Shown here: positions 1 to 64,000 of the stretch, one piece after another
How the letters are laid out: every line of letters begins with the position of its first letter
How positions within the stretch are numbered: the stretch's first letter is position 1
Source of the DNA: Planctomycetia bacterium
GTDB taxonomy: Bacteria > Planctomycetota > Planctomycetia > Pirellulales > UBA1268
Assembly: GCA_021414115.1 (NCBI GenBank)
Contig: JAIOPD010000071.1
Location: 1-64,000 of the forward strand
Length of the DNA stretch: 64,000 nt
Reading direction: 5' to 3'
The notes under the pieces: model-generated
What the model saw: the letters and a program-made list of their open reading frames with translations, nothing else
What the model was told of the DNA's origin: nothing
The model's database searches: none
Translations under genes and position numbers: made by a program

Positions 1-134
1 TACGGACTGGTTTTTCGCCTCCTGATGCTCTCCACACCCCCTCGCGGGGATGCAGTTTCGATCGGCTACGGGGTTCAAGCCAAACCCCGACAGGGACTCA
101 CACCCTGCTGGTTCAGGTCACTCGCAATCGCACG

Positions 135-166
135 ATACCCGTCGCTCGCGCTTCGGGCTTCCTGAG
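135..166 (-). repeat. dispersed palindromic intergenic repeat, single arm
   Basis: This is one arm of the repeat family also found near 19.0, 36.1, 43.1, 50.9 and 63.0 kb (core CCGTCGCTCGCGCT followed by CGGGCTTCC). It lies just downstream of the minus-strand LamG gene that ends at 187. The remaining sequence 1-134 has no gene that I can support. It has a short open frame in +1, but nothing in it looks like a known family. Confidence 0.6.
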
Positions 167-186
167 CGGGATGGCCGTGCTGATTC

Positions 187-3100
187 TCACGCAGTGAACG
201 TCACGGACTGAGCCGTGGTCGCGACCGATGAGCCAACGGCATTCACGGCCCGGACCGCCACCAGATAGGTGACGCTCGCGAACGCGTTGCCCGACGAATC
301 GAGGTTCAGCGGGATGTCCGTGCCCGGCTGCTGCCCCGCCGTCGGGAACCGCCGCCAGGTGCCGCCGTTGTCGGTCGTGTACTCGTAATACACGACGGGC
401 AGACCGCCATTGCTCGCCGGGGCCGTGAAGCTCACCTGGATGTTCAGCGAATCGCCCACCTGGGAAGCCGCGAACCCGCCCGGCGTGCCGGGGACCGTGT
501 AGGTCTGCGGGGCCGGTGGCGTCGGCGGCACGACCTGCTGAAGCGTCGGCACCACCTTGCCATAGCTGCCGGTCGTGAGCACGCCGGTCGACGAGGTCTT
601 GGTGGAGTCGTTCCAGAACGTGCCGCTCTTGCCCGGGACGGTCGCCTGGAAATAGCTGTTGCTGTTGAGGAAGCCCAGCCGTCCGGTCACCCCGATCGAC
701 ACCGGCACCGGCGTAATCGCGTGCGTGGTGGCATCGACGTCGTACGAGCCGACTCGGCCACCGATCGCGATTCGGTTCACGTTGCCATTGAACTGCAGGT
801 CAGCCCGGAGATCCTGCAACACACGGAGGTTGCCGGCAAAGTTGCCGTTGAACACCAGAATGTCCGTCTCGAACCGATCGACATGGAGCCGGGCGTTCGC
901 GGTCGTGCCGCGACCGACGATCGTCACCGCTCCGTAGTTCGCAATCGCGTCGAACACGCCGACGTTCACGATGCCGGCGAGCTGGCCACCGATCCCGAAG
1001 TTTGCCGTGCCCGTGTTCTGCCAGTCTTCGACAGACCGCGCGACGATCCGCGATGCCTGCGAGACATTGCCGCCGACGAGGAACCGCAGCGCCCGGCTCG
1101 TCACGGAGCCGTCGAAGTTGCGGCTGACCGCGAGGGCCGCGTTGCCACCGGTGGTAAATGAGCTGCCCTTGAGGGCGGAGCCTCCCACCGTCGCCACGAC
1201 GTCTCCGAAACCGCTCTGCACCGTGCCGCTGGAGTTGCCGGCGACAGCCAGATTGATTCCCTGACTGGCCGAGACGTTGGCCCCCTTCAGGACGCTGCCG
1301 CTGACGGACACGAAGGCGTTGGCTACGGAGTTCACCCGGGCAGTACCGGTCAGATTTCGGGATACGGTCAAACTGACGTCTCCGGCCGGGAACGGCAGGT
1401 ACCGCACCACGGTGGGGACAGCGGCCGCCACGCTATTGATCTTGCCCGCAAAGTCACCGACCACATCCACGTTCGCCCACGAGGCGGCATTGAGCGTGGC
1501 GGTGGAGCCGACGCCACGGTTGAACGAAAACTTGCCCGTCGCCGCGCTCACGATGTTCATCGTGCCGATGAAGTTCTGCGAGACGATGACCTCGGCACCG
1601 AAAGGGCCGGCTCCGCCGATCAGCTGGAGCCGGGAATTCGTGTCGACCCGCATGGCCCGCGGGCCGACGGAGATGATGCTCTCCGGCGTCGCGCTCTCGA
1701 TGAGCAAGCGGCCGTCGGTCGACGACTTGGCGTTGGTGCCCAGGACCATCGTCGCCGCGAGTTCGCGGCGGATCCCGATCGTCGAGAAGGGGAGCAGCCC
1801 GTTGGACAGCAGAATGCCGAGGTTCGGAATGGTCTGGCCCTTGACGACCGTGTCGGCCCCCTCGACGACGTCGACGAACAGTCCGCCCCACTCCTGGAGC
1901 TTGAGGTTCGAGAAGTTCACGCCCACGAACGACGTCAGGCGGAACTCCGGCTGCACCGTCTCCGCGAGCGTGAGCGCGCCCGCGGTCGTGCCGGCGGCGG
2001 TCGCGGTGCTGAGCACGATCGTCGTGACGTTCGTGCCCGAGTCGAACGCGATCGACTGCACCGTCCCGTACGAGGCGGCTACAGTCGACGGCAGCAGCGG
2101 CGCCGCGCAGACGAACGAGCCGACCGGGAAGACGAGCGACTGGTCGCCCTCGACGAGGAGCGTGTTGCTGCCCGCCGTGGTCTGCGTGAAGCCGAGCGGC
2201 GTGAGCGGGCTCGTGATCGGGCCGGCGGTGAAGTTGCCGAGGATCTCCGCGGGCGAGAGGATCTTGTCGTAGATCGCGAACTGGTTCATCGAGCCCAAGA
2301 AGCCGGGATCGACGTCGAACTGGGAGCGGCCGAGGAAGTTGTTGATCGCCTCGAGGCCGGAGAGATAAGTGCCGTTGAGGCTCGCGGTGCCGATCTGGAC
2401 GCCATCGATGTAGTAGGCGAGCGTGTTGGCCGCATCGTCGATCGTCACCGTGGCCAGGTGTTGCGTGTTGTCGTTGTAGGAGGTGACGCCGTCCACCTGC
2501 CGCTCGCCGAGTGAGCTGCTCTCGGTGATGGCGGCCCGGCTGCCGCCGCCCCCCTTTACCGGTGTGAACAGCAGGTAGCTCTGGTCGTTGGCACCCAGAT
2601 CGAAGCCGCGACCCCACTCGCCGGAGCTGTTCGACGCCGTGAACCACAGCTCAAACGTCGCCGCCGTGCTGCCATCCGGAACGATGCCATCCGGCATCGA
2701 CATGTATTGGACGCCGGCGCCGGTCGCCGGGCCGGCGTTTTCGGCGAGCACGAGCTGGCCGTTGGAGACGGTCGCGCCGTTGACGAGCGTGCCGCTGGCG
2801 CCGCCGACGAGGTCCTGCACCGAGGTGCCGCTGACGGTGCCGTCGTTGAACGTGTAGAGGTGGATCGCGGAGGTCTCGACCTCCCACGGCACGGCGGCAT
2901 TGACCACCGGGCCGCGGACTGTGTTGACACCGCGGATCACGTTCGCCGTCGTGATCTTGCCCATGTGCACGACGCCGTCGGAGGAGTACGTCACCGGGCT
3001 GGACTGCGTGACCGACGCGTTGAACGTGAGCTGGAAGTCGGGGCTCGCGTTAAGGATGTCGATCGTCTGGATGTCGGTGCCGTCCTGCACGCCTGCGCCG

Positions 3101-3363
3101 CCGTTAAAGACCACCGTCCCGCGGGTGCCCTCGATGCTCACCGTCACGAAGTCGCCGAGGTTGGCGACGCCGGTCGGGGCGTCGAAGTAGGTGCCCACCG
3201 TGTTGCCGCCGATCGAGAGCGGACCGGTGATCGCGAGCGCCCGACGGCTCTCGAGTTGGTCGATCGCGAGCCGCTCGCGCTCACGGCGGCGACGCACGCC
3301 GGCGGCCTTGCGACCGAGGCCACGGAACAACGAGCCGGAGCGTTCGAAGAGCGAAACGACCAT
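187..3363 (-). CDS. secreted surface protein with LamG and FN3-like domains
   Basis: Encodes about 1058 aa. The frame is open further upstream, but the ATG at 3363 is preferred: an AGAGG ribosome site sits just before it, and the product then starts with a short basic tail ending in IDQLESRRALA. This resembles the LEPR-XLL-type N-terminal motif of large planctomycete extracellular proteins. Residues about 165-375 look like a LamG/concanavalin-like jelly roll (DLVGGASGTLVNG, FLGRSQF, ILSPAEILGNF). The middle is Ser/Gly/Val-rich beta-repeat material, and the C-terminal 100 residues read as a fibronectin type III domain. It is probably an exported, carbohydrate- or matrix-binding cell-surface protein. 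The ligand is unknown. Confidence 0.8.
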   Translation of the reverse strand: MVVSLFERSGSLFRGLGRKAAGVRRRRERERLAIDQLESRRALAITGPLSIGGNTVGTYFDAPTGVANLGDFVTVSIEGTRGTVVFNGGAGVQDGTDIQTIDILNASPDFQLTFNASVTQSSPVTYSSDGVVHMGKITTANVIRGVNTVRGPVVNAAVPWEVETSAIHLYTFNDGTVSGTSVQDLVGGASGTLVNGATVSNGQLVLAENAGPATGAGVQYMSMPDGIVPDGSTAATFELWFTASNSSGEWGRGFDLGANDQSYLLFTPVKGGGGSRAAITESSSLGERQVDGVTSYNDNTQHLATVTIDDAANTLAYYIDGVQIGTASLNGTYLSGLEAINNFLGRSQFDVDPGFLGSMNQFAIYDKILSPAEILGNFTAGPITSPLTPLGFTQTTAGSNTLLVEGDQSLVFPVGSFVCAAPLLPSTVAASYGTVQSIAFDSGTNVTTIVLSTATAAGTTAGALTLAETVQPEFRLTSFVGVNFSNLKLQEWGGLFVDVVEGADTVVKGQTIPNLGILLSNGLLPFSTIGIRRELAATMVLGTNAKSSTDGRLLIESATPESIISVGPRAMRVDTNSRLQLIGGAGPFGAEVIVSQNFIGTMNIVSAATGKFSFNRGVGSTATLNAASWANVDVVGDFAGKINSVAAAVPTVVRYLPFPAGDVSLTVSRNLTGTARVNSVANAFVSVSGSVLKGANVSASQGINLAVAGNSSGTVQSGFGDVVATVGGSALKGSSFTTGGNAALAVSRNFDGSVTSRALRFLVGGNVSQASRIVARSVEDWQNTGTANFGIGGQLAGIVNVGVFDAIANYGAVTIVGRGTTANARLHVDRFETDILVFNGNFAGNLRVLQDLRADLQFNGNVNRIAIGGRVGSYDVDATTHAITPVPVSIGVTGRLGFLNSNSYFQATVPGKSGTFWNDSTKTSSTGVLTTGSYGKVVPTLQQVVPPTPPAPQTYTVPGTPGGFAASQVGDSLNIQVSFTAPASNGGLPVVYYEYTTDNGGTWRRFPTAGQQPGTDIPLNLDSSGNAFASVTYLVAVRAVNAVGSSVATTAQSVTFTA

Positions 3364-3745
3364 GACGATGACCTCTGAAAGGGGTGGCGAGACTCGTGAT
3401 TCGGAATGAACCGGGGCGCACCGCGGGCGAGGGGCCCGGAAGCAAATCGCGATTGAGTAGGGTACAGGAGGGGAGATCCCCATCAAGTCTGGCGGTTAGG
3501 AAAACTTTGCGGGCGGCCTGGCGGCGGGCGGTGAAGGCGGTTTGCCTACTCAAAATGCACGGGGCTACCGGATTTCGGGGAGACCCCGGATGGTAAACTT
3601 CCCGGCACTTTCCCACGATCTCAAGGAAATCTCGGCTCAGCGATCCTCTCTTCTTGAGCGATCGACGGCGGGAGACAGCGGGGCGCAGGCGGCCCCGAAA
3701 CGATCAAGTTTTGAAGCGAACCTTCTTCCAGCAGGAGTCCACATC
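3364..3745. other. divergent intergenic region without a gene
   Basis: This 382-bp gap separates the divergent LamG gene and the HdeD-type gene and must hold both promoters. I see no convincing -35/-10 pair and no ORF with a recognisable product. Short GC-rich hairpins are present, for example around 3576-3593. Confidence 0.5.
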
Positions 3746-4162
3746 ATGGACCACGCCCACCACGGACCGATCTCCCAACTCAAGTCGGGCCTGCTCTGGC
3801 TCGGCGGCACGCTCGCCATCCTCGGCATCCTGGCGATCGCCGCCCCCTGGGCGGCGTCCACGGTGGTGGACTACATGGTCGGCGGCTCATTGATCGCGGC
3901 GGGGATGGCGACGTTTCTCGGACTGGTCCTGCTCTTCGAGGCTGCCGCAAAACTGACGGCGGCATTTTCAGTTCCGCGGAACTTCCCCTGGGGATGGCTC
4001 CTGGCCGACGGCCTGATCACCGCAGTGCTCGGCGGCATTCTGCTCACGAGCCCGACCGGACAAACGGGGGTCTATCTTGGCGTGCTGATCGGCATCAACC
4101 TGCTTTCCAGCGGCGCGGCCTTCCTCGCTTCCGGCCTGTGGATCAAACGCGAGATCAGCTGA
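3746..4162 (+). CDS. HdeD/DUF308 family membrane protein
   Basis: 138 aa, almost entirely hydrophobic, with about four transmembrane helices in two pairs separated by a short loop containing FPWGW. This arrangement matches the HdeD/DUF308 family, linked in enterobacteria to acid resistance but otherwise of unknown biochemical role. The ATG at 3746 follows a GCAGGAG ribosome site. The longer upstream frame has no membrane character and is not used. The gene is convergent with the next one, leaving about 20 bp between their stops. Confidence 0.75.
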   Translation: MDHAHHGPISQLKSGLLWLGGTLAILGILAIAAPWAASTVVDYMVGGSLIAAGMATFLGLVLLFEAAAKLTAAFSVPRNFPWGWLLADGLITAVLGGILLTSPTGQTGVYLGVLIGINLLSSGAAFLASGLWIKREIS

Positions 4163-4183
4163 GCGAAGCGATGCTGGTGGCGG

Positions 4184-4705
4184 TCATCCACTCTGATTTC
4201 GACCGCTGCCATCCGAGGGCGGGCCGGCGGACGACAGGTCGCGAAAACTTCTCAGCATCATCCCGATGCCAGCCGCGATCATGCCCAGCATGAGGAGCAA
4301 ATTGCTGGTCCTGATGTCCAAGTGAAACTGGATTCGGCTGAGGATCTCGATCACGATCACGGCCAAGCCGACGTAAAAGAGCGCCCAGCCCCACTTCAGC
4401 CGCGCGTCATAGAAAAGCAGCACGAGCCCGAGGAATATGGGGGCGAAAACGATCCCGGTGCTCATCGCGGGCTGACCGCCTCCAAACACACCGCGACTGA
4501 AGATTCCCGACACCATCCCGAAAGGATTGGTCATCACGTGGACGTTGCTCAAGAAAAACCAGAGGCCAGCTGCGGCAAGCACGAGTCCCGTAAAAAAGAG
4601 CCAGGTGCCCCCCGGTGTGCCACCGGCACCGCGAACGAGGTCTTCGTGGATCGACCGGACGTTGTCGATGTCCTTTTCGAACTGCTGCCGTGGTGAATCC
4701 GCCAT
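4184..4705 (-). CDS. small four-helix membrane protein, function unknown
   Basis: 173 aa starting MADSPRQQFEKD. A short charged N-terminus (IDNVRSIHEDLVRGAGG) is followed by four predicted membrane helices at about residues 34-54, 84-101, 105-125 and 135-152, and a Gly/Ser-rich polar tail. I recognise no enzymatic motif. The longer frame upstream (to 4846) is Arg-rich and overlaps the spacer to the GNAT gene, so the internal ATG is preferred. It is probably a cytoplasmic membrane protein of a planctomycete-specific family. Confidence 0.65.
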   Translation of the reverse strand: MADSPRQQFEKDIDNVRSIHEDLVRGAGGTPGGTWLFFTGLVLAAAGLWFFLSNVHVMTNPFGMVSGIFSRGVFGGGQPAMSTGIVFAPIFLGLVLLFYDARLKWGWALFYVGLAVIVIEILSRIQFHLDIRTSNLLLMLGMIAAGIGMMLRSFRDLSSAGPPSDGSGRNQSG

Positions 4706-4785
4706 GATGGCTCTCCGATTTCGAGACCGTGCCGTGGCGGGCCAGTGACGGCATCGCCGGCGGAGCGCCGCCACCCGGCAGCATA

Positions 4786-5286
4786 TCACCCCTCCGGTCT
4801 GATCCGGCAGTCGAGGCTTCGCCAAAACGCGTCGGCATCGGCCCATGTCCCGAGCGTCTCGACGTAGACCACGGCGGCCCCGGCGACCTGCGCCTGCGCG
4901 AGGGCATGACGGACCAGCGCCGTCGCAACCCCACGACGACGGGCCGCCGGAGCGACGACGAGCCAGCCGATCGAGAACCGACGCGCCTCACCCTGGCCAG
5001 CCACCGTCAGAGTGACCATTCCCGCCGGATCGACATCGTCGATCCGGGCGAGCGACGCGAGCACGTTTCGACCCGGCCGCGGCGTGCACTCGCCGCACAG
5101 GCCCGCCACGGTCAGTCCCGCGGCCATTCCCTCTCGGCTGGTTCGGCAGCCATCGACGAGGGCTTTGATCGCCCCGGCATCACGATCCGCATTGAATGAT
5201 GTGATCGAGATCACCGGTTCGGTGGCGGACTTCCGCCACCGAACCTCGAGATCTCCGAGATCAAAAGTGCGTCGAACGATGCGCAT
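4786..5286 (-). CDS. GNAT family N-acetyltransferase
   Basis: 166 aa. The acetyl-CoA-binding motif A of GNAT enzymes is visible as GWLVVAPAARRRGVATALV, with R-R-G-V-A forming the pyrophosphate-binding turn. It is followed by the alpha/beta stretch AGAAVVYVETL typical of motif B. The substrate cannot be deduced. The gene is monocistronic on the minus strand, divergent from the microcompartment operon, whose promoter lies in the 288-bp gap behind it. Confidence 0.8.
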   Translation of the reverse strand: MRIVRRTFDLGDLEVRWRKSATEPVISITSFNADRDAGAIKALVDGCRTSREGMAAGLTVAGLCGECTPRPGRNVLASLARIDDVDPAGMVTLTVAGQGEARRFSIGWLVVAPAARRRGVATALVRHALAQAQVAGAAVVYVETLGTWADADAFWRSLDCRIRPEG

Positions 5287-5482
5287 GACGTGCCGCGAAC
5301 GGGCTGAAATGAACCGGAAAAGACTTGCAAATAGCGGGCATCGCGTCGATGCGGAACGTCGTTACGGCATACCAAAACGGATAGGCGAGGGGGTCGGCGA
5401 ACGCTCGACGAGCGTCGGCGACCTTGCCGCCGCGAGGCGACTTTTGCCGCCCCCGAGCTGGCGATCCACGTAAAAGGACGCG

Positions 5483-5511
5483 TTTAAATGCGCGTTTTCT
5501 TCCACTATAAT
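5483..5511 (+). promoter_or_regulatory. candidate sigma-70 promoter of the microcompartment operon
   Basis: A perfect TATAAT at 5506-5511 is preceded, with a 17-nt spacer, by TTTAAA at 5483-5488, which matches four of six TTGACA positions. It lies 63 nt upstream of the DeoR start, in an unusually AT-rich island. A GCATCG/CGATGC inverted repeat at 5338-5352 is a possible operator, but that is a guess. Confidence 0.5.
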
Positions 5512-5574
5512 GGCAGGTTCGCTTATTTCCAATGACATTTTTGCTTGTTCTGAGATTGAAACCTAGCCTCGTTC

Positions 5575-6429
5575 ATGCATACTGCTGGCGGAGTAAAGAC
5601 AGAACCCGTGCAAAACCACGAACGCCGCAGCCGTTTGCTCGACCTCGTCCGCGTCCGCGGATTTGCCGCGCTGGAGGAACTGGTGCGGGAACTGGGCGTC
5701 TCCGAATCGACGGTTCGGCGTGACCTCGACGCCCTCGAGGAGCAGGGCTCCGCGCGGCGAACTCATGGCGGCGTGCTCTATGCCGGCGGCATGCCGCGGC
5801 TGGCCGAGTTTGACGAGCGGCAACCCGCCCATTGGGCCGCCAAGCGGGCCATCGCTGCCAAGGCCGCCGCGCTCATCGGCGACGGCGAGACCGTCCTTCT
5901 CGACGGCGGCACGACCACCTACGAGGTCGGCCGGCTGCTCGTGGGCCGGTCGCTCCAGGTCGTCACCAACAGTCTCCCCGTGGCCAACCTGTTCGCGTCG
6001 GAATCGCGAACCGACCTCGTGCTGCTCGGCGGCTACGTCTCGCCACGGACGGGAGTCTGCCTCGGACCGTACGCCAACGAGTTGCTCGGCCGACTCCATG
6101 TGACGACCACGGTGCTGTCGGCTGCCGGCATCGCCGACGAGGGGCTCTTCAACGCCCATCTTCTGCTCGCCGAAACCGAGCAGGCCATGCTCAAGGCCGC
6201 CGGGCGAGTGATCGTCGTGGCTGACAGTTCCAAGTTTGGCCACAAGAGCCTGACGCTCGTCTCCGCACTGGATGCCATCGACACCTACGTCTCCGACGAA
6301 GGCCTGCCTGAAGCGTGGCGGCAGAAAATCACTGCCGCCGGCTCCGAACTCGTCGTGGCTCAGGTTCCCGAGGCTGACGAGACCCAGCGACTCCCCGGCT
6401 CCCTCCCGACACGACGTCACCCCGCATGA
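5575..6429 (+). CDS. DeoR family transcriptional regulator of the microcompartment operon
   Basis: 284 aa. The N-terminal winged helix ([20 protein letters not shown], then [14 protein letters not shown]) is the DeoR DNA-binding signature. The rest is the DeoRC sugar-phosphate sensor domain ([35 protein letters not shown]). DeoR proteins usually repress sugar operons and respond to phosphorylated sugars, which fits a fucose/rhamnose-type microcompartment. The stop overlaps the pduL start as ATGA, so it is the first gene of the operon. A GTG at 5608 is an alternative start, since no clear ribosome site precedes 5575. Confidence 0.88.
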
Positions 6430-7145
6430 CCACCGACACCATGACCACACTTGCGTCTCCGTTCACCGGTTTCGACCGCACGTCCGTGGAACGGATCGTC
6501 CGCGAAATCGTCCTCGCATCCGCGTGCGTCCCGCCTTCCCGGACCACCGCGACCGCGCGGCAGGCCGAACCGAAACTCGTGGTGAGCATCTCGGCCCGGC
6601 ACTGCCATCTCACCGACGAGCACGTTGAAAAACTCTTCGGACCGGGCCGCAAGCTCACGCCGATGAAGGGGCTCTACCAGGACGGCTTCTACGCCGCCGA
6701 AGAGACCGTGATGCTCGTCGGGCCCAAACGGAAAATGCTCCCGACGGTCCGCGTGCTCGGGCCCACCCGCAAGGCATCCCAGGTGGAGCTCGCGTTTACC
6801 GACGGCATCTCGCTCGGGATCGATCTGCCGGTGCGGGCCAGCGGCAAGATCACGGGCACGCCGGGCTGCGTGCTCGTGGGCCCCGCCGGCGCCATCGAAC
6901 TCGCCGAAGGCGTGATCCGGGCCGAGCGGCATGTGCACATGAGCTTCGCCGACGCCGAGCATTTCGGCGTCAAGGATGGCGATCGCATGAGCCTGGCGAT
7001 CAAGGGCTCCTGCGGCACGGTCTTCCGCGACCTGCTCGTGCGGGCCGATGCCACGAGCAAGCTCGAGGTGCACATCGACACCGACGAGGGCAATGCCGCC
7101 GACCTCGACCACGCCGAGAGCGTGGAACTCGTGAGGCAGACATGA
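6426..7145 (+). CDS. pduL: PduL-type phosphate acyltransferase, microcompartment cargo
   Basis: 239 aa. PduL converts acyl-CoA plus phosphate to acyl-phosphate plus CoA inside catabolic microcompartments. Metal-binding histidines characteristic of the family are present: H-C-H in [12 protein letters not shown] in AERHVHMS, and the late His in [12 protein letters not shown]. The first 40 residues contain an amphipathic helix, [15 protein letters not shown], followed by a Thr/Ala/Pro-rich linker. That is the usual layout of an encapsulation peptide ahead of the two beta-barrel domains. It is coupled to deoR upstream by an ATGA overlap. In this locus the likely substrate is lactyl-CoA. Confidence 0.9.
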
Positions 7146-7240
7146 CGAAGAAGCGGGCCGCGCGGGCGAAGGCGTCCCGGCCGCGGCAGGCACAGACACG
7201 ACAAGACAAGACCGTTCAACCGGCGCGTGCCGGTGCGGTC

Positions 7241-7258
7241 GGCGGGGGCGGCCCCGCC
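7241..7258 (+). promoter_or_regulatory. GC stem-loop upstream of the first BMC-H gene
   Basis: A perfect 7-bp stem (GGCGGGG at 7241-7247, CCCCGCC at 7252-7258) with a 4-nt loop lies in the spacer between pduL and the first shell gene, about 40 nt before the shell start. There is no U-tract, so it is not a normal terminator. It may be an mRNA processing or stability element. Confidence 0.4.
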
Positions 7259-7297
7259 AAGGCTGGTTGGTTATTCGAGACAGGAGCGGTGCAACAG

Positions 7298-7582
7298 ATG
7301 GCCAAAAACGTCGAAGCCCTCGGGATGATCGAGGTGAAGGGGTTCGTCACGCTCGTCGAAGCGGTCGACGCGATGATGAAGGCGGCGAACGTGACCTTCA
7401 TGGGTTGGGACAAGATCGGCAGCGGACTCGTCACGGCATTCGTGTCGGGCGACGTGGCCGCAGTGAAGGCGGCGACCGACGCGGGTGCGGCGGCCGGCGG
7501 CCGGATCGGCGAGGTCGTGAGTGTGCAGGTGATCGCGCGTCCGCACGAGGATCTGCAGATCGTGCTGCCCGTGGGCGGCTGA
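7298..7582 (+). CDS. BMC-H hexameric microcompartment shell protein 1
   Basis: 94 aa with a single Pf00936-type BMC domain: [21 protein letters not shown], then the central pore stretch [19 protein letters not shown] and the closing VIARPHEDL. Hexamers of such proteins tile the facets of the shell. An AGGAG site at 7282-7286 supports the ATG at 7298. The frame also runs back to an ATG at 7142 that overlaps the pduL stop (ATGA), which would add a 52-residue basic, Gly/Ala-rich extension. That stretch contains rare codons for this genome (TTA, ACA), so I favour the shorter form. Confidence 0.9.
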
Positions 7583-7586
7583 TCGG

Positions 7587-7602
7587 CGGCTTGATCAAGC
7601 CG
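7587..7602. promoter_or_regulatory. perfect 16-bp palindrome between the two BMC-H genes
   Basis: CGGCTTGATCAAGCCG is fully self-complementary and begins 5 bp after the stop of the first shell gene. A pyrimidine-rich stretch (about 7618-7680) follows, then the second shell gene. It could be an operator, an RNA-processing hairpin or a weak attenuator; sequence alone cannot decide. Confidence 0.45.
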
Positions 7603-7689
7603 GGCTTTCTCTGAACTTCATTGAATCGTTTCATTTCGTTCTTTCACGGTTTTCTTTTTCACAGTTTCTTTCTCTCACAGGGACATCAG

Positions 7690-7959
7690 ATGAACACGGC
7701 GATCGGACTATTGGAGACCAAGGGACTCGTGGGCCTCATCGAGGCCACCGACGCGATGGCCAAGGCGGCCAACGTGAAGATTCTCAAGCGGGTGAGCATC
7801 GGCAACGCCTACGTGGCGACGGTCGTGCAGGGTGACGTGGGCAGCGTGCGTGCGGCCGTCGAGGCCGGTGCCAACGCGGCCCAGCAGGTTGGCGAACTGA
7901 TCGCCAGCCACGTGATCCCGCGTCCGGCCGACACCCTCGTGGCCTCGTTCTTCAGCTGA
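7690..7959 (+). CDS. BMC-H hexameric microcompartment shell protein 2
   Basis: 89 aa, a minimal BMC domain: AIGLLETKGLVGLIEATDAM, pore segment KRVSIGNAYVATVVQGDVGSV, ending VIPRPADTLVASFF. The two BMC-H paralogues differ at the pore loop (DKIGSG versus RVSIGNA), so their hexamers should have different pores. The ATG at 7690 follows CAGGGACATCAG. The 107-bp leader is T/C-rich, unlike every other junction in the operon, which suggests separate control of the dose of this major shell component. Confidence 0.92.
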   Translation: MNTAIGLLETKGLVGLIEATDAMAKAANVKILKRVSIGNAYVATVVQGDVGSVRAAVEAGANAAQQVGELIASHVIPRPADTLVASFFS

Positions 7960-8017
7960 TGTCATGCCGGCACGGCCCCTCGTGGCCCGTGCCGGCGTGG
8001 CGTTCAGGGAAACCCAC

Positions 8018-9256
8018 ATGAAAATCCTCGTCGCCAATCTCGGCTCCACCAGCTTCAAGTACCGGCTCTTCGACCTGCCCGACACGGCAGGCGATGCCGG
8101 TGCGGAGCGGGAGCTTGCGCGTGGCGGTGTGGAGCGGATCGGCGCGGCCGAAAGCCGGGTGTACGCCAGCGTCGGCGGCCGGGCGATCGAGACGGTCATG
8201 CCGGTGCCCGACCACGCCGTCGCCCTCCAGGCGGCCCTCGAGCAACTGACGGCCGAGGGTGGACCGCTGAAGAGCGTCGATGAGGTGGCGGCGGTCGGCT
8301 TCAAGGCCGTGCACGGCGGTCGCGCGGGCGGCGTCGTGCGGGTGGGCCCTGATGTCCTCGCCGCCATGGAAGAGATGGCCGCCGTGGCCCCGGCGCATAA
8401 TCCGCCCTATGTGCGGGCGATGCGTTTGCTCGGGGAACGGATGCCGGGGGTGCCGCTCGTCGCTGCATTCGAGACGGGCTTTCATGCGACCATCCCCGAC
8501 AGAAACGCGCTCTACGCGGTGCCGACCGAGTGGGTCGAGAAGCATCTCGTGCGGCGCTGGGGATTTCATGGGGCAAGCCATCGCTTCGTGGCGGAACGGC
8601 TCGAGGCACTCGTGCCCTCGGCTGCAAAGCCCCAGCGGGCGATCTCCTGTCACCTCGGTGGCTCGAGCAGCGTCTGCTGGATCAGAGACGGTAAGAGTGT
8701 GGGCACGTCGATGGGAATGAGCCCGCAGTCGGGCCTGCCCCAGAACAACCGAGCCGGCGACTTCGATCCCTTCGCCCTCCTCCATGTGGCGAAGCAGACG
8801 GGCCGCGGCTTCGAGGACCTGCTCGGAGAACTCTCGGGGCAGGCCGGCCTCGCCGGCATGTCGGGCACGACCGGCGACATGCGTGATCTCGAGGAGGCGG
8901 CCGCGGCGGGGAGCAGTCGGGCCCGGACGGCGATCGACGTCTACGTGGCGTCGATCCGTCATTGGCTGGGCGGAGGCATCGTGGAGCTCGGCGGTCTCGA
9001 CGCCATCGGCTTCGCGGGGGGCATCGGCGAAAACTCGCCGCTCACGCGGGCCGCGGTGCTCGCTGGCCTCGAGGATCTCGGGATCGTGATCGACGCCACG
9101 AAGAACGACGCCAAGGCATCCGGCGAACGGCCGATCCATGCCGCCTCGTCGCGGGTCGCCGTGTGGGTGATTCCCACGAATGAAGAACTGATCGTCGCCC
9201 GGCAGGCGCGTGACCTGCTGGCGGACCGCGAAGACAAGAACGGGAAAGGTGCCTGA
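8018..9256 (+). CDS. ackA: acetate kinase family, probable acyl-phosphate to acid kinase
   Basis: 412 aa. It regenerates ATP from acyl-phosphate (acetyl- or, here, probably lactyl-phosphate). Family motifs: [16 protein letters not shown] at the N-terminus, LAPLHNP-like [36 protein letters not shown] and [12 protein letters not shown]. The usual MGTRSGDIDP segment is replaced by [10 protein letters not shown], so it is a divergent member and may differ in substrate. The ATG at 8018 follows CAGGGAAACC. The stop shares bases with the next start (TGATG). It has no recognisable encapsulation peptide and may act outside the shell. Confidence 0.88.
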
Positions 9257-9582
9257 TGTTCGTCGCCCTCGTGACCGGCTCCGTGGTGGCCACGCAGAAG
9301 ACCGAGTCGATGACCGGCCACAGGCTGCTCGTCGTCGAGCCCTACCGGCTCGACGAAAAGACGCGGTCGAAGCTCGTTTCGACGGGCCGCACCTTCATCG
9401 CCGTCGACACGCTGGGCGCCGGCGAGGGGCAGTTCGTCCTCGTCACGCAGGGCTCGAGCGCCCGCCTGACCCCCGAAACCAAATCCCTTCCCATCGACGC
9501 CGTGGTGATCGGCCTGGTCGACACCGTCCGCGTCGAGGGCACCGAAGTCTTCAGCAGAAAAGGAATGGAGCCCAACGCATGA
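9256..9582 (+). CDS. BMC-P (EutN/CcmL) pentameric vertex protein 1
   Basis: 108 aa. The N-terminal [28 protein letters not shown] and C-terminal [14 protein letters not shown] are the signature strands of the EutN/CcmL family, whose pentamers cap the twelve vertices of a microcompartment. The middle [17 protein letters not shown] is also typical. It overlaps ackA upstream (TGATG) and the aldehyde dehydrogenase downstream (ATGA), so translation is coupled. It is the first of three paralogues in this operon. Confidence 0.92.
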
Positions 9583-11066
9583 GCACCGCCTCCGCCCCCG
9601 ACATTGCCGCGATCGTCCGCCAGGTGATCGCCGAGATCACCAACAGCACGCCGAAGCCGGCCGCCTCCCCCGCCCCGTCGCTGGCTCCGGCCGCCGGCGG
9701 CTCGTTCGTCGGCGCCAACGGCGTTTTTGGCAACGTCGACGAGGCCGTCCGCGCCGCCACCGAGGCCTTCGAGCAGCTCGAGCGACTCGGCGTCGAGGGC
9801 CGCCGCCGGGCGATCACCCACGTGCGGCGGATCGCGATCGACGACGCCGAGGAACTCGGCCGCATGGAGTTTGCCGAGACGAAAATCGGCCGGCTCGACC
9901 ACAAGATCGGGAAGCTCAAGGTGCTCGGCGAGAAGGTGCCGGGCGTCGAGTTCATGCAGAGCGAGGTGTTCAGCGGTGATCACGGCCTGGCCGTGATCGA
10001 GCACGCCCCGTTTGGCGTCATCGGCGCGATCACACCCGTCACCCATTCGCTTCCCACGATCGCCTGCAACGCGATCAACATGATCGCCGGCGGCAACACC
10101 GTGGTGGTCAACCCGCACCCGAGCGGCCGGAAGGTGGCGGCCGAGGGCGTCCGCCGGTTCAACGCGGCCATCCACCGCGACATCGGCATCGACAACCTGA
10201 TCTCGCTCGTCGCCGAGCCCTCGCTCGAATCGGCCGGCGCGCTCTTCAACCACCGCGGCGTCAAGCTGATCTGCGTGACCGGCGGGCCCGCGGTCGCCAA
10301 GGCGGCGCTCCAGTCGAGCAAGCGAGCGATCGTGGCCGGCCCCGGCAACCCGCCGGTGGTCGTGGACGAAACCGCCGACCTCGACAACGCGGCCCGATCG
10401 ATCATCGCCGGCGCGGCGTATGACAACAATCTGCTCTGCATCGGCGAGAAGCAGGTGTTCGTGGTCGCGAGTGTGTTCGACCGAATGATGGCCGCGATGG
10501 AACGGGCGGGCGGCCTGCGACTCTCCGCCCAACAGGTCGATGCCCTGACGAAGCGGGCCATCGTGATGACCGGCGAGGGCACGCACCGTCACTGGGTGCC
10601 CTGCAAGGATCTCCTCGGCCAGGACGCCTCGCTGCTCGCCAAAGCGGCAGGCGCGGCGGGCCGCGACGGCCTCGAACTCGTCTTCGGTGAGACCGACAAC
10701 GACAACCCGTTCGTGCCGACCGAGCAGATGATGCCCTTCCTGCCGTTCGTTCGCTGCAAGGACGCCGACGAGGCGATCCGTCTGGCTCACGAGAGCGAAC
10801 ACGGCTTCCGCCACACGGCGATCATCCACTCCAACGACGTCCGCACCATGACGAAGATGGGCCGGCTTCTCGACACCACGCTGTTCGTGAAGAACGGCCC
10901 GAGCGTCGCAGGCCTCGGCCTCGGCGGCGAGGGCTACCTGTCGTTTTCGATCGCCACGCCGACGGGCGAGGGCGTCACCACCCCACTCACGTTCACCCGG
11001 CAGCGGCGCTGCACGCTGGTTGACGATCTCCGGATCCTCGGCAGCGCGTCGGCCGTCCGCTCGTGA
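9579..11066 (+). CDS. CoA-acylating aldehyde dehydrogenase (PduP/EutE-like), microcompartment cargo
   Basis: 495 aa. It oxidises an aldehyde (here likely lactaldehyde) with NAD+ and CoA to the acyl-CoA. The catalytic cysteine is Cys287 in [11 protein letters not shown], and the NAD-binding fold contains [15 protein letters not shown] and [12 protein letters not shown]. Residues 6-20 ([15 protein letters not shown]) form an amphipathic encapsulation-peptide helix followed by a Pro/Ala linker, as in PduP. The start at 9579 overlaps the vertex-protein stop (ATGA). The open frame extending further upstream is a shadow of ackA and the vertex gene. Its product should pass to PduL. Confidence 0.92.
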
Positions 11067-11137
11067 TTCCCGATTCCCAGACCCCTGTTCCCAGATCCCC
11101 AGCCACGACCCCACCTCCAGACCCGACTGCCACCTCC

Positions 11138-11401
11138 ATGCAACTGGCCCGGATCATCGGCACGGCCACCGCGACGATCAAGCACCGTTCGCTCACCGGC
11201 GCGCGGCTGATCGTCGTGCAGCCGCTGATGGCCGACCGCCAGTCGCCGGACGGCGACCCCCAGATCGCCGTCGACACGATGGCGGCGGCAGTCGGCGACA
11301 CGGTCGTGATCACGAGCGACGGCCGACTGCTCCGGGAGATTCTCAAGAGCGACGCCACCCCCGCCCGCTGGAGCACCATCGCCCTGGTTGACACCCCATG
11401 A
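11138..11401 (+). CDS. BMC-P (EutN/CcmL) pentameric vertex protein 2
   Basis: 87 aa: MQLARIIGTATATIKHRSL, LIVVQPLMAD, VDTMAAAVGDTVVITSDGR and the final WSTIALVD are the standard EutN/CcmL elements. The start at 11138 is set by homology, as the ribosome site is weak. The preceding 71 bp form a C-rich spacer with short direct repeats (GATTCCC, CCCAGA/CCCAGC), the only such spacer in the operon. The 3' end overlaps the next gene as ATGA. Confidence 0.9.
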   Translation: MQLARIIGTATATIKHRSLTGARLIVVQPLMADRQSPDGDPQIAVDTMAAAVGDTVVITSDGRLLREILKSDATPARWSTIALVDTP

Positions 11402-12153
11402 ACACGCCCCCACTCGACGCCGCCGCGGTGCAGGCCCTCGTCGCCGAGGTCATCCGCCGCATCGGCGCGACGCAGCCCGCTCTTCAGCGAGCGCCCGCCT
11501 CGGCATCGCTCCCCGCCGCCCAGCCCGTTTCAGCCACGATTCCGGGCTTCACGATCATCGAGCGGGTGGTCACGCTCGCTCATCTGGAACGGGTGCCGAC
11601 GGGCGTGAGCCGGGTCATGATCCATGCCAGCGCGGTGATCACGCCCTCGGCTCGGGACCGCGCGAAGGAGACGGGGATTGTGTTTGTTCGCGGCTCGGGG
11701 GCCACGCCGACCGCGACCGCCGGCCGGCCGTTCATGATCGCTCAGGCCGCCTGCCACAGTGACGCCTCCGGACGCGCCGCCGCAATCTCCCGTGCCATCC
11801 CTCACGCGCAGCACCTGCCGTCGTCAGGGCTCGCCGACGTGATCACGGCGCTGGCCGTGCATGCGTCGAAGGACGCGGCCCGCGGCGTGCTTCTAACCGG
11901 CCGGCCGGCGGTCGCCGTGATCCTCGCCAATCGTTCCGCGAGCCTGCGGGCGGTCACGGCCCGGGATGCCGCGAGCCTTGCCGCCGCTGCCACCGATGCC
12001 GCCGCGAATCTGCTCGTCGTCGACCCGGCCGCGTTCCCGGCCGCGGCGCTCGAACGGCTCTGCGCCGAGTTCAACCGCACACCGTCTCCGATAGTGCCCG
12101 CGGAACTCGCCGCCGCCCCCGCCGGCTGTGGCTGCAAGACCCACACGCACTGA
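11398..12153 (+). CDS. microcompartment-associated protein, putative RpiB/LacAB-like fold with encapsulation peptide
   Basis: 251 aa, without a confident family name. Residues 5-23 (LDAAAVQALVAEVIRRIGA) look like an encapsulation helix with a Pro/Ala linker, as in the other cargo enzymes. The middle has VSRVMIHASAVITPSARDRA followed by ETGIVFVR. The C-terminal half, GVLLTGRPAVAVILANR through DAAANLLVVDP, parallels the RpiB/LacAB sugar-phosphate isomerase core (G-x-L-x-x-G-x-G...AN...R...NL), but the cysteine of the RpiB CGTG loop is absent. The tail GCGCKTHTH could bind metal. It may be a structural cargo protein or a modified isomerase. The fold assignment is my inference. Confidence 0.6.
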   Translation: MNTPPLDAAAVQALVAEVIRRIGATQPALQRAPASASLPAAQPVSATIPGFTIIERVVTLAHLERVPTGVSRVMIHASAVITPSARDRAKETGIVFVRGSGATPTATAGRPFMIAQAACHSDASGRAAAISRAIPHAQHLPSSGLADVITALAVHASKDAARGVLLTGRPAVAVILANRSASLRAVTARDAASLAAAATDAAANLLVVDPAAFPAAALERLCAEFNRTPSPIVPAELAAAPAGCGCKTHTH

Positions 12154-12187
12154 CCGAAGACCCGGCCCTTCGAGAGGATCGACCCCA

Positions 12188-12469
12188 ATGCGACTTGGCA
12201 AAACCATCGGCACGGTGACGCTCGTCGAACCCCATCCCACGATGCGGGGCGGCGTGCTGCGGCTCGTCGTGCCTCTGGCCACGGACGACCTCTCCGCCGG
12301 CGACGGACCGGCCGAGCCGCTCGTCGCCTGGGACGACCTCGGTGCCGGTGACGACCAACTGGTGGCATTCAGCGAGGGGGGCGAGGCGGCTCAGCCGTTT
12401 CGGCCTGACGACAAGCCCGTCGATGCCTACATCGCAGCCCTGATCGACCGCCTGGAGATCCCGTCATGA
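12188..12469 (+). CDS. BMC-P (EutN/CcmL) pentameric vertex protein 3
   Basis: 93 aa: MRLGKTIGTVTLVEPHPTM, LRLVVPL, WDDLGAGDDQLVAFSEG and VDAYIAALIDRLEI. It retains the EutN/CcmL strand order but is more diverged than the other two (VDAYIAALID replaces the usual V-x-x-I-V-x-x-VD). The ATG at 12188 follows GAGAGGATCGACCCC. Three vertex paralogues in one operon is typical of the planctomycete-type locus and implies that the vertices are not all equivalent. The stop overlaps the next small ORF (ATGA). Confidence 0.88.
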   Translation: MRLGKTIGTVTLVEPHPTMRGGVLRLVVPLATDDLSAGDGPAEPLVAWDDLGAGDDQLVAFSEGGEAAQPFRPDDKPVDAYIAALIDRLEIPS

Positions 12470-12567
12470 CCGTCACCACCCGCACGGCCGGCAACGGCAA
12501 CCCAGCCCGACGGGATTCCACGACCCGCACACCGGCCGCGACCGGCAACGTGGGCAAGAATCGTTAG
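12466..12567 (+). CDS. 33-aa micro-ORF, translationally coupled, function unknown
   Basis: Starts ATGACC, overlapping the stop of the third vertex gene by the same ATGA arrangement used throughout the operon, and ends in TAG at 12567. The product is polar and basic, rich in Thr, Arg, Asn and Gly (starts MTVTTRTAGNGN, ends GNVGKNR), with no hydrophobic segment. It may be a real small protein (linker or tag for shell or cargo) or fortuitous. Only conservation in related loci can tell. Confidence 0.4.
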   Translation: MTVTTRTAGNGNPARRDSTTRTPAATGNVGKNR

Positions 12568-12634
12568 GACGCGCACGCCGCCCCACCCAAGACACACCTG
12601 ACTCGACTCACCCCAGCCACCAGAAGGAGCACCC

Positions 12635-13537
<903 letters not shown>

Positions 13538-13548
13538 GATGAACAACC

Positions 13549-13669
13549 GGGCCGCTGGACGCCCCGGGGATCGACGAGCGTTGGAGATTTCGCTCACACG
13601 AACCACGAACTGCCATGCGGGGTAACGCGAAATATCCCCGCGAGGAGACCCCGGGTCGTCCAGCGGCCC
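13549..13669 (+). repeat. 21-bp inverted repeat forming a long intercistronic hairpin
   Basis: The left arm 13549-13569 (starts GGGCCGCTGGACG) pairs with the right arm 13649-13669 with a single mismatch. The 79-nt loop contains further complementary segments (AGATTTCGC near 13585 and GCGAAATAT near 13627-13635). It lies between the aldolase and dehydrogenase genes and has no U-tract. It could be an RNA-stability or attenuation structure, or a small non-coding insertion element. Confidence 0.7.
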
Positions 13670-13707
13670 CTTGAACCATTAACGAACGACAGACATGGAG
13701 TGAAACG

Positions 13708-14640
13708 ATGAAGGTTGGCATCATTGGCGGCGGCGGGATTGTCGGCTCTTCGGCGGGCTTCGCGCTCCAAGTCGGCGGCCTCGTCCACGAGATCGTGATC
13801 GTCGACGCCAATGCCGACCTGGCCGATGGTCAGGCACTCGACATGCTGCACGGCTCGCCGGCGATCGCCGATCAGGTGATCCACGCGGGCGGCTACGAGG
13901 CCCTCGCCGACGCCGACGTGATCTGCATCACCGCCGGCTTGCGGCGGAAGCCCGACGAGAGCCGACTGGCGCTCATCAACCGCAACGTCGTGCTCTTCCG
14001 GTCGATCCTGGGCGACATCAAGGCGAAGGGCATGAAGCCCGATGCGATCGTGCTCGTCGTCTCCAATCCGGTCGACATCCTCACCTACCTCGCCGAGAAG
14101 GAACTGAACCTTCCCCAGGGCCGCGTGATCGGCCTCGGCACGCTGCTCGACACACTCCGGTTCCGCAGTCTCCTCGCCATGAACCTCAAGGCCCCCGCCA
14201 CGCAGGTGCAGGCGATGATTCTGGGCGAACACGGCGACAGCATGGTTCCCGTCTGGAGCAGCGCCAGCGTCGCCGGCCTGCCGCTCGAGAAGTATCCGGG
14301 CTTCACCCAGAAACTCGGGGCCGACGTCTTCCAGCGGGCGAAGACCTCGGGCGCCGAGATGATCAAGAAGAAGACCGGCGCCGGCTTCGCCGTGGGCGTC
14401 TCGATCGCCGAAGTGATCCATGCGATCACGCTCGACTCGAAGCGGGTGCTCCCGGTGTCGACCGTCCAAACCGGCTGCTACGGGATTCGCGATGTGGCGC
14501 TCTCCGTGCCCACCATCGTGGGCGGCGCAGGCGCCGAGAAGACGCTCGAAATCGACCTCTGGCCGAAAGAGGTGCAGGCACTGAAGGCCAGCGCCGGCGT
14601 CCTCCAGAAAACGCTCGGCGACGTGCTCGCTTCGGCCTGA
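13708..14640 (+). CDS. lactate/malate dehydrogenase family protein
   Basis: 310 aa with the NAD-binding GGGGIVGSSAGFAL, the conserved NPVDILTYL, and the catalytic histidine in LGEHGDSMVPVWS. It is the last gene of the microcompartment operon, where it would recycle NADH/NAD+ for the aldehyde dehydrogenase by interconverting a 2-hydroxy acid and a 2-oxo acid. In the substrate-specificity loop (ITAGLRRKPDESR) the position that is Gln in lactate dehydrogenases reads Arg, as in malate dehydrogenases, so the substrate is uncertain. It is convergent with the kinase gene, leaving only 6 bp between the stops. Confidence 0.87.
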   Translation: MKVGIIGGGGIVGSSAGFALQVGGLVHEIVIVDANADLADGQALDMLHGSPAIADQVIHAGGYEALADADVICITAGLRRKPDESRLALINRNVVLFRSILGDIKAKGMKPDAIVLVVSNPVDILTYLAEKELNLPQGRVIGLGTLLDTLRFRSLLAMNLKAPATQVQAMILGEHGDSMVPVWSSASVAGLPLEKYPGFTQKLGADVFQRAKTSGAEMIKKKTGAGFAVGVSIAEVIHAITLDSKRVLPVSTVQTGCYGIRDVALSVPTIVGGAGAEKTLEIDLWPKEVQALKASAGVLQKTLGDVLASA

Positions 14641-14646
14641 CGCGGC

Positions 14647-17600
14647 CTACCGTTCGACTGCACGGCGACGGGCGATCTCGGCGACCGCCACGCCCCAGAC
14701 CCGCGCCGTGCCGTCCCAAGAGCCCGTGAACAGCGACCGTCCGTCCGGCGCGAAGGCAAAGCCCCAGACCTGATCGCCGTGCCCACGAAGCGCGGGGGTG
14801 GCCTGCCCCGTAGCCACGTCCCAGATTCTCGCGGTGCCGTCCGCCGACACCGCCGCGATCCGCCGGTCGTCGGGCGAGAAGGCGACCTTCCAGACCTGGT
14901 GTGTCGGCCCCGTCAGCACGCGTGTCAGCGTGCCGTCGGCGGCGTTCCAGATCCGCACCGTGCCGTCCGAACTCGCCGTCGCCACGAGCCGACCGTCGGC
15001 CGAGAACGCCACCCAGTTGACCGGACCCTCGTGCCCGCTGAACCTCACCCGTTCGGATCCGTCGGCGACCCGCCAGATCCTTGCGATCCGATCCTCGCAG
15101 GCCGTGGCCACGAGCGTGCCGTCGGGGGAGAACGCCGCGCAAAACGTGCGCCGCGAATGCTTGAGCGGCGGGGCGTAGGGCCGCGATTCCTCCAGATCCC
15201 AGAGACGGGCCGTCCGATCCTCGGCAGCCGTGGCCACCAGCCGGCCGTCGGGAGAGAAGTCGACCGAATAGATGCGTTTCTCATGTGGCTTGATCGCGGC
15301 CTCCTGCTCCAGGCTCCCCACGCCCCAGATCCGCACCCCACCGTCATCGCAGCCGCCGGCCAGACTGCGGCCGTCGGGAGTGAAGCGAACGGCGCTCACG
15401 CGGCCCACGGCCCCGTCGAGTATTCCTCGCGGCAGCAGCGTCGCCGCGTCCCAGAGCCGGATGGTGGAGCCAGCCAGCCCGGTGGCCACGAGGCGGCCAT
15501 CGGGCGAGCAAGACACGGCAAGCACCTTGTCGCCGCAGGTCATCCGCGATGAGATCCCGAAGTCGACGTCCCAGACGCGTGCCGTCCCGTCGGCTGATCC
15601 GGTCGCCACGGTACCGCTGCCAGGCGCGCAGGCCACCGACCAGAGCGGTGCAGAGTGTCCGCGCAACCGCGCGACCTCGTCTCCACCCGATGTGCTCCAG
15701 ACCCGCAGCACGCCGTCGCCCGATGCCGTTGCCAGCCGGTCACCATCACCGACGAACGACACCGCGTTGACCCGAAACGGATGCCTGAACTCCAACCGCT
15801 CGCCGCCAGTGGCAGCGTCCCAGAGGCGAGCCGAGCCGTCGTCGCTGGCAGTCGCGATCGTCCTGCCGTCGGCTGCGAATGCCACGCTGAACACCCTCCC
15901 CTCGTGCCCCGCCAAGGTGCAGCGGGCCGTGGCTCGCGCCACATCCCAGATCCGGGCGGTGCGGTCGAGCGAGGCGGTGGCGACCTCCGTATCGTCGGGT
16001 GAAAAGCAGGCCGAGTAGATCGTGCCCTGATGCCCCTCGAGCCGCCCGCATACCTGCCACGTGGCCACATCCCAGATGCGGGCTGTCCGATCCCGCGCGC
16101 CGGTCACGAGCGAACGGCCGTCGTGCGAAAAACTGGCGGCATAGACACCGCCCTGGTGCGCGCCGAGCTGGCGCACCAGCGTGCCATTCACCGCATCCCA
16201 GATTCGGACTTCACCGTCGGCGGCACCGGACGCGATCAGTGCACCGTCTGGCGAGAAGTTCAGCGACCACACGGGGCCTGTGTGGCCCTCCAGCACGAGC
16301 AGGTCCGCGGCCGCGGTCGATCCTGCGGGCGGCTGCACGCAGATTCTCCCGCCGGCCTCCCCCGTCGCGACCCGGCTGCCATCCGGCGGCCACGCCACCG
16401 ACGTCACCATCTCTTCATGGCCGTCGATCACGTGGAGCGACTCGTCGAGCGACGCCGCCGCGCAGTCGATTTCGACCTGCTGGGCGGCGCCCGCGTCGCC
16501 CACGAGCGCCCGCGCCGCATCGAGCAGCCGACGAGCTTCGCCCACGTTGTCGCGATCGCGAGCCTCGGCCGCCAAAAGCACGTTCGAGAAGAAGAGCTGG
16601 CTCCGCGCGGCGGCCGCCTGCCGCTCCGCCTCGGACTCGCGGAGTTCCGCCGTCCGCCGTGCCTGGTCGGCCAGTTCACGCTGCCGTTCGGATCGCAGAT
16701 AAAAGAAGGAGATGCCGGCGACGGCGGCAATGAGCGACACGAGCACTACAGCCGCCGCCAGCGTGGCCACGCGGTGGCGACGGGCAAACCTCGTCACCGT
16801 TTCCCACGAGGAGGGCGGCCGCGCCAAGACCGGCTCTCCGGCGAGCCAGCGTTCGAGTTCCGCCTCGAGTTCGATGGCCGTGGAGTAGCGGTCCGCGGGC
16901 TGCTTCTCCAGGCACTTGCCCGTGAGGGTGGCCAGCGCGCGGGCATCGACCCCGCCGACTCGCCCGGCCCGGGCCGCCGCTTCAACCGCGTCGGTCGGCA
17001 CGCTGGCGGGATCGCCCAGGATGCGTGCCACCTCGACGAACGACTTGCCGCTCACGTCATAGGGCAACGTGCCACAGACCAGTTCATAAAGCACCACGCC
17101 CAGCGCATAGACGTCCGTCCGGGCATCGACGTCGCCTTCCTCCACGCCACACTGCTCGGGACTCATGTAGCGCAGCGTGCCGACCACATCGCCGACACGC
17201 GTCATCGCAGTCGCCTCGTTCCGCTCGGCATCGATCGAACGAGCCACACCGAAATCGATCACCTTCGGCTCCCCTGCCTCATCGACGAGCATGTTGCCGG
17301 GCTTCAGGTCGCGGTGGATCACGCCCGTGCGATGGCCGTGGGCCACCGCGCTGCAGATCCTCCTGAAGAGGGCCACTCGATCCCGGATCGAAACCGAATG
17401 CTTCCGGACATGCTCGGTGATCGTGCAGGCGCCCTCGACGAGTTCCATGACGAAGAACGGCACCGCGCCACGCGCATCGGCATGGACACCGAACGTATGA
17501 ATCTGGGCGATGTGCGGATGCCGCAGTCGTGCCAACACCTGAGCCTCGTACTCGAACCGCCTCACGAGCGAGGCCGATGCCAAGCCGCCCCGGATCACCT

Positions 17601-17859
17601 TGACGGCGACGCTGCGGGCGGGCGATTCCTGTCGCGCTTCGTAGACGCGACCCATGCCACCCTCGGCCAGAAGCCGGACGATGATCACACCGCCGAGGTT
17701 CAACCCCGGGGGAAACTCATCGCCTGCCACGTCGCCGTCGGCTCGGTTCCACTGGAGACCGAAGTGCTCGTCGCCTCCGCTGAGCCCCGAGGCCTCGGCC
17801 GGACCTGCCGGCCCGCCGACTCCGAAAACGGCCTCGCCATCGCGATCTGAGGGATGCAT
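14647..17859 (-). CDS. Ser/Thr protein kinase with 14 C-terminal WD40 repeats
   Basis: 1070 aa. The N-terminal Hanks-type kinase has a glycine loop (LLAEGGMGRVYEAR), catalytic Lys (VAVKVIRGG), HRDLKPGNMLV and DFG (VIDFGVARS). One membrane helix follows (AAAVVLVSLIAAVAGISFFYL). A short coiled coil leads to 14 WD40 repeats (pattern FSPDG...VATASxDGTARIWD), enough for two seven-bladed propellers on the extracytoplasmic side. Such kinases are common in planctomycetes and are thought to link envelope sensing to cytoplasmic phosphorylation. The start used is MHPSDRDG at 17859, with AAAGGGGGG just before it. An ATG at 17913 is possible. Confidence 0.9.
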   Translation of the reverse strand: MHPSDRDGEAVFGVGGPAGPAEASGLSGGDEHFGLQWNRADGDVAGDEFPPGLNLGGVIIVRLLAEGGMGRVYEARQESPARSVAVKVIRGGLASASLVRRFEYEAQVLARLRHPHIAQIHTFGVHADARGAVPFFVMELVEGACTITEHVRKHSVSIRDRVALFRRICSAVAHGHRTGVIHRDLKPGNMLVDEAGEPKVIDFGVARSIDAERNEATAMTRVGDVVGTLRYMSPEQCGVEEGDVDARTDVYALGVVLYELVCGTLPYDVSGKSFVEVARILGDPASVPTDAVEAAARAGRVGGVDARALATLTGKCLEKQPADRYSTAIELEAELERWLAGEPVLARPPSSWETVTRFARRHRVATLAAAVVLVSLIAAVAGISFFYLRSERQRELADQARRTAELRESEAERQAAAARSQLFFSNVLLAAEARDRDNVGEARRLLDAARALVGDAGAAQQVEIDCAAASLDESLHVIDGHEEMVTSVAWPPDGSRVATGEAGGRICVQPPAGSTAAADLLVLEGHTGPVWSLNFSPDGALIASGAADGEVRIWDAVNGTLVRQLGAHQGGVYAASFSHDGRSLVTGARDRTARIWDVATWQVCGRLEGHQGTIYSACFSPDDTEVATASLDRTARIWDVARATARCTLAGHEGRVFSVAFAADGRTIATASDDGSARLWDAATGGERLEFRHPFRVNAVSFVGDGDRLATASGDGVLRVWSTSGGDEVARLRGHSAPLWSVACAPGSGTVATGSADGTARVWDVDFGISSRMTCGDKVLAVSCSPDGRLVATGLAGSTIRLWDAATLLPRGILDGAVGRVSAVRFTPDGRSLAGGCDDGGVRIWGVGSLEQEAAIKPHEKRIYSVDFSPDGRLVATAAEDRTARLWDLEESRPYAPPLKHSRRTFCAAFSPDGTLVATACEDRIARIWRVADGSERVRFSGHEGPVNWVAFSADGRLVATASSDGTVRIWNAADGTLTRVLTGPTHQVWKVAFSPDDRRIAAVSADGTARIWDVATGQATPALRGHGDQVWGFAFAPDGRSLFTGSWDGTARVWGVAVAEIARRRAVER

Positions 17860-17919
17860 CCCCCCTTTATACAACCGGTCGACAACCGGCCCCGCACGCC
17901 GCCCGCCGGACATTCGAGC

Positions 17920-18222
17920 CTATTTGACCTCGGCGATGACCTGCGACCGCAGCGACACAGACCGACCGTATGACTCTTGCAACAGGGCGTCCCGGGCACG
18001 AATAATCCGCCGAACGTGACCAAAGGTGCCGCCGGACTGGCCGGATTCGCCGAGCCTCCGCCAGCGACGGAGACGGATCTGAGCAGCGAGGATGATTCGA
18101 ACGGGATCGGACTCCCCGCCCGGCAAACCAAGCACCCGACAGGCCGCCGCCGCTGACACGGTTGGTCCACGACGACGCACGGGAAGCTCGATTGCCGCCG
18201 GAAATTGACTGAACGCGTTCAT
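17920..18222 (-). CDS. small conserved-looking basic protein beside kinase/sigma genes
   Basis: 100 aa, starting MNAFSQFPAAIELPV after GGAAGGACC. The central stretch (AAACRVLGLPGGESDPVRIIL, AQIRLRRWRR, HVRRIIRARDALLQESYG) resembles a short J-like or regulator helical module. I cannot name the family. It sits 60 bp upstream of, and in the same direction as, the WD40 kinase and is divergent from the ECF sigma gene, so it may belong to that signalling unit. Confidence 0.55.
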   Translation of the reverse strand: MNAFSQFPAAIELPVRRRGPTVSAAAACRVLGLPGGESDPVRIILAAQIRLRRWRRLGESGQSGGTFGHVRRIIRARDALLQESYGRSVSLRSQVIAEVK

Positions 18223-18347
18223 GGTCCTTCCGCTGCTGGGTCCAGGATGTCGCATGCCCTCTACCTCTTATGACGAGAACGCCCGGGCCAAGGGGCAAAC
18301 AAATCTGGTAGATTCCAATAATTGGCGGAAACTCCGGCGGAAACGGC

Positions 18348-18971
18348 ATGGATACCGACGACTCGTTCGCCCCTGAGATCGCGTCCTGCCTCGAGCGGCT
18401 CGCCGCCGGGGACATGACCGCCCGCGACACCATTCTCGAGGTCTGCAGCGGCCGCCTGCGGGCACTCGCCAGCCGGATGCTCGCGCGATTTCCCAACGTG
18501 CGACGCTGGGACGACACGGATGACGTCTTCCAAAATGCCGCGATGCGATTGCACCGCACCCTCGGGCAGATGCGTCTCGAGTCTCCTCGATCGGTGATGG
18601 CCCTGGCGGCGACGCAGCTTCACCGCGAATTGATCGATCTCGCCCGCCGGCATGCAGGCCCCGGGTCGTTCGCCGCCAATCATGCCACGGGTGTCCAGCG
18701 GCCGTCCAAGAGTGGCCAGGGCCAACCTCTGCAGCTCATCGCAGCCGCGGAGCCCCTTACGGAGGAGCTTGATCGCTGGACGCTGTTCCACGAGGCGATC
18801 GAGGGTCTCCGCGAGGACCAGCGGGAGATCTTCCAGCTCGTCTGGTACCTCGGGGCCGATCAAAAGACGATCGCTTCGCTGCTCGAGATCTCCGAGAGAA
18901 CGGTGAAGAGCCGCTGGCGGGAAGCCCGCGAGGCGGTGCGGGCCGCCCTCGAAGGCCGGGCACCCGGCTGA
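18348..18971 (+). CDS. ECF-type RNA polymerase sigma factor (planctomycete type)
   Basis: 207 aa. Region 2 is seen in DTDDVFQNAAMRLHRTL and the following helix. Region 4 is the helix-turn-helix near the C-terminus (GADQKTIASLLEISERTVKSRWREAREAV). Sigma factors of this planctomycete group lie beside Ser/Thr kinases instead of classical anti-sigma genes, as here with the divergent WD40 kinase, so kinase control of its activity is plausible but unproven. The ATG at 18348 follows CGGCGGAAACGGC. Confidence 0.88.
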   Translation: MDTDDSFAPEIASCLERLAAGDMTARDTILEVCSGRLRALASRMLARFPNVRRWDDTDDVFQNAAMRLHRTLGQMRLESPRSVMALAATQLHRELIDLARRHAGPGSFAANHATGVQRPSKSGQGQPLQLIAAAEPLTEELDRWTLFHEAIEGLREDQREIFQLVWYLGADQKTIASLLEISERTVKSRWREAREAVRAALEGRAPG

Positions 18972-19010
18972 AATGAAATCAGGGAAGCCTGCGCCGTGGC
19001 CTCGGGTGCT

Positions 19011-19045
19011 CGGGAAGCCCGGAGCGCGAGCGACGGGTAGACGGG
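19011..19045 (+). repeat. dispersed palindromic intergenic repeat, single arm
   Basis: A forward copy of the family arm GGGAAGCCCGGAGCGCGAG with CGACGGGTAGACGGG following, lying between the ECF sigma gene and the DUF3472 gene. It is nearly identical to the copies at 43085 and, inverted, at 36161 and 50885. Confidence 0.7.
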
Positions 19046-19196
19046 TGGCCGCCGCATCGGCTCCCGAAGCGGGTGTTTCTCAGCCGGACCACGCTCGGCT
19101 GCCGTGAGGATCGAGGCGACGACGTACACTTCACCAAGGCCGGGATGTTGTTGTTCGAGGGCGCGAGACCTCCCGCGGTGCCGATGGAGCCATGCC

Positions 19197-20462
19197 GTGA
19201 TTCATCGCCTTCTCTGCGTCGTCCTTTGCGGAACGGTGGTCCTCCCGGGCGTAGCGGCCGGCGGCTCGCCCTGGTCGATACCTCTGGCGGGGAATGCCTT
19301 TCGCATGGATCCGGCGGACGACGCCGGACATGGTGCCGATCAGCAGGTGGTTTTCTTTCGCCTCGACCGCCCGGCCACAGTCCGGTTGTCGCTCCGCGGC
19401 CGGGCGCGGCAGGGCACGCCCGGCGTCGTCGTGCGGGCGGGTGAACGCACCTTCATGGCGACGTTCACGGGCCCGGAGCCTGCCACGCACGAGCTGGGCG
19501 AACTGGACGTGAAGCAGGCGGGCTACGTCCGCGTCGAGCTTGCGCGACCGGATGACGAGGCCGCCGCAGAAGCCGACGTGCAGGCGCTGGTGATCCACGC
19601 TACCGACGAGCCGCTGGCCGTCGATTTCGTACGGAACAACGAGGGAAACATGTTTTACTGGGGGCGACGTGGCCCTTCGGTGCATCTGACGTACGAAACG
19701 CCGAAACCGACCGATTTGCAGTACGCCTACAGCGAAATCACGGTCCCTGAAGGATTCGACGTGCAGGGCTCCTATTTCATGGCCAACGGCTTCGGCGAAG
19801 GCTATTTCGGGATTCAGGTGAACGGCCCGGTGGAACGCCGGGTGTTGTTTTCGGTGTGGAGCCCTTTTTCCACCGACAACACCAGGGACATTCCGGAAGA
19901 CATGCGCGTCGTGAAACTCTCCGCGGGCCCGGACGTGCACGTCGGCGAGTTCGGCAACGAGGGCTCGGGCGGCCAGAGCTACCTGATCTACCCCTGGAAA
20001 GCCGGCATCACCTATCGCTTTTTGACGGAGGTGACGCCCGACCCGGAGGCTCCCGGCCAGACCCGCTACACCGCCTGGTTCGGCGACAAGGCGAAGCAGG
20101 AATGGCGGCTGATCGCCAGCTTCCGCCGCCCGAAGACGACGACGCATCTCCGCGGATTCCATTCCTTTCTCGAGAACTTCAACCCCAACACCGGTCACCT
20201 CACGCGTGGAGCGGACTACGGCAACGTCTGGGTCCGAGACACGCAAGGTGTATGGCACGAGTGCACGAAAGCCCGGCTGTCGGCGGACGCGACCGGTCGA
20301 GGCCGTCACCGCATGGATTACGACGGGGGTGCGACGGGCGGTCGCTTCTTCATGAAGAACTGCGGTTTTTTCGCAGCACCGGGGAAGATCGGCGAGGTCT
20401 TCACCCGCGACTCGACCGCAGCCGATGAGCCGACGATCGATTTCCACTCGCTGCCGCGCTGA
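19197..20462 (+). CDS. secreted DUF3472 domain protein
   Basis: About 421 aa from the GTG at 19197, which gives a signal peptide (IHRLLCVVLCGTVVLPGVAAGG) and has GGAG upstream. Earlier in-frame starts would place a non-secretory Arg/Cys-rich segment in front. The N-terminal part resembles the DUF5077 beta-sandwich. The C-terminal DUF3472 part contains FYWGRRGPSVHLTYETP, YFGIQVNGP, SVWSPFSTDN and GGQSYLIYPWKAG. DUF3472/DUF5077 proteins are secreted and found beside carbohydrate-active enzymes in planctomycetes and Bacteroidetes. The biochemical role is unknown. Confidence 0.82.
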   Translation: MIHRLLCVVLCGTVVLPGVAAGGSPWSIPLAGNAFRMDPADDAGHGADQQVVFFRLDRPATVRLSLRGRARQGTPGVVVRAGERTFMATFTGPEPATHELGELDVKQAGYVRVELARPDDEAAAEADVQALVIHATDEPLAVDFVRNNEGNMFYWGRRGPSVHLTYETPKPTDLQYAYSEITVPEGFDVQGSYFMANGFGEGYFGIQVNGPVERRVLFSVWSPFSTDNTRDIPEDMRVVKLSAGPDVHVGEFGNEGSGGQSYLIYPWKAGITYRFLTEVTPDPEAPGQTRYTAWFGDKAKQEWRLIASFRRPKTTTHLRGFHSFLENFNPNTGHLTRGADYGNVWVRDTQGVWHECTKARLSADATGRGRHRMDYDGGATGGRFFMKNCGFFAAPGKIGEVFTRDSTAADEPTIDFHSLPR

Positions 20463-20875
20463 CAAGCGGGCCCGTCGATGGCTCCGTCGAGCGGCGCGAC
20501 CATGGGTATGGTCGCCGGGCGGGTAGCGGTCGAACCGGGGCGGAGTTGTTGAACCGCTCGGCGGCGGCGTCCCAGCCGAGCCGCTGGTCGCAGCGCTGCG
20601 AATCGTGCTGTCATCCACAAGGCCGCCTTGCCCCGCTCCTCGACAGTCATTCGACGGACACGTTCAATCTCGGCCTGACGCGACGCGGCGTGGCTGACAC
20701 TGGGCCGCAGTCGTGGAAAAGATCGCGCGTTCCCCGTGCCTCCATCCTCCCCTGGCCAAACCAACGCTGCGCAGCCATTTTTTGTCCATCCGGACTGTGC
20801 ATGGGTCCGGGTTGCCGATGCCGTTGTCGCCTCGAATCACAAGCGGTCCCAATCCGGCACGCGTGGGCGACTCGC
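20463..20875. other. intergenic region with a hairpin and a possible gene remnant
   Basis: A perfect 8-bp stem with a GGGT loop lies at 20496-20515 (GCGACCAT/ATGGTCGC), shortly after the DUF3472 stop; without a T-run it is only a possible transcript end. On the minus strand an open stretch reads IERVRRMTVEERGKAALWM and continues RFAAL. It resembles the short helical N-terminus of hypothetical proteins often found with nucleotidyltransferase or toxin genes. No start, partner or downstream continuation is convincing, so I treat it as a remnant at best. Confidence 0.3.
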
Positions 20876-21535
20876 TCAGGGCGATTCCGCGTCGGCGGCA
20901 ACCGGTCTCCAGCGGAGGCCCCGCACCTCCGCCGTCGTGGCGTAGGTGGCGATTCCCAGCGGCTTGGAGGGGATCACCTCGTCGCGAACGGAGATCCGGC
21001 GACCTTCGGTGGCCTGATCGATGATCGACTCGCCGTCGAGAAAACACTCGATCCGCTCCTCCGTCACACGCACCTTCACGGCGTACCATCGCCCCTTCTC
21101 GAAGACGCGGGCGTCGGTGGTCTCGTTGTCGCCCGCATCGCGGCCGTCGATGCTCGACAGACCGGTGATCGCGCCCCCCCAGCCGCCGAGAATCAGGCTG
21201 CAGGAGTCGTCTCCCACGGGAAACGTCAGCCCGCAGAAGAAGTCATTGCCCTCGACCCGCCGCGCCTCGAGCGCGATCTCGTAGTCGCGCCGCGGAAAAT
21301 CACCCGCCCAGGTGATGCCGCTCAGGTCGCCCCCCATCGGAATCCGGATCACACCATCGGCAACCAGCGGCTCGCCCTCGGCGCCGAAGGGCGTCTGCTT
21401 CCACTCCCCGAGGGTCCGGCCGTCGAACAGCGACTGCCAGCGAGGCTCGGCGGCGATCGGCGATACCGGGTCGGCGGCGCGCGCCGCGGGACACACTCCG
21501 CACAGAATGACCGCGAGCACCATGGCACAACGCAT
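20876..21535 (-). CDS. secreted DUF1080 (3-keto-disaccharide hydrolase-like) protein
   Basis: 219 aa. It has a signal peptide (MRCAMVLAVILCGVCPAARA), then the DUF1080/concanavalin-like fold: WQSLFDGRTLGEWKQT, DFPRRDYEIALEARR, NDFFCGLTFPVG, WYAVKVRV and the closing GIATYATTAEVRGLRWRP. These are the typical strands of the family, which is greatly expanded in planctomycetes and is annotated as glycoside-acting. The ATG at 21535 with GAGAGG upstream is preferred over a longer frame that overlaps the next gene. It follows the TlpA-like gene with about 20 bp between, so they are probably co-transcribed. Confidence 0.85.
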   Translation of the reverse strand: MRCAMVLAVILCGVCPAARAADPVSPIAAEPRWQSLFDGRTLGEWKQTPFGAEGEPLVADGVIRIPMGGDLSGITWAGDFPRRDYEIALEARRVEGNDFFCGLTFPVGDDSCSLILGGWGGAITGLSSIDGRDAGDNETTDARVFEKGRWYAVKVRVTEERIECFLDGESIIDQATEGRRISVRDEVIPSKPLGIATYATTAEVRGLRWRPVAADAESP

Positions 21536-21558
21536 CGGCACCTCTCCACGATCGCGCA

Positions 21559-22449
21559 TCAACGGATCGCGTCCATGAACGACTTGTCCTTTTTCCACTC
21601 GCGGGCGATCTTCATCGCCTCGATGCCGATGTCGGTGCCTTTGTAGCCCGCTGCGCATCGCTGGAGCAAGCCTGCGGCACGCACGGGATCCGTGGCCTTC
21701 GCCTCGACGGCCTGTTCGAGCATCCGCCGGCCATGGGCTTCCACTTTCTCAACCACATACCGGGCCTCTTCCGCCGTCGCCTCGTCCTTCGACTTCACCA
21801 GCCCCTTCGACTTGCGCAACACACCGGCGAGGTTCGCTTCGTTTTGGAGCGACGCGCCAAGGGCGGCGAGCTTGACGAGCTGCTTCCCCTCCAACACCGC
21901 CGCCGGCGCGAGTCGAACGGCGGCGATGACCGACTCGTGCGCCTCCGCGGGCGAGCCCCGAAAAATGCACTGGCCGGTGTGGTCGAAGACCATGCAGTGG
22001 GGGATGCCCTCAAAGTCCATTCCGTCGGCGACTTGGGCGTTTTCGACGATCGGAAACGTGACGCCGAGTTCATCGACCACTTTCTTGACTTCGGCGGGCT
22101 CACCGCCCTGTGCGTGCGCCCCCACCACGATGAGGCCCGACGGACCGAGCTGACGATGGAGCGCCTCGAGCTTCGGCATGCTCGCGATGCACGGAGGGCA
22201 GTGGACGCCCCAAAACTCGAGCACGACCACGTGATGGGCAAGCGACTGATCGGTGAGCTGCGGGCCCGACACCTGGCCGCCGAGCCGGATGCCCGCCGCG
22301 GTGATCTTCATGTTGTGGGCGTCGGCCGCGGCGGCCGGAACGACGGGGCCCGACCACCCAACGGCAATCATCACCAGTAACCACCACCGACCAGCGACCT
22401 GCCGCTGACCCGCACGAAGGTCGCTGCGGTTCGTATCGTGAGCGTCCAT
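21559..22449 (-). CDS. TlpA/thioredoxin-like exported protein
   Basis: 296 aa. A membrane/signal segment (WWLLVMIAVGWSGPVVPAAAAD) is followed by a thioredoxin fold with a CPPC active site in EFWGVHCPPCIASMPKLEAL and the cis-Pro loop EGIPHCMVFD. The C-terminal about 120 residues are helical and charged. TlpA-like proteins reduce or shuffle disulphides outside the cytoplasm, often for cytochrome maturation. The CPPC dipeptide and the long helical tail are both unusual for the family. The start at 22449 follows GGGAGGAACTCGGC. It is upstream of the DUF1080 gene in the same orientation. Confidence 0.85.
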   Translation of the reverse strand: MDAHDTNRSDLRAGQRQVAGRWWLLVMIAVGWSGPVVPAAAADAHNMKITAAGIRLGGQVSGPQLTDQSLAHHVVVLEFWGVHCPPCIASMPKLEALHRQLGPSGLIVVGAHAQGGEPAEVKKVVDELGVTFPIVENAQVADGMDFEGIPHCMVFDHTGQCIFRGSPAEAHESVIAAVRLAPAAVLEGKQLVKLAALGASLQNEANLAGVLRKSKGLVKSKDEATAEEARYVVEKVEAHGRRMLEQAVEAKATDPVRAAGLLQRCAAGYKGTDIGIEAMKIAREWKKDKSFMDAIR

Positions 22450-22505
22450 GCCGAGTTCCTCCCAGGAGTCCGCGGCACATTGCAGTGCCTGGTGATCGCC
22501 GAAGT

Positions 22506-24638
22506 TTACCGCCGTCCGTCAGCCGCCACCACCACTTCGCGTACCAGGGCATCGGCCCGATAAACCGTGCGAAGTGCGGCAAGAATGCCGGCGGCATCCA
22601 CCGCGATCGCGCGGGCACGCCGATCGTCGTAGGCGACGTCGAGCACGAGCGACTCGATGTTACCGTCGAAGATCACGCCAACGAGCCGCCCGTCGCGGTT
22701 CACCACGGGGCTCCCCGAGTTGCCGCCGATGATGTCGGCCGTCGAGACGAAGTTGAGCGGTGTCGCCATGAAGGCGGCATCGGCCTTGAGCTGGTCGCGC
22801 AGCTCATTCCAGCGCGCCGGGAGGTCGAATGGCGGTGTCTCACGCTTGGCCGCAGCCCGCGCGAAGAGTCCCGCATACGTGGTGATCGGGGCGATGCGCC
22901 GCGGGCCGGCCTCGCCATAGCCTGCCACGCTTCCGTAGGCGAGCCGCAACGTGAAGGTGGCGTCGGGATACATCGCCGTGCCCTCGGTGGCGAACTGGCT
23001 CGCCGCGATCTCGGCGTGCGCCTGCCGCTTCACCTCGTCGGCCTCTTCTGCGATCCGCCGCAGCGACCGCGACTCGAGATCGACGAGTTTCGCGACTGCG
23101 AGCATCGGGTCGCTTGACGCAGCCAGCGCCGCCGGCCCGCCGTCATACAGGGCCCGCCGGCTGTCCGGCGGAGCGCTGCCTGACTTCGGGTCCGGACGCC
23201 TGCCGAGCCCTGTCCCGGCGATCAGTTCGCCGGCACGATCCCGCGGTGACCTGCCCGCGAGCACGCTCGTCACCAGTTCGTCGTCGCCACCGAGTGTGGT
23301 CGCCAGCCAGGTCAGCGAGTCGGCGAGTTTCGCGGTCTCAAACTCGCCGTACAACGGCTCGTCCGAGAAGAGTCGGAGTTCGAGGGACTCGCGATTCGAG
23401 TCGCGAAACTCCCGGAGCCTTTCTCCGCTGGGCTTGGCCTGCTCCTCGACCGCTCGCAGGATCGTCCGCGCATTGGCGAAGAACCGGCTGTTGAACGCGA
23501 GGCCGCCCTCGAGCAGGCGATGCCGCAGGGCGATGCCGTCGAGCGTCGCCTGGGCCTGCTCGATGCGAACGTAGGGCGACGTCCCGCCCGCCAGCCCGTC
23601 CTCGAGCCTTTTCCGCCGATCGACTTCCGCCTGACGTTTGGCGGCCATGATCCGCGGATCGAGCAGGCCGGCGAGCACTCCCTGCCGAGCCTTGCGGCCG
23701 TTCTGCACGCCGAACAAGTCGCCCATCGCCTGCCTTCGCTCTTCGGGGCCACGTGCCGCATAGGCACCATAGAGCGCCTCGAGACGATTGAGCGTGGCGA
23801 GCTGAAACGGCACCACATGGTCGCGCATCGAGACGATCTCGGCGACGGTGTTGCCCCGGTCGGTGTGCCCGGGGTGCCCCGAGACGAACACGAGATCGCC
23901 CTCGGCCACGGGCCCTGTCGCCCAATCGAGATGGTGCGGCACGCGGGCGGGCCGGCCCTCCTCGTAGGCGCGAAAAAAGCAGATGTCGAGGTTGTATCTC
24001 GGAAACTCGAAGTTGTCGGCGTCGCCGCCGAAGAAGGCGATCTGCTGCTCCGGCGCAAACACGAGCCGCACGTCGGTGTATTTCTTGGAGCAGTAGAGGT
24101 GGTAGGCCCCGCCCTGATAGAGCGTCACGACGTCGCTCCGCAGTCCGGTGGCGGCCAATGACTCCTGCTCGATCGCGGCCATCGCGGCCCGCCGCGCCGG
24201 AAACGCCTGCTCGGCCGTCATCCCGGTCGTCACCGCTGCCTGCACGCGAGCCGTCACGTCTTCGATCGACACCAAGACATTCAGCTCGAGGTCGTGGCAC
24301 TTCAACTCGTCGGCGCGGGTGGCGGCGGCGAAGCCATCGCGGGCGTAGTCGTGGGTTTCATCGCCGAGTTTGTGGAGGCTGTCGGCGCCGACGTGATGAT
24401 TGGTGATCACCAGACCGTCGGCCGACACGAAGGCTCCTGATCCGCCGGAGTTGAATCGCACGCTCGACTGCTGCAGATGGAGCAGCCACTCGGCCGTCGG
24501 CATCGCACCGTGATCCTGCCGCAGGCGGTCGAGCGGCGGGGCGTTGAAGAGCCACATCCCCTCGTCGGCCCGGATCGAGACGGCACCGAGCAGGCAGCCG
24601 ACGGCCGCGATGCAGGCCCTTGACACAAAAATATACAT
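22506..24638 (-). CDS. S46 family serine dipeptidyl-peptidase (DPP7/DPP11-like)
   Basis: About 710 aa, exported (signal region SRACIAAVGCLLGAVSIRAD). The chymotrypsin-like double barrel of S46 peptidases is visible: N-terminal DEGMWLFNAPP, GGSGAFVSADGLVITNHHV containing the catalytic His, GDADNFEFPRYNLDICFFR and C-terminal IIGGNSGSPVVNRDGRLVG containing the catalytic Ser, followed by IFDGN. These enzymes remove dipeptides from oligopeptides in the periplasm. The ATG at 24638 has CAGGAG 8 nt upstream. A GTG at 24656 lies in frame but includes the ribosome site. It is divergent from comM across a short gap. Confidence 0.92.
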   Translation of the reverse strand: MYIFVSRACIAAVGCLLGAVSIRADEGMWLFNAPPLDRLRQDHGAMPTAEWLLHLQQSSVRFNSGGSGAFVSADGLVITNHHVGADSLHKLGDETHDYARDGFAAATRADELKCHDLELNVLVSIEDVTARVQAAVTTGMTAEQAFPARRAAMAAIEQESLAATGLRSDVVTLYQGGAYHLYCSKKYTDVRLVFAPEQQIAFFGGDADNFEFPRYNLDICFFRAYEEGRPARVPHHLDWATGPVAEGDLVFVSGHPGHTDRGNTVAEIVSMRDHVVPFQLATLNRLEALYGAYAARGPEERRQAMGDLFGVQNGRKARQGVLAGLLDPRIMAAKRQAEVDRRKRLEDGLAGGTSPYVRIEQAQATLDGIALRHRLLEGGLAFNSRFFANARTILRAVEEQAKPSGERLREFRDSNRESLELRLFSDEPLYGEFETAKLADSLTWLATTLGGDDELVTSVLAGRSPRDRAGELIAGTGLGRRPDPKSGSAPPDSRRALYDGGPAALAASSDPMLAVAKLVDLESRSLRRIAEEADEVKRQAHAEIAASQFATEGTAMYPDATFTLRLAYGSVAGYGEAGPRRIAPITTYAGLFARAAAKRETPPFDLPARWNELRDQLKADAAFMATPLNFVSTADIIGGNSGSPVVNRDGRLVGVIFDGNIESLVLDVAYDDRRARAIAVDAAGILAALRTVYRADALVREVVVAADGRR

Positions 24639-24707
24639 CTGTACACTCCTGAACACCGAGCCGCCGCGGACATCTCCGCATCACCCGAGAATAATGGAGC
24701 AGATCCC

Positions 24708-26279
24708 ATGCTGGCACGCCTGCAGACCTTTTCCCTGGTCGGCATCGAAGCCGTTCCGGTCGACGTGGAAGTGGATGTTTCCGCGGGAGCCCTGCCCGCC
24801 ACCGTGCTCGTCGGGATGCCCGACGCGGCGATTCGGGAGAGCACCCATCGCGTCGCCCGAGCGATGGTCAACTCGGGGTTCACACGGCCCAACGACCGGA
24901 TCGTCGTCAATCTCGCGCCTGCCGCCCTTCCCAAGCAGGCCGCCACGTTCGACCTGCCGATCACGCTGGGTATTCTGGCCGGCAGCGGCCAGTTTTCTTC
25001 CGAACGACTGCTCGATTACGCGGTCATCGGCGAGTTGTCGCTGGAGGGATCGACCCGCCCCGCCCGTGGCGCCCTGTCGATCGCGATCGCCGCAGCGCGG
25101 CAGAAGCATGAGCATTCTCGGGGCGGACGGCCGCTCAAGGGCGTGGTGGTGCCGGCCGCCAGCGCGATGGAGGCCGCCGTCGTTCAGGACATCGACGTGA
25201 TCCCCGTTTCCTCTCTAACGGAGGCCGTACAGTTTTTCTCCGGTGATCTCCAGATTGCTCCCACACCCGCCCGGGTCTCCGAGTGGTTCGATCGCTTCGC
25301 CTCCTATGACATCGACTTCGCTGACGTTCGTGGCCAGGAAGCAGCGAAGCGTGCCATCTGCGTCGCGGCGGCCGGCAACCACAACTGCCTCATGGTCGGG
25401 CCACCGGGGGGCGGCAAGACGATGCTCGCGAAGCGAGTGCCGACGATCCTCCCGCAACTCTCGGCGGCGGAGTCGATCGAGACCACGCGGATCTACAGCG
25501 CGCTTGGGCTCATGCAGGCGGGCCAGCCTTTGATGGCGACACGACCCTTTCGCGCGCCGCATCACACGATCTCCGAAGCCGGACTCGTCGGAGGCAGATC
25601 GATCCCAATGCCCGGGGAGATCTCGCTGGCACACAAGGGAGTTTTGTTTCTCGACGAACTTCCGGAGTTCAACCGGCGCACGCTGGAGGTGCTTCGCCAG
25701 CCGCTCGAGGATGGCGAAGTGACGATCAGCCGGGCAAAATCGACGACGCGCTTTCCGGCTGATTTCATGCTGGTGGCGGCGATGAATCCCTGCCCCTGCG
25801 GCTACCGCGGCGAGCCGCGGCGGACATGCCAATGCACGGCGCCGCAGGTCGACAAATACATGAGCAAGGTCTCGGGACCGCTGCTCGATCGGATCGACAT
25901 CCACCTGGAAGTGCCCGCGGTTCCCTTCCGCGAGCTCTCGGCGACACGCTCGGGCACGTCGAGCAGCCAGATGCGCGAGGCGGTGCTGGCGGCCCGGCTT
26001 CGGCAGGCGCAGCGTTTCGGCGGAGCGACGGGGCGAGCCACGCGGTGCAACGCCCGGATGACGAGCCGCGAGATCCGCGAGTTCTGCCGGACCGAGCCCG
26101 CCGCAGCCGAGTTGCTCCGCGCTGCCGTCGGCGACCTGGGTCTCTCCGCGAGGGCTCACGACAAGGTGCTCCGCGTTGCCCGGACGGTCGCCGATCTCGA
26201 CGCGGCCGACACGATCTCGTGCAGCCACATTAGCGAGGCCATCAACTACCGGCTGCTCGACCGCAGCCTGTGGCAGTGA
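24708..26279 (+). CDS. comM: ComM/YifB family Mg-chelatase-like AAA+ ATPase
   Basis: 523 aa. The N-terminal ChlI/Lon-like domain (ATVLVGMPDAAIRES, VVNLAPAALPKQ) precedes an AAA+ module with Walker A (MVGPPGGGKTMLAKR), Walker B (LFLDELPEF) and a conserved Cys cluster (CPCGYRGEPRRTCQC). ComM is a helicase that promotes branch migration during natural transformation, and the family is near universal. Here it stands alone. No other competence gene was recognised nearby except the degenerate CinA-like protein at 58.9-60.2 kb, which is not adjacent. Confidence 0.93.
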   Translation: MLARLQTFSLVGIEAVPVDVEVDVSAGALPATVLVGMPDAAIRESTHRVARAMVNSGFTRPNDRIVVNLAPAALPKQAATFDLPITLGILAGSGQFSSERLLDYAVIGELSLEGSTRPARGALSIAIAAARQKHEHSRGGRPLKGVVVPAASAMEAAVVQDIDVIPVSSLTEAVQFFSGDLQIAPTPARVSEWFDRFASYDIDFADVRGQEAAKRAICVAAAGNHNCLMVGPPGGGKTMLAKRVPTILPQLSAAESIETTRIYSALGLMQAGQPLMATRPFRAPHHTISEAGLVGGRSIPMPGEISLAHKGVLFLDELPEFNRRTLEVLRQPLEDGEVTISRAKSTTRFPADFMLVAAMNPCPCGYRGEPRRTCQCTAPQVDKYMSKVSGPLLDRIDIHLEVPAVPFRELSATRSGTSSSQMREAVLAARLRQAQRFGGATGRATRCNARMTSREIREFCRTEPAAAELLRAAVGDLGLSARAHDKVLRVARTVADLDAADTISCSHISEAINYRLLDRSLWQ

Positions 26280-26335
26280 TCCCCGCCGTTTGATCGCTCT
26301 CGACCACGGCGACGCGATTCTGCGAGAATACGGCG

Positions 26336-27052
26336 ATGAGTGACACTCGTTTCGACATAGCCCCGCTTCGCCATCCATCCCGTTTCCGAACCATGCTGCT
26401 GATCACGGCAGCGGCCGTGGCAGCTGCCGGCCTGTTGCTGTTTTTCATCGATCTTCCAGTGGCCACATGGTGCAAGTCGCATCGGCTGCCGGGCGAGATC
26501 GGACGACTCATCAACCTCCTGGAAATCTCGGGGCATTCGCTCGGCGCTCTGATCATCCTGCTCGCGGCCCTGACGTTGGATCCGTCGTTGCGGTTTCCAT
26601 GGCCGGGGCGGTTCGCCGCCGGGGAGCAGGCGTTTGCCCGGCTCGTCGCGGCCACCTACCTCGGCGGCCTCGTCGTCGACGCCATCAAGGTCTCCGTCGA
26701 ACGGGTTCGGCCACGGGCGGCCGACCTGGCGACGTTGGGGTCGCCGTTTGCGACCTTCGGCGATGCATCACTGACCGTGGCCGCACCGCATGCCGCCGAC
26801 TTGATGAGTTTTCCGTCAGGCCATTCCGCGGTCGCGGCCGGCCTCGCCGCCGCACTGGCCTGGCGTTACCCGCGGGGCATCCCCCTCTTTGCCTTCCTGG
26901 CCGCCGCGACGGCCCTCCAGCGGGTTGTCACATCGGCCCATTACCCGAGCGACGTGGCCCTCGGGGCGGCGGTGGGTCTTATCGGAGCCGCAGCCTGCTT
27001 GGGTCCGTTCCGGTCACGACGAGGCTCGTTGGCCGGTTTGAGCGGGGCGTGA
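26336..27052 (+). CDS. PAP2-type membrane phosphatase
   Basis: 238 aa with five or six membrane helices. The three PAP2 acid phosphatase motifs are KVSVERVRPR, SFPSGHSA and RVVTSAHYPSDV, with the catalytic histidines in the second and third. Family members dephosphorylate lipid phosphates such as phosphatidic acid or undecaprenyl diphosphate. It is 41 bp upstream of a response-regulator gene and may be co-transcribed with it. Confidence 0.88.
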   Translation: MSDTRFDIAPLRHPSRFRTMLLITAAAVAAAGLLLFFIDLPVATWCKSHRLPGEIGRLINLLEISGHSLGALIILLAALTLDPSLRFPWPGRFAAGEQAFARLVAATYLGGLVVDAIKVSVERVRPRAADLATLGSPFATFGDASLTVAAPHAADLMSFPSGHSAVAAGLAAALAWRYPRGIPLFAFLAAATALQRVVTSAHYPSDVALGAAVGLIGAAACLGPFRSRRGSLAGLSGA

Positions 27053-27092
27053 TACCATTCATCGAGTTTCGAAGACCCTGGAACCAGCAGTT

Positions 27093-27542
27093 ATGGCAGT
27101 CAAAAGAGCAAAGAAGACCAGTCGGGCAGCGGCACCTGAGGCCGAGGCCGCAGGGGGCACGACGTCCGCGACGAAGCCGGTCGGAAAGCGAATTCTGCTC
27201 GTCGACGACGACGCCGAGATCGTGGAGTCGATGCGGACGGTGCTCGAGTCCCGGGGCTATCAGATCCTCGTGGCCCGCGACGGCAACCAAGGGCTGGTCC
27301 TCGCCGAGGGCGAGGATCCCGATCTTGTCGTGCTCGACATGATGATGCCCAAACGGAGCGGGTTTCTGGTGCTCGAAAAGCTCCGTCGCAGCCGCCCCAA
27401 TCCCATGCGGGTGATCATGATCACGGCGAACGAGGGAAGTCGTCACAAGGCGTATGCCGAGATGCTGGGCGTGGACGACTACATCCGGAAGCCGTTCGCC
27501 ATGGACAGGCTGCTCGAAAGCGTCGATCGGCTGCTGTCCTGA
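27093..27542 (+). CDS. single-domain response regulator
   Basis: 149 aa. An Ala/Lys-rich N-terminal extension of about 30 residues precedes a CheY-like receiver: acidic pocket LLVDDDAEI, phospho-acceptor Asp in LVVLDMMMP, switch Thr in VIMITANE and Lys in DDYIRKPF. There is no output domain, so it must act by protein interaction. No histidine kinase gene is adjacent. Confidence 0.9.
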   Translation: MAVKRAKKTSRAAAPEAEAAGGTTSATKPVGKRILLVDDDAEIVESMRTVLESRGYQILVARDGNQGLVLAEGEDPDLVVLDMMMPKRSGFLVLEKLRRSRPNPMRVIMITANEGSRHKAYAEMLGVDDYIRKPFAMDRLLESVDRLLS

Positions 27543-27609
27543 CGGCCCGTTGACGCAGCCCGGCCTGCCAACCTCAGCCCCTCCCTTTTTGGACCCGAAA
27601 GGAAGTTCG

Positions 27610-30600
27610 ATGTCCCGTAGCCGCCTCCTGCCCGCATGCGTGGCTGCCGTTCTTCTGCCGCTGGCTCCGATCGCTGCCGCAGCGGCAGCGGCAGACACTG
27701 CCAGAGTCTTCCAGCAGCACGTCGAGCCGATGCCAAGCCTCTCCAAGGTGGCGGTCGCCAAGGACGCGTTGGGCGACGGCAACGCCCCCTGGATCTGGGG
27801 CGGAGAAGACTCTAGCGAGTATCGGCTCTCGAAAACGTTCGCCGGAGGCGCGAAGCGGGCCCGGATCACGGCGACCGCCGACAACGCCATGACGCTCCTG
27901 CTCAACGGCAAGCCGATCGCCACTGGTAATGACTGGCAGCGGCCGGTCACCCTCGACGTCGCAAAGCACCTCGTGCCCGGCGAAAACGAACTGGTCGCGA
28001 TCGTACGCAACGAGGGCGGCGTGGCTGGCTTCGCCTGCCGGCTCGTGCTCGACGAAAGCGTGATCGTGGAGAGCGACGAATCATGGTTCGCCGCGAAGCC
28101 CGCGACTCCGAAGGACCGCGTCGCTGCCCGCCTCGTGGCGACACGAGGCGCCGGCCCATGGGGTGATGTGCTGAAGTCGGTCGCTGAGACAGGCGGCTCC
28201 AAGGGGAGCCCCTTTTCGGTGCCGGACGGCTTTGCCGTTGAGCGATTGTTCGTGGTGCCACGCGAGGAACTCGGCTCATGGGTCTGCCTCACGACCGACC
28301 CGAAGGGGAGGCTGATCGCCAGCGATCAGGGCGACAAAGGGCTCGTACGAATCACGCCCGCGGCGCTCGACGGCTCGACGCCCACGGTCGTCGAGCGGAT
28401 TCCTGTTTCGCTCACGGCGGCCCAAGGCCTGCTCTGGGCCTTTGACTCGCTCTACGTGGTCTGCAACGGAGGCCCCGGCAGCGGTCTCTATCGCGTCACC
28501 GACTCCAACGGCGACGACATGCCCGACAAGGTCGAGAAGCTTCGGACCTTCGAAGGCGGCGGCGAGCACGGCCCGCACAACATCCTCCTCTCGCCGGACG
28601 GTCAACGGCTGTTCGTCATCTGCGGCAACCACACCAAGGTTCCGTTTACCATCAAAAACGTGACCGAGCCGCAGACGATGGGCGGCATCCGTCCAAACCA
28701 GCGCCGGGTCGAGCTTCCGCCCGAGGCGACCAGCAGGCTGCCGGCCAACTGGGACGAGGACCAAATCATCACGCGGATGTGGGATGCCAACGGGCATGCC
28801 GCTGGAATCCTCGCGCCCGGCGGCTACGTCGCGAGCACCGATCCCGAAGGCAAGACATGGGAGATCTGGACCGCCGGCTACCGCAATCCCTACGACATGG
28901 CGTTCAACGCCGACGGCGAACTCTTCGTCTACGACGCCGACATGGAATGGGATTTTGGCACGCCGTGGTATCGCCCCACGCGGGTCAACCACGCCACCAG
29001 CGGGAGCGAGCTCGGCTGGCGAAGCGGCAGCGGTAAATGGTCCGCCGCGGTTCCCGACAGCCTTCCGCCACTCGTTGACATCGGGCCCGGTTCCCCCGTT
29101 GGCGCTGCCTTCGGCTATGGCGCCGCTTTCCCAGCGAAGTATCAGCGGGCCCTGTACATCTGCGATTGGACGTTCGGAACGATGTACGCGATCCATCTCG
29201 AGCCCGACGGTTCGACGTACAAGGGCACGAAGGAGGAGTTTGTCTCCCGCACGCCCCTCCCACTCACCGACATGACCGTGGGCCGCGATGGTGCCATCTA
29301 TTTCACCGTCGGTGGCCGCGGTGGCCAGAGCGAGCTTTATCGGGTGAAGTACGTCGGCTCCGAATCGACGGCGCCGGCTGATCTTCGGGACGCAACGGCC
29401 GCGGGCGAGCGGCGGCTCCGCCGGGAACTCGAGGCGCATCACAAGGCGACGAACGACCCGCAGGCCGCGGTCGCGGCGGCGCTCCCTCACCTGGGCCATG
29501 CCGATCGCTTCGTGCGGTACGCAGCCCGCATCGCTCTCGAGCACCAGCCCATCACGCTCTGGCAGGACAGGGCGCTCGCCAGCGGCGAACCGCGGGCCCG
29601 CATCAACGCGGCCATCGCGGTGGCCCGTCAGGGCGAGCCGGCGACACAACCCGCCGTATTCGCGGCGCTCGATTCCATCGATCCGGCGACGCTCGACCAG
29701 GCCGGCCAACTCGATCTCGCCCGGGCCTACGAGCTGTCGATGGTGAGGCTCGGTGCACCGTCAGCCGAAGTGAAGGCCCGAATCGCCGCACGGTTCGCTC
29801 CGCTCTTTCCCTCGGGATCCTTCGATCTCGACCGGCAACTGTCGAGCCTGCTGGTCGCGGTGCGCGCTCCTGGCATCGTGTCCACGCTCACGGGACTGCT
29901 CTCGGCGCCGACCCAATCGGCGGCCACCACCAACCTCGCGCCGAATGAGGATGACTTGCGACGGCTGCTGGAACGCAACGCTGGATACGGCTCCTCGGTG
30001 CGGGCATCGCTCGAAAAGCGGTCGGATCTGCTGCAGATTCACTATGCCTACGCGCTTCGCACGGTCACGGAGAAGGACGCCTGGACGGCGGCCGACCGCA
30101 AGACCTACTACGATTGGTTCTCGCGGGCCCAGGGGTGGGCGGGTGGAAACAGCTTCCGAAAGTTTCTCACCAACATCGAGACCGAAAGCCTCACCGGATT
30201 GTCCGAGAACGACAAGCTCGCGCTCGAGGCGACCGGCATCCGCAAACCGTACATCCCGCCGCCGCTGCCCAAGCCGGAAGGCCCGGGCCGCACGTGGACG
30301 GTCGACGACGTCGTGTCCGCCGCCTCCAAGGGGCTCGAACCGGGATCGCGCAACTTCGCGCACGGGCAGCGGACGTTTGCGGCCGCGCGGTGCATTGTTT
30401 GCCACCGCTTCGGAAATGACGGCGGGGCGACCGGCCCCGACCTCACCCAGGCCGCAGGCCGCTTCCCGATCAAGGATCTTGTCGAGGCGATCGTCGAGCC
30501 AAGTCGCGTGGTCTCCGACCAATACAAGGCGAGCATCGTCCAGACCGCGGACGGCAAGGTGGTCACCGGCCGGATTGTCGCCGAAACGCCAGACCGGATC

Positions 30601-30795
30601 ACCGTGGTCACCGATCCGGAAGACGCGACGAAGAGCGTGGTGATCGAACGGTCGGCAATCGAGGAGATCCTGCCCTCGCCGACGTCTCTGATGCCGGCCG
30701 GGTTGATCGATACGCTCAACGAGAATGAGGTGCTCGACCTCGTCGCCTACGTTCTCTCGCGGGGCAATCAACGGGATCCCCGGTTCGCCAAGTAG
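27610..30795 (+). CDS. PVC-type heme-binding dehydrogenase/cytochrome c fusion protein
   Basis: 1061 aa, exported (signal LLPACVAAVLLPLAPIAAAAAA). A jelly-roll carbohydrate-binding-like segment (NAMTLLLNGKPIATGN to ENELVAIVRNEGG) precedes a membrane-bound dehydrogenase-type beta-propeller (VPDGFAVERLF, AQGLLWAFDSLYVV, GGGEHGPHNILLSPDG, YRNPYDMAFNADG). HEAT-like repeats follow, then a single c-type heme site CIVCH with the DUF1588/Cyt-c-like tail. Such fusions are specific to the PVC superphylum and are thought to oxidise sugars or alcohols in the periplasm. A second copy is at 39913-42987. The ATG at 27610 is preceded by GAAAGGAAGTTCG. Confidence 0.9.
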   Translation: MSRSRLLPACVAAVLLPLAPIAAAAAAADTARVFQQHVEPMPSLSKVAVAKDALGDGNAPWIWGGEDSSEYRLSKTFAGGAKRARITATADNAMTLLLNGKPIATGNDWQRPVTLDVAKHLVPGENELVAIVRNEGGVAGFACRLVLDESVIVESDESWFAAKPATPKDRVAARLVATRGAGPWGDVLKSVAETGGSKGSPFSVPDGFAVERLFVVPREELGSWVCLTTDPKGRLIASDQGDKGLVRITPAALDGSTPTVVERIPVSLTAAQGLLWAFDSLYVVCNGGPGSGLYRVTDSNGDDMPDKVEKLRTFEGGGEHGPHNILLSPDGQRLFVICGNHTKVPFTIKNVTEPQTMGGIRPNQRRVELPPEATSRLPANWDEDQIITRMWDANGHAAGILAPGGYVASTDPEGKTWEIWTAGYRNPYDMAFNADGELFVYDADMEWDFGTPWYRPTRVNHATSGSELGWRSGSGKWSAAVPDSLPPLVDIGPGSPVGAAFGYGAAFPAKYQRALYICDWTFGTMYAIHLEPDGSTYKGTKEEFVSRTPLPLTDMTVGRDGAIYFTVGGRGGQSELYRVKYVGSESTAPADLRDATAAGERRLRRELEAHHKATNDPQAAVAAALPHLGHADRFVRYAARIALEHQPITLWQDRALASGEPRARINAAIAVARQGEPATQPAVFAALDSIDPATLDQAGQLDLARAYELSMVRLGAPSAEVKARIAARFAPLFPSGSFDLDRQLSSLLVAVRAPGIVSTLTGLLSAPTQSAATTNLAPNEDDLRRLLERNAGYGSSVRASLEKRSDLLQIHYAYALRTVTEKDAWTAADRKTYYDWFSRAQGWAGGNSFRKFLTNIETESLTGLSENDKLALEATGIRKPYIPPPLPKPEGPGRTWTVDDVVSAASKGLEPGSRNFAHGQRTFAAARCIVCHRFGNDGGATGPDLTQAAGRFPIKDLVEAIVEPSRVVSDQYKASIVQTADGKVVTGRIVAETPDRITVVTDPEDATKSVVIERSAIEEILPSPTSLMPAGLIDTLNENEVLDLVAYVLSRGNQRDPRFAK

Positions 30796-30955
30796 CCCCA
30801 AGACCGCTGGGCCACCGGGCTGCTGCCAAGCCTCGTTGCGGCAGTCTGGGCGGAATGCGGGGGCGATTCCTGGCGTTGACCCGTTTTTCCCGCAGGCATA
30901 CATTCCGACGGTCACCTGTGACTGCCGGTTGTTCGCGAACTTCAAGGCCCTTTCC

Positions 30956-32818
30956 GTGCCGCTTCAGCAGCCTTCATCGACGCCGTGGGACGACGTCAAG
31001 GAGCGGGTTCGCGAATCGGTCGACATCGTCGACGTGGTGGGCTCTTACATTTCCCTTCGCCGTCAAGGCAAGGGCATGACCGGCCTCTGTCCGTGGCACG
31101 ACGACTCCAAGCCGAGCCTCCAGGTCAATCCGGAGCGGCAGACCTATCGCTGCTGGGTATGCGACGTCGGCGGCGATCTCTTCAGTTTCGTGATGCGGAT
31201 GGAGAAGGTCGAGTTTCGCGAGGCCCTCGAGCAACTGGCCGACCGCGCGGGAATCTCGATGCCCCGCGGCCGCGGCAGCCTACCGGCCGATGACAAAGCG
31301 GCCCTGCGATCGGTGATGACCTGGGCCGCCGAGCGATTTTGCGACTGCCTGCGGTCGGCGGCCGATGCCGCGGCGGCCCGCGATTACCTCCGCTCCCGAG
31401 GCCTCACCGCGGCCACGATCGACCGCTTCCAACTCGGCTTCGCGCCGCAATCGTGGGATTGGCTGTTGCGGCAGGCTGCCGCGGCAGCGCTGAGCCGAGC
31501 CGACCTCGTGAAGGCCGGACTCGTGATCGAGCGAGACGATCACTCTGGCCACTACGACCGATTCCGCGGCCGCGTGATGTTCCCGATCCGCGATCCGCAG
31601 GGTCGATGCGTCGCCTTTGGCGGCCGGGTGCTGCCCGGTGAGCGGTCCGACTCCGCGAAATACATCAACTCCCCCGAGACGCCGCTGTTTTCCAAGAGCT
31701 CGATGCTCTACGGGCTCGACACCGCCCGCGACGCGATGACGCAATCGCGGCGGGCGATCGTCGTCGAGGGCTACACCGATTGCCTCGCCGCCCGGCAGGC
31801 CGGGATCGACGACGTGGTTGCGGTGCTCGGCACGGCGCTCGGCGAGCGGCATGCAAAACTGCTGCGTCGCTACGCCGATCGGATCGTGCTCGTGCTCGAC
31901 GGCGACGACGCCGGCCGTCGTCGGGCCAACGAGGTGCTCGAGGTGCTGCTGGCCGAGCCGATCGACGTGCGAATCGCACGGATGCCGTCCGGTGTCGACC
32001 CGTGCGAGTTCATTCTCGCGAGCGGCCGGGAGGCGTTCGAGTCGCTCGTCGAAAGCGCCAGTGATCCGCTCGACTACCGAATGGACGAGGTGCTCGCCAG
32101 TCTGGCTCCCGACGCGGGTGACGATGCGGCCCTGGCGTCGGTGGAGAGCGTGCTCAAGCCCCTGGCCACGGCGTCGACTCGGTCGTCGCTTCCGCCCTCG
32201 CAGCAGCGGCTGCGGGAGGATCAGATTCTCGGCAGGTTGTCGCGGCGGTTTGGCCTGTCGCGAGACGTGCTGCGGAGCCGGGTGTTGGAGCTGCGCGGCG
32301 CCTCGACCGGGGCGGCAATGTCCTCATCAGCAGACGATTCGCGGCCGCCGCGGCTGCCGGCCTGGGACCGCGAGGTGCTCGAGGTGCTCGTGGGCGTGCC
32401 CGACAGCGTGGGGCTCATCGTCCGCGAGGTGAAGCCGGCCGACCTCGAGACGCCGGCCGGCAGGACCGTCGTCGAAGCCGCGCATCGCCTGCACGCGGCC
32501 GGACGGCAGGTGGCGCTCTCCAACCTGCTCATGGAGATCGCCGACCCGTTGCTGCAGAGCCTGCTCGTCGCCGTCGACGAGGCCGGCGCGGCCCGCGGCC
32601 CGATCGATCCGCACGAGCGGGTCGGGCACTTTACCGATGCGTTGCGACGCCGCTCCGCCGAGCGGCAGGCGCACGCCAGCGCCCGAACACTGAAAACCTC
32701 CCGCCTGGATTCGCTGGCGGAGGCCGAGCTCCTCGAAAGGCTGCTCGCTGAACGGCGAACCGCCCAAGGGATCCCGGAACTTTCCGAACAGGGCATGACC
32801 GAACCCAAGGATGGGTGA
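30956..32818 (+). CDS. dnaG: DNA primase DnaG
   Basis: 620 aa from the GTG at 30956, with AAGG upstream. The open frame before it crosses the end of the previous gene and is not primase-like. It has an N-terminal CHC2 zinc finger (CPWHDD...YRCWVC), then the catalytic core with GFAPQSWDWL, VMFPIRDPQGRCVAFGGR and TOPRIM motifs VVEGYTD and LVLDGDDAGRRR. The C-terminal helicase-binding part is diverged. It makes RNA primers at the replication fork. It is followed, as in many bacteria, by the housekeeping sigma factor. Confidence 0.93.
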   Translation: MPLQQPSSTPWDDVKERVRESVDIVDVVGSYISLRRQGKGMTGLCPWHDDSKPSLQVNPERQTYRCWVCDVGGDLFSFVMRMEKVEFREALEQLADRAGISMPRGRGSLPADDKAALRSVMTWAAERFCDCLRSAADAAAARDYLRSRGLTAATIDRFQLGFAPQSWDWLLRQAAAAALSRADLVKAGLVIERDDHSGHYDRFRGRVMFPIRDPQGRCVAFGGRVLPGERSDSAKYINSPETPLFSKSSMLYGLDTARDAMTQSRRAIVVEGYTDCLAARQAGIDDVVAVLGTALGERHAKLLRRYADRIVLVLDGDDAGRRRANEVLEVLLAEPIDVRIARMPSGVDPCEFILASGREAFESLVESASDPLDYRMDEVLASLAPDAGDDAALASVESVLKPLATASTRSSLPPSQQRLREDQILGRLSRRFGLSRDVLRSRVLELRGASTGAAMSSSADDSRPPRLPAWDREVLEVLVGVPDSVGLIVREVKPADLETPAGRTVVEAAHRLHAAGRQVALSNLLMEIADPLLQSLLVAVDEAGAARGPIDPHERVGHFTDALRRRSAERQAHASARTLKTSRLDSLAEAELLERLLAERRTAQGIPELSEQGMTEPKDG

Positions 32819-32920
32819 GGGTGTCCGACTCGTTGCTGCAGTCGATCCGGCGGGACACTCCGCTGCCGGATCGGGGGGCGGCGTGCGAGCGACGGTACGA
32901 TGGTGATGGAGAACCGACCC

Positions 32921-34639
32921 ATGAAGAATCGCATGACCATGTCCAACGACAGCCGACCGAAGGCCACTCAGCCCGCCGCCCCGGCAGCGAACGGCCCCGG
33001 CGAGGGCGACCTCGCCACGCTGATCGCGATCGGCCGGGAGCTCGGCTACCTCACGTTCGATCAGGTCAACGCCTATCTTCCCGACGAGGCCGTCGATCCC
33101 GAAAAGATCGACGCACTGCTCGTGGCCCTCGAGGAGCGGGGCATCGAACTCGTCGACACTCCGCCGGCACCGCGCACCGCGACCCCCGGTGCCGCGGCCG
33201 CCGCCACTCCTGCACCGCAGCCCCGGCGTGACGAGGCAATCACCACGGCCCCGTCCAACGCCGGCAACGATCCCATCCGGATGTATCTGGCCCAGATGGC
33301 GGAAATTCCTCTGCTGACGCGGCGCGAGGAGATTTCGCTCGCCAAGCGGATCGAGGTGACCCGCAAGCGGTTTCGCCGTGCCATTCTCGGCTGTGCCTAC
33401 TCGCTGCAGACCACGGTCGACACGCTGCGAAAGGTGCACGAGGGCTCGCTGCCCTTCGACCGAACCATCAAGGTGTCGCTCACGGAGCGGCTGACGAAGG
33501 AGCAGATCCAGGCGCGGATGCCGCACAACCTCGTGACGCTTGATCATCTGATGGGCGAAAGCCGGACGGAGTTTCGCCGCCTGATCAGCAAGCGCACCGG
33601 CCCCGAGGAGGCCCGCGCCGCTCGGCTCCGATTCCGCAGGCATCGTGCCAAGTCGCTCGTGCTCGTCGAAGAGCTCAGCCTCCGCACTCGACGGGTGCAG
33701 CCGCTCGTCAAACTGCTCCGCGGGATGTCCTCGCGGATGGACCGGATCCAGCAGGATCTCCGGCTCATGAAGGAGGGACAACTCTCCACCGACGACCGCG
33801 CCGACATGCGGAAGGAGCTCCGCGATCTGATGCTGACGACGCTGGAAAGTCCGCGGTCGCTGCGGACGAGGGTGCAGGTGCTCGAAAAGCTCAAGGTCGA
33901 ATACGAGGCCGCCAAGCGCAACCTCTCGGCGGCGAACCTGCGGCTCGTCGTCTCGATCGCCAAGAAGTACCGCAACCGCGGTCTCTCCTTCCTCGACCTC
34001 ATTCAGGAAGGCAATACGGGCCTGATGCGGGCGGTCGACAAGTACGAGTATCGTCGCGGCTTCAAGTTCTCGACGTACGCGACCTGGTGGATCCGGCAGG
34101 CGATCACGCGGGCCATCGCCGATCAGGCCCGCACGATCCGCATCCCGGTGCACATGATCGACGTGCTCTCGAAGCTGCGGACGACGGCCAAGAAACTCCT
34201 CCATGAGCTCGGCCGTGAGCCGGCGCCCGAGGAGATCGCGGAAGCAGCAGGTGTGCCGGCCGAAGAAGCCCGCCGCGTTTTGGAGATGGGCCGGCAGCCC
34301 ATGAGCCTCGACCGGCCGATCGGTGAGAGCGAAGACGCCAGCTTCAGCGAGTTCGTCGAGGACGTCGGTGTGGCCAGTCCGACCATGTCGACCACGCACG
34401 GCCTGCTCCGAGATCGGATCGAGTCGCTTCTGAAGACCCTCACGTACCGCGAGCGGGAGATCGTTCGGCTGCGGTACGGCCTGACCGACGGCTACACCTA
34501 CACGCTCGAGGAGGTGGGCCGGATCTTCCGCGTGACCCGAGAGCGGGTCCGGCAGATCGAAGCCAAGGCGGTCAAGAAGCTGCAGCACCCGGTCCGTTCG
34601 CGGCAGTTGGAGAGTTTCATGCAGGAAACGGGAAGCTGA
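32921..34639 (+). CDS. rpoD: housekeeping RNA polymerase sigma factor (sigma-70, RpoD)
   Basis: About 572 aa. Region 1.1 at the N-terminus ([14 protein letters not shown]) and a non-conserved helical insert of about 220 residues precede the core: region 2 ([58 protein letters not shown]), region 3 and region 4 ([19 protein letters not shown]). All primary-sigma signatures are intact. GGAG before the ATG at 32921 supports that start; an ATG at 32900 is alternative. It forms a dnaG-rpoD pair, terminated by the stem-loop at 34684-34724. Confidence 0.93.
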
Positions 34640-34683
34640 TTCACGGAGGCAGGGCCCTCGTGGCCAGGCCAGACGTCAACCAC

Positions 34684-34724
34684 GCGGGCCGGTCGTCTTC
34701 GGGGCGACCGGCCCGCCGCTTTTT
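34684..34724 (+). terminator. rho-independent terminator after rpoD
   Basis: A perfect 12-bp stem (GCGGGCCGGTCG at 34684-34695 with CGACCGGCCCGC at 34705-34716) encloses a 9-nt loop containing TTCG and is followed by CGCTTTTT at 34717-34724. It lies 45 bp after the rpoD stop. Confidence 0.88.
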
Positions 34725-34797
34725 CCACCCCCGACGTCTGGTAGACTTCGGGCCCAAAGGGCGGGATTCGCCGCCCTGCCCTCGGAACCCATTGCCC

Positions 34798-35520
34798 ATG
34801 GCCGTCGCCGTCGCCGCAGGAACCCTCCGCACGCTGCACCGCATGCACCAGCAGCTGGCCGACCTCGCCGAGCAGCTCGCGGCCGGCCCACGGGCGGTGG
34901 CCGCTCGGACGAAGCAGGTGCAGGCCGCCGACGCCAAGAAGGCCGCCGCCCAGGACGACATCAAGAAGGCCAAGATGGCCGCCGACCAAAAGCAGCTCCA
35001 GCTCAAGTCGGCCGAGGCCAAGATTCTGGACCTCGAGGCGAAGCTCAACGCCTGCAAGACCAACCGCGAGTATCAGACGCTCGGCGATCAGATCGCCGCC
35101 GACAAGATGGCGACGAAGGTGCTCGAGGACGAGATCATCGAGGCCCTCGAGCGTATCGACGCCCTCAAGCCGGCGGTGCCCGCCGCCGAGGCCGAAATCG
35201 ACGCCGCGAAAAAGCTCCTCGCCGCGGCCCAGGAGAAAGTCCAGGCCGAGACGGGCAGGCTCGAGTTGGAGCTCGCGCGGATCAAGGGCGACCTGCAGCT
35301 CACCGAGAAGGAGCTCACCGACGACGTCCGGGAAAAGTACGACCGCGTCGTGAAGCAAAAGGGGGCCGACGGCCTGGCCGCCGTCGATGGCGACAGTTGC
35401 GGCGGCTGCTTCCAGCAATTGACTGGCAACATGGTGTCGGACCTGATGCTGGGCCGGGTGATTGCCTGCCGGAGTTGCGGCCGGCTGCTCTACATGCCCC
35501 ACTCATCGCCGTCGGCCTGA
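34798..35520 (+). CDS. coiled-coil zinc-ribbon protein (CT398/C4-type zinc ribbon family)
   Basis: 240 aa. Residues about 10-190 are a long Ala/Lys/Glu-rich coiled coil with the conserved TNREYQTLGDQI motif. The C-terminus holds a C4 zinc ribbon (CGGCFQQL...CRSCGRLLYM). This matches the family typified by chlamydial CT398 and mycobacterial homologues, proposed to touch transcription or secretion machinery. Position between rpoD and greA favours a transcription-related role here. The ATG at 34798 is chosen because the coiled coil starts there and the terminator lies upstream. Confidence 0.82.
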   Translation: MAVAVAAGTLRTLHRMHQQLADLAEQLAAGPRAVAARTKQVQAADAKKAAAQDDIKKAKMAADQKQLQLKSAEAKILDLEAKLNACKTNREYQTLGDQIAADKMATKVLEDEIIEALERIDALKPAVPAAEAEIDAAKKLLAAAQEKVQAETGRLELELARIKGDLQLTEKELTDDVREKYDRVVKQKGADGLAAVDGDSCGGCFQQLTGNMVSDLMLGRVIACRSCGRLLYMPHSSPSA

Positions 35521-35572
35521 CGGCACCACGCGGTCCGATGACGGCCCGCTGACGTTTTCGAGGAGAACCAAG

Positions 35573-36049
35573 ATGTCCGATCTTATTCCCATGACGCGTG
35601 CCGGCTACGACAAGCTCAAGGCCGAGGTCGATCAGATGGAAACCGTCGAGATGCCGAAGCTCGCGCAGCGGGTCGCCGCGGCCCGCAGCGAGGGCGACCT
35701 CAGCGAGAATGCCGAATACCACGGCGCACGGGAAAGTCAGGGCATGATGCAGGCCAAGATCAACCTCCTTCGCGACAAGCTCGCGCGGGCCGTGATCGTG
35801 GAACGCGCGAAGGAGGCCACCGACGAGGTGGTCTTCGGCGCGACGGTGGTCGTCAAAGACCTCAAGTTCGGCGACGAGGAGATCTACGTCCTCGTGGGCG
35901 CCGGCGAGGAGGATTTCGACGCCGGCAGGATCAACGTGGCCAGTCCGCTCGCCCAGGGCCTGCTCGGCAGGAAGGTCGGTGAGAAGGTCGCGATCGACGT
36001 GCCCGCCGGCACCATGAAGCTCGAGATCCTCCAGGTTCGTTTCGACTGA
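35573..36049 (+). CDS. greA: transcription elongation factor GreA
   Basis: 158 aa, standard length. The N-terminal coiled coil contains the acidic tip LSENAEYHGARESQG that reaches the RNA polymerase active site and stimulates cleavage of backtracked transcripts. The C-terminal FKBP-like domain includes VVVKDL and INVASPLAQGLLGRKVGE. The start at 35573 is preceded by GAGGAGAACCAAG. It closes the dnaG-rpoD-zinc ribbon-greA block. Confidence 0.95.
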   Translation: MSDLIPMTRAGYDKLKAEVDQMETVEMPKLAQRVAAARSEGDLSENAEYHGARESQGMMQAKINLLRDKLARAVIVERAKEATDEVVFGATVVVKDLKFGDEEIYVLVGAGEEDFDAGRINVASPLAQGLLGRKVGEKVAIDVPAGTMKLEILQVRFD

Positions 36050-36080
36050 GCGGCTGACCGCCTGCGGCAGCCAGCCGTCA

Positions 36081-36187
36081 CGAAGCCCCAAGCGCGAGCG
36101 CGGGGAATACGCCCTCCACCCCAACTCGCTCCGCGCCACGCTCACGGCGGCCGCCCGTATACCCGTCGCTCGCGCTCCGGGCTTCCC
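36081..36187 (+). repeat. composite inverted-repeat element, copy 1
   Basis: Arm A (36082-36105, GAAGCCCCAAGCGCGAGC...) and an inverted arm B (36161-36187, CCCGTCGCTCGCGCTCCGGG...) face each other about 55 bp apart. The same pair, in reverse orientation and with similar spacing, is found at 43084-43194. Together with 36050-36080 and 36188-36386 this intergenic space between greA and the PLP protein holds no gene. Confidence 0.75.
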
Positions 36188-36357
36188 GGCAACGGACACA
36201 AACGAGAACCCGCGAGGGGCTGCCCGTGCCCCGAGAGCCGGCGTTGCTGGCCAGCGCAGGCAGGATGCCGAAGCGCAGGCAGCATCGAGTGAGTGAAGCC
36301 CAGGATGGGCGGAACGAACGTCCGGCTCACGGGGCACGGGCAGCCCCGACCCACCAC
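36161..36357. repeat. dispersed hairpin element, about 195 bp, copy 1
   Basis: The segment from ACCCGTCGCTCGC to CCCGACCCACCACT is nearly identical at both ends to 50885-51230. It contains 26-bp arms at 36216-36241 and 36322-36347 (GGGGCTGCCCGTGCC.../...GGCACGGGCAGCCCC) with one mismatch and an 80-nt loop. The ORFs through it are Arg/Pro-rich and not credible. It is a structured RNA-like or miniature mobile element. Confidence 0.75.
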
Positions 36358-36386
36358 TTGGACGTTCCACCAAACTCGGATCCGCT

Positions 36387-37115
36387 CTAACGGAGCCCTT
36401 CGAAGAGCGCGGAGCCGATCCGCACCATCGTCGATCCCTCGAGGATCGCCTCCTCGAAATCACCGCTCATTCCCATCGAGAGTTCCCGAAGCATCTCCGG
36501 CGGCACCTCGCGGGCCAACCGGTCGCGGATCTCGCGGAGCCTCGCGAAATCCCGCCGGGCGTCGGCACCGGCGGCGTCCGGATGACTCGCCATCCCCATC
36601 AGGCCGCGCAGCCGCACATGCGGCGCGGCGACTGCGGCAGCCACGAGCGCCGGCACATCGGCCTCCCCGCAGCCCGACCGCTCCGGATCGGCGGTGAGGT
36701 TCACCTCCACGAGCACGTCGCACGACCTCTCCGCCGAGGCCGCCTCCGCCTCGATGGCCGTCAGCAGCCGCAGGCTGTCGAGGGTGTGCATGAGCGAAAC
36801 GACCGAAACCGTACGGTGGACCTTGTTTCGCTGAAGGTGGCCGACCAGATGCCAGTGCGGAGCGAGGTCGGCAAGTGCCGCAGCCCTGTCCCACAGCTGC
36901 TGTGGGCGGCTTTCGGCGAGCTCACGGCAGCCGCACTCGACGAGGATCCGGGCGACGTCGGCCCCCACGTATTTCGTGACGCCGATCAGCGTCACCTCGC
37001 CGACGCCACGCCCCGCCCGACGGCAGGCCTCCGCCATTCGGGCCTCGAGCGCGGCGAGGTTCTCCCGGCACCGGTGCCGCACGTCGTCGTCCGCTGGTAC
37101 AGGAGCTGTCGTCAC
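36387..37115 (-). CDS. yggS: YggS/PROSC family PLP-binding homeostasis protein
   Basis: 242 aa alanine-racemase-like TIM barrel. The PLP lysine lies in LIGVTKYVGAD, followed by CRELAESRPQQLWDR, WHLVGHLQRNK, and the phosphate-binding end LSMGMSGDFEEAI with VRIGSALFEG. The family controls free pyridoxal phosphate levels and has no racemase activity. The start at 37115 overlaps the stop of the upstream 593-aa gene (ATGA), so both are co-translated. Confidence 0.92.
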   Translation of the reverse strand: MTTAPVPADDDVRHRCRENLAALEARMAEACRRAGRGVGEVTLIGVTKYVGADVARILVECGCRELAESRPQQLWDRAAALADLAPHWHLVGHLQRNKVHRTVSVVSLMHTLDSLRLLTAIEAEAASAERSCDVLVEVNLTADPERSGCGEADVPALVAAAVAAPHVRLRGLMGMASHPDAAGADARRDFARLREIRDRLAREVPPEMLRELSMGMSGDFEEAILEGSTMVRIGSALFEGLR

Positions 37116-38893
37116 TGGATCTCGAGGGTGCGGGCCACTTCACCGCTCTTCTTGATCCGGCCGAGGAGAAACTCGCAAGACACATTGCAGCCCAGCAGCG
37201 TGCGATTGCGGGCCGCGTCGAGCGAACGATAGAGCAGCCACTGATCGTGACCAGATTGGATGCGATACCCCGTCGCCTGATGCGGCGGAAGGTTCAATCG
37301 GGTGTCGGCCACCGTGAGCTGCCGCCAGGTGAGCGGTTGGCCGATCCGTGTCGGATCGCAGTCGAGCCAGAGGGGTGCGTAGAGCCGGCCCCCCACCCCC
37401 TCCTGCGAGAGCACGAGGCCCGCCTCGGACGATTCAAAACCGCCTCGGCCGGCCGACCGCCACTCCGGCAGCGCCAACGGCAACGCCAGGAATCGCGTGG
37501 CCGTGTCGAAGACCACGATCTCGCGGTTTTCGGCGGCGGCGTCCCCCTCGAGTGACCCCGCCAGCGGCACCACGCCGCGGTAACGGACTTCGGCCGGGGC
37601 GGCCACGCCCGCCGGCGTGGTCACGGCGTCGGCGAGCACGACGATGCGGTCGCGAGGCAGCACGACCACCTGCCGCTCGAGTTGCCGCCCACCGGAGAGC
37701 GGCGCCGTGATCTCCAGAAACGTCGCCTTGCGGTCCGATTCCCAGCACGAGACCGTCCATGGTCCTTCGGCCTCGAGCGCCCGCCCGCCGGCCCAGGCTT
37801 CCCACTGCCACGCCCCTTCGACGAGCAGCCGATCGGCCACGGCGATCTCCAACCGTGGCACTGCGTGCCGGTAGTCGAGCATCACCCGCAGACTGCGGCG
37901 ATCCCAGCCGGTACGAATGATGGCCACGGCGGCCGCCGCATCGTGAAGATCACGCGACAGCACATCCCGTCGACCCGTATCGGCGCGGCCACGACGAAGC
38001 TCGCGGACGGTACGGTCGCGGCGTCCGCCCATTTCGGTGACGGCATCGAGCAGCGCCGCAGTGAAGCAATCGGGCATCTGCCCCGCCCCGGCCACGAGCC
38101 GGCCCCGGCCGCCGAGCAGCCGCACCGCCGTCGTCGCCGCGGCCTTCCAACGCCGCTCCGTCGCTTCGCCCCAGGCACCGCCTCCCGTCGCCCGGGCAAC
38201 CTCACGGGCGGCGGTCCAGCGCACGACCCGCTCGATCATCGCCGCCGAGCCGGTCACGTTGACGACGCCACGGTCCGACACCAGCCGCTCGATCTCGGCG
38301 GCGAGCGTGGCCGAGGCCCCCTCTTCGAGACAGCGGCATGCCTCGATGTCGCGGAACAGCCGCGAGAGACAGAGCACAAACCGCGCGGGAAGCGTGTCAC
38401 CGGTGGCGAGCAGCGCCTGTGCTGCCCGCGCCTGCCCCACGAGCCGCTCGAGCAGACTCCCCGCCGACCCGCCCGCCCGCTTCGTCCGCGCCATCCAGGC
38501 CAAGGCCCAGGTCGCGGCTTCGCACGAGAGCCAGCGTTCCAAGGGAGAGGCCGCCCGCGACGCCTCGTCGAGGCATTCACCGATCGCAACCTCGACGAAC
38601 GCCATCCGCTGGGCGTCGCCACCGTCCTTGCGGACCTGCGCCGCCAGCTTCCGCAGACGATTGCGGCCGTCGAGCGTGTCGCCGACGTCCGCGAGTTGTT
38701 TGATCCACCGGGCTGCCTTGCGGGCCGAGACGGCGATCGGCTCCGCCACAGGACCGCGCGGGCGGGATGGTCTGGTCGTGGGTGCCGCGGTCTGGCTCAC
38801 CGGCGGAGCGTCTCCGCCAGCGGCCGTCGCCGGCTGCTCCCGCTTCGTCTTTCTGGATCCGGCCTTTCGCTGGCCCTCGTTGGTGGCGACCAT
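37112..38893 (-). CDS. hypothetical 593-aa protein, co-translated with yggS
   Basis: No family recognised with confidence. The first 60 residues are low-complexity and basic. Residues about 60-280 are mainly helical (WIKQLADVGDTLDGRNRLRK). Residues about 330-590 are beta-rich with several Trp-containing strands (WQWEAWAGGRALEAEG, LPLALPEWRS, LYAPLWLDCDPTRIGQPLTW), reminiscent of a heparinase II/III-like or sandwich domain without visible catalytic signature. There is no signal peptide or membrane helix. The large N-terminal charged region suggests a soluble planctomycete-specific protein. It is divergent from the YdjY-like gene. Confidence 0.65.
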   Translation of the reverse strand: MVATNEGQRKAGSRKTKREQPATAAGGDAPPVSQTAAPTTRPSRPRGPVAEPIAVSARKAARWIKQLADVGDTLDGRNRLRKLAAQVRKDGGDAQRMAFVEVAIGECLDEASRAASPLERWLSCEAATWALAWMARTKRAGGSAGSLLERLVGQARAAQALLATGDTLPARFVLCLSRLFRDIEACRCLEEGASATLAAEIERLVSDRGVVNVTGSAAMIERVVRWTAAREVARATGGGAWGEATERRWKAAATTAVRLLGGRGRLVAGAGQMPDCFTAALLDAVTEMGGRRDRTVRELRRGRADTGRRDVLSRDLHDAAAAVAIIRTGWDRRSLRVMLDYRHAVPRLEIAVADRLLVEGAWQWEAWAGGRALEAEGPWTVSCWESDRKATFLEITAPLSGGRQLERQVVVLPRDRIVVLADAVTTPAGVAAPAEVRYRGVVPLAGSLEGDAAAENREIVVFDTATRFLALPLALPEWRSAGRGGFESSEAGLVLSQEGVGGRLYAPLWLDCDPTRIGQPLTWRQLTVADTRLNLPPHQATGYRIQSGHDQWLLYRSLDAARNRTLLGCNVSCEFLLGRIKKSGEVARTLEIQ

Positions 38894-39004
38894 GCTGCTG
38901 CGGTTCTCTGCGGTGAATACCTGGTGCGTGCGACGTCAAAGAGCGGTATCGTATCGGAGCCGGAAGGGCCGATCCACCGGCCACGGTCCCCCCCAGGTGA
39001 CGCC

Positions 39005-39829
39005 ATGCCCCATCCCTCGGCCGCTCGCACCACGCCCCGCTTCAGAGCCCTGACAACAGCCGCAAGGCTGGTCGTCCTGCTGGCCGTTGCGGAGACCCTC
39101 CCATGCGACCGGGGGGCAGCCCGGCCCGCACAGGCTGACGAAGCCGCTGTCGCGGAGCGTGCCCCAGAGCCCGCGACACCCGAGCCCCTACGGCCCGACC
39201 GTCATCCGGAGCTCAAGCGGCTCTCGACCACGGAGGACGTCTGGATCGATGCCGCGAAGAAACATGTGGTCGTCGGAGCCAGGGTCGTGCTCGACAAGGG
39301 CCCGATCGAGGTCTTCGCCTGCCCGGAGCGTTCCAAGGAACACGAGGCCGTCGTCGCGACCCATTCGACCGCGCGGCTCGTGCATGCGGCTTTGCTCGCC
39401 ATCGGGCTCGAGCCGGGAAAGCCGGTCTCCTTCGATCCCGTCTACGCCGCCGCCGAGGGCCCTGTCGTCAAGATCACGATGCGTTGGAAGGACGACACGG
39501 GAAAAGTCAGAGAGAGCCCGGCACAGGACTGGATCCGGGACACGACCACGAAAAAACCTCTCGAAGCCGACTGGGTGTTCGCCGGCAGCTCCTTCTGGCG
39601 GGATCCGAGCGACGGCACCGACTACTACCAGGCCGACGGCGGCGACCTGATCTGCGTGTCGAACTTCCCGACAGCCACCCTCGACCTCCCGATCGAGAGT
39701 TCGCAGTCAAACGACGCGCTCATGTTCGAGGCGTTTCCCGGCCACGTCCCGCCCAATGGGACCGAGGTCGAGATGATCCTGTCCGCCGCTCCGCAGGCCG
39801 ACGCCCCCGCGGACAGCCGGCGCAACTAA
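39005..39829 (+). CDS. exported YdjY domain-like protein
   Basis: 274 aa. An N-terminal hydrophobic segment (LTTAARLVVLLAVAETLPC) with a cysteine suggests export, possibly as a lipoprotein. The YdjY-like fold follows: VWIDAAKKHVVVGARVVL, PIEVFACPERSKEHEAVV, STARLVHAALLAIGLEPG and the closing FPTATLDLPIESSQ. YdjY is a partner of ferredoxin-like/lyase genes in enterobacteria; in planctomycetes the family is widespread and uncharacterised. The start at 39005 is supported by the signal region. The longer upstream frame lies antisense to the 593-aa gene and is a shadow. Confidence 0.75.
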   Translation: MPHPSAARTTPRFRALTTAARLVVLLAVAETLPCDRGAARPAQADEAAVAERAPEPATPEPLRPDRHPELKRLSTTEDVWIDAAKKHVVVGARVVLDKGPIEVFACPERSKEHEAVVATHSTARLVHAALLAIGLEPGKPVSFDPVYAAAEGPVVKITMRWKDDTGKVRESPAQDWIRDTTTKKPLEADWVFAGSSFWRDPSDGTDYYQADGGDLICVSNFPTATLDLPIESSQSNDALMFEAFPGHVPPNGTEVEMILSAAPQADAPADSRRN

Positions 39830-39912
39830 GCTCGAACCGATCGGTTTCCTTCCAGGACTTGCCGCAGCAGTCCTGGGAGCATCGGCTCTCCACCTCCCTC
39901 CGGGGCCTTGTC

Positions 39913-42900
39913 ATGCTCAAGCATTCCGTTCTCTCCTCCACGGTGTGCCTCGCCCTGGCGTTTCTGGCCGACTCGTCGTCTGCCTGGGCCAGCGATCCCT
40001 TTGCGAAGCAGGGCAACGCACCGCCCCGGGTCGCGAAGCTCACGGCCGAGCAGGAGCAGGCCATCCTCAACGATGTGAAGGTGCCCGAGGGTTTTACGGC
40101 GACGGTCTTCGCCGCCCCGCCGGCCGTCAACTATCCCGTCTTCGTCGCCGCCGCCCCCGACGGCACGCTCTATGTGAGCAGCGATGGCAATGGCTCGCTG
40201 GGCCGTGACCCCGGCCGCGGCCGTGTCATCCGCCTCCGCGACACCGACGGCGACAACCGGGCCGACGAGGCCAAGGTGTTCTGCGAAGTCGATTCGCCCC
40301 GCGGGCTGGTCTGGGACCACGACCGTCTCTACCTCGTGCACCCGCCCCACCTGAGCGCGTTCATCGACACCGACGGCGACGGCGTTGCCGACGAACAGAA
40401 GATCCTCGTGAAGAACATCGCCTTCGGGTACGACAAGCGGCCGGCCGACCACACCACCAACGGGCTCAGCCTCGGCATCGACGGCTGGTTGCTCGTCGCC
40501 GGCGGCGATTTTGGATTCCTGGAGGCCGAAGGGGCCGATGGCCGGAAGCTCACGCACCGGGCCGGCGGCGTGATCCGGGTGCGGCCCGACGGCAGCGGCC
40601 TCGAGATTTTTTCGACCGGCACGCGCAACATCCTCGAGGTCGCCGTCAGCCCCACGATGGAGATGTTCGCCCGCGACAACACCAACGACGGCGGCGGCTG
40701 GAACGTGCGGTTCCACCACTTCACCGGCCTCGACGACCACGGCTATCCGCGGCTCTACAAGAACTTTGCCGACGAATGCGTGCCGCCGCTGGCCGATTAC
40801 GGCGGCGGTTCCGGCTGCGGCGCGACCTACATCGACGAACCCGGATTTGGCGACTGGAACAACGCCCCATTCACGGCCGACTGGGGCACCGGAGCCCTCT
40901 ACCGACACGGCGTAAAGCCCAAGGGGGCGACGTTCGAGGAGATCGACAGACCGAAGCCTTTCATCCAGATGACCAGGCCGACCGATGCCGATGTCGACGC
41001 CATGAGTCGCGTGTACTGCGCGAGCTGGAAGGGGGCGACCTTCAAGTGGGAGGGGGCCGACGTGGGCTACGTCGTCTGCGTGACACCAAAAGATTTTCAG
41101 GCGGCGCCGCTCCCCGACTTCACGAAGGCGAGCGAGGCCGAACTCGTCGCGCTCGCCGCGTATGAATCGACTGCGGGCCACCGGCGCCGAATGGAGGCCG
41201 AGCGCGAACTGGCTCGGCGCGGCAGCCCCAAGGCGGGGGCGTTTGCCGCCGCCATCCGGCAGCGGCGGACGGCGGAGCGAAACCTCGTGGAGCAGTTTCA
41301 CCAGATCGTGGAGGCGAGGGATCTGTCACGTGTCGGCGCGCTCGTCACGGAGGTTGGCTCGGCCGACCCGGTCGTGTCGCATACGGCGGTGCGTGGCCTC
41401 GCGGCACTCGATGCCGCCGACGCGGCGTTCGTCGCACTCGACAAGAGCGTCGCAGGAAATGTCGCGGCCAGCCGGAAGCCGCTGCTGCGAAGCCTGGCCA
41501 TGATGCACAGGCCGGATGTCGTCTCCGGGCTGACCAGTCGGCTAGCCACGACCTCCGACGCCGACGTGCGAAAGGATCTGCTCGCCGCCCTCTGCCGTCT
41601 TCACTTTTACGAGGGGCCGTGGAAGGGCGATTCCTGGGGCACCCGACCCGACACCCGCGGACCGTATTACCAGCCCGAGCCCTGGAGCGAGACGCCGAGG
41701 ATCGCGGCAGTACTCGCCGAGGTGCTGCAGACAGCGACCCCCGCCGAGACGGCGTTTCTCGTTCGCGAGATGAGCCGCAACCGCATCCATTCCAACGGCG
41801 CGGTCGAGCGGATCGTCGCACTCGCCGCACACGATCCTCAGGTGATCCCCGACGCCGTCGAGCAACTGGCACAGGCCGAAGAGGTGCCGCCTGCCGCGGT
41901 GCCTGTCCTGGTGAAGGCGATCGGGATGCCGAGTGCGTCGCCGGAGACGATCGCTCAGGCGATCGCGGCGCTGGCCCGAACCGACAGCCATGACGGCGTG
42001 CAGGCGTCGCTCGCCGGGCTCGTGCGACTCGAGCAGATCGTGGCGGACCGTGTCGCCACCAAAGACGCAGCCAAGAAGCCGCCGGCGGATGGCGGAGCGC
42101 AGGCCAAGGAGCTTGCAGCGGCTCTGGAGGCCGCCCGAAAGAAACTCGAGGAATCAGCCGCGGTGTTCGTGGCCGCCGCACGACTCGATCAGCATCACGA
42201 GTTGCTCGAGAAAGAGGCTGCCGCGATCCGGCCTCAGATTTCACCGTGGGCCGATGCAGCGCTGTTGCAGATTTCCAGCCGCGATGGCGGCAGCCCGGAG
42301 GCTCGGGATGCCGCGGTGAAGGCCCTCGACGAGGGCTGGAATGCAAGTCCCGAGCGGCGGGTGCAGATCCTGCGGGCCGCGGCCGCCATCAAGCACCTCC
42401 GCTGGTCCGAGCGGATACTCGCGGCGGTCGATGACCCGAATGCCGCTGTGAAGCAGGCGGCCACCGCCACGGCAGCAGCGCTGAAGCTGACGCGGCAGAA
42501 GGATGCCACGCCGACGCTGGCGTCGGTCGCTGCGAATGACGCGCTCGCCGTCGTGCTGGCGGCCCAGGGGGACGAGGCCACGGGCGAACTGGTCTTCGCG
42601 CGTGCCACCTGCACGACCTGCCACACGGTGCGGCAGGATCAACCGCAGAAGGGGCCCTATCTGGGGAACATCGCCAAGACCTACAGGCGTCGCGAACTGG
42701 CCGAGGCGATCCTCGACCCCAACAAGACGATCGCCCAGGGGTTCGCCAGCGAGGTGTTCGTCATGGTGGACGGCACCCAGCACACGGGCTACGTCAGTCT
42801 GCAGGGGGCCGAGGAGGTGACGGTTCGCAACACGACGGGGCAGGAGCTCACGCTGAAGGCAGCCGACATCGAGGAGCGTCACAAACTGGCGACCTCGATC

Positions 42901-42987
42901 ATGCCGACGGGCCTGATGTCGACCTTTACCATCCGCGAGTTCGCCTCGCTCCTCGACTACCTCGAGTCGCTCGCGAAGGGGAAGTGA
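39913..42987 (+). CDS. PVC-type heme-binding dehydrogenase/cytochrome c fusion protein 2
   Basis: 1024 aa, exported (signal LSSTVCLALAFLADSSSAWA). The dehydrogenase-like beta-propeller starts VPEGFTATVFAAPPAVNYP and includes WDHDRLYLVHPPHLSAF, NGLSLGIDGWLLVAGGDF and TGTRNILEVAVSP. HEAT-like helical repeats occupy about residues 420-880 with a Lys/Ala-rich coiled insert. The C-terminus has a c-type heme motif CTTCH and the conserved tail GPYLGNIAKTYRRRELAEAI, LDPNKTIAQGF. It has the same architecture as 27610-30795 but lacks the N-terminal jelly roll. It lies 83 bp after the YdjY-like gene and may be its operon partner. Confidence 0.9.
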   Translation: MLKHSVLSSTVCLALAFLADSSSAWASDPFAKQGNAPPRVAKLTAEQEQAILNDVKVPEGFTATVFAAPPAVNYPVFVAAAPDGTLYVSSDGNGSLGRDPGRGRVIRLRDTDGDNRADEAKVFCEVDSPRGLVWDHDRLYLVHPPHLSAFIDTDGDGVADEQKILVKNIAFGYDKRPADHTTNGLSLGIDGWLLVAGGDFGFLEAEGADGRKLTHRAGGVIRVRPDGSGLEIFSTGTRNILEVAVSPTMEMFARDNTNDGGGWNVRFHHFTGLDDHGYPRLYKNFADECVPPLADYGGGSGCGATYIDEPGFGDWNNAPFTADWGTGALYRHGVKPKGATFEEIDRPKPFIQMTRPTDADVDAMSRVYCASWKGATFKWEGADVGYVVCVTPKDFQAAPLPDFTKASEAELVALAAYESTAGHRRRMEAERELARRGSPKAGAFAAAIRQRRTAERNLVEQFHQIVEARDLSRVGALVTEVGSADPVVSHTAVRGLAALDAADAAFVALDKSVAGNVAASRKPLLRSLAMMHRPDVVSGLTSRLATTSDADVRKDLLAALCRLHFYEGPWKGDSWGTRPDTRGPYYQPEPWSETPRIAAVLAEVLQTATPAETAFLVREMSRNRIHSNGAVERIVALAAHDPQVIPDAVEQLAQAEEVPPAAVPVLVKAIGMPSASPETIAQAIAALARTDSHDGVQASLAGLVRLEQIVADRVATKDAAKKPPADGGAQAKELAAALEAARKKLEESAAVFVAAARLDQHHELLEKEAAAIRPQISPWADAALLQISSRDGGSPEARDAAVKALDEGWNASPERRVQILRAAAAIKHLRWSERILAAVDDPNAAVKQAATATAAALKLTRQKDATPTLASVAANDALAVVLAAQGDEATGELVFARATCTTCHTVRQDQPQKGPYLGNIAKTYRRRELAEAILDPNKTIAQGFASEVFVMVDGTQHTGYVSLQGAEEVTVRNTTGQELTLKAADIEERHKLATSIMPTGLMSTFTIREFASLLDYLESLAKGK

Positions 42988-43772
42988 CGGCGGTCATCTT
43001 GTCTGCAGCCCGCCGACGAAGCTCATTTTCGAGGAAGCGTGCCGAGCGCAGGAGCCGGTGAGCCGTCGCAGCGAGTTCCCGGAAGGGAAGCCCGGAGCGC
43101 GAGCGACGGGTATACGGATGGCTCCCCCGCGAGAACACCGCGAAGCCGGACGGGCTGGAGCACGTCTTCCCCGCGCTCGCGCTTGGGGCTTCCCGACCGA
43201 CGGCCCCCCTCCCGCCGCCCCGTGCTCCGCACAATCGCGACTCCTGCCACTGAGGTGCCCTTGACCGAGGCATCCTCCTGCCTGTTTCGCGGGCGGGCCG
43301 ACAGCCGGCTCGTCGACGTCATCCCTAACAACCGACGAAAACCGCGGGTTTCACTCGCCGTACGGGAAACCGAATCCTACGGCGCGCCATTCGCACCTCG
43401 GTTCTCGACCTTGGGCTCAATCTGACGGCCAGGATCTGAACGCTGGACAGACCCTTCGCGGAAGGTACTCTGCCCCTTATCTGGAGGTCCTTTCGATCGG
43501 GCACTGGCGGCCTCGCAGGGAGTTTCGCATGCACGCGCTGCGCTCGCATTCTGAGCCGTTCTGGCGCTCATTCCTTTCTCACAGAATCGTCATCACATCC
43601 TGTGGCGATACTCATCACCTCCTCATATTCCTGAGTGAGGATCCCCTCTATCGGCTTGGACGCTTGTCGCGTCGCAGTGAGTGCGAGCGGCGGTACGTCA
43701 ACGTGAGACATGTGGCATGCGATGCCGCATAGACGCGCACGACCGGTCGATCACGAACGATCGAGGTGGACA
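42988..43772. other. 785-bp intergenic region upstream of the giant repeat gene
   Basis: It contains the composite inverted repeat at 43084-43194 and otherwise no supportable gene. The ORFs around 43325-43571 and 43529-43732 are short and of atypical codon use. The last 200 bp are AT-richer than their surroundings and should carry the promoter of the following gene. A GGCAT/ATGCC palindrome lies at 43713-43725. Confidence 0.5.
43084..43194 (-). repeat. composite inverted-repeat element, copy 2 (reverse orientation)
   Basis: Arm B (43085-43113, GGGAAGCCCGGAGCGCGAG...) and inverted arm A (43168-43193, CCCCGCGCTCGCGCTTGGGG...) reproduce the 36081-36187 element in the opposite orientation. The inner sequence is related as well, so the unit of dispersal is the whole roughly 110-bp element. 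Confidence 0.75.
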
Positions 43773-44495
43773 ATGACGACGTTCGAGCCGCTGACCACCG
43801 CAACTCTCTCGGGTGGCAATGCGTTGCGATGGCCGACGCGTCGTGACTGGGTTTACGCCGCGCTCAGCTTGCTCACGCTCGCGGCGATACCCTCGGCCGC
43901 ATCGGCTGCGGAGCGAACCTGGATTGGCACCGGCAATGTTTCGGCTTGGGCTACAGGCTCTTACTGGGCAGGCAGTACGGTTCCGACGAACAGCGACGTT
44001 GCCGTGTTCGACGGGCCGGGAACTGCTATCTCAAGGGGACTCAACTTCACGAACCCGTCCAGCGGCGTGGGCACACCCTACTCGATCCAGGCAATCGTCG
44101 TATCGGGTTCACAGCGTTCGATCACGATCGGCAGCAGTGCAACGGCACCCGGAATCCTTCGCCTGACAGGCGCGACGATCAACTCCGTCGATAACGTGAT
44201 CCTGCGATACCGTGACAGGTGCGAGCCGCATGCTCACGCTCTCGGGCTCGGGCTCCGGCGGCCTCACGCTTTCTGCCGCCAACACCTACACCGGCACCAC
44301 GCGGCTCTCCGCCGGCACGCTGCGGGCCGGCAACGACGCGGCGTTCAGCACCAGCCTCCTCCTCCTCAACGGTGGCACGATCACCTCCGACGGGGCGACG
44401 GCCCGGTCGTTGGCCAACGCCACGACGTTCGGGGGCAACGTCGCATTCGGCGATGCCATCGGTTCGGGAGCTCTCACCTTCGGCGGGGCCGTTGA
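43773..44495 (+). CDS. 5' part of the frameshifted autotransporter-repeat/prepilin fusion gene
   Basis: The ATG at 43773 after GAGGTGGACA gives an N-terminal export region ([21 protein letters not shown]) and the opening strands of a beta-repeat passenger ([30 protein letters not shown]). Coding homology continues only to about 44207 ([10 protein letters not shown]). After that the frame becomes a meaningless shadow, while frame +1 carries on with the repeats ([16 protein letters not shown]). A one-base loss, or a sequencing error, near 44205-44208 explains it. It should be read together with 44212-50769 as one gene. Confidence 0.7.
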
Positions 44496-47400
44496 TCTGG
44501 GCGGTGCCACGCGCACGCTCACGACCGCCGCATCGACCACGTTCACAGGCGCCGTCAGCAACGGCAGCCTCACGAAATCCGGCACCGCCACGCTCGCGCT
44601 CACGAATGCCGCGAACAGTTTCGCCACGCTCACGATCACCGCCGGCACCGTCTCGATCGGCGCCTCCACCGCGGTCACCGGCCTCGCCGGCTCGGCGGGA
44701 GGCCTCAACCTCTCTGCCGGCACGTTCACGGTCAATGCCGCGGCCGACCAGACGTTCGGCCAGTCGATCACCGGCCCTGGCGGCCTCACGAAGTCGGGGG
44801 CCGCGGCGCTCGTCCTCTCGGCCGCCAACTCCGGCTACAGCGGCACGACGACGCTCACCGCCGGCGTCCTCCGCGGCGGCCACGACGCCGCCTTCGGCAC
44901 CGGCACCCTCGCGCTTGCCGGTGGCACGATCACCGGGACGGGCGCATCGGCCCGCTCGTTCGCCAATGGTGTCGTGATGGGGGGCGACGTGGCCTTCGGC
45001 GACGGCACGGGCGCCGGCCCACTCGCCTTCGGCGCGGTCAACCTCGGCGGCGCGACGCGGTCGCTGACGACCGTCGTCTCGACCACGTTCTCGGGCGCTG
45101 TCACCAACGGCAACCTCACGAAGCTCGGCACCGCCCCGCTCGCGCTCACGAGTTCCGGCAACAGCTTCGGCACGCTCACCGTCACCACGGGCACCGTCTC
45201 CATCGGTGCAAACACGACGGTCACCGGCCTCGCCGGCTCCTCGGGCGGGCTCAACCTCTCCGCCGGCACGCTCACCGTGAACCAGGCCACCAACGGCACC
45301 GTCGCCCTGCCTTTCAGCGGCTCCGGCGGCTTCACGAAGACCGGAACTGGCGGCCTCACGCTCACTGCCAATAGCGCTGGCTTCGTCGGTACGACGACCG
45401 TCGCCGCCGGCACGCTCGCGGTCGACAGCGTCCTCGGCGGGTCTGTCTCCGTGTCGAACGGCGGCACGCTCGCCGGCTCGGGCAGCGTCGGCTCGGTGTC
45501 GATCACGACCGGCGCCACGCTTTCCCCCGGCTCGAGCCCCGGCATACTCACCACCGGCGCCATGAGCTGGGCCGGGGGGGGCAACTACAACTGGCAACTC
45601 CTCAACGCCACCACCGGCGCAGGCACGGGCTGGGACCTCGTCGCCGGCGGAGTCCTCACGATCACGGCGAGTTCGACGAACCGCTTCAACGTCAACCTCT
45701 GGTCGCTCTCGTCGATCAACCCCGACGTGAGCGGCACCGCGCAATCCTTCTCGGTCACGACCAGCGGCACCTACACGATCGGCACGTTTTCGAGCATCGC
45801 TGGAGCCACCGGCGACTGGTACACGATCAACACCGGCCCCACCAACGGCACCGGCGGCTTCGCCGATTACAAGCCCGCGCTCGGCGGCTTCACGCTCGTC
45901 TCCACCGGCACGAGCCTCGATCTCGTCTACACGCACACACCGCTGACTTCCTATTCCTATGTCGGCGGCACGGGCAACTGGAGCGACACGGCCAACTGGT
46001 CGCTGGGGGACAGCCCCGAGGGCAATGCGGCCATCACGTTCGACGGCGCTGGGGGCGTTGCCACCAACACCCTCGTCTCGGGCACCGGCCAAAACGAGCT
46101 CACGAGTGTGACGGCCCTCACGTTCGGCGGCTCGGCGGGCGGCTACACGATCGCGGGCAACCCACTGACGCTCGGCGCCGGCGGGATCACGAACGACTCG
46201 GGCGTCGCTCAGACCATCTCGGCCAACGTCGCGCTCGGGGTTCCGGCGACGTTTACGGCCAACACGGCAGGCCTCGCGCTCTCCGGCACGGTCGACACCG
46301 CGGGCAATCCGCTCTCCATCGCCGGCGCCGCCGCCACGACGCTCGGCGTGGTGAGCGGCAGCGGCAGCCTGACGAAGGCTGGCTCCGGCACGGCCACGCT
46401 GACCGGCGCGGTGGCCGCACCGAATATCTCGATCGCTGCGGGCGGGGTCGTGCTCGGCGGCCCGAATATCCTCGCCGACTCCGGCACGGTCACCGTCGGC
46501 GGCGGCACGCTCGATCTCCAAACCAACTCCGACACGGTGGCCAGCTTCTCGATCACCGCCGGATCGCTGATCGGCTCGGGCACGCTCACCGCGGCCACCT
46601 ACGCGCTCGGCGGCGGAACGGTGAGCGGCAACCTCGGCCCCGGTGCCGCCACGGCCACGTCGGGCTCCACGTCGCTGGCAGGCGCGCTGGCGGGCAATCT
46701 CGCCGTGGCCGGCGGCGCGGTCGTGCTGAGCGCCTCCGACCGCATCGCGGATGGCTCGGCAGTGACCATCTCCTCCGGCTCGCTCGGCTTAAGCTCGTTC
46801 AATGACACGGTCGGCTCGTTTACGATCACAGGCGGTGTTCTCGGCGGCTCGGGCACACTGACCGCAGCCACGTATGCACTCGGCGGCGGCACGATCTCGG
46901 CCAATCTCGGCGTGGGGGCAGCCACGTCCACGTCGGGCTCGACCGGCCTCGGCGGCACGCTCGCAGGCAACCTCACCGTGGCCGGCGGCGTGGTGGGGCT
47001 GAGCGCCTCCGACCGCATCGCCGCCGGCTCGGCCGTGACCGTCTCGTCCGGCTCGCTCGGCCTGAGCTCGTTCAATGACACCGTCAGCTCGTTCACGATC
47101 ACGGGCGGTGTTCTCGGCGGCTCGGGCACGCTCACCGCTGCCACGTATTCACTCGGCGGCGGCACGATCTCGGCCAACCTCGGCGCGGGGGTAGTCACGG
47201 CCACGTCGGGCTCGACCGCGCTCGGCGGCATGCTCGCAGGGAATCTCACAGTCGCTGGCGGCGTGGTCGCACTCGGCGCTGCGGATCGCATCGGCAATGC
47301 GTCAGCCGTCGAGGTCTCCTCCGGCACGTTGGGCCTGAGTTCGTTCAGCGACACCGTCGGTTCGTTCACGATCTCAGGCGGCGTGCTCGGGGGCTCGGGC

Positions 47401-50400
47401 ACACTTACCGCGGCGACGTATGCACTCGGCGGCGGCACCGTGAGCGGTAACCTCGGCGCGGGCGCCGCGACCGCGCCGGCAGGATCTACCGCGCTCAACG
47501 GAACCCTCGCGGGCAACCTCACCATTGCCGGTGGCGGAGTCACGCTCGGTTCGGCAGGCCGGCTGGCGGCTGGCTCGGCCGTGGCCCTGACGACCGGCAG
47601 CCTCGTGCTTGGCGGCAACGAAACCGTGGGCACCTACGCCCAGTCGGGCGGCACACTCGGCGGCTCGGCCACGCTCACCGCCGGAACCTACGCCCTCACC
47701 GGCGGTACGGTGAATGCCAACCTCGGCGCCGGCACGCTCACCGCCGCCAGTGGCGCCACGACCATCGTTGGCACCGTCGGCGCCGGAACGGTTTCGATCA
47801 GCGGCGGCACGCTCGCCCTTGGCTCCGCCGGCCGGCTCGCGGGCTCGGCGTCCGTGACGATGACCGCAGGCGGCCTCACGCTCGGCGGCAATGAGTCGGT
47901 GGCTGCCTACTCTCAGTCGGGCGGCACGCTCGGCGGCTCCGGCACGCTCACGGCGTCGAGCTACTCGATCTCCGGCGGCGTGGTCAGCGTCGCGCTCGGC
48001 TCGGGCACGGTGACGATGTCGGGGGGCAGCCTGATCGGCACCTCAGGGAAGACGATCGCCAACGCGATCGTGATCGGTACCGGATCGGGCATCGCGGCCA
48101 CGACCTTCAGTGGTTATTGGAACTTCACGACCAACGCATCCGTCGCCACGGTCACCGGCTCCGGAGTGGCATTCGGAGACGTGACCACGAGTGGCTCGGT
48201 GTCGACGCTCAACACGTCCTCCACGAGCAGCGGCTACACGCTCGCCAGCGGCGGCACCGCGAGTGGGGGCAACAGTGTCGAGATCAGGGCTCCCGCCGGT
48301 GCTCTCTCCGGCTCGAGCGCCTACCTCGGATTTTCGACGACCGGAACAACCGACGCGACCTATCTGGTGAATGCCGTGCAGTTTGGCTCGCGGTCGACCG
48401 GCACGGGCCCGCAGTCACTCGTGCTGCAGTCGAGTGCGGACAGTTACGGCTCGAACCTCGCAACTGCCTCTCCCGGGGCGACTTCTGCCTGGGCCGCATT
48501 CAACCTCGCGCCCACCGGCACGACCGCCAGCGGCGTCGTGAACTACCGGCTCTATGGCGTGAGCGGAACCGGGAGCGGGGGAGGCAACTGGCGGATCGAC
48601 GACCTGTATGTCTCTGGCACGGCATACACGCCCATCGTGCAGTCCGGCTCCGGAACGCTCGGCATCGACCAGCCCGGATCGGTGACCTATAGCGGCCCCG
48701 TCGTCGTCAATAACAGAGCCACGCTCACCGCGGTCGCCGGTGGCACAGCCACGTTCTCCGGTGCGATCAGCGGCTCGGCCGGGTCGATCACGAAGACCGG
48801 CGCAGGCACCGTGCGGCTCACTGGCTCCAACTCCTTTGCAGGCGGCATGACCGTGAGCCAGGGCACGCTTGTGGCCACGACCGATAGCCTCAAGGGCAGC
48901 ATCGTCAACGCCGGCGCGGTCGTCTTCGACCAGGCGACGAGCGGCACCTACGCGAGCCTGATGAGCGGCACAGGCAGCTTCATCAAAGCGGGCAATGGCA
49001 CGGTCTCGCTCACCGGCCTTCAGACGTTCACCGGCCCCACGACCGTCGCCGCGGGCGCTCTCGCTCTCTCCGGCAGCGGCGGCCTGACGAGCCCATGGAT
49101 CGCCGTCGGCGATGCGGGCCTGCTCGATGCGACGGCCCTCGCCGAAGGCCTGCGGCTCGGGTCGGGCCAGACGCTCGCGGGCACGGGCACGGTCGCAGGC
49201 TTGGTCGTCGTCGGCAGCGGCGCCACGGTCGCTCCCGGCAACAGCCCCGGCATGCTCGAGGTCGGCATGATGGAGTTTGCCGGCGGCGGCAACTTCAACT
49301 GGCAGATCTCCGACATCGCCGGCGGCGCCGGCACGGGCTACGATCTGTTGTCGGGCACCGGCGGCCTTTCCATCACGGCCACCGCGGAATCGCGATTCTC
49401 CATCAATCTCTGGTCGCTGTCGGGGATCGGCCCCGACATCAATGGTTTGCTGGCGGGCTTCGATCCGGCGGTGAACTATGCCTTCAAGTTCGCCGACTTC
49501 GCCGGTGGCATCACCGGCTTTGACTCCCAGAAGTTTGCCGTGAACACGGCCGGCACCAATGGCACCGGCGGCTTCCAAAACACGCTCAACGGCTCGTTCT
49601 CGGTCGCCCTTGGCACGTCGGTGGAGGGCGGCAACGCCGACCAGCTGTACGTCGTCTACGTGGTCGTGCCCGAACCCGCCGCTCTTGTCTTGGCCAGCCT
49701 CGGCTTGGCTGCGGCAGGTTGGGCCACTCGCCGGCGACGGTCAGCCGGCCGCGGCGGCTTCAGTCTCGTCGAGCTGTTGGTCGTGATCGCGATCATCGCC
49801 GTCCTCATGGGATTATTGTTCCCCGCGATTCAGCAAGCGCGCGAAGCCGCCCGCCGGACGCAGTGCCTCAACAATGTGCGGCAGATCGGGATCGCCATGC
49901 TCGGATTCGAATCGGCCAACGGGTTCTACGCGCCGGCCAATTCCACCGGAGCGGAAGCGATGTGGCCACCAAGCAATCCCAAGGAGCACGGCATGTTCGC
50001 GCTCCTTCTGCCCTACCTGGAGCAGGGCTCGATGTTCACGACGCTCGGTTACGATTACGACCAGAACTGGGACGCGTCGGTCAACCGACCCGCTGCCGAG
50101 ACGATCATCCCGGCGTTCGTCTGCAGCAGTACCCCAGACGGCGCGCGGAAGGTCACCAAGGCTCGGTATCCGACCAATACCTACCAGTCTTGGGCGCCGG
50201 CCTGCAACGATTACGCGACGATCGTGGAGGCAAAGCCTGCCCTCTACACGGCCTTGGGATCGACGGCCCCTGTGGAGAAACAACGATTGGGCATGCTGCC
50301 GACGAACAAACGCACGACCGCAGCGCATGTCCGCGACGGCTTGAGCAACACGCTGGCGCTCGTGGAATGTGGCAATCGACCGATCCGGGTCTTTAATGGC

Positions 50401-50769
50401 CGAACCATGGGCGTGCGCAGCGCACTCGCAACCTCTCCATGCGACAGGAATAACGACAGCATGGCAGCCGCGTGGGCCGACAATGGAGTCACGTTCCCTC
50501 TTAAGGGTTCAGACGCCGCGACCGGCGTGCCAAACTCCTTCTGCTACCACACCGATGCCACCGGCCGTGTGCCGCCGTCGGGCACGACCACCGGCGGCAG
50601 GTGCGTCATGAACTGCACGAACTGGGACGAGCCCTACTCGTACCATCCCGGCGGCATCAATGTCGTCTTCGGCGACGGGAGCTCGCGGTTCCTCAACGAG
50701 ACCATCGATCCCCTCACGATGATCGCGCTCGTCACCCGCATGGGCGGCGAGATCACGGGTGATTTTTAG
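44212..50769 (+). CDS. autotransporter-type beta-repeat protein with PEP-CTERM signal fused to DUF1559 prepilin
   Basis: 2185 codons in this frame; the true start is probably 43773, across the frameshift. Residues 1 to about 1800 are Gly/Ser/Thr-rich autotransporter-associated strands ([15 protein letters not shown] type), including tandem 91-aa units. Then comes a PEP-CTERM signal: [20 protein letters not shown] and RRRR. Ten residues later a class III-type prepilin signal begins, [20 protein letters not shown], followed by a DUF1559 (SBP_bac_10) pilin domain ending [16 protein letters not shown]. The two membrane helices would form a hairpin with a cytoplasmic basic loop, so prepilin peptidase could cut between the halves. 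Either a polyprotein or a gene fusion; see findings. Confidence 0.85.
46558..48010 (+). repeat. tandem 273-bp coding repeats inside the passenger domain
   Basis: Unit starts fall at 46558, 46831, 47104, 47377, 47647 and 47920, spaced 273, 273, 273, 270 and 273 bp. Each encodes a 90-91 aa module beginning [15 protein letters not shown]. The first four units are closely similar, the last two diverged and the sixth incomplete. Low substitution between units 2 and 3 suggests recent duplication or homogenisation. Confidence 0.85.
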
Positions 50770-51270
50770 ACCGCATCCGGGTTATGTGAAGCGATCGAGG
50801 AGTTGTCCGGAGTTGCGCTTTCAACTCCCGCAGGTGCCGAACCTCAACCGGCTCCCCGCCGCTGGCAAGGGTCACCACCCCGATCCCCGTCGCTCGCGCT
50901 CCGGGCTTCCCCAGCAACGGACACAAACGAGAACCCGCGAGGGGCTGCCCGTGTCCCGAGAGCCGGGCTCGGCGGCCAGCGAAGCCAGGATGGCGAAGCG
51001 CAGCCGGCGTGCAGTGAGCGGAGGGCAGGGATGCCCGCAGCGAACGTCCGGCTCACGGGGCACGGGCAGCCCCGAGCCAGCGGCGGCGACGGCGCGACAA
51101 CCGTATGAGCGCAGCGAACGTCCGGCTCACGGGGCACGGGCAGCCCCGAGCTAGCGGCGGCGACAGCGCGACAACCGTATGAGCGCAGCGAAAGTCCGGC
51201 GACTGGACACGGAAAGCCCCGACCCACCACTCGGGCCCCCGTCGGGCGATCCACTACAGTCGGATGCGAC
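50770..51270. other. 501-bp intergenic region filled by repeat elements
   Basis: It separates the prepilin-fusion gene and hemQ, which converge. From 50885 to about 51235 it is occupied by the dispersed hairpin element. The rest, 50770-50884, shows no gene. Small ORFs on both strands are Arg/Pro/Gly-rich products of the repeats and are not proposed as genes. Confidence 0.6.
50885..51235. repeat. dispersed hairpin element, copy 2, with internal 74-bp tandem repeats
   Basis: It shares about 80 bp of near-identity with 36163-36242 at its left end and the terminal CCCGACCCACCACT at its right end. The inverted arms are at 50941-50966 and 51048-51073. The right-arm unit is tandemly repeated with a 74-bp period (CGAACGTCCGGCTCACGG at 51041 and 51115, a diverged third copy at 51189). 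It is unlikely to encode protein. Confidence 0.8.
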
Positions 51271-52230
51271 CTAGCTCTGCCGGTCGATGACGTGGCAGTG
51301 GGCGAGGACCTGTTCGGGCGTGCTCACGTAGCCCGTGTAGAACGGTCCAAACTCGGCGTAGCGGGCGCTCGCCTCGTCGAATCGCATCGTGTAGACGATC
51401 TCCTTGAGCCAGTCGGGACGTCGGGCCCAGAGCGTCACGCCCCACTCCCAGTCGTCGAGTCCGACCGACACCGTGATGAGTTGCGTCACCCGGCCGCCAA
51501 ACTTCATGCCGGAGGCCCCGTGCTCGGCCATCAGCCGGCTCCGCTCCGCCCACGGCAGCGTGAACCAGTTTTCGCCGACCTTCCGCTTCTTGTTCATGGG
51601 ATAGAAGCAGACGTTCGGCCACGGCGGGAGTTCCGGCTCGAGCCGTGCCTGCCGCATGGCGGGCTCGCGGGCCTCATAGCCCTGCACCTTCGCCCGATAC
51701 GACGGGCTGTCGGCCACCTCTCCCTCGGCGATCAGCCGCGCGGCGTATTGCTCGACCGTGGGCACATACTCGCTCACCTCGGTGAGGCTCACGAAGGAAT
51801 AGGTGGGAACGAGCGCCGTTCCCAGTGGACCGACGAGCAGCCGCTGGTGCACGTCATCGACCTTGAGCGGATCCGGATCCATCGCCATCACGCCGAAGTC
51901 GGCCTTGTGTCCGGGCACGATCCAGGTCTGCAGCCGCGTCGGCGCTTGCAGCCCGGCCGGGTCGAGTGCCGCGGCGAACTGCCGGATTCCCTCGGCCCGA
52001 GCCGCTGGCGTCAGGCCGGCCAGCCGCTGCCGGTCGAAGGCGTAAAAGAGATGGCTGCAATGCCACCCGGTGCAGGGCTGAATCGCGGTTTCGACCGCCG
52101 CATGCGCGGCCCCGTGGGAGGCGTGCCCCCCGCGTGCGGGTGCGGTGGCTGGCTGGGCGGCGGGTTGTGTCACCTGGTGGGCTCCGGAAGGTGCGGTCGC
52201 GGATCGTGGCTCGGAGTCTACGCTGCGCAC
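51271..52230 (-). CDS. hemQ: coproheme decarboxylase / chlorite-dismutase family heme protein HemQ
   Basis: About 319 aa. It catalyses the last step of the coproporphyrin-dependent heme pathway, decarboxylating coproheme to heme b. The family core is intact: FYPMNKKRKVGENWFTLPW (YPM-x-K holds the catalytic Tyr), MAEHGASGMKFGGRVTQL with the heme-ligand His, GLDDWEWGVTLWA and RYAEFGPFYTGYV. A His/Ala-rich N-terminal extension of about 50 residues is unusual. The GTG at 52230 is preferred because the longest frame (52338) would run to within 15 bp of the divergent WXG100-like gene; the true start is uncertain. Confidence 0.87.
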   Translation of the reverse strand: MRSVDSEPRSATAPSGAHQVTQPAAQPATAPARGGHASHGAAHAAVETAIQPCTGWHCSHLFYAFDRQRLAGLTPAARAEGIRQFAAALDPAGLQAPTRLQTWIVPGHKADFGVMAMDPDPLKVDDVHQRLLVGPLGTALVPTYSFVSLTEVSEYVPTVEQYAARLIAEGEVADSPSYRAKVQGYEAREPAMRQARLEPELPPWPNVCFYPMNKKRKVGENWFTLPWAERSRLMAEHGASGMKFGGRVTQLITVSVGLDDWEWGVTLWARRPDWLKEIVYTMRFDEASARYAEFGPFYTGYVSTPEQVLAHCHVIDRQS

Positions 52231-52352
52231 CGGCGGATTCCCAGCGTGCCGCCGCCGCCGGACGACTGTCCATCCCGGGTGATCCCACGGTAAGATGCGG
52301 GTCGTCCGGCAAGGTCCACGAACACTTCGCGAACACACAGGGGAACCGCATC

Positions 52353-52625
52353 ATGGGACAGGCAATCGTCGATCCGGCCGAGCTTCGCCGCTTCGCGGGC
52401 AGCCTGCGGAAGTTCAGCGAGGAGGTCGTGGCCCAAATGCAGATGGTGCAGCGGCAACTCGCCGCGTTGAGCGCCACGTGGCGCGATCAGGAACAGCAGA
52501 AGTTCGCGGAGGAGTTCGAGGCGCAGTTGGGCACGTTCAAGCGGTTCGCCGAATCGACGGGCGAGTACGTGCCCTACCTGATCCGCAAGGCCGAGCGGGT
52601 CGAGGAGTATCTCCAGCAGCGCTGA
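52353..52625 (+). CDS. WXG100-like small secreted protein (W-x-D type), T7SS operon
   Basis: 90 aa, helix-turn-helix. Helix 1 is DPAELRRFAGSLRKFSEEV. The turn reads ATWRDQEQQKF, so the usual W-x-G is W-R-D (W43-D45). Helix 2 continues to the end (FKRFAESTGEYVPYLIRKAE). Size, the central Trp turn and the neighbouring FtsK/EccC ATPase place it in the ESX/type VII substrate superfamily. Such proteins are exported without signal peptides, often as dimers. AGGGGAACCGCATC precedes the ATG. It is the first gene of a four-gene operon divergent from hemQ. Confidence 0.75.
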   Translation: MGQAIVDPAELRRFAGSLRKFSEEVVAQMQMVQRQLAALSATWRDQEQQKFAEEFEAQLGTFKRFAESTGEYVPYLIRKAERVEEYLQQR

Positions 52626-52711
52626 CGGCCCGCCGGGCACGAACAGCCGTCGCCGCACTCGCGTGCGCGAGCGGCGGTGACCCACGAATGGCGAGCAGGG
52701 AGAGGATGCCG

Positions 52712-53311
52712 ATGTCCACACAGGCAGACGTCAAATCGATCGACACGCTGGCCTTCATGAAGGCCGCGTTCGGCGTGTTTGGCCACGACAGTGGCCAGGC
52801 CCTCTCGGAGGTCGAGATCCAGGGACAGCGGGCCGTCGAGTGGATCACGGTCGATCAGGCCGCCCACTGGAAGGCCGAGATCCGCAAGGCAAACGAGCTC
52901 GTCAACAAGGCGCTCAAAGACCTCGAATACTGCCGCGCCTTCAAGAAGGTGGGCAACAACCAGCCCTCGTGCATCGAGGAAAAGAAGGCACTCGAAAAAG
53001 CCAAGCAGCGGCTGGCGCGGGCCGAGCAGAAGGCCGAGGCCGTGCGTCGCTGGACGCCGATCGTGCAGCAGCAGTTTCGCGAGACCTGCGTGCGGCTGGT
53101 GCGGTTTCGCGAGGTGATCGACGTCGACTGCCCGCGGGCCATGGCGCAACTCGAGAAGATGCTCAAGGCGCTCGATGCCTACCGCCAGGTGTCGTCACCC
53201 ACCGGGGGCACCGACGGCGCCGGCTCTTCAGGTGGCCAGAGCGTCACCCGGCAGCTCGACGATTCCCGGCCCGCGGCACCGGCCGACGGCCAGACCGGAG
53301 CGGCGTCATGA
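52712..53311 (+). CDS. coiled-coil protein of the T7SS-like operon, function unknown
   Basis: 199 aa. A helical N-terminal half (IDTLAFMKAAFGVF, HWKAEIRKANELVNKALKDL) is followed by a strongly charged coiled coil (EEKKALEKAKQRLARAEQK) and a helix with three prolines or fewer before a Gly/Ser/Pro tail. There is no signal peptide or membrane helix. The start MSTQADVK at 52712 has GAGAGG six bases upstream. It is co-translated with the next gene (ATGA at 53308-53311). It could be a chaperone, a substrate or a scaffold. I know no family for it. Confidence 0.7.
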   Translation: MSTQADVKSIDTLAFMKAAFGVFGHDSGQALSEVEIQGQRAVEWITVDQAAHWKAEIRKANELVNKALKDLEYCRAFKKVGNNQPSCIEEKKALEKAKQRLARAEQKAEAVRRWTPIVQQQFRETCVRLVRFREVIDVDCPRAMAQLEKMLKALDAYRQVSSPTGGTDGAGSSGGQSVTRQLDDSRPAAPADGQTGAAS

Positions 53312-53544
53312 GGGTCGGCGATCTCTCCAGCGGCGCGTCGAAACTGGCCAACGCGCTCAAGCAACTCAACCTCAAATGGGAGGTCGCCGGCGAAGGCTGG
53401 CACGACGTCCGCGCGAAAGCTTTTCAGAAGGACAGCATTGAACCGCTCACGCCGAGCGTCAAGGAGACGCTTGACGCGCTGGGCCGGCTCGCCGAGGTGC
53501 TCGACCGGGCGATCCGCGACGTGAGCGACTCCGACGGCATGTAG
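53308..53544 (+). CDS. second WXG100-like small protein (W-x-D type)
   Basis: 78 aa. Helix 1 is SSGASKLANALKQLNLKWEVA, the turn EGWHDVRAKAFQKD (W31-H-D33), helix 2 SVKETLDALGRLAEVLDRAI. The length and the W-x-D....F pattern are the same as in the gene at 52353, so the two may form a heterodimer like the EsxA/EsxB pairs. The start overlaps the upstream stop (ATGA). The ATPase gene begins 40 bp downstream. Confidence 0.65.
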   Translation: MRVGDLSSGASKLANALKQLNLKWEVAGEGWHDVRAKAFQKDSIEPLTPSVKETLDALGRLAEVLDRAIRDVSDSDGM

Positions 53545-53584
53545 CCGCCGCCATTCCGCACCGCCTCCGAGGAAGATCCCCGCA

Positions 53585-56500
53585 GTGAGCACGACGCCCT
53601 CCGAACCAGCGGCCGCGACCCCTTCGGTCTACGACCGCACTCTCCTTCGCAGTCAGATCGATATCCTCCGCCGCGAGGCGGCGACGCGTGCGCGTCTCGA
53701 AAACGAGATCCACGAGGAGCACGAGACACGGGTCGCCGCAGCCCGACGGAAGTCTGAGACCAGCCTCGCGGCGACGCACGAGAAATACGCGGGTGAGATC
53801 GAGGCCACCAAGCGGGAATACGCAGCCGTCCTCCAGAAGGCCGCCGCCTACCTCGCCGCCGAGCAGAAGAAGCTCGACGACCAGCGGGCGGCGATGGTCA
53901 AGAAGATCGGTCGCGATTCCGACACGCTGGTACAGCAGACGAAGGAGGAGGATCAGTTCGAGGAGGGCTCCTTCCGGGAGGTCTTCAAGGAAAAAAAGAA
54001 AGATCCGCTGCGACTGTTCGCCAAGGGGGAGAAGGATCTCGCTCGCTCGGTCGCGCAGATCGACGAATCGACCACCAGGGTCAACTCGTTCCTGGAGGGC
54101 AAGCGGGTCGCGACCGTGGCGATCGACGCATCCGCTCCGGCTGAAGCTCCGGAAGGCGATCTACTCCAGGCCTTCGACCAGGTTCGGACCGCGGTCGACG
54201 ACCAGGCGAAGGCAATCCTCGGACTCCCGGCTGCCAAGACCGCCTTTGGCGGCGGACTGCAGGCGGCGGCGATCGCCCTGCCCCTCCTGCTCGGGACCGC
54301 GGCGGCTGCGGCGACGTTTTTTCTGCTGCCGGGCGAACTCGGCCTCAAGGCTGGCGCGGCCGGTGCCGCGGCTGCGATCCTCGCGGGTGGTGGCATCGGC
54401 GGCGGCTTCTGGACCATCGGCAGCATGCGGTCGCGGGTCCGAACGCAACTCGGTGACATGGCAACGGAGTTCGCCGCGAATGCCACCCGGGCCGCGGGAC
54501 TGAAGCAGCCATGCCTCGCCTTTCTGGCGACCCGCCGCGACCAGCAAGCGGCGAAGCTCGAGGAACGGTTCAAGCAGGAGTCGGAGCAGCGGGCGATCCA
54601 GTCGGAGGCGAAGCGGGCCGCGATTCTCGCCAAGCGCGACAAGTCGCTCGCCGACCTCGAGGTCAAATACAAAGCCACGACCGAGGCGATCGCCGCCAAG
54701 GTGGCGGCGGCGCGGGATGCCGCGGAGAAGAAATATCCACCCCGGCTCGCGGCCCTCGAAACAAGCCGCCGCGAAGACATCGAGCGCATCGAGCGGGAGC
54801 GGGACGACAGCCTGGCGGCAGCCGACGCGCAGCAACGCGACCGCCACGCGGCGATGACCGCGCAATGGCGTGCGGCCCGCGAGCAGACCGCGGCCACCTT
54901 CGACGAGGCCAACCGGATCGACACGACAGCCTTCCGCACGTGGGACGATCTGGCCCGCGACGACGTGCCTCTGCCGATCGAGCCGCCACCCGGGCTGCGC
55001 TTCGGAAGCGTCGGTCTCACGCTCGAGAAGCTCCCCGGAGGCGTGTCGAGCGATCCGGCGCTCAATGCTTTCGGGCCGATCTCCTGGACGCAGCCGGCGA
55101 TCCTCTCGTGGCCCGTCGAGTCATCCCTGCTCATCAAGACGTCGCCCGAGGAGAAGGAGACGTCGTCCGCGATGATGCAGGCGCTGATGCTGCGGATCGC
55201 CTCCGGCATCCCCGCCGGCCAGAGCCGGTTCACGATCATCGATCCGCTCGGTCTCGGCAAGCAGTTCGCCGGCTTCATGCACCTCGCCGACTACGACGAA
55301 CTGCTCGTCACCAGCCGCATCTGGACGGAGCCGCAGCTCGTCGAGCAGCGGCTCGCCGACATCACCGAACAGATGGAGGTGGTGATCCAGAAATACCTCC
55401 GCAACGAGTATGAATCGATCGGCGCCTACAACGCCGACGCCGAGGTGCCGGAGCCGTATCGCTTCGTCGTGGTCGCCAACTTCCCGGCCAACTTCAACGA
55501 GACGAGTGCGCGACGGCTGGCGAGCATCGCCTCGTCGGGGGCCCGCTGCGGCGTCTACGTGATCCTCTCGATCGATCCGACCCAGCAGATGCCGGCGGGA
55601 TTCAGCCTCGCCGACATCGAGCAGCAGTGCACCACGCTCGTTCTCAAGAACGGCGTCTACACCTGGAAAGACGCCGAGTATTCCAAGTGGCCGCTGACGG
55701 TGGAGCAGGCCCCGTCCGACGAGGTGTTCACGCGGATCATCCAACGGGTCGGCAAGGCCGCCAAATCGGCCAAGCGGGTGATCGTGCCATTCGACCGAGT
55801 GGCGCCCGCGGAAGACCAGTGGTGGAAGGGGAGCACGGCCGAGGAGGTGCTCGCGCCCCTCGGACCCGCCGGCGCCAAGAAGCTCCAGTTTCTCAAACTG
55901 GGCAAGGGCACCAGCCAGCACTGCCTGATCGCCGGCAAGACGGGTTCGGGCAAGTCGACGCTCATGCACGCGATGATCACGAGTCTCGCGCTGCAATACA
56001 GCCCGAATGAGATCCAGTTCTACCTCATCGACTTCAAGAAGGGCGTCGAGTTCAAACTCTACGACCACTACGCGCTGCCGCACGCGCGGGTGATCGCCAT
56101 CGAGAGCGAGCGGGAGTTCGGCCTCTCGGTGATGGAGCAGCTCGACCGCGAGCTCAAGCGCCGCGGCGACCTGTTTCGAGAGCTCTCGGTGCAGAACGTC
56201 GCCGGCTTCCGCCAGACGGGCCATCCCGATCCGATGCCGCGGATTCTGCTGATCATCGACGAGTTTCAGGAAATCTTCGTCGAGGACGACAAGATCGCCC
56301 AAGACGCGTCGCTGATTCTCGACCGCCTCGTCCGCCAGGGGCGTGCCTTCGGCATCCACGTGCTCCTCGGATCGCAGACACTCGGCGGCTCCTACAGCCT
56401 GCCGCGGGCCACGATGGGGCAGATGGCCGTCCGCATCGCGCTGCAGTGCAACGAGGCCGATTCGAGCCTGATCCTCTCCGAAGACAACACCGCGGCACGG

Positions 56501-57754
56501 CTCCTCACCCGGCCTGGCGAGGCGATCTACAACGACGCCAACGGCATGGTCGAGGGCAACAACCCATTCCAGGTCGTGTTCCTCACCGACGAGCAGCGGG
56601 AACAGTTTCTCGGATCGCTCCGCAAACTCGCCGACCGGCGGACCGACATCCCGCACCTCGAGAGGATCGTGTTCGACGGCAACCAGGCCGCCGACCCGGC
56701 GGGCAACCTGCTGCTCACGGAGCTTCTCGCCTCCGGCACCGTCCACGGGGCCGAGCTCGTCGCGCCACTGGCATGGATGGGCGACGCGATCGCCATCAAG
56801 GATCCAACCGCGGCCATCTTCCGTCGTCAGGGGGGCGCCAACATGCTGATCGTGGGCCAGCGGGAGGACCTGGGGGCTTCCCTCCTGGCGATCTCGCTGG
56901 TGAGCCTCGCCGCGGGCCTCGACCCGCACCCGGGTGGAGCCTTGGGCCGGCCGGGCCGGTTCGTGCTCCTGGAGCCGGCGATCGCGGAAGAGCGGCCCGA
57001 TATCCTGCTGTCGCAGCTTGCCGGCCATCTGCCGCACGAGATCGAGGTGGTGGGCCGGTTCGGCGTGGCCGACGCCTGCGAGCGGCTCGCCATGGAGGTG
57101 AAGCGGCGGCTCGACGAGCAGGTGCAGGACGGCGAGGCGGTGTTCGTGATCGTCCGCGACCTCGGCCGGTTTCGCGAGCTTCGCAAGAGCGACGGTGACT
57201 TCGGCTTCTCGCTCGGCGACAAGAAGGCCGGCCCTGCCGACAACTTCCTCACGGTGCTCAAGGATGGTCCGTCGGTCGGCATCCACATGATCATCTGGTG
57301 CGACTCGCTCACGAACCTGCAGCGGACGTTCGACAGAAATGCCGTCAAGGAGTTCGAGTTGCGGGTGCTCTTCCAGATGAGCGGCAACGACTCGAGCCAG
57401 CTGGTCGACAGCCCTGTGGCCGCGAAGCTCGGCCCGCAGCGGGCGCTCTTCATCCACGAGGAAACGGGCACGCTCGAAAAGTTCCGCCCCTACTCGTTCC
57501 CGACCACGGAGTGGCTCGACACGGTGGCCGCGGAGATGCGGAAGCGGCCGCAGGGCACGCCCGTGGAGCGGCCTGCGGCGCGAGCGGCGTCGGCAGCGGC
57601 CGAACCGACGGCCGCGGGCGATGGTGGAGGCGGCATGGGCGGGTTCACTGCGTTTGGCGGCGGCGGCGAGTTCAACTTCTCGAAGATGCTCGACGACCTG
57701 CCCGGTGGCGATGCCGCCGCCCCCGACGGCGAACCCGGCGGGCCACCCGCGTAG
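53585..57754 (+). CDS. FtsK/SpoIIIE (EccC-like) secretion ATPase
   Basis: 1389 aa from GTG after CGAGGAAG. Layout: coiled coil (about 20-130), two membrane helices (about 222-279, AAAIALPLLLGTAAAAATFFL and a Gly/Ala helix), second coiled coil (about 300-430), then three FtsK-like modules. Module 1 has no usable P-loop (IKTSPEEKETSS). Module 2 is intact: Walker A GKTGSGKST with Lys790, Walker B RILLIIDEFQE, sensor LLGSQTL. Module 3 is degenerate (VGQREDLGAS, AVFVIVRDL). Membrane-anchored, three-module FtsK plus neighbouring WXG100-like genes matches EccC of type VII secretion. No EccB, EccD or mycosin gene is present here. The C-terminus is Gly/Pro-rich. Confidence 0.9.
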   Translation: MSTTPSEPAAATPSVYDRTLLRSQIDILRREAATRARLENEIHEEHETRVAAARRKSETSLAATHEKYAGEIEATKREYAAVLQKAAAYLAAEQKKLDDQRAAMVKKIGRDSDTLVQQTKEEDQFEEGSFREVFKEKKKDPLRLFAKGEKDLARSVAQIDESTTRVNSFLEGKRVATVAIDASAPAEAPEGDLLQAFDQVRTAVDDQAKAILGLPAAKTAFGGGLQAAAIALPLLLGTAAAAATFFLLPGELGLKAGAAGAAAAILAGGGIGGGFWTIGSMRSRVRTQLGDMATEFAANATRAAGLKQPCLAFLATRRDQQAAKLEERFKQESEQRAIQSEAKRAAILAKRDKSLADLEVKYKATTEAIAAKVAAARDAAEKKYPPRLAALETSRREDIERIERERDDSLAAADAQQRDRHAAMTAQWRAAREQTAATFDEANRIDTTAFRTWDDLARDDVPLPIEPPPGLRFGSVGLTLEKLPGGVSSDPALNAFGPISWTQPAILSWPVESSLLIKTSPEEKETSSAMMQALMLRIASGIPAGQSRFTIIDPLGLGKQFAGFMHLADYDELLVTSRIWTEPQLVEQRLADITEQMEVVIQKYLRNEYESIGAYNADAEVPEPYRFVVVANFPANFNETSARRLASIASSGARCGVYVILSIDPTQQMPAGFSLADIEQQCTTLVLKNGVYTWKDAEYSKWPLTVEQAPSDEVFTRIIQRVGKAAKSAKRVIVPFDRVAPAEDQWWKGSTAEEVLAPLGPAGAKKLQFLKLGKGTSQHCLIAGKTGSGKSTLMHAMITSLALQYSPNEIQFYLIDFKKGVEFKLYDHYALPHARVIAIESEREFGLSVMEQLDRELKRRGDLFRELSVQNVAGFRQTGHPDPMPRILLIIDEFQEIFVEDDKIAQDASLILDRLVRQGRAFGIHVLLGSQTLGGSYSLPRATMGQMAVRIALQCNEADSSLILSEDNTAARLLTRPGEAIYNDANGMVEGNNPFQVVFLTDEQREQFLGSLRKLADRRTDIPHLERIVFDGNQAADPAGNLLLTELLASGTVHGAELVAPLAWMGDAIAIKDPTAAIFRRQGGANMLIVGQREDLGASLLAISLVSLAAGLDPHPGGALGRPGRFVLLEPAIAEERPDILLSQLAGHLPHEIEVVGRFGVADACERLAMEVKRRLDEQVQDGEAVFVIVRDLGRFRELRKSDGDFGFSLGDKKAGPADNFLTVLKDGPSVGIHMIIWCDSLTNLQRTFDRNAVKEFELRVLFQMSGNDSSQLVDSPVAAKLGPQRALFIHEETGTLEKFRPYSFPTTEWLDTVAAEMRKRPQGTPVERPAARAASAAAEPTAAGDGGGGMGGFTAFGGGGEFNFSKMLDDLPGGDAAAPDGEPGGPPA

Positions 57755-57839
57755 ACGCAAGACCGCCGCTGAACTGATGAGCCACACGGTACGGCCGACC
57801 CCGGGCCGGTCCGCGACACGCTGGGGCCTGATCTCTCGG

Positions 57840-58949
57840 CTACCGTGGTCGACGGCCGACCTGCACGGCGACCGTCTGCGGCTTTCCGTCACGGACGATT
57901 TCGAGTTCCACCGTCGCGCCGATCGGTGCCCGGGTGAGTTGGAGCACGAGCCCCGCCGGTTCGGCGACGGACTCGCCGTCGAACGACACGACGACGTCGC
58001 CGCGGCGGATGCCGGCAAGCGCCGCGGGCGACTGCGGCTCCACCGCGTCGACGAGCACACCATACACACTCGGCCCCGATGACCGCAGGGCCATGCCGAG
58101 ATAGCCCCGCTCCACATAACCGCTCTCGAGGATCGCACGGCTCACCTGCCGCGCGGCATTGCTCGGGATTGCGAAGCCGATGCCGCTGTAATCCTTGCCC
58201 ACGATGGCCGTGGTGATGCCGACCACGCGGCCATGCACGTCCACGAGCGGGCCACCCGAGTTGCCCGGATTGATCGAGGCATCGGTCTGGAGAAACTCCT
58301 GGTAGGGGCTGTCGACCACTCCGCGTCGCCCCACGGCACTCACGATTCCGTACGTGAGCGTGCGGTCGAGTCCGAACGGATTGCCGATCGCCCACACCAT
58401 TTCTCCCACCTCGATCGAGTCGCTGTCGCCCCAGGTGGCCGCCGGCAGTTCGCGGGCGTCGATCCGCAGCACGGCCAGATCGGTCGCGGGATCGGCGCCG
58501 AGCAAGTCGGCAGTAAAGCGGCGGCCATCGGAGAGCGTCACGTCGATCTGGTCGCTGTTGGCCACCACGTGATAGTTGGTGACGATCACGCCATCGGATT
58601 CGACGATTACCCCCGACCCCACCTCCTCGTCGGTCACGCCGACGGGCGACAGTCCACGGAGAGCTGCGATCTCGTCGGCGACCGTCACCAGCCGCCGCTT
58701 CGACGTGACGTTGACGACCGACGGGCCGATCAACCGGGCAAGCGTCGTGAAGAGCTTGCCCACCGCCGTCAGTTCGGCCCCGGCGGCCGCGTCGCGGATC
58801 GCGGCGATCTCGGCCCTTGTCCGTGCGTAGTGCATTCGGCCGACGAACGAGGGCCAAGCAATCAGCCCCACGAGCGCCATCAGCCCCGCGAAGAGGAAGA
58901 GCGTCCGGCGGGAGGCCGCCTGGCGACGTGTGTCGGGGATGTCGCTCAT
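57840..58949 (-). CDS. membrane-anchored HtrA/DegP-type serine protease with PDZ domain
   Basis: 369 aa. An N-terminal anchor (TLFLFAGLMALVGLIAWPSF) precedes a trypsin-like domain with His in VIVTNYHVVAN, Asp in ATDLAVLRID and Ser in INPGNSGGPLV, and a C-terminal PDZ domain (GYLGMALR through LAGIRRGDVVVSFDG). It degrades or processes misfolded envelope proteins. It is co-translated with the upstream cinA-like gene (ATGA at 58946-58949) and convergent with the T7SS ATPase gene, which is probably coincidental. Confidence 0.92.
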   Translation of the reverse strand: MSDIPDTRRQAASRRTLFLFAGLMALVGLIAWPSFVGRMHYARTRAEIAAIRDAAAGAELTAVGKLFTTLARLIGPSVVNVTSKRRLVTVADEIAALRGLSPVGVTDEEVGSGVIVESDGVIVTNYHVVANSDQIDVTLSDGRRFTADLLGADPATDLAVLRIDARELPAATWGDSDSIEVGEMVWAIGNPFGLDRTLTYGIVSAVGRRGVVDSPYQEFLQTDASINPGNSGGPLVDVHGRVVGITTAIVGKDYSGIGFAIPSNAARQVSRAILESGYVERGYLGMALRSSGPSVYGVLVDAVEPQSPAALAGIRRGDVVVSFDGESVAEPAGLVLQLTRAPIGATVELEIVRDGKPQTVAVQVGRRPR

Positions 58950-60154
58950 GCGAGCGGTTCCTGGCCGGCCCGACCGGCCGCATGGAGGCGGACGAGATTC
59001 AAGGCCGTCTTCGCCGCCCTGGAGGCAGCCAGGTCGGGGCCGCCGCCGAGCACGTGCTCGGTCACGGTCGTGCCGTTGGCCGCGGCGATTGCGATGTCGA
59101 CCGCCTGCCGGCCGTCCGCCGCCGGCCGGACGGCCCCCACGCCGAGCCCCACGGCGGCGGCAAACTCGCTTCGCGCCCGCTCGGCAAGTGCTCGCGGATC
59201 GACCTGGTCGACCTGCGACAAGACGAGGCCGCCCCGGAAGGCCCCGGCGGTCGCTCGCCGCGCGGCCGCCTGCGCCAAGAGCGTCGCGACCCGGCCCGCC
59301 GTCCCGATCTCGACGCTCGCGACCGAGCCTCCGGTCGCGGCGACCGCCGTCAGCGTCGCATCCTCGACCTCGTCGTCTTCGACTCCATATACGATCGCGC
59401 CGAGGCACTCACGGATCGTCGCTGCGGTGGGCGCGATCTTCGCCAGGCAGTCGGCCTCGTCACGGCCGCGGGCGGCGATCCGCAGTGTGATCGTGGCCTC
59501 GTGGGCGGTGATCCCGACGAGTGGATCACGGCCGCGGCGGACGAGGTCGGGAAGCATCGACTCGACGGCGCTCTCGCCCGCTCCAAAGCATTTGATCCGC
59601 CGCTGCACGATCGTGGCCCGACCCGGCATCATGCCGAGCAGCGCCGGCTCCACGGTGCCGCTCCACATCGTCTTCATTTCCGACGGCACGCCCGGCAGGG
59701 CGAAGACCCGACATCGGCCGCCGGCGCGATCGAGATCGATGTCGATGCCGGGCGCGGTGCCGTCGGGATTGGGGATGATCCGGCTGCCGCGGGGAAAGAG
59801 CGCCTGCCGCCGGTTCGACTCCGGCATCGCCGCGCCGCGACGCGCGAACCGCGATTCCACGGTCGCGAGCGCCTCCTCCGAGAGGTCGAGCGGCACCCCC
59901 GCCACCGCCGCCAACACATCCCGCGTCAGATCGTCGGCCGTGGGGCCGAGGCCGCCGGTCACCATCACGACGTCGGCCCGGCCGGCGGCGAGCCGAAACG
60001 CCTCGATCCCCGCCTCCAGCGTGTCGGGCACCGTGGTGTGGAACGTCACGGGGATCCCGAGCACGCCCAGTTCGGCCGCCATCCAGCGACTGTTGGTGTC
60101 GAGCCGCTGGCCGGAGGTGAGTTCGTCACCGATGGCGATCACTTCGGCGTGCAT
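58946..60154 (-). CDS. cinA: CinA-like protein with decayed C-terminal amidase domain
   Basis: 402 aa. The N-terminal MoaB/MogA-like CinA domain is clear: VIAIGDELTSGQRLDTNS, VVMVTGGLGPTADDLTRDVLA, FALPGVPSEMKTMW, with the KCFGAGES segment after it. The C-terminal NMN-deamidase (PncC) domain is recognisable but has lost its active site. The family AESCTGG reads VEIGTAG, so the nucleophile Ser is Ile, and the YSN-x-x-K region reads LSQVDQ. The pyrophosphatase half could still work. Deamidation is unlikely. Confidence 0.88.
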   Translation of the reverse strand: MHAEVIAIGDELTSGQRLDTNSRWMAAELGVLGIPVTFHTTVPDTLEAGIEAFRLAAGRADVVMVTGGLGPTADDLTRDVLAAVAGVPLDLSEEALATVESRFARRGAAMPESNRRQALFPRGSRIIPNPDGTAPGIDIDLDRAGGRCRVFALPGVPSEMKTMWSGTVEPALLGMMPGRATIVQRRIKCFGAGESAVESMLPDLVRRGRDPLVGITAHEATITLRIAARGRDEADCLAKIAPTAATIRECLGAIVYGVEDDEVEDATLTAVAATGGSVASVEIGTAGRVATLLAQAAARRATAGAFRGGLVLSQVDQVDPRALAERARSEFAAAVGLGVGAVRPAADGRQAVDIAIAAANGTTVTEHVLGGGPDLAASRAAKTALNLVRLHAAGRAGQEPLA

Positions 60155-60293
60155 CGTGCGTCGACAAGCTCCTGTGGCGGCGGCCCCATGCGGCCGCCAA
60201 CGACCTCCCCTCTATACACTCCGCGACGGGCCGCGAACAGCCGCGGTGGAGGCGGGGCTGGCCGCTTTCGAGGCGTGCGGGAACAATGCTCTC

Positions 60294-61487
60294 ATGAACA
60301 TCGGACTTCTCGGCAGTGATATTCGTATGGCGGAGATCGTGGCGGCCGCCATCCGCCGCCGTGACCGGGTCGTTGCCGCCTGGGGGATCGACGATCCGCA
60401 CCTGCCCCGGGTCGGCTCCTGGGAGTCGCTGCTCGACCCGGCCGCCTGCGATCTCGTGTTCGTAGGTTCCGATGACTGGGATGCGTCACGGGCCGAGGCC
60501 GTCCGCACGCTCGTGCAGGCGGGACGGCCGCTCGTGCTCGCGCAGCCGCTCGAGTTTTCGATGCTCTGGGCCTACGAACTCGACATGATCCGTCGCGACA
60601 CCGGCAGCCTGCTCATTCCCTGCCTGCCCGACCGACTGCATCCCTTCGTGGGCCGGCTGCGTGAGACGATCGCCGCGGCACTCGCCGGCGTCGGCGACCA
60701 TGGCCCGGCGGAGTCGCTGCTGCTGGAACGGCGGATGGCGGATCGATCGCGGTCGGCAGTGCTGGCACAGCTCTCCCGCGACGCCGACCTGATCCGAACG
60801 ATCGTCGGCGACCCGACGAAGCTCTCGACGCTCGGCTCCGCGTCGCCCGATTCGGCATGGAACACCCTCGCCGTCGGCTTCACGGGCCCCACCCAGCTTC
60901 CCGTCCGTTGGCAGGTGGCTCCGGCCGGCGACCCGGGGCTCACGCTGCGGCTCCAGGCAGCCCGCGGTGTGGTCGTGGTCGATGCGCCCGACGACGCCGC
61001 ACGCCCGTGGACCTGGTCCGGCACGACGAACGACGCGGCGATGTTTGATCGCGGTGCTGCGATGCTCGGGGTGATCGATCGCAGCCTGGCGGGCAAGGCT
61101 GCCGCGGAGGATGGCACCGAGGCCGCCACCTGGGCCGATGCGGCCCGAGCGATCGAACTCGCCGAGACCGTGCCTCGGAGCCTCGCCCGAGGCCGTGCGA
61201 TCGACCTGCACCGGGAGGAGTTCTCGGAGATGGGCACCTTTCGCGGCACGATGGCATCGCTGGGCTGCGGACTGATCATGGCCGCACTCATGGTCGTGGT
61301 CGTCGCCACGCTCTTGGCCGGAATCGCGCAGGAGTTCGGCTGGAAGATCGTGGGCAGCGTGGCCGACTCCTGGCCCGCGATCGTGCTCGTGGTGCTGGGC
61401 CTGTTCCTCGTTCTGCAGCTGATTCCACTCCTTGTGGCGGGCGGCCGCGACGGCGGCGGCCCCTCTGCCCCAAACGGCGAAACATGA
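60294..61487 (+). CDS. Gfo/Idh/MocA-like Rossmann protein with C-terminal membrane tail
   Basis: 397 aa. The N-terminus (MNIGLLGSDIRMAEIVAAAI, DDPHLPRVGSWESLLDP, DLVFVGSDDWDAS) follows the Gfo/Idh/MocA NAD(P)-binding pattern, but the glycine motif is G-L-L-G-S-D and the usual EKP motif is replaced (AGRPLVLAQPLEF). Two membrane helices close the protein (CGLIMAALMVVVVATLLAGI; AIVLVVLGLFLVLQLIPLL). This membrane-tailed variant is seen in planctomycete genomes. The substrate is unknown and the enzyme activity doubtful. The long frame upstream of 60294 is antisense to cinA and htrA and is not coding. Confidence 0.75.
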   Translation: MNIGLLGSDIRMAEIVAAAIRRRDRVVAAWGIDDPHLPRVGSWESLLDPAACDLVFVGSDDWDASRAEAVRTLVQAGRPLVLAQPLEFSMLWAYELDMIRRDTGSLLIPCLPDRLHPFVGRLRETIAAALAGVGDHGPAESLLLERRMADRSRSAVLAQLSRDADLIRTIVGDPTKLSTLGSASPDSAWNTLAVGFTGPTQLPVRWQVAPAGDPGLTLRLQAARGVVVVDAPDDAARPWTWSGTTNDAAMFDRGAAMLGVIDRSLAGKAAAEDGTEAATWADAARAIELAETVPRSLARGRAIDLHREEFSEMGTFRGTMASLGCGLIMAALMVVVVATLLAGIAQEFGWKIVGSVADSWPAIVLVVLGLFLVLQLIPLLVAGGRDGGGPSAPNGET

Positions 61488-61682
61488 ATCATTTCCCTGG
61501 AGGCGGCAGGTTTTTCCACGCCACCCCGACAAACAGCCGCCGGCCCCGTCGGCTGGAAAGGTGTGCCGGCTGAAGCCTGCTCGATGAACCGCCGGTGGGC
61601 GGAGGTCGATCCTCCCTCGAGAGATGTGGCGTCGCCGCCGGTATTCGGCCGGCCGCCCGGCCAGACGGGGAGAGAAACCTGC

Positions 61683-62993
61683 ATGCGGTGTCCGACGGCA
61701 TTCCTGCCGCTGGTTCTGTTCGCGGTCGCCGCGTTCGCAGGCCCCTCCGCCGAGGCCGAATCCCGCCGCACGGCCATCGTGCAGGCCATCGAGTCGCAGC
61801 GTGACTCGGTCGTCAACATCCATGGCCAGAAGATCGTGGGGGGTGATGCCGGCGACGAGAGCCAACTCCGCCGCGTCAATGGGATGGGCACGGGTGTCGT
61901 CGTCGACCCGCGTGGCTACGTGGTGACCAACTACCACGTCGTGGAAGGCGTGCGACGGATCGAAGTCACGCTCGCCTCGGGGAAGACAACCTCGGCCACG
62001 CTCGTGTCGCACGACCCACGGACCGACCTCGCCGTCATCAGGCTCGAAACCGACGACTGCCTGCCGGTTGCGGCCATCGGCACGTCTGCCGACCTCATGA
62101 TCGGCGAGACGGTGCTCGCCCTCGGCAACGCCTACGGCTACGAGCACACCGTCACCCGCGGAATCATCTCGGCACTGCACCGCAACGTGGAGGTCAGCCG
62201 CACCCAGCGGTACGAAGACCTCATCCAGACCGATGCCAGCATCAACCCCGGCAACTCCGGCGGCCCGTTGCTCAACATCAACGGCGAAGTGATCGGCATC
62301 AACGTGGCGGTCCGGGCCGGTGCCCAGGGCATCGGCTTCGCGATTCCGATCGACCGGGTGCTCGACGTGGTCTCGCGGCTGCTCTCGGCCGAACGGATCG
62401 ACCACACCTGGCATGGACTCGTCGTCCGCGGAGACGGCGAGCGGGGCGCCGTGGTGGAGGCGGTCCATCGCGAGAGCCCTGCCGAGAGGCTCGGCATGCG
62501 AGCGGGCGACCTGATCACGCAGATCGACGATGTCACCGTGTCGCATCAACTCGACGTCGAGCGGGCGATGCTCGGACGCAAGGTGGGCGAGAGCGTGGCC
62601 GTGACCGTCGTCAGAGCGGGTGCCTCCGAGCGGTTCGACCTCCCGCTGGCGGAGGTCCGCCGCGACGTCGAGTCGCTCGACGACCGCTGCTGGGCCGAGA
62701 TCGGGCTGCGGCTCCAGCTCGTATCCCCCGCCAAGGTTCAGAAGCTCCAAGCCCGCTATCGTGGCGGGATGCTCGTGACCGCCGTCCGCGACGGCGGCCC
62801 GGCGAGCGAGCAGGGCATTCAGGAGGGCGACATCCTCGTCGGACTCCATGTCTGGGAGACGATCGCCCCGGAGAACGTCGCCTACATCCTCGACAAGGCG
62901 GTCGAGGAGCACCTCAACCCGATCAAGTTCTACGTGCTCCGCGGCCGCGAGACGCTCTTCGGCCACATCGTGTCCGACACGGTCCGCCGCTGA
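61683..62993 (+). CDS. periplasmic HtrA-like trypsin/PDZ protease
   Basis: 436 aa. Signal peptide FLPLVLFAVAAFAGPSAEA. Trypsin domain with His in YVVTNYHVVEG, Asp in RTDLAVIRLE and Ser in INPGNSGGPLLN. Two PDZ-like segments (ERLGMRAGDLITQIDD; EQGIQEGDILVGLHVW) follow. GGGGAGAGAAACCTGC precedes the ATG at 61683. It is a second, independent HtrA paralogue, differing from 58949 in being soluble and in having a second PDZ. It is a single gene on the plus strand between the Gfo/Idh-like gene and thiL. Confidence 0.9.
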   Translation: MRCPTAFLPLVLFAVAAFAGPSAEAESRRTAIVQAIESQRDSVVNIHGQKIVGGDAGDESQLRRVNGMGTGVVVDPRGYVVTNYHVVEGVRRIEVTLASGKTTSATLVSHDPRTDLAVIRLETDDCLPVAAIGTSADLMIGETVLALGNAYGYEHTVTRGIISALHRNVEVSRTQRYEDLIQTDASINPGNSGGPLLNINGEVIGINVAVRAGAQGIGFAIPIDRVLDVVSRLLSAERIDHTWHGLVVRGDGERGAVVEAVHRESPAERLGMRAGDLITQIDDVTVSHQLDVERAMLGRKVGESVAVTVVRAGASERFDLPLAEVRRDVESLDDRCWAEIGLRLQLVSPAKVQKLQARYRGGMLVTAVRDGGPASEQGIQEGDILVGLHVWETIAPENVAYILDKAVEEHLNPIKFYVLRGRETLFGHIVSDTVRR

Positions 62994-63025
62994 CCGCCCC
63001 GGCGTCGTCGCGGCCCCCACCCGCT

Positions 63026-63054
63026 TTCCCGTCGCTCGCGCAGCGGGCTTCCCC
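63026..63054 (-). repeat. dispersed palindromic intergenic repeat, single arm
   Basis: A shortened copy (CCCGTCGCTCGCGCAGCGGG...) lying between the HtrA-like gene and thiL. It diverges from the other arms in the middle. Confidence 0.5.
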
Positions 63055-63082
63055 GAGCCCTCCCGGCGGCGACAATCGGGGC

Positions 63083-64000
63083 ATGGAACTCGACTTCGTC
63101 GCGAATCTGCTCGCTCGCATTCCGCCCGATCCGCGGCTCGAGGTGCCTCCCGGCGACGACGCGGCCGTGCTCCGGCCGCCGGCTGGGCGGCGGACGGTGG
63201 TCACCGTCGACATGCTCATGGAGGGCGTCGACTTCATCCTCGGGCCCGAGTGTCCGCCGCGGCTCGTCGGCCACAAGGCGCTCGCCGTGAATCTCAGCGA
63301 TCTGGCCGCGATGGCCGCCCGTCCCGAGGCGGCGGTCGTGGCCGTGTCGCTACCGCACCGTCACGGCGACACGCTCGGCCGGGGCCTGCTCGATGGCATC
63401 CTCGCACTGGCCGCGGAGCACGGCGTCACGCTTGCCGGCGGCGACACCAACTCCTGGGATGGGCCGCTCGTGATCAGTATTACGGCGCTCGGCAGCGTGC
63501 TCCCCGGCCGGGCCTGGCGCCGCGACGGCTGCCGGCCCGGCGATCTCCTCGTCGTTAGCGGATCCTGCGGCGGGAGTTTGCTTGGCCGCCATCTCGCCGT
63601 CACACCCCGATGCCGTGAGGCGGCCGCGATCGCGGAGCGGTTCGCCGTCCATGCCGCGATCGACGTCAGTGACGGCCTCTCGCTCGACGTGTCACGCCTG
63701 ATGCAGGCCAGCGGTACCGGTGCGGTGCTCGATCTCGCGGCGATCCCGGTTCACTCTGATGCCGTCGCCATGGCGGCGCGTCCAGGGGACGGCCGCAGCC
63801 CGCTCGACCACGCCCTCGCCGATGGAGAGGATTTCGAACTGGTGCTGGCTTTGCCGCCGGAGGAGGCCCGGCGTCTGGTCGCCGAGGCGCCGGCCCTCGT
63901 GGGGACGCCGTTCACGATCATCGGAGAGGTCGTTGTCGGTTCAGGGATCTTCGCACGGGCTGCCGGCGGCACGCTCGCGCCGCTCGAACCGCGGGGATAC
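63083..64000 (+). CDS. thiL: thiamine-monophosphate kinase ThiL, 3' end outside the window
   Basis: 306 codons present, open to the end of the window. ATP-grasp-like PurM fold signature: PPGDDAAV, VDMLMEGVDF, VGHKALAVNLSDLAAM, GDTNSWDGPLVISITALG, DVSDGLSLDVSRL and DGEDFELVLAL. It phosphorylates thiamine monophosphate to the active cofactor diphosphate. The start at 63083 is chosen for alignment with the family N-terminus (MELDFVANLLARIP). Confidence 0.9.
   Translation, partial: MELDFVANLLARIPPDPRLEVPPGDDAAVLRPPAGRRTVVTVDMLMEGVDFILGPECPPRLVGHKALAVNLSDLAAMAARPEAAVVAVSLPHRHGDTLGRGLLDGILALAAEHGVTLAGGDTNSWDGPLVISITALGSVLPGRAWRRDGCRPGDLLVVSGSCGGSLLGRHLAVTPRCREAAAIAERFAVHAAIDVSDGLSLDVSRLMQASGTGAVLDLAAIPVHSDAVAMAARPGDGRSPLDHALADGEDFELVLALPPEEARRLVAEAPALVGTPFTIIGEVVVGSGIFARAAGGTLAPLEPRGY

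Follow-up and report, generated by a model that had tools for sequence, protein, structure and literature searches.

The window analysed here, a stretch of 64,000 nucleotides from a planctomycete (contig JAIOPD010000071.1), carries a microcompartment locus of the PVM type, in which the class II aldolase, the aldehyde dehydrogenase (AldDH), PduL, AckA, the DeoR-type regulator, the lactate/malate dehydrogenase-type (LDH-type) gene and the BMC-H and BMC-P shell genes that define such loci are all present. PVM loci are described as serving the degradation of L-fucose and L-rhamnose via a class II aldolase of this kind (PMC4207490). The genes run from the regulator to the LDH-type gene in the following order:

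5575..6429 (+): DeoR-type regulator, identified from its sequence and from descriptions of PVM loci, with matches in other such loci
6426..7145 (+): PduL phosphotransacylase with an N-terminal helix (PF06130, 5.7e-72)
7142..7582 (+): BMC-H shell protein (PF00936, 1.6e-25)
7621..7959 (+): BMC-H shell protein (PF00936, 1.3e-25)
7964..9256 (+): acetate kinase (TIGR00016, 5.2e-98)
9256..9582 (+): BMC-P shell pentamer 1 (PF03319, 2.8e-27)
9579..11066 (+): AldDH with an N-terminal helix (NF011927, 1.1e-181)
11138..11401 (+): BMC-P shell pentamer 2 (PF03319, 1.4e-20 for a longer frame)
11398..12153 (+): gene X, 251 amino acids, encapsulation-type helix, ITP module and RpiB-like pseudoenzyme
12188..12469 (+): BMC-P shell pentamer 3 (PF03319, 5.2e-17 for a longer frame)
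12635..13537 (+): class II aldolase with a C-terminal helix, the PVM signature enzyme (PF00596, 1.5e-49)
13708..14640 (+): LDH-type gene, named from its sequence and PVM descriptions and matched in other PVM loci

The ATG start codon of gene X overlaps the TGA stop codon of the upstream pentamer gene, BMC-P2. An AlphaFold2 model of its product, built with 30 aligned homologues (mean pLDDT 78.6, pTM 0.55), comprises a helix (residues 8-24), a disordered segment (residues 25-48), a small domain (residues 49-98) and, after a short loop, a Rossmann-like domain (residues 110-228). The small domain, to which we refer as the ITP module, had been overlooked in an earlier sequence-only reading of this DNA; here it is confidently predicted, with ten-residue pLDDT means of 85-96 across residues 51-100. 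The parts of gene X are:

11416..11469 (+): N-terminal encapsulation-type helix, residues 7-24 (AlphaFold2 helix 8-24; dN/dS 0.05)
11470..11541 (+): flexible linker, residues 25-48 (pLDDT <50; dN/dS 0.75)
11542..11691 (+): ITP module, residues 49-98, beta-alpha-beta-alpha-beta (structure prediction and profile matches)
11725..12081 (+): RpiB-fold domain without catalytic residues, residues 110-228 (Foldseek, VIA and alignment; dN/dS 0.09)
11884..11934 (+): GVLLTGRPAVAVILANR, residues 163-179, degenerate catalytic loop and retained ANR (alignment)
12124..12150 (+): Cys/His tail GCGCKTHTH, residues 243-251, lineage-specific (2 of 30 members)

The motifs named in the sequence-only reading, an RpiB/LacAB pattern ending in ANR, NLLVVDP (residues 204-210) and GCGCKTHTH, are all present in the ORF where it had placed them. 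The N-terminal encapsulation-type helix that it had proposed corresponds to the predicted helix, which a flexible linker follows and which looks like an encapsulation peptide; the hydrophobic moment of this helix exceeds that of shuffled sequences (p<0.05) in 20 of 29 members, though not significantly in the window's own copy (p 0.12). Terminal helices resembling that of X are also seen by eye in PduL, in AldDH and at the C-terminus of the aldolase from the same locus. The Cys/His tail, which had been taken to hint at a metal, is real but is a lineage-specific ending, shared by just two of the 30 members, the window's copy and its 83% relative; we found no support for metal binding and rejected such a tail as a feature of the family. 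A PPxGxCTGDYSKF-like motif lies between the helix and the ITP module in the X proteins of four loci (L019, L029, L104 and L105); no ORF of the fetched loci other than X was found to carry it.

An RpiB fold without its catalytic residues

When used as a single sequence, X stays below the curated thresholds of the isomerase families: it matches PF02502 with an E-value of 0.018 (15.5 bits against a gathering cut-off of 24.7) and TIGR02133 with one of 0.0062, likewise below cut-off. Nineteen of the 30 family members match PF02502 at E<=0.1 (best 1.1e-6), and a profile of the family retrieves RpiBs from the PDB from an E-value of 2.5e-4 on. The first 45 Foldseek matches of the X model are all of the RpiB/LacAB type (best E 3.6e-5), annotated as RpiB, as galactose-6-phosphate isomerase or, in two entries lying among them (4u8f), as uronate ketol-isomerase. 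With VIA-align, X superimposes on RpiB with a Z-score of 17.8 over 119 residues at 1.8 A, and the first unrelated structure follows at 9.6. The likeness of X to RpiB is thus beyond chance, and the fold that had been proposed from the letters alone is borne out; a predicted fold unrelated to RpiB, named in advance as the observation that would speak against it, was not what the structural comparison returned.

In RpiB enzymes, a Cys (or Asp or Gly variants with a Gly-rich loop) and the Asp-His and His-Asn pairs are catalytic, and the terminal RHxxR motif binds phosphate. We aligned these positions in 31 canonical sequences, 22 SPU-type sequences (see below) and 47 PVM-type sequences, the latter consisting of 34 main copies and 13 from family f6; 13 of the 15 f6 loci were used, and two near-copies (L124 and L134) were left out. 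The Asp-His of the DHxG motif is found in 31/31 canonical and 22/22 SPU-type sequences. His-Asn is complete in both groups, as is RHxxR except for a single Lys. The position of the catalytic Cys is occupied by Cys in 27 and Gly in four canonical sequences and by Asp in all 22 SPU-type sequences. None of the eight catalytic and phosphate-binding residues is kept in 42 of the 47 PVM-type copies, and the other five (L024, L101, L126, L132 and L133) keep one each. The alignment places the TGRP of the window on the CGTG loop, as the sequence-only reading had it. Across the 34 main PVM copies the Cys position reads Ala (14), Thr (10), Val (4), Ser (3), Cys (1), Glu (1) or Gly (1), and the RHxxR columns are gaps in the X of the window and in 29 to 33 of these 34 copies. 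Two features of the domain persist: Asn and Arg of the ANR motif are present in 34/34 main PVM copies, with erosion in f6 (Asn in 2/13), and a later Asn is kept in 33/34 main and 13/13 f6 copies. Catalysis by the RpiB mechanism is not expected in X because these residues are lost. We also rejected X as the RpiB serving the pentose pathway of this genome, which possesses a separate RpiB (G000:C115:32729-33142).

The loss of the active site does not reflect local decay of the gene. Comparison of the window with its 83% relative (L001) gave dN/dS values of 0.05 (helix), 0.75 (linker), 0.23 (ITP module), 0.09 (RpiB-like part) and 0.25 (tail), which come from a Nei-Gojobori script applied to one pair of sequences with small counts. 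The RpiB-like part is, judged from these substitution counts, under purifying selection in the lineage of the window; it is more constrained than the ITP module and is therefore not mere ballast. The description of X as a decayed isomerase consequently fails in the sense of local decay, given that the catalytic residues are lost family-wide and the domain is constrained, and pseudogene decay of X was rejected on the same grounds.

Distribution of gene X and its SPU-type relatives

The X sequence of the window alone matches 44 of the 392 sampled genomes of the phylum. With the X profile, the gene was detected in 38 of the 40 sampled genomes that belong to the order or class of the window; in G274 it has a short form. 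BMC-P genes are present in 39 of these 40 genomes, and the remaining one (G361) lacks both BMC-P and X. The genome searches, including that for the ITP described below, scored only the candidates ranked highest in a permissive first pass (at most 6, 7 and 17 per genome), so that absences are not strict. In all 11 fetched PVM loci that have X (L001 and L101-L110), the gene lies between BMC-P2 and BMC-P3. One genome with BMC-P genes (G377) gave no X in the search; in its locus (L100), which is otherwise complete, BMC-P2 abuts BMC-P3. This genome belongs to genus g24, in which the profile search found no X in 3/3 genomes and in which L100 is the one locus read. X is therefore dispensable. Ten f6 genomes are without X; the locus of G377 is the one read among them, and the other nine may have no PVM locus. 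Locus L100 also contains an additional BMC-H-like ORF (5841-6152). In a further genus (g5), X ends just after the ITP module in four of five genomes and BMC-P3 follows directly; in the fifth (L118) the region is interrupted by a run of N, and both flanks read alike. The helix and the ITP module can therefore stand alone. The g5 locus that was read (L103) retains aldolase and AldDH. One short-form sequence (L015) was left out of the alignment of 30 members (A1).

Proteins in which an ITP module precedes an RpiB domain with a nearly intact active site occur in other planctomycete classes, from which 22 loci were fetched (L074-L093, L098 and L113). The ITP module was found in 21 of these 22 RpiBs, in seven of them only by an iterated profile, and an encapsulation-like helix is seen by eye before the ITP in 19 of the 21 (absent in L077 and L086). 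The RpiB gene has BMC-P genes on both sides in 15 of the 22 loci and, in one locus where the contig ends, on a single side; in six, none lies in the fetched stretch. The exception without ITP is L098; there, the module stands directly before a triosephosphate isomerase domain (L098:1934-2095, forward strand), beside BMC-P genes and next to the RpiB that lacks it. Two of the loci were scanned, and in both a nucleoside phosphorylase is encoded along with a DeoC aldolase; the remaining loci are assigned to the SPU type by their similarity. SPU loci are defined by the pair of DeoC and RpiB (PMC8217296). In all 22 SPU-type RpiBs the catalytic Cys is replaced by Asp (DGxG instead of CGTG) and the other catalytic residues are kept; to judge from these residues, they are possibly carboxylate-based isomerases.

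For a tree of RpiB domains, sequences at least 80% identical to a retained one were dropped, and 87 of 100 were kept. In this tree the PVM copies make up one side of a branch (support 100/100, length 2.74), the canonical RpiBs form another (94/92), and the SPU copies are unresolved where the PVM branch attaches. Gene X shares with the SPU-type RpiBs the order of an ITP module before an RpiB domain, in most cases the helix before the ITP, and a seat among BMC-P genes (15/22). The two differ in their active sites: Asp-His, His-Asn and RHxxR are retained in the SPU-type proteins, where Asp replaces Cys, and are lost in X. X most likely descends from an ITP-RpiB enzyme of deoxyribose-phosphate (SPU-type) compartments, a course that the tree fits without proving and whose direction is inferred; the case for it rests mainly on the shared domain order and gene position because the PVM branch is very long. 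The notion of an enzyme recruited to the lumen thus needs to be modified insofar as it implied a fresh cytosolic recruit, the likely source being an SPU-type RpiB that already possessed the ITP and mostly the helix.

The ITP module in microcompartment proteins

The ITP segment on its own is predicted to adopt a beta-alpha-beta-alpha-beta arrangement (pLDDT 87.9) and carries a nearly invariant TPxxxD motif. From 112 segments, those at least 75% identical to others were dropped (set A3), leaving 64 that were analysed together with that of the window. At E<=0.1, 50 of these 65 isolated segments match TIGR02536 (eut_hyp; best 1.6e-6), which we take to be a protein of Gram-positive-type eut operons; 24 and 15 match two PduM models (best 2.9e-4 and 3e-4), 14 match EutQ (best 0.0049) and three match EutT (best 0.0015). 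No other of 18,950 families was matched by more than two of the 65. Nearly all of these matches, including that of the window's segment to TIGR02536 (0.0029), are far below or below the curated cut-offs, and their weight lies in their agreement. Among the 30 full-length A1 members, 15 match TIGR02536, five PduM and three EutQ (NCBIfam, E<=0.1), with the matched region known for the window only. Within the known proteins, the ITP match lies at the N-terminus of EutQ (profile positions 1-62 at most), at the C-terminus of PduM (113-153 of 153) and at the C-terminus of TIGR02536 (about 153-206 of 207).

A profile built from the 64 planctomycete segments only, applied to the 307 ORFs of the E. coli eut region with the search space set to 4300, retrieves EutT (3e-7) and EutQ (2.7e-4), with the next ORF at an E-value of 22, and none of 5000 shuffles of the EutT or EutQ N-terminus reaches the real score. 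With an earlier, narrower profile, EutT and EutQ had reached only 0.013 and 0.62 within the set of that search. Pfam does not model this region separately, its domains starting at residue 85 of EutQ and residue 95 of EutT; among the 65 segments it reports the PduM-type family PDU_like in 11 (best 9.5e-5) and eight families once each. A module of about 50 residues is shared by EutQ, EutT, PduM, TIGR02536 and the planctomycete proteins. A literature search in which subscription papers were under-represented found no publication linking these proteins.

Searches for further relatives were negative within their scope. By sequence, the ITP gave nothing convincing against the PDB (best E 0.21, 1w4i); by fold, the module alone reached at best a Foldseek E-value of 0.43 and a VIA Z-score of 6.1 (the structures matched being mostly Cas1 N-domains, with RNA polymerase and eIF5B among the others), and no fold relative is claimed because such scores are within the range of common arrangements. 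The TIGR02536 and EutQ models have no match in the window's own genome. The X of the window does not match the NCBIfam PduM models, and a short-form X reaches 21 of 179 and 17.6 of 50 bits, without any individual stretch clearing the threshold. A weak resemblance, in permuted order, to the E3-binding domain of 2-oxoacid dehydrogenases (PF02817 in 5/65 segments, best 0.014) is probably due to chance. Residues 6-92 of E. coli EutQ (L043:19303-20004, reverse strand) match the NCBIfam EutA model NF007991 with 1.6e-9, perhaps a feature of that model.

Across the 392 genomes, the ITP (E<=1e-4) occurs in 111, of which 110 have BMC-P genes. Seen from the other side, 110 of the 124 genomes with BMC-P (E<=0.001) contain it, against one of the 268 without (G214, 67% complete). 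At E<=0.01, 115 genomes have both, nine the ITP alone and nine BMC-P alone. Because these same genomes supplied the sequences on which the profile was trained, and because they are not independent of one another, the odds ratio is not a probability; the near-absence of the ITP from BMC-negative genomes was not built in. Other partners of the module were noted as well. It is joined to an ACT domain in L095:4920-5525 (forward strand) and L097:3767-4318 (reverse strand) according to Pfam, and by eye in L096:4118-4786 and L111:4771-5340 (both reverse strand); the genes of L095, L096 and L111 lie beside BMC genes, and L097 is a short contig without one. In L099 and L111 the ITP adjoins short Cys-rich proteins.

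A candidate shell-core linker

By analogy with EutQ and PduM, we consider X to be, with fair probability, a non-catalytic assembly protein of the PVM compartment that links shell and core. Its N-terminal helix would join the enzyme core, its ITP module would dock on the shell from inside, a role also ascribed to the homologous N-terminus of EutQ, and its RpiB-fold domain would serve as a dimeric body, like the cupin in EutQ, perhaps with the capacity to bind a ligand. We favour this linker reading because X has the same two pieces, helix and ITP, as PduM. The RpiB-like part is too well kept to be ballast and must therefore do something, most simply dimerise and possibly bind a ligand. After a change of pathway, the isomerase activity would have died and the linker function stayed. 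The missing X in genus g24 speaks against a linker role, as does the window's own helix, which is not significantly amphipathic. The suggestion made from the letters alone that X might act as a scaffold agrees with such a putative role.

Three alternatives have to be weighed. X would be a sugar-phosphate sensor or allosteric regulator if its dead pocket bound fuculose- or rhamnulose-1-phosphate, DHAP or lactaldehyde-derived metabolites within the lumen and the helix and ITP only served to place it there; the strong constraint on the RpiB-like part and the retention of ANR and of the later Asn are in keeping with this idea, but the phosphate-binding RHxxR end is absent, ANR erodes in f6, and genus g5, whose read locus keeps aldolase and AldDH, no longer has the domain, so that we regard a sensor as unlikely. 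A mere passenger, that is, a once encapsulated SPU-type enzyme retained only via translational coupling to the pentamer genes, would accord with the start/stop overlap with BMC-P2, with the failure to find X in g24 and with its shortening in g5; dN/dS values of 0.05-0.25 outside the linker, the presence of X in 38/40 genomes of the order or class and the retention of the ITP in other BMC proteins with other partners argue against it and make it improbable. Least probable of all is an active enzyme that works by another mechanism or on another substrate, for instance an isomerase acting on lactaldehyde or on a deoxy-ketose phosphate: its family-wide conservation in the locus and the exchangeability of the catalytic Cys in the SPU relatives (Asp in 22/22) speak for it, but the Asp-His, His-Asn and phosphate residues were lost together, the loop is not conserved, no polar set besides ANR and one Asn stands out in the RpiB-like part, and g5 lost the whole domain.

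Beyond gene X as a candidate linker, we tentatively propose, with a little less than even confidence, that the ITP serves metabolosomes in general as a domain for docking on the shell and has come to be combined with many bodies (RpiB in live and in dead form, cupin, adenosyltransferase, ACT, triosephosphate isomerase or a bare encapsulation helix). On this view a single principle of linking shell and core would underlie EutQ, PduM, the TIGR02536 protein and the X of PVM loci, and X would be an enzyme that died and kept its docking tag. The shared module makes one common mechanism for fastening core to shell in metabolosomes testable, and PVM compartments gain a candidate linker. The data also suggest steps by which an enzyme may turn into an assembly part, being near-intact in SPU-type loci, dead in PVM loci, without its body in one genus and missing as a gene in another. 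The ITP could also be put to use in engineered compartments, as a folded tag for targeting, and would be of general interest if its docking were confirmed.

The literature examined reports no binding by an ITP module outside EutQ. EutQ without residues 9-41 stays with the cargo, and without residues 62-99 it stays with the shell (PMC12487888); deletions outside 9-41 also broke the shell-cargo association (PMC12487888). Removal of the first 100 residues abolished the pull-down with EutM, and the contact is argued to be on the likely cytosolic face of EutM (PMC4827028). Residues 1-99 of EutQ are described as four helices (PMC12487888); the ITP model presented here has strands too. Loss of PduM is reported to separate core and shell partly, the protein being needed for their full connection (PMC9132943, PMC12108088); in published work on cells without the N-terminus of PduB, PduM was seen with cargo and did not associate significantly with shell assemblies. 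The role of PduM and PduB as a shell-core link is disputed (PMC12108088), and because of this dispute and the result with the PduB N-terminus, shell docking is not established for PduM. According to the same source, published in 2025, no sequence homology of PduM is known beyond Pdu compartments (PMC12108088).

Like X, PduM possesses an N-terminal helix, described as a signal helix (PMC12108088), and an ITP match, here at its C-terminus; it differs in having no RpiB part and the ITP at its end. The TIGR02536 protein likewise bears a C-terminal ITP module. Gram-positive EutQ is without the first helices, which has been taken as a sign of a different assembly there (PMC12487888), and we infer from this absence that the TIGR02536 protein may supply the module in Gram-positive eut systems. 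EutT, a cobalamin adenosyltransferase, shares an N-terminal ITP (E. coli residues 1-46) with X; it differs in its enzyme body with the Pfam adenosyltransferase domain and, in E. coli, has no helix before the ITP. In EutQ, the ITP match covers E. coli residues 3-45 and, if the N-terminal numbering is equal, falls on the shell-associated residues 9-41 of the Salmonella protein, and its body, a cupin that mediates dimerisation and is dispensable for assembly (PMC12487888), parallels the part proposed here for the RpiB-fold domain. EutQ has its ITP at the very N-terminus, followed by helices that bind cargo peptides and by the cupin with acetate kinase activity; X, unlike EutQ, has an encapsulation-type helix before its ITP and a dead RpiB in the place of the C-terminal cupin.

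What the first reader, a model, noticed from the sequence alone, without database searches (positions are those of the whole stretch)
52353..57754. Compact type VII-like secretion operon with paired W-x-D small proteins and a three-module EccC-type ATPase
Seen: a divergent four-gene operon encodes a 90-aa and a 78-aa helix-turn-helix protein. Both have Trp-x-Asp instead of Trp-x-Gly in the turn and the same W..D....F spacing. Between them is a coiled-coil protein, and after them a membrane FtsK-like protein with one intact and two degenerate P-loop modules. Known: WXG100 proteins plus FtsK/EccC define type VII secretion in Actinobacteria and Firmicutes. Inference: this is a reduced diderm version, with no EccB/D/E or mycosin visible, whose two small proteins form the dimeric substrate or pilot. 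The long coiled coils flanking the ATPase membrane helices are not found in EccC and may span the periplasm or dock substrates.
Basis: partly seen in the sequence, partly recalled or inferred. Interest (0 to 1): 0.78.

Follow-up and report, generated by a model that had tools for sequence, protein, structure and literature searches.

The report
Toxin-free type VII-like operon in planctomycetes
Many planctomycete bacteria carry the same four genes (two tiny hairpin proteins, one long hairpin protein and one large motor ATPase), always all together or not at all; they look like a stripped-down relative of the type VII protein-export machine known from Gram-positive bacteria, but without the toxins its plasmid relatives carry.

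Summary
Window 52353-57754 encodes, on one strand, WXD-A (90 aa), a long helical hairpin protein (CC, 199 aa), WXD-B (78 aa) and a 1389-aa three-module FtsK/EccC-like ATPase with only the middle module intact. WXD-A passes Pfam's WXG100 cut-off; both small proteins have invariant W-x-D (34/34, 33/33). In 244 Planctomycetota genomes the genes are all-or-none: 35 have all four, one variant has WXD-A plus ATPase, 208 have none. This holds even where the four genes lie at separate sites. On a related Helicobacter plasmid the CC slot carries a WHH nuclease followed by a SUKH immunity gene, which suggests that CC is the cargo slot.

It is not a canonical EccC system: the ATPase forms its own clade, WXG and YxxxD/E motifs are absent, YukD was not found. 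The kind is briefly in print (WXG plus middle-active ATPase, planctomycetes named, called mobile). Here it looks neither mobile nor armed. The ATPase has a membrane hairpin in 96/106 complete orthologues, but the hairpin was lost at least three times near the window.

Best reading: a domesticated minimal T7SS-like exporter of helical hairpins (0.55). Main rival: a non-secreting intracellular conflict module.

The parts
52353..52625 (+). WXD-A, 90-aa WXG100-family helical hairpin with W43-x-D45 turn; invariant length and C-terminus RKAE..EYLxQR
   Evidence: Pfam PF06013 32.7 bits over cut-off 27.3; all 34 orthologues match WXG100; best PDB profile hit HP0062 3fx7, E 1.7e-12
52712..53311 (+). 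CC, 199-aa protein: two antiparallel helices (residues 8-78 and 88-161) plus a disordered, variable C-terminal tail; candidate cargo or targeting hairpin
   Evidence: AlphaFold2 mean pLDDT 85.5; 32 orthologues with near-invariant W44 and W114, invariant Y157; same slot holds a WHH nuclease fusion on a Helicobacter plasmid
53308..53544 (+). WXD-B, 78-aa paralogue-like hairpin with invariant W31-x-D33
   Evidence: A and B profiles match each other's members; 33 orthologues; weak Pfam WXG100 match, 18 bits, below cut-off
53585..57754 (+). 1389-aa ATPase: N-terminal helical stretch, membrane hairpin, second helical stretch, three FtsK/EccC-like modules
   Evidence: Pfam FtsK_SpoIIIE 106 bits; NCBIfam EccCa/EssC best hits, below cut-off; AlphaFold2 model mean pLDDT 86.7; best Foldseek hit EccC 4nh0, E 5.1e-34
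54272..54418 (+). predicted two-helix membrane hairpin of the ATPase (about residues 230-278)
   Evidence: hydropathy; present in 96 of 106 complete orthologues, lost at least 3 times near the window
55022..55789 (+). ATPase module 1, degenerate P-loop (IKTSPEEKETSS)
   Evidence: sequence and alignment; specific matches only in plasmid/faecal relatives
55814..56644 (+). ATPase module 2, intact Walker A (55934-55957) and Walker B
   Evidence: invariant in 29 orthologues
56645..57574 (+). ATPase module 3, degenerate P-loop (VGQREDLGAS)
   Evidence: sequence and alignment

Best explanation
The four genes encode one minimal, vertically inherited, type VII-like export machine of Planctomycetota. 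The ATPase (hexamer assumed by analogy with FtsK/EssC) is the motor; its middle module hydrolyses ATP, the outer two modules regulate or bind substrate, and in most species a membrane hairpin on a long cytoplasmic coiled-coil stalk ties it to the inner membrane. WXD-A and WXD-B form a hairpin dimer that recognises or accompanies the cargo, and CC is the cargo or cargo scaffold: a long helical hairpin that in plasmid relatives carries a nuclease toxin but here carries none, so the product is probably an envelope or surface function rather than a weapon. Shown by computation: the gene set, its homologies, all-or-none co-occurrence, invariant motifs, CC hairpin fold, toxin fusion in the CC slot of a relative. 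Inferred: export itself, the A-B dimer, the identity of the cargo, the membrane it crosses, and the role.
For: WXG100 membership of A and A-B homology. Whole-length fold match of the three modules to EccC. Membrane hairpin in 96/106 complete ATPases. All-or-none presence of ATPase, A, CC and B in 244 genomes: the same 36 genomes have A and ATPase, 35 of them CC and B (Fisher 6e-44 ignoring kinship), single copies, also where genes are unlinked (G131: all four at separate sites in one contig). On the Helicobacter plasmid: WXD-A / helical protein with WHH nuclease (PF14414 1.1e-11) / SUKH immunity (PF09346 over cut-off) / small helical protein / same-clade ATPase. No toxin domain found by Pfam in 32 planctomycete CC proteins.
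Against: No experiment anywhere in the lineage shows secretion. The membrane hairpin was lost at least three times in the window's own family without loss of the operon, and the Helicobacter and Caballeronia ATPases show no N-terminal membrane segment. Known T7SS export motifs (WXG, YxxxD/E) are absent. No outer-membrane exit is known for a diderm. CC homology between planctomycetes and the plasmid proteins is positional and statistically weak.
Confidence: 0.55

Rival explanations
1. A non-secreting intracellular conflict or defence module: the ATPase is a cytoplasmic translocase or remodeller that acts on CC/WXD complexes (or on nucleic acid) during phage or plasmid invasion; the planctomycete copy is a fixed, toxin-less descendant.
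For: Plasmid relatives sit with CARF, VWA, PP2C, kinase and AAA genes (Caballeronia) and TerD (Rhodococcus); PMC11090510 places the same kind of operon in CoCoNuT restriction loci and notes the lack of transmembrane segments. Membrane hairpin repeatedly lost. Middle module also resembles PADLOC SspH, 95 bits.
Against: Most planctomycete ATPases keep the membrane hairpin. No defence partners recur next to the planctomycete operon outside the genus. Near-constant WXD-A and single-copy vertical inheritance are unlike arms-race genes.
Confidence: 0.25
2. A true toxin-delivery type VII-like system whose effectors are encoded elsewhere in planctomycete genomes.
For: Toxin/immunity pair in the CC slot on a Helicobacter plasmid; Imm33-like domains fused to CC in some Phycisphaerales (PF24719 1.2e-10 and 2.7e-6).
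Against: One CC and one WXD-A per genome in every genome scanned, so no second CC fused to a toxin was seen; no toxin or immunity genes recur at the operon.
Confidence: 0.12
3. An FtsK/SpoIIIE-like DNA translocase for chromosome handling, with the small proteins as regulators.
For: The middle module alone aligns best, by Z, to FtsK motor domains (Z 32 against 27-29 for EccC fragments).
Against: The genome has a separate chromosomal FtsK (G000:C54); the middle module scores it only 61 bits against 170-300 for plasmid relatives and 78-97 for EccC/EssC; the tree parts it from FtsK; absent from most planctomycetes (36/244).
Confidence: 0.05

Closest known systems
Stand-alone WXG100 plus YueA/EssC-like ATPase operons with only the middle of three FtsK/HerA modules active (PMC3482391 Table 1 footnote 6; PMC11090510, which cites Anantharaman 2012; PMC4978471 for H. 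pylori)
   Same: Three modules with only the central one active; two WXG100-like proteins; a coiled-coil protein in the operon; long N-terminal helical region; planctomycetes are named in the 2012 footnote
   Different: Described there as mobile and, where detailed, linked to nucleases and defence genes, with solo WXG domains and no transmembrane segments. Here: vertically inherited, two W-x-D proteins, toxin-free CC, membrane hairpin in most ATPases, genes sometimes scattered but never lost singly
Type VII secretion systems T7SSa/ESX, T7SSb/Ess and T7SSc-j (PMC11217815)
   Same: WXG100-family hairpin protein and a multi-module FtsK-superfamily ATPase, usually with a membrane hairpin
   Different: W-x-D in place of W-x-G, no YxxxD/E, no YukD found, intact module in the middle, separate ATPase clade; T7SSa-j are described only from Actinomycetota and Bacillota
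HP0062 of Helicobacter pylori (PDB 3fx7, 2gts; PMC3397514) and its FtsK cluster
   Same: W-R-D hairpin, closest solved structure to WXD-A (E 1.7e-12); clustered with an FtsK/SpoIIIE-domain gene and an HNH/EndoVII nuclease gene according to PMC3397514 and PMC4978471
   Different: Epsilonproteobacterial, with nuclease cargo; not shown to be secreted
LXG polymorphic toxins and their helical partner proteins (Lap/WXG)
   Same: Long N-terminal helical hairpin encoded with small helical partners and delivered by a T7SS
   Different: Planctomycete CC has no toxin domain; no significant sequence or fold match to LXG domains

Membership tests
Type VII secretion system (ESX/Ess, canonical) | WXG100-family small protein | tested here: met
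   WXD-A 32.7 bits over Pfam cut-off 27.3; WXD-B below cut-off (18 bits) but homologous to A
Type VII secretion system (ESX/Ess, canonical) | W-x-G turn motif | tested here: not met
   W-x-D in 34/34 A and 33/33 B proteins, W-x-G in none
Type VII secretion system (ESX/Ess, canonical) | C-terminal YxxxD/E export motif | tested here: not met
   0/34 A and 0/33 B in the last 35 residues
Type VII secretion system (ESX/Ess, canonical) | ATPase orthologous to EccC/EssC | tested here: not met
   TIGR03924 113 of 509 bits needed, TIGR03928 108 of 778, TIGR03925 104 of 347; separate clade in the module tree, though long branches leave exact placement open
Type VII secretion system (ESX/Ess, canonical) | Three tandem FtsK-type modules of EccC fold | tested here: met
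   AlphaFold2 model, best Foldseek hit EccC 4nh0 over 892 columns, E 5.1e-34
Type VII secretion system (ESX/Ess, canonical) | Ubiquitin-like YukD/EsaB/EccD component | tested here: not met
   No PF08817 match in the own genome or same-genus relatives; control B. subtilis rang
Type VII secretion system (ESX/Ess, canonical) | EccB | tested here: inconclusive
   No PF05108 match in 24 genomes, but no control genome rang either
Type VII secretion system (ESX/Ess, canonical) | EccE, mycosin, EssA, EssB, EsaA | not tested
   No genome-wide family searches were made; none seen beside the operon
Type VII secretion system (ESX/Ess, canonical) | ATPase-dependent export of the small proteins | not testable with these tools
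   needs a secretion assay
Stand-alone WXG100/middle-active ATPase operons | Three modules, only the central one with intact Walker motifs | tested here: met
Stand-alone WXG100/middle-active ATPase operons | Shares modules 1 and 3, not only module 2, with other members | tested here: met
   m1 39-116 bits in the plasmid/faecal relatives and about none in EccC/EssC; m3 up to 105 bits, weak in the Helicobacter plasmid protein
Stand-alone WXG100/middle-active ATPase operons | Two WXG100-like proteins and a coiled-coil protein in the operon | tested here: met
Stand-alone WXG100/middle-active ATPase operons | Nuclease or toxin domain on the coiled-coil protein (seen in detailed examples) | tested here: not met
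   No toxin-family match in the window CC or its orthologues; Imm33-like domain in some Phycisphaerales
Stand-alone WXG100/middle-active ATPase operons | Mobile cassette | tested here: not met
   Single copy, genus-level conserved neighbours, same set retained when scattered; no viral contig with WXD-A or the ATPase found
FtsK/SpoIIIE DNA translocase | Groups with chromosomal FtsK | tested here: not met
   separate clade; chromosomal FtsK exists elsewhere in the genome
LXG polymorphic toxin | LXG domain plus C-terminal toxin | tested here: not met
   no Pfam match in CC and a disordered tail only

The most novel reading that the evidence does not exclude
A phylum-wide, vertically inherited, toxin-free housekeeping protein-export machine of a diderm phylum, domesticated from a toxin-delivery cassette. 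Four obligately co-retained parts export or assemble W-x-D and long-hairpin proteins at the cell envelope, with a motor that can work with or without its own membrane anchor.
Probability: 0.3. Interest if true: 0.82.

Novelty: new variant of a known kind. Interest (0 to 1): 0.6.

Why it matters
Type VII secretion is described as a Gram-positive and mycobacterial pathway, and a 2024 survey of its variants covers only those phyla (PMC11217815). A four-part relative that is kept or lost as a unit in a diderm phylum gives the smallest natural set that could define what a type VII-like motor needs. The natural orthologues that lost the membrane hairpin ask directly whether such a motor must sit in the membrane. 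The contrast between the nuclease cargo on a plasmid and the bare hairpin in planctomycetes offers a testable route from weapon to housekeeping device, in a phylum whose envelope biology is poorly understood.

Tried and rejected
Viral contigs: scans with the WXD-A profile, the ATPase profile and the Helicobacter ATPase found no relative. CC fold search: no match at E <= 0.001, only generic long helices; an LXG/Lap complex chain appears at rank 44 with E 0.24, not meaningful. HtrA and CinA neighbours as system parts: rejected, because they recur only inside the window's family and not next to the operon elsewhere. Orphan ATPases in family f18 first looked like loss of the small genes; genome-wide searches showed the small genes at other sites. 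EccB absence: control silent, not used. Calling it an EccC orthologue: rejected by tree and cut-offs. Module mapping onto EccC D1-D3 against DUF-D1-D2: Foldseek aligns the modules in order with D1-D3 (chain range 447-1315), but degenerate-intact-degenerate would also fit DUF-D1-D2; left open. Failed or misframed calls: 7, 11, 16, 29, 34, 67, 116.

Full report
What is there. On the + strand of the window lie WXD-A (52353-52625, 90 aa), CC (52712-53311, 199 aa), WXD-B (53308-53544, 78 aa) and a 1389-aa ATPase (53585-57754). The gene to the left runs the other way and is of the chlorite dismutase family. Both small proteins have W-x-D-x5-F. The ATPase has one intact P-loop module flanked by two degenerate ones. 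The host is an uncultured planctomycete: the best-matching named contigs are MAGs labelled Planctomycetaceae/Pirellulales.

Family of the parts. WXD-A passes Pfam's WXG100 cut-off (32.7 against 27.3 bits), as a family matches WXG100 in 34 of 34 members, and its profile finds HP0062 of Helicobacter pylori (1.7e-12) and EsxB/EsxA structures (8.8e-9 to 5e-4) in the PDB. WXD-B is below the Pfam cut-off on its own, but profiles of A and B pick up each other's members, and B's profile finds EsxA weakly (0.0023). W-x-D is invariant in both families, W-x-G is never seen, and YxxxD/E is absent from the C-terminal 35 residues. CC is modelled as two ~72-residue antiparallel helices with a disordered tail (pLDDT 85.5). 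Its fold search has no significant match.

The ATPase. Best family hits are EccCa, EssC and EccCb, all far below the equivalog cut-offs. A model of residues 470-1335 (pLDDT 86.7) has Thermomonospora EccC 4nh0 as best whole-length match (E 5.1e-34). The middle module alone fits FtsK motors at least as well (Z 32 against 27-29), so the tandem architecture, not that module, is what points to EccC. In a tree of middle modules, planctomycete and plasmid relatives form one clade (96/92) apart from EccC/EssC and from FtsK/SspH; several branches are long and the deeper order is not resolved. Profiles of modules 1 and 3 find the plasmid and faecal relatives but not EccC/EssC.

Conservation and co-occurrence. 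The order A-CC-B-ATPase is kept across the order and the phylum, and in 58 of 80 named loci exactly, most others being cut by contig ends or split. In 244 genomes of the phylum the ATPase (E <= 1e-25) and WXD-A (E <= 1e-5) occur in the same 36. CC and WXD-B occur in the same 35 of these; the exception, G085, is a variant with WXD-A, a separate two-helix membrane protein and a shorter ATPase (L110). Fisher's exact test gives 6e-44 by genome and 1e-33 by genus. Neither corrects for kinship, and the profiles were trained on members of these genomes, so strongly diverged copies could be missed in 'absent' genomes. In family f18 the genes are often unlinked: in G131, a single-contig genome, the ATPase, A, B and CC lie near 0.23, 0.71, 1.94 and 2.66 Mb. 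Retention of single copies of all four after the operon broke up is strong evidence that they work together. It also speaks against the label 'mobile' for the planctomycete versions.

Relatives elsewhere. Against plasmids, five records match all or most of the three-module region: two Rhodococcus, Deinococcus, Caballeronia and a cat Helicobacter; the Caballeronia and Helicobacter ATPases retrieve only the same five at 1e-20 or better. On the Helicobacter plasmid the order is WXD-A / 340-aa helical protein ending in a WHH nuclease (PF14414 1.1e-11; colicin DNase 9.8e-9) / SUKH immunity protein / 77-aa helical protein / ATPase. On the Caballeronia plasmid it is WXG100 / 436-aa helical protein / 113 aa / 76 aa / ATPase, next to CARF, VWA, PP2C and kinase genes. 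Planctomycete WXD-A profiles recognise the A proteins of Caballeronia, Helicobacter, Rhodococcus and Deinococcus, all with W-x-D; the small B-slot proteins of Helicobacter and Caballeronia are not recognised. The equivalence of CC and the plasmid toxins is by position; sequence support is weak. In some Phycisphaerales CC carries a C-terminal Imm33-like domain.

Membrane anchor. 96 of 106 complete orthologues have two hydrophobic segments joined by a short loop (median 11 residues), so both helical stretches should lie on the cytoplasmic side and could pair into a stalk (inference). Nine of the ten without lie near the window (the tenth, L109, has an out-of-frame or mis-started N-terminus). Inspected sequences show the hairpin replaced by a short non-hydrophobic stretch within conserved flanks, and a tree of close relatives needs at least three changes of this character. 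The operon is kept in these species. This is the strongest argument against a simple membrane-channel model.

Prior art. Zhang et al. [quoted passage not shown] Bell et al. 2024 describe such an ATPase with two WXG100 proteins and a coiled coil fused to a nuclease in CoCoNuT loci, lacking transmembrane segments, and cite Anantharaman 2012 for stand-alone forms (PMC11090510). PMC4978471 and PMC3397514 note the Helicobacter WxG/FtsK cluster with HP0062, and an HNH/EndoVII nuclease in a WXG100 secretion cluster. No paper found describes the planctomycete operon itself, its pair of W-x-D proteins, its co-occurrence, or its lack of toxin; the library holds open-licence papers only.

Interpretation. 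I favour a domesticated, minimal T7SS-like exporter of helical hairpins (0.55). Export, the A-B dimer and the cargo are inferred. The main rival is an intracellular conflict module (0.25). The finding is a new variant of a known but barely described kind.

Noticed in passing
window 44212-50769, + strand: A single 2185-aa frame joins autotransporter-type PATR repeats, a PEP-CTERM sorting motif (residues 1819-1842) and, directly after it, an N-methylation motif with a DUF1559 pseudopilin domain (1847-2167). A C-terminal sorting signal in mid-protein is odd; fusion, read-through or assembly error not distinguished.
   Followed up: no
window 51274-52230 (-); 57843-58973 (-); 58949-60154 (-); 61683-62990 (+): Neighbours: chlorite dismutase family (HemQ-like), two trypsin/PDZ (HtrA-like) proteases and CinA; conserved only in the window's family.
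   Followed up: partly
L181:1188-2222, L198:8322-9509, also L166, L169: Phycisphaerales CC proteins fused to an Imm33-like (immunity-type) C-terminal domain; two over the Pfam cut-off.
   Followed up: partly
L110 (G085), 7542-14066: 40% GC variant: WXD-A, a separate 119-aa two-helix membrane protein, an ATPase of about 1000 aa, and a 983-aa HEAT-repeat protein; no CC or B.
   Followed up: partly
L043, L047, L051, L127, L129, L142, L144: ATPases of close relatives with the membrane hairpin cleanly replaced by a short stretch, at least three independent changes.
   Followed up: yes
L270 (G022) and L271 (G032): 1780-1794-aa proteins with a C-terminal FtsK-like domain; the window ATPase's middle module matches PADLOC SspH, so these may be SspH-type defence proteins.
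   Followed up: no
G029:C1:1770757-1770966: A YukD-family match (50.9 bits, over cut-off) in one relative of the order, apart from the operon.
   Followed up: no
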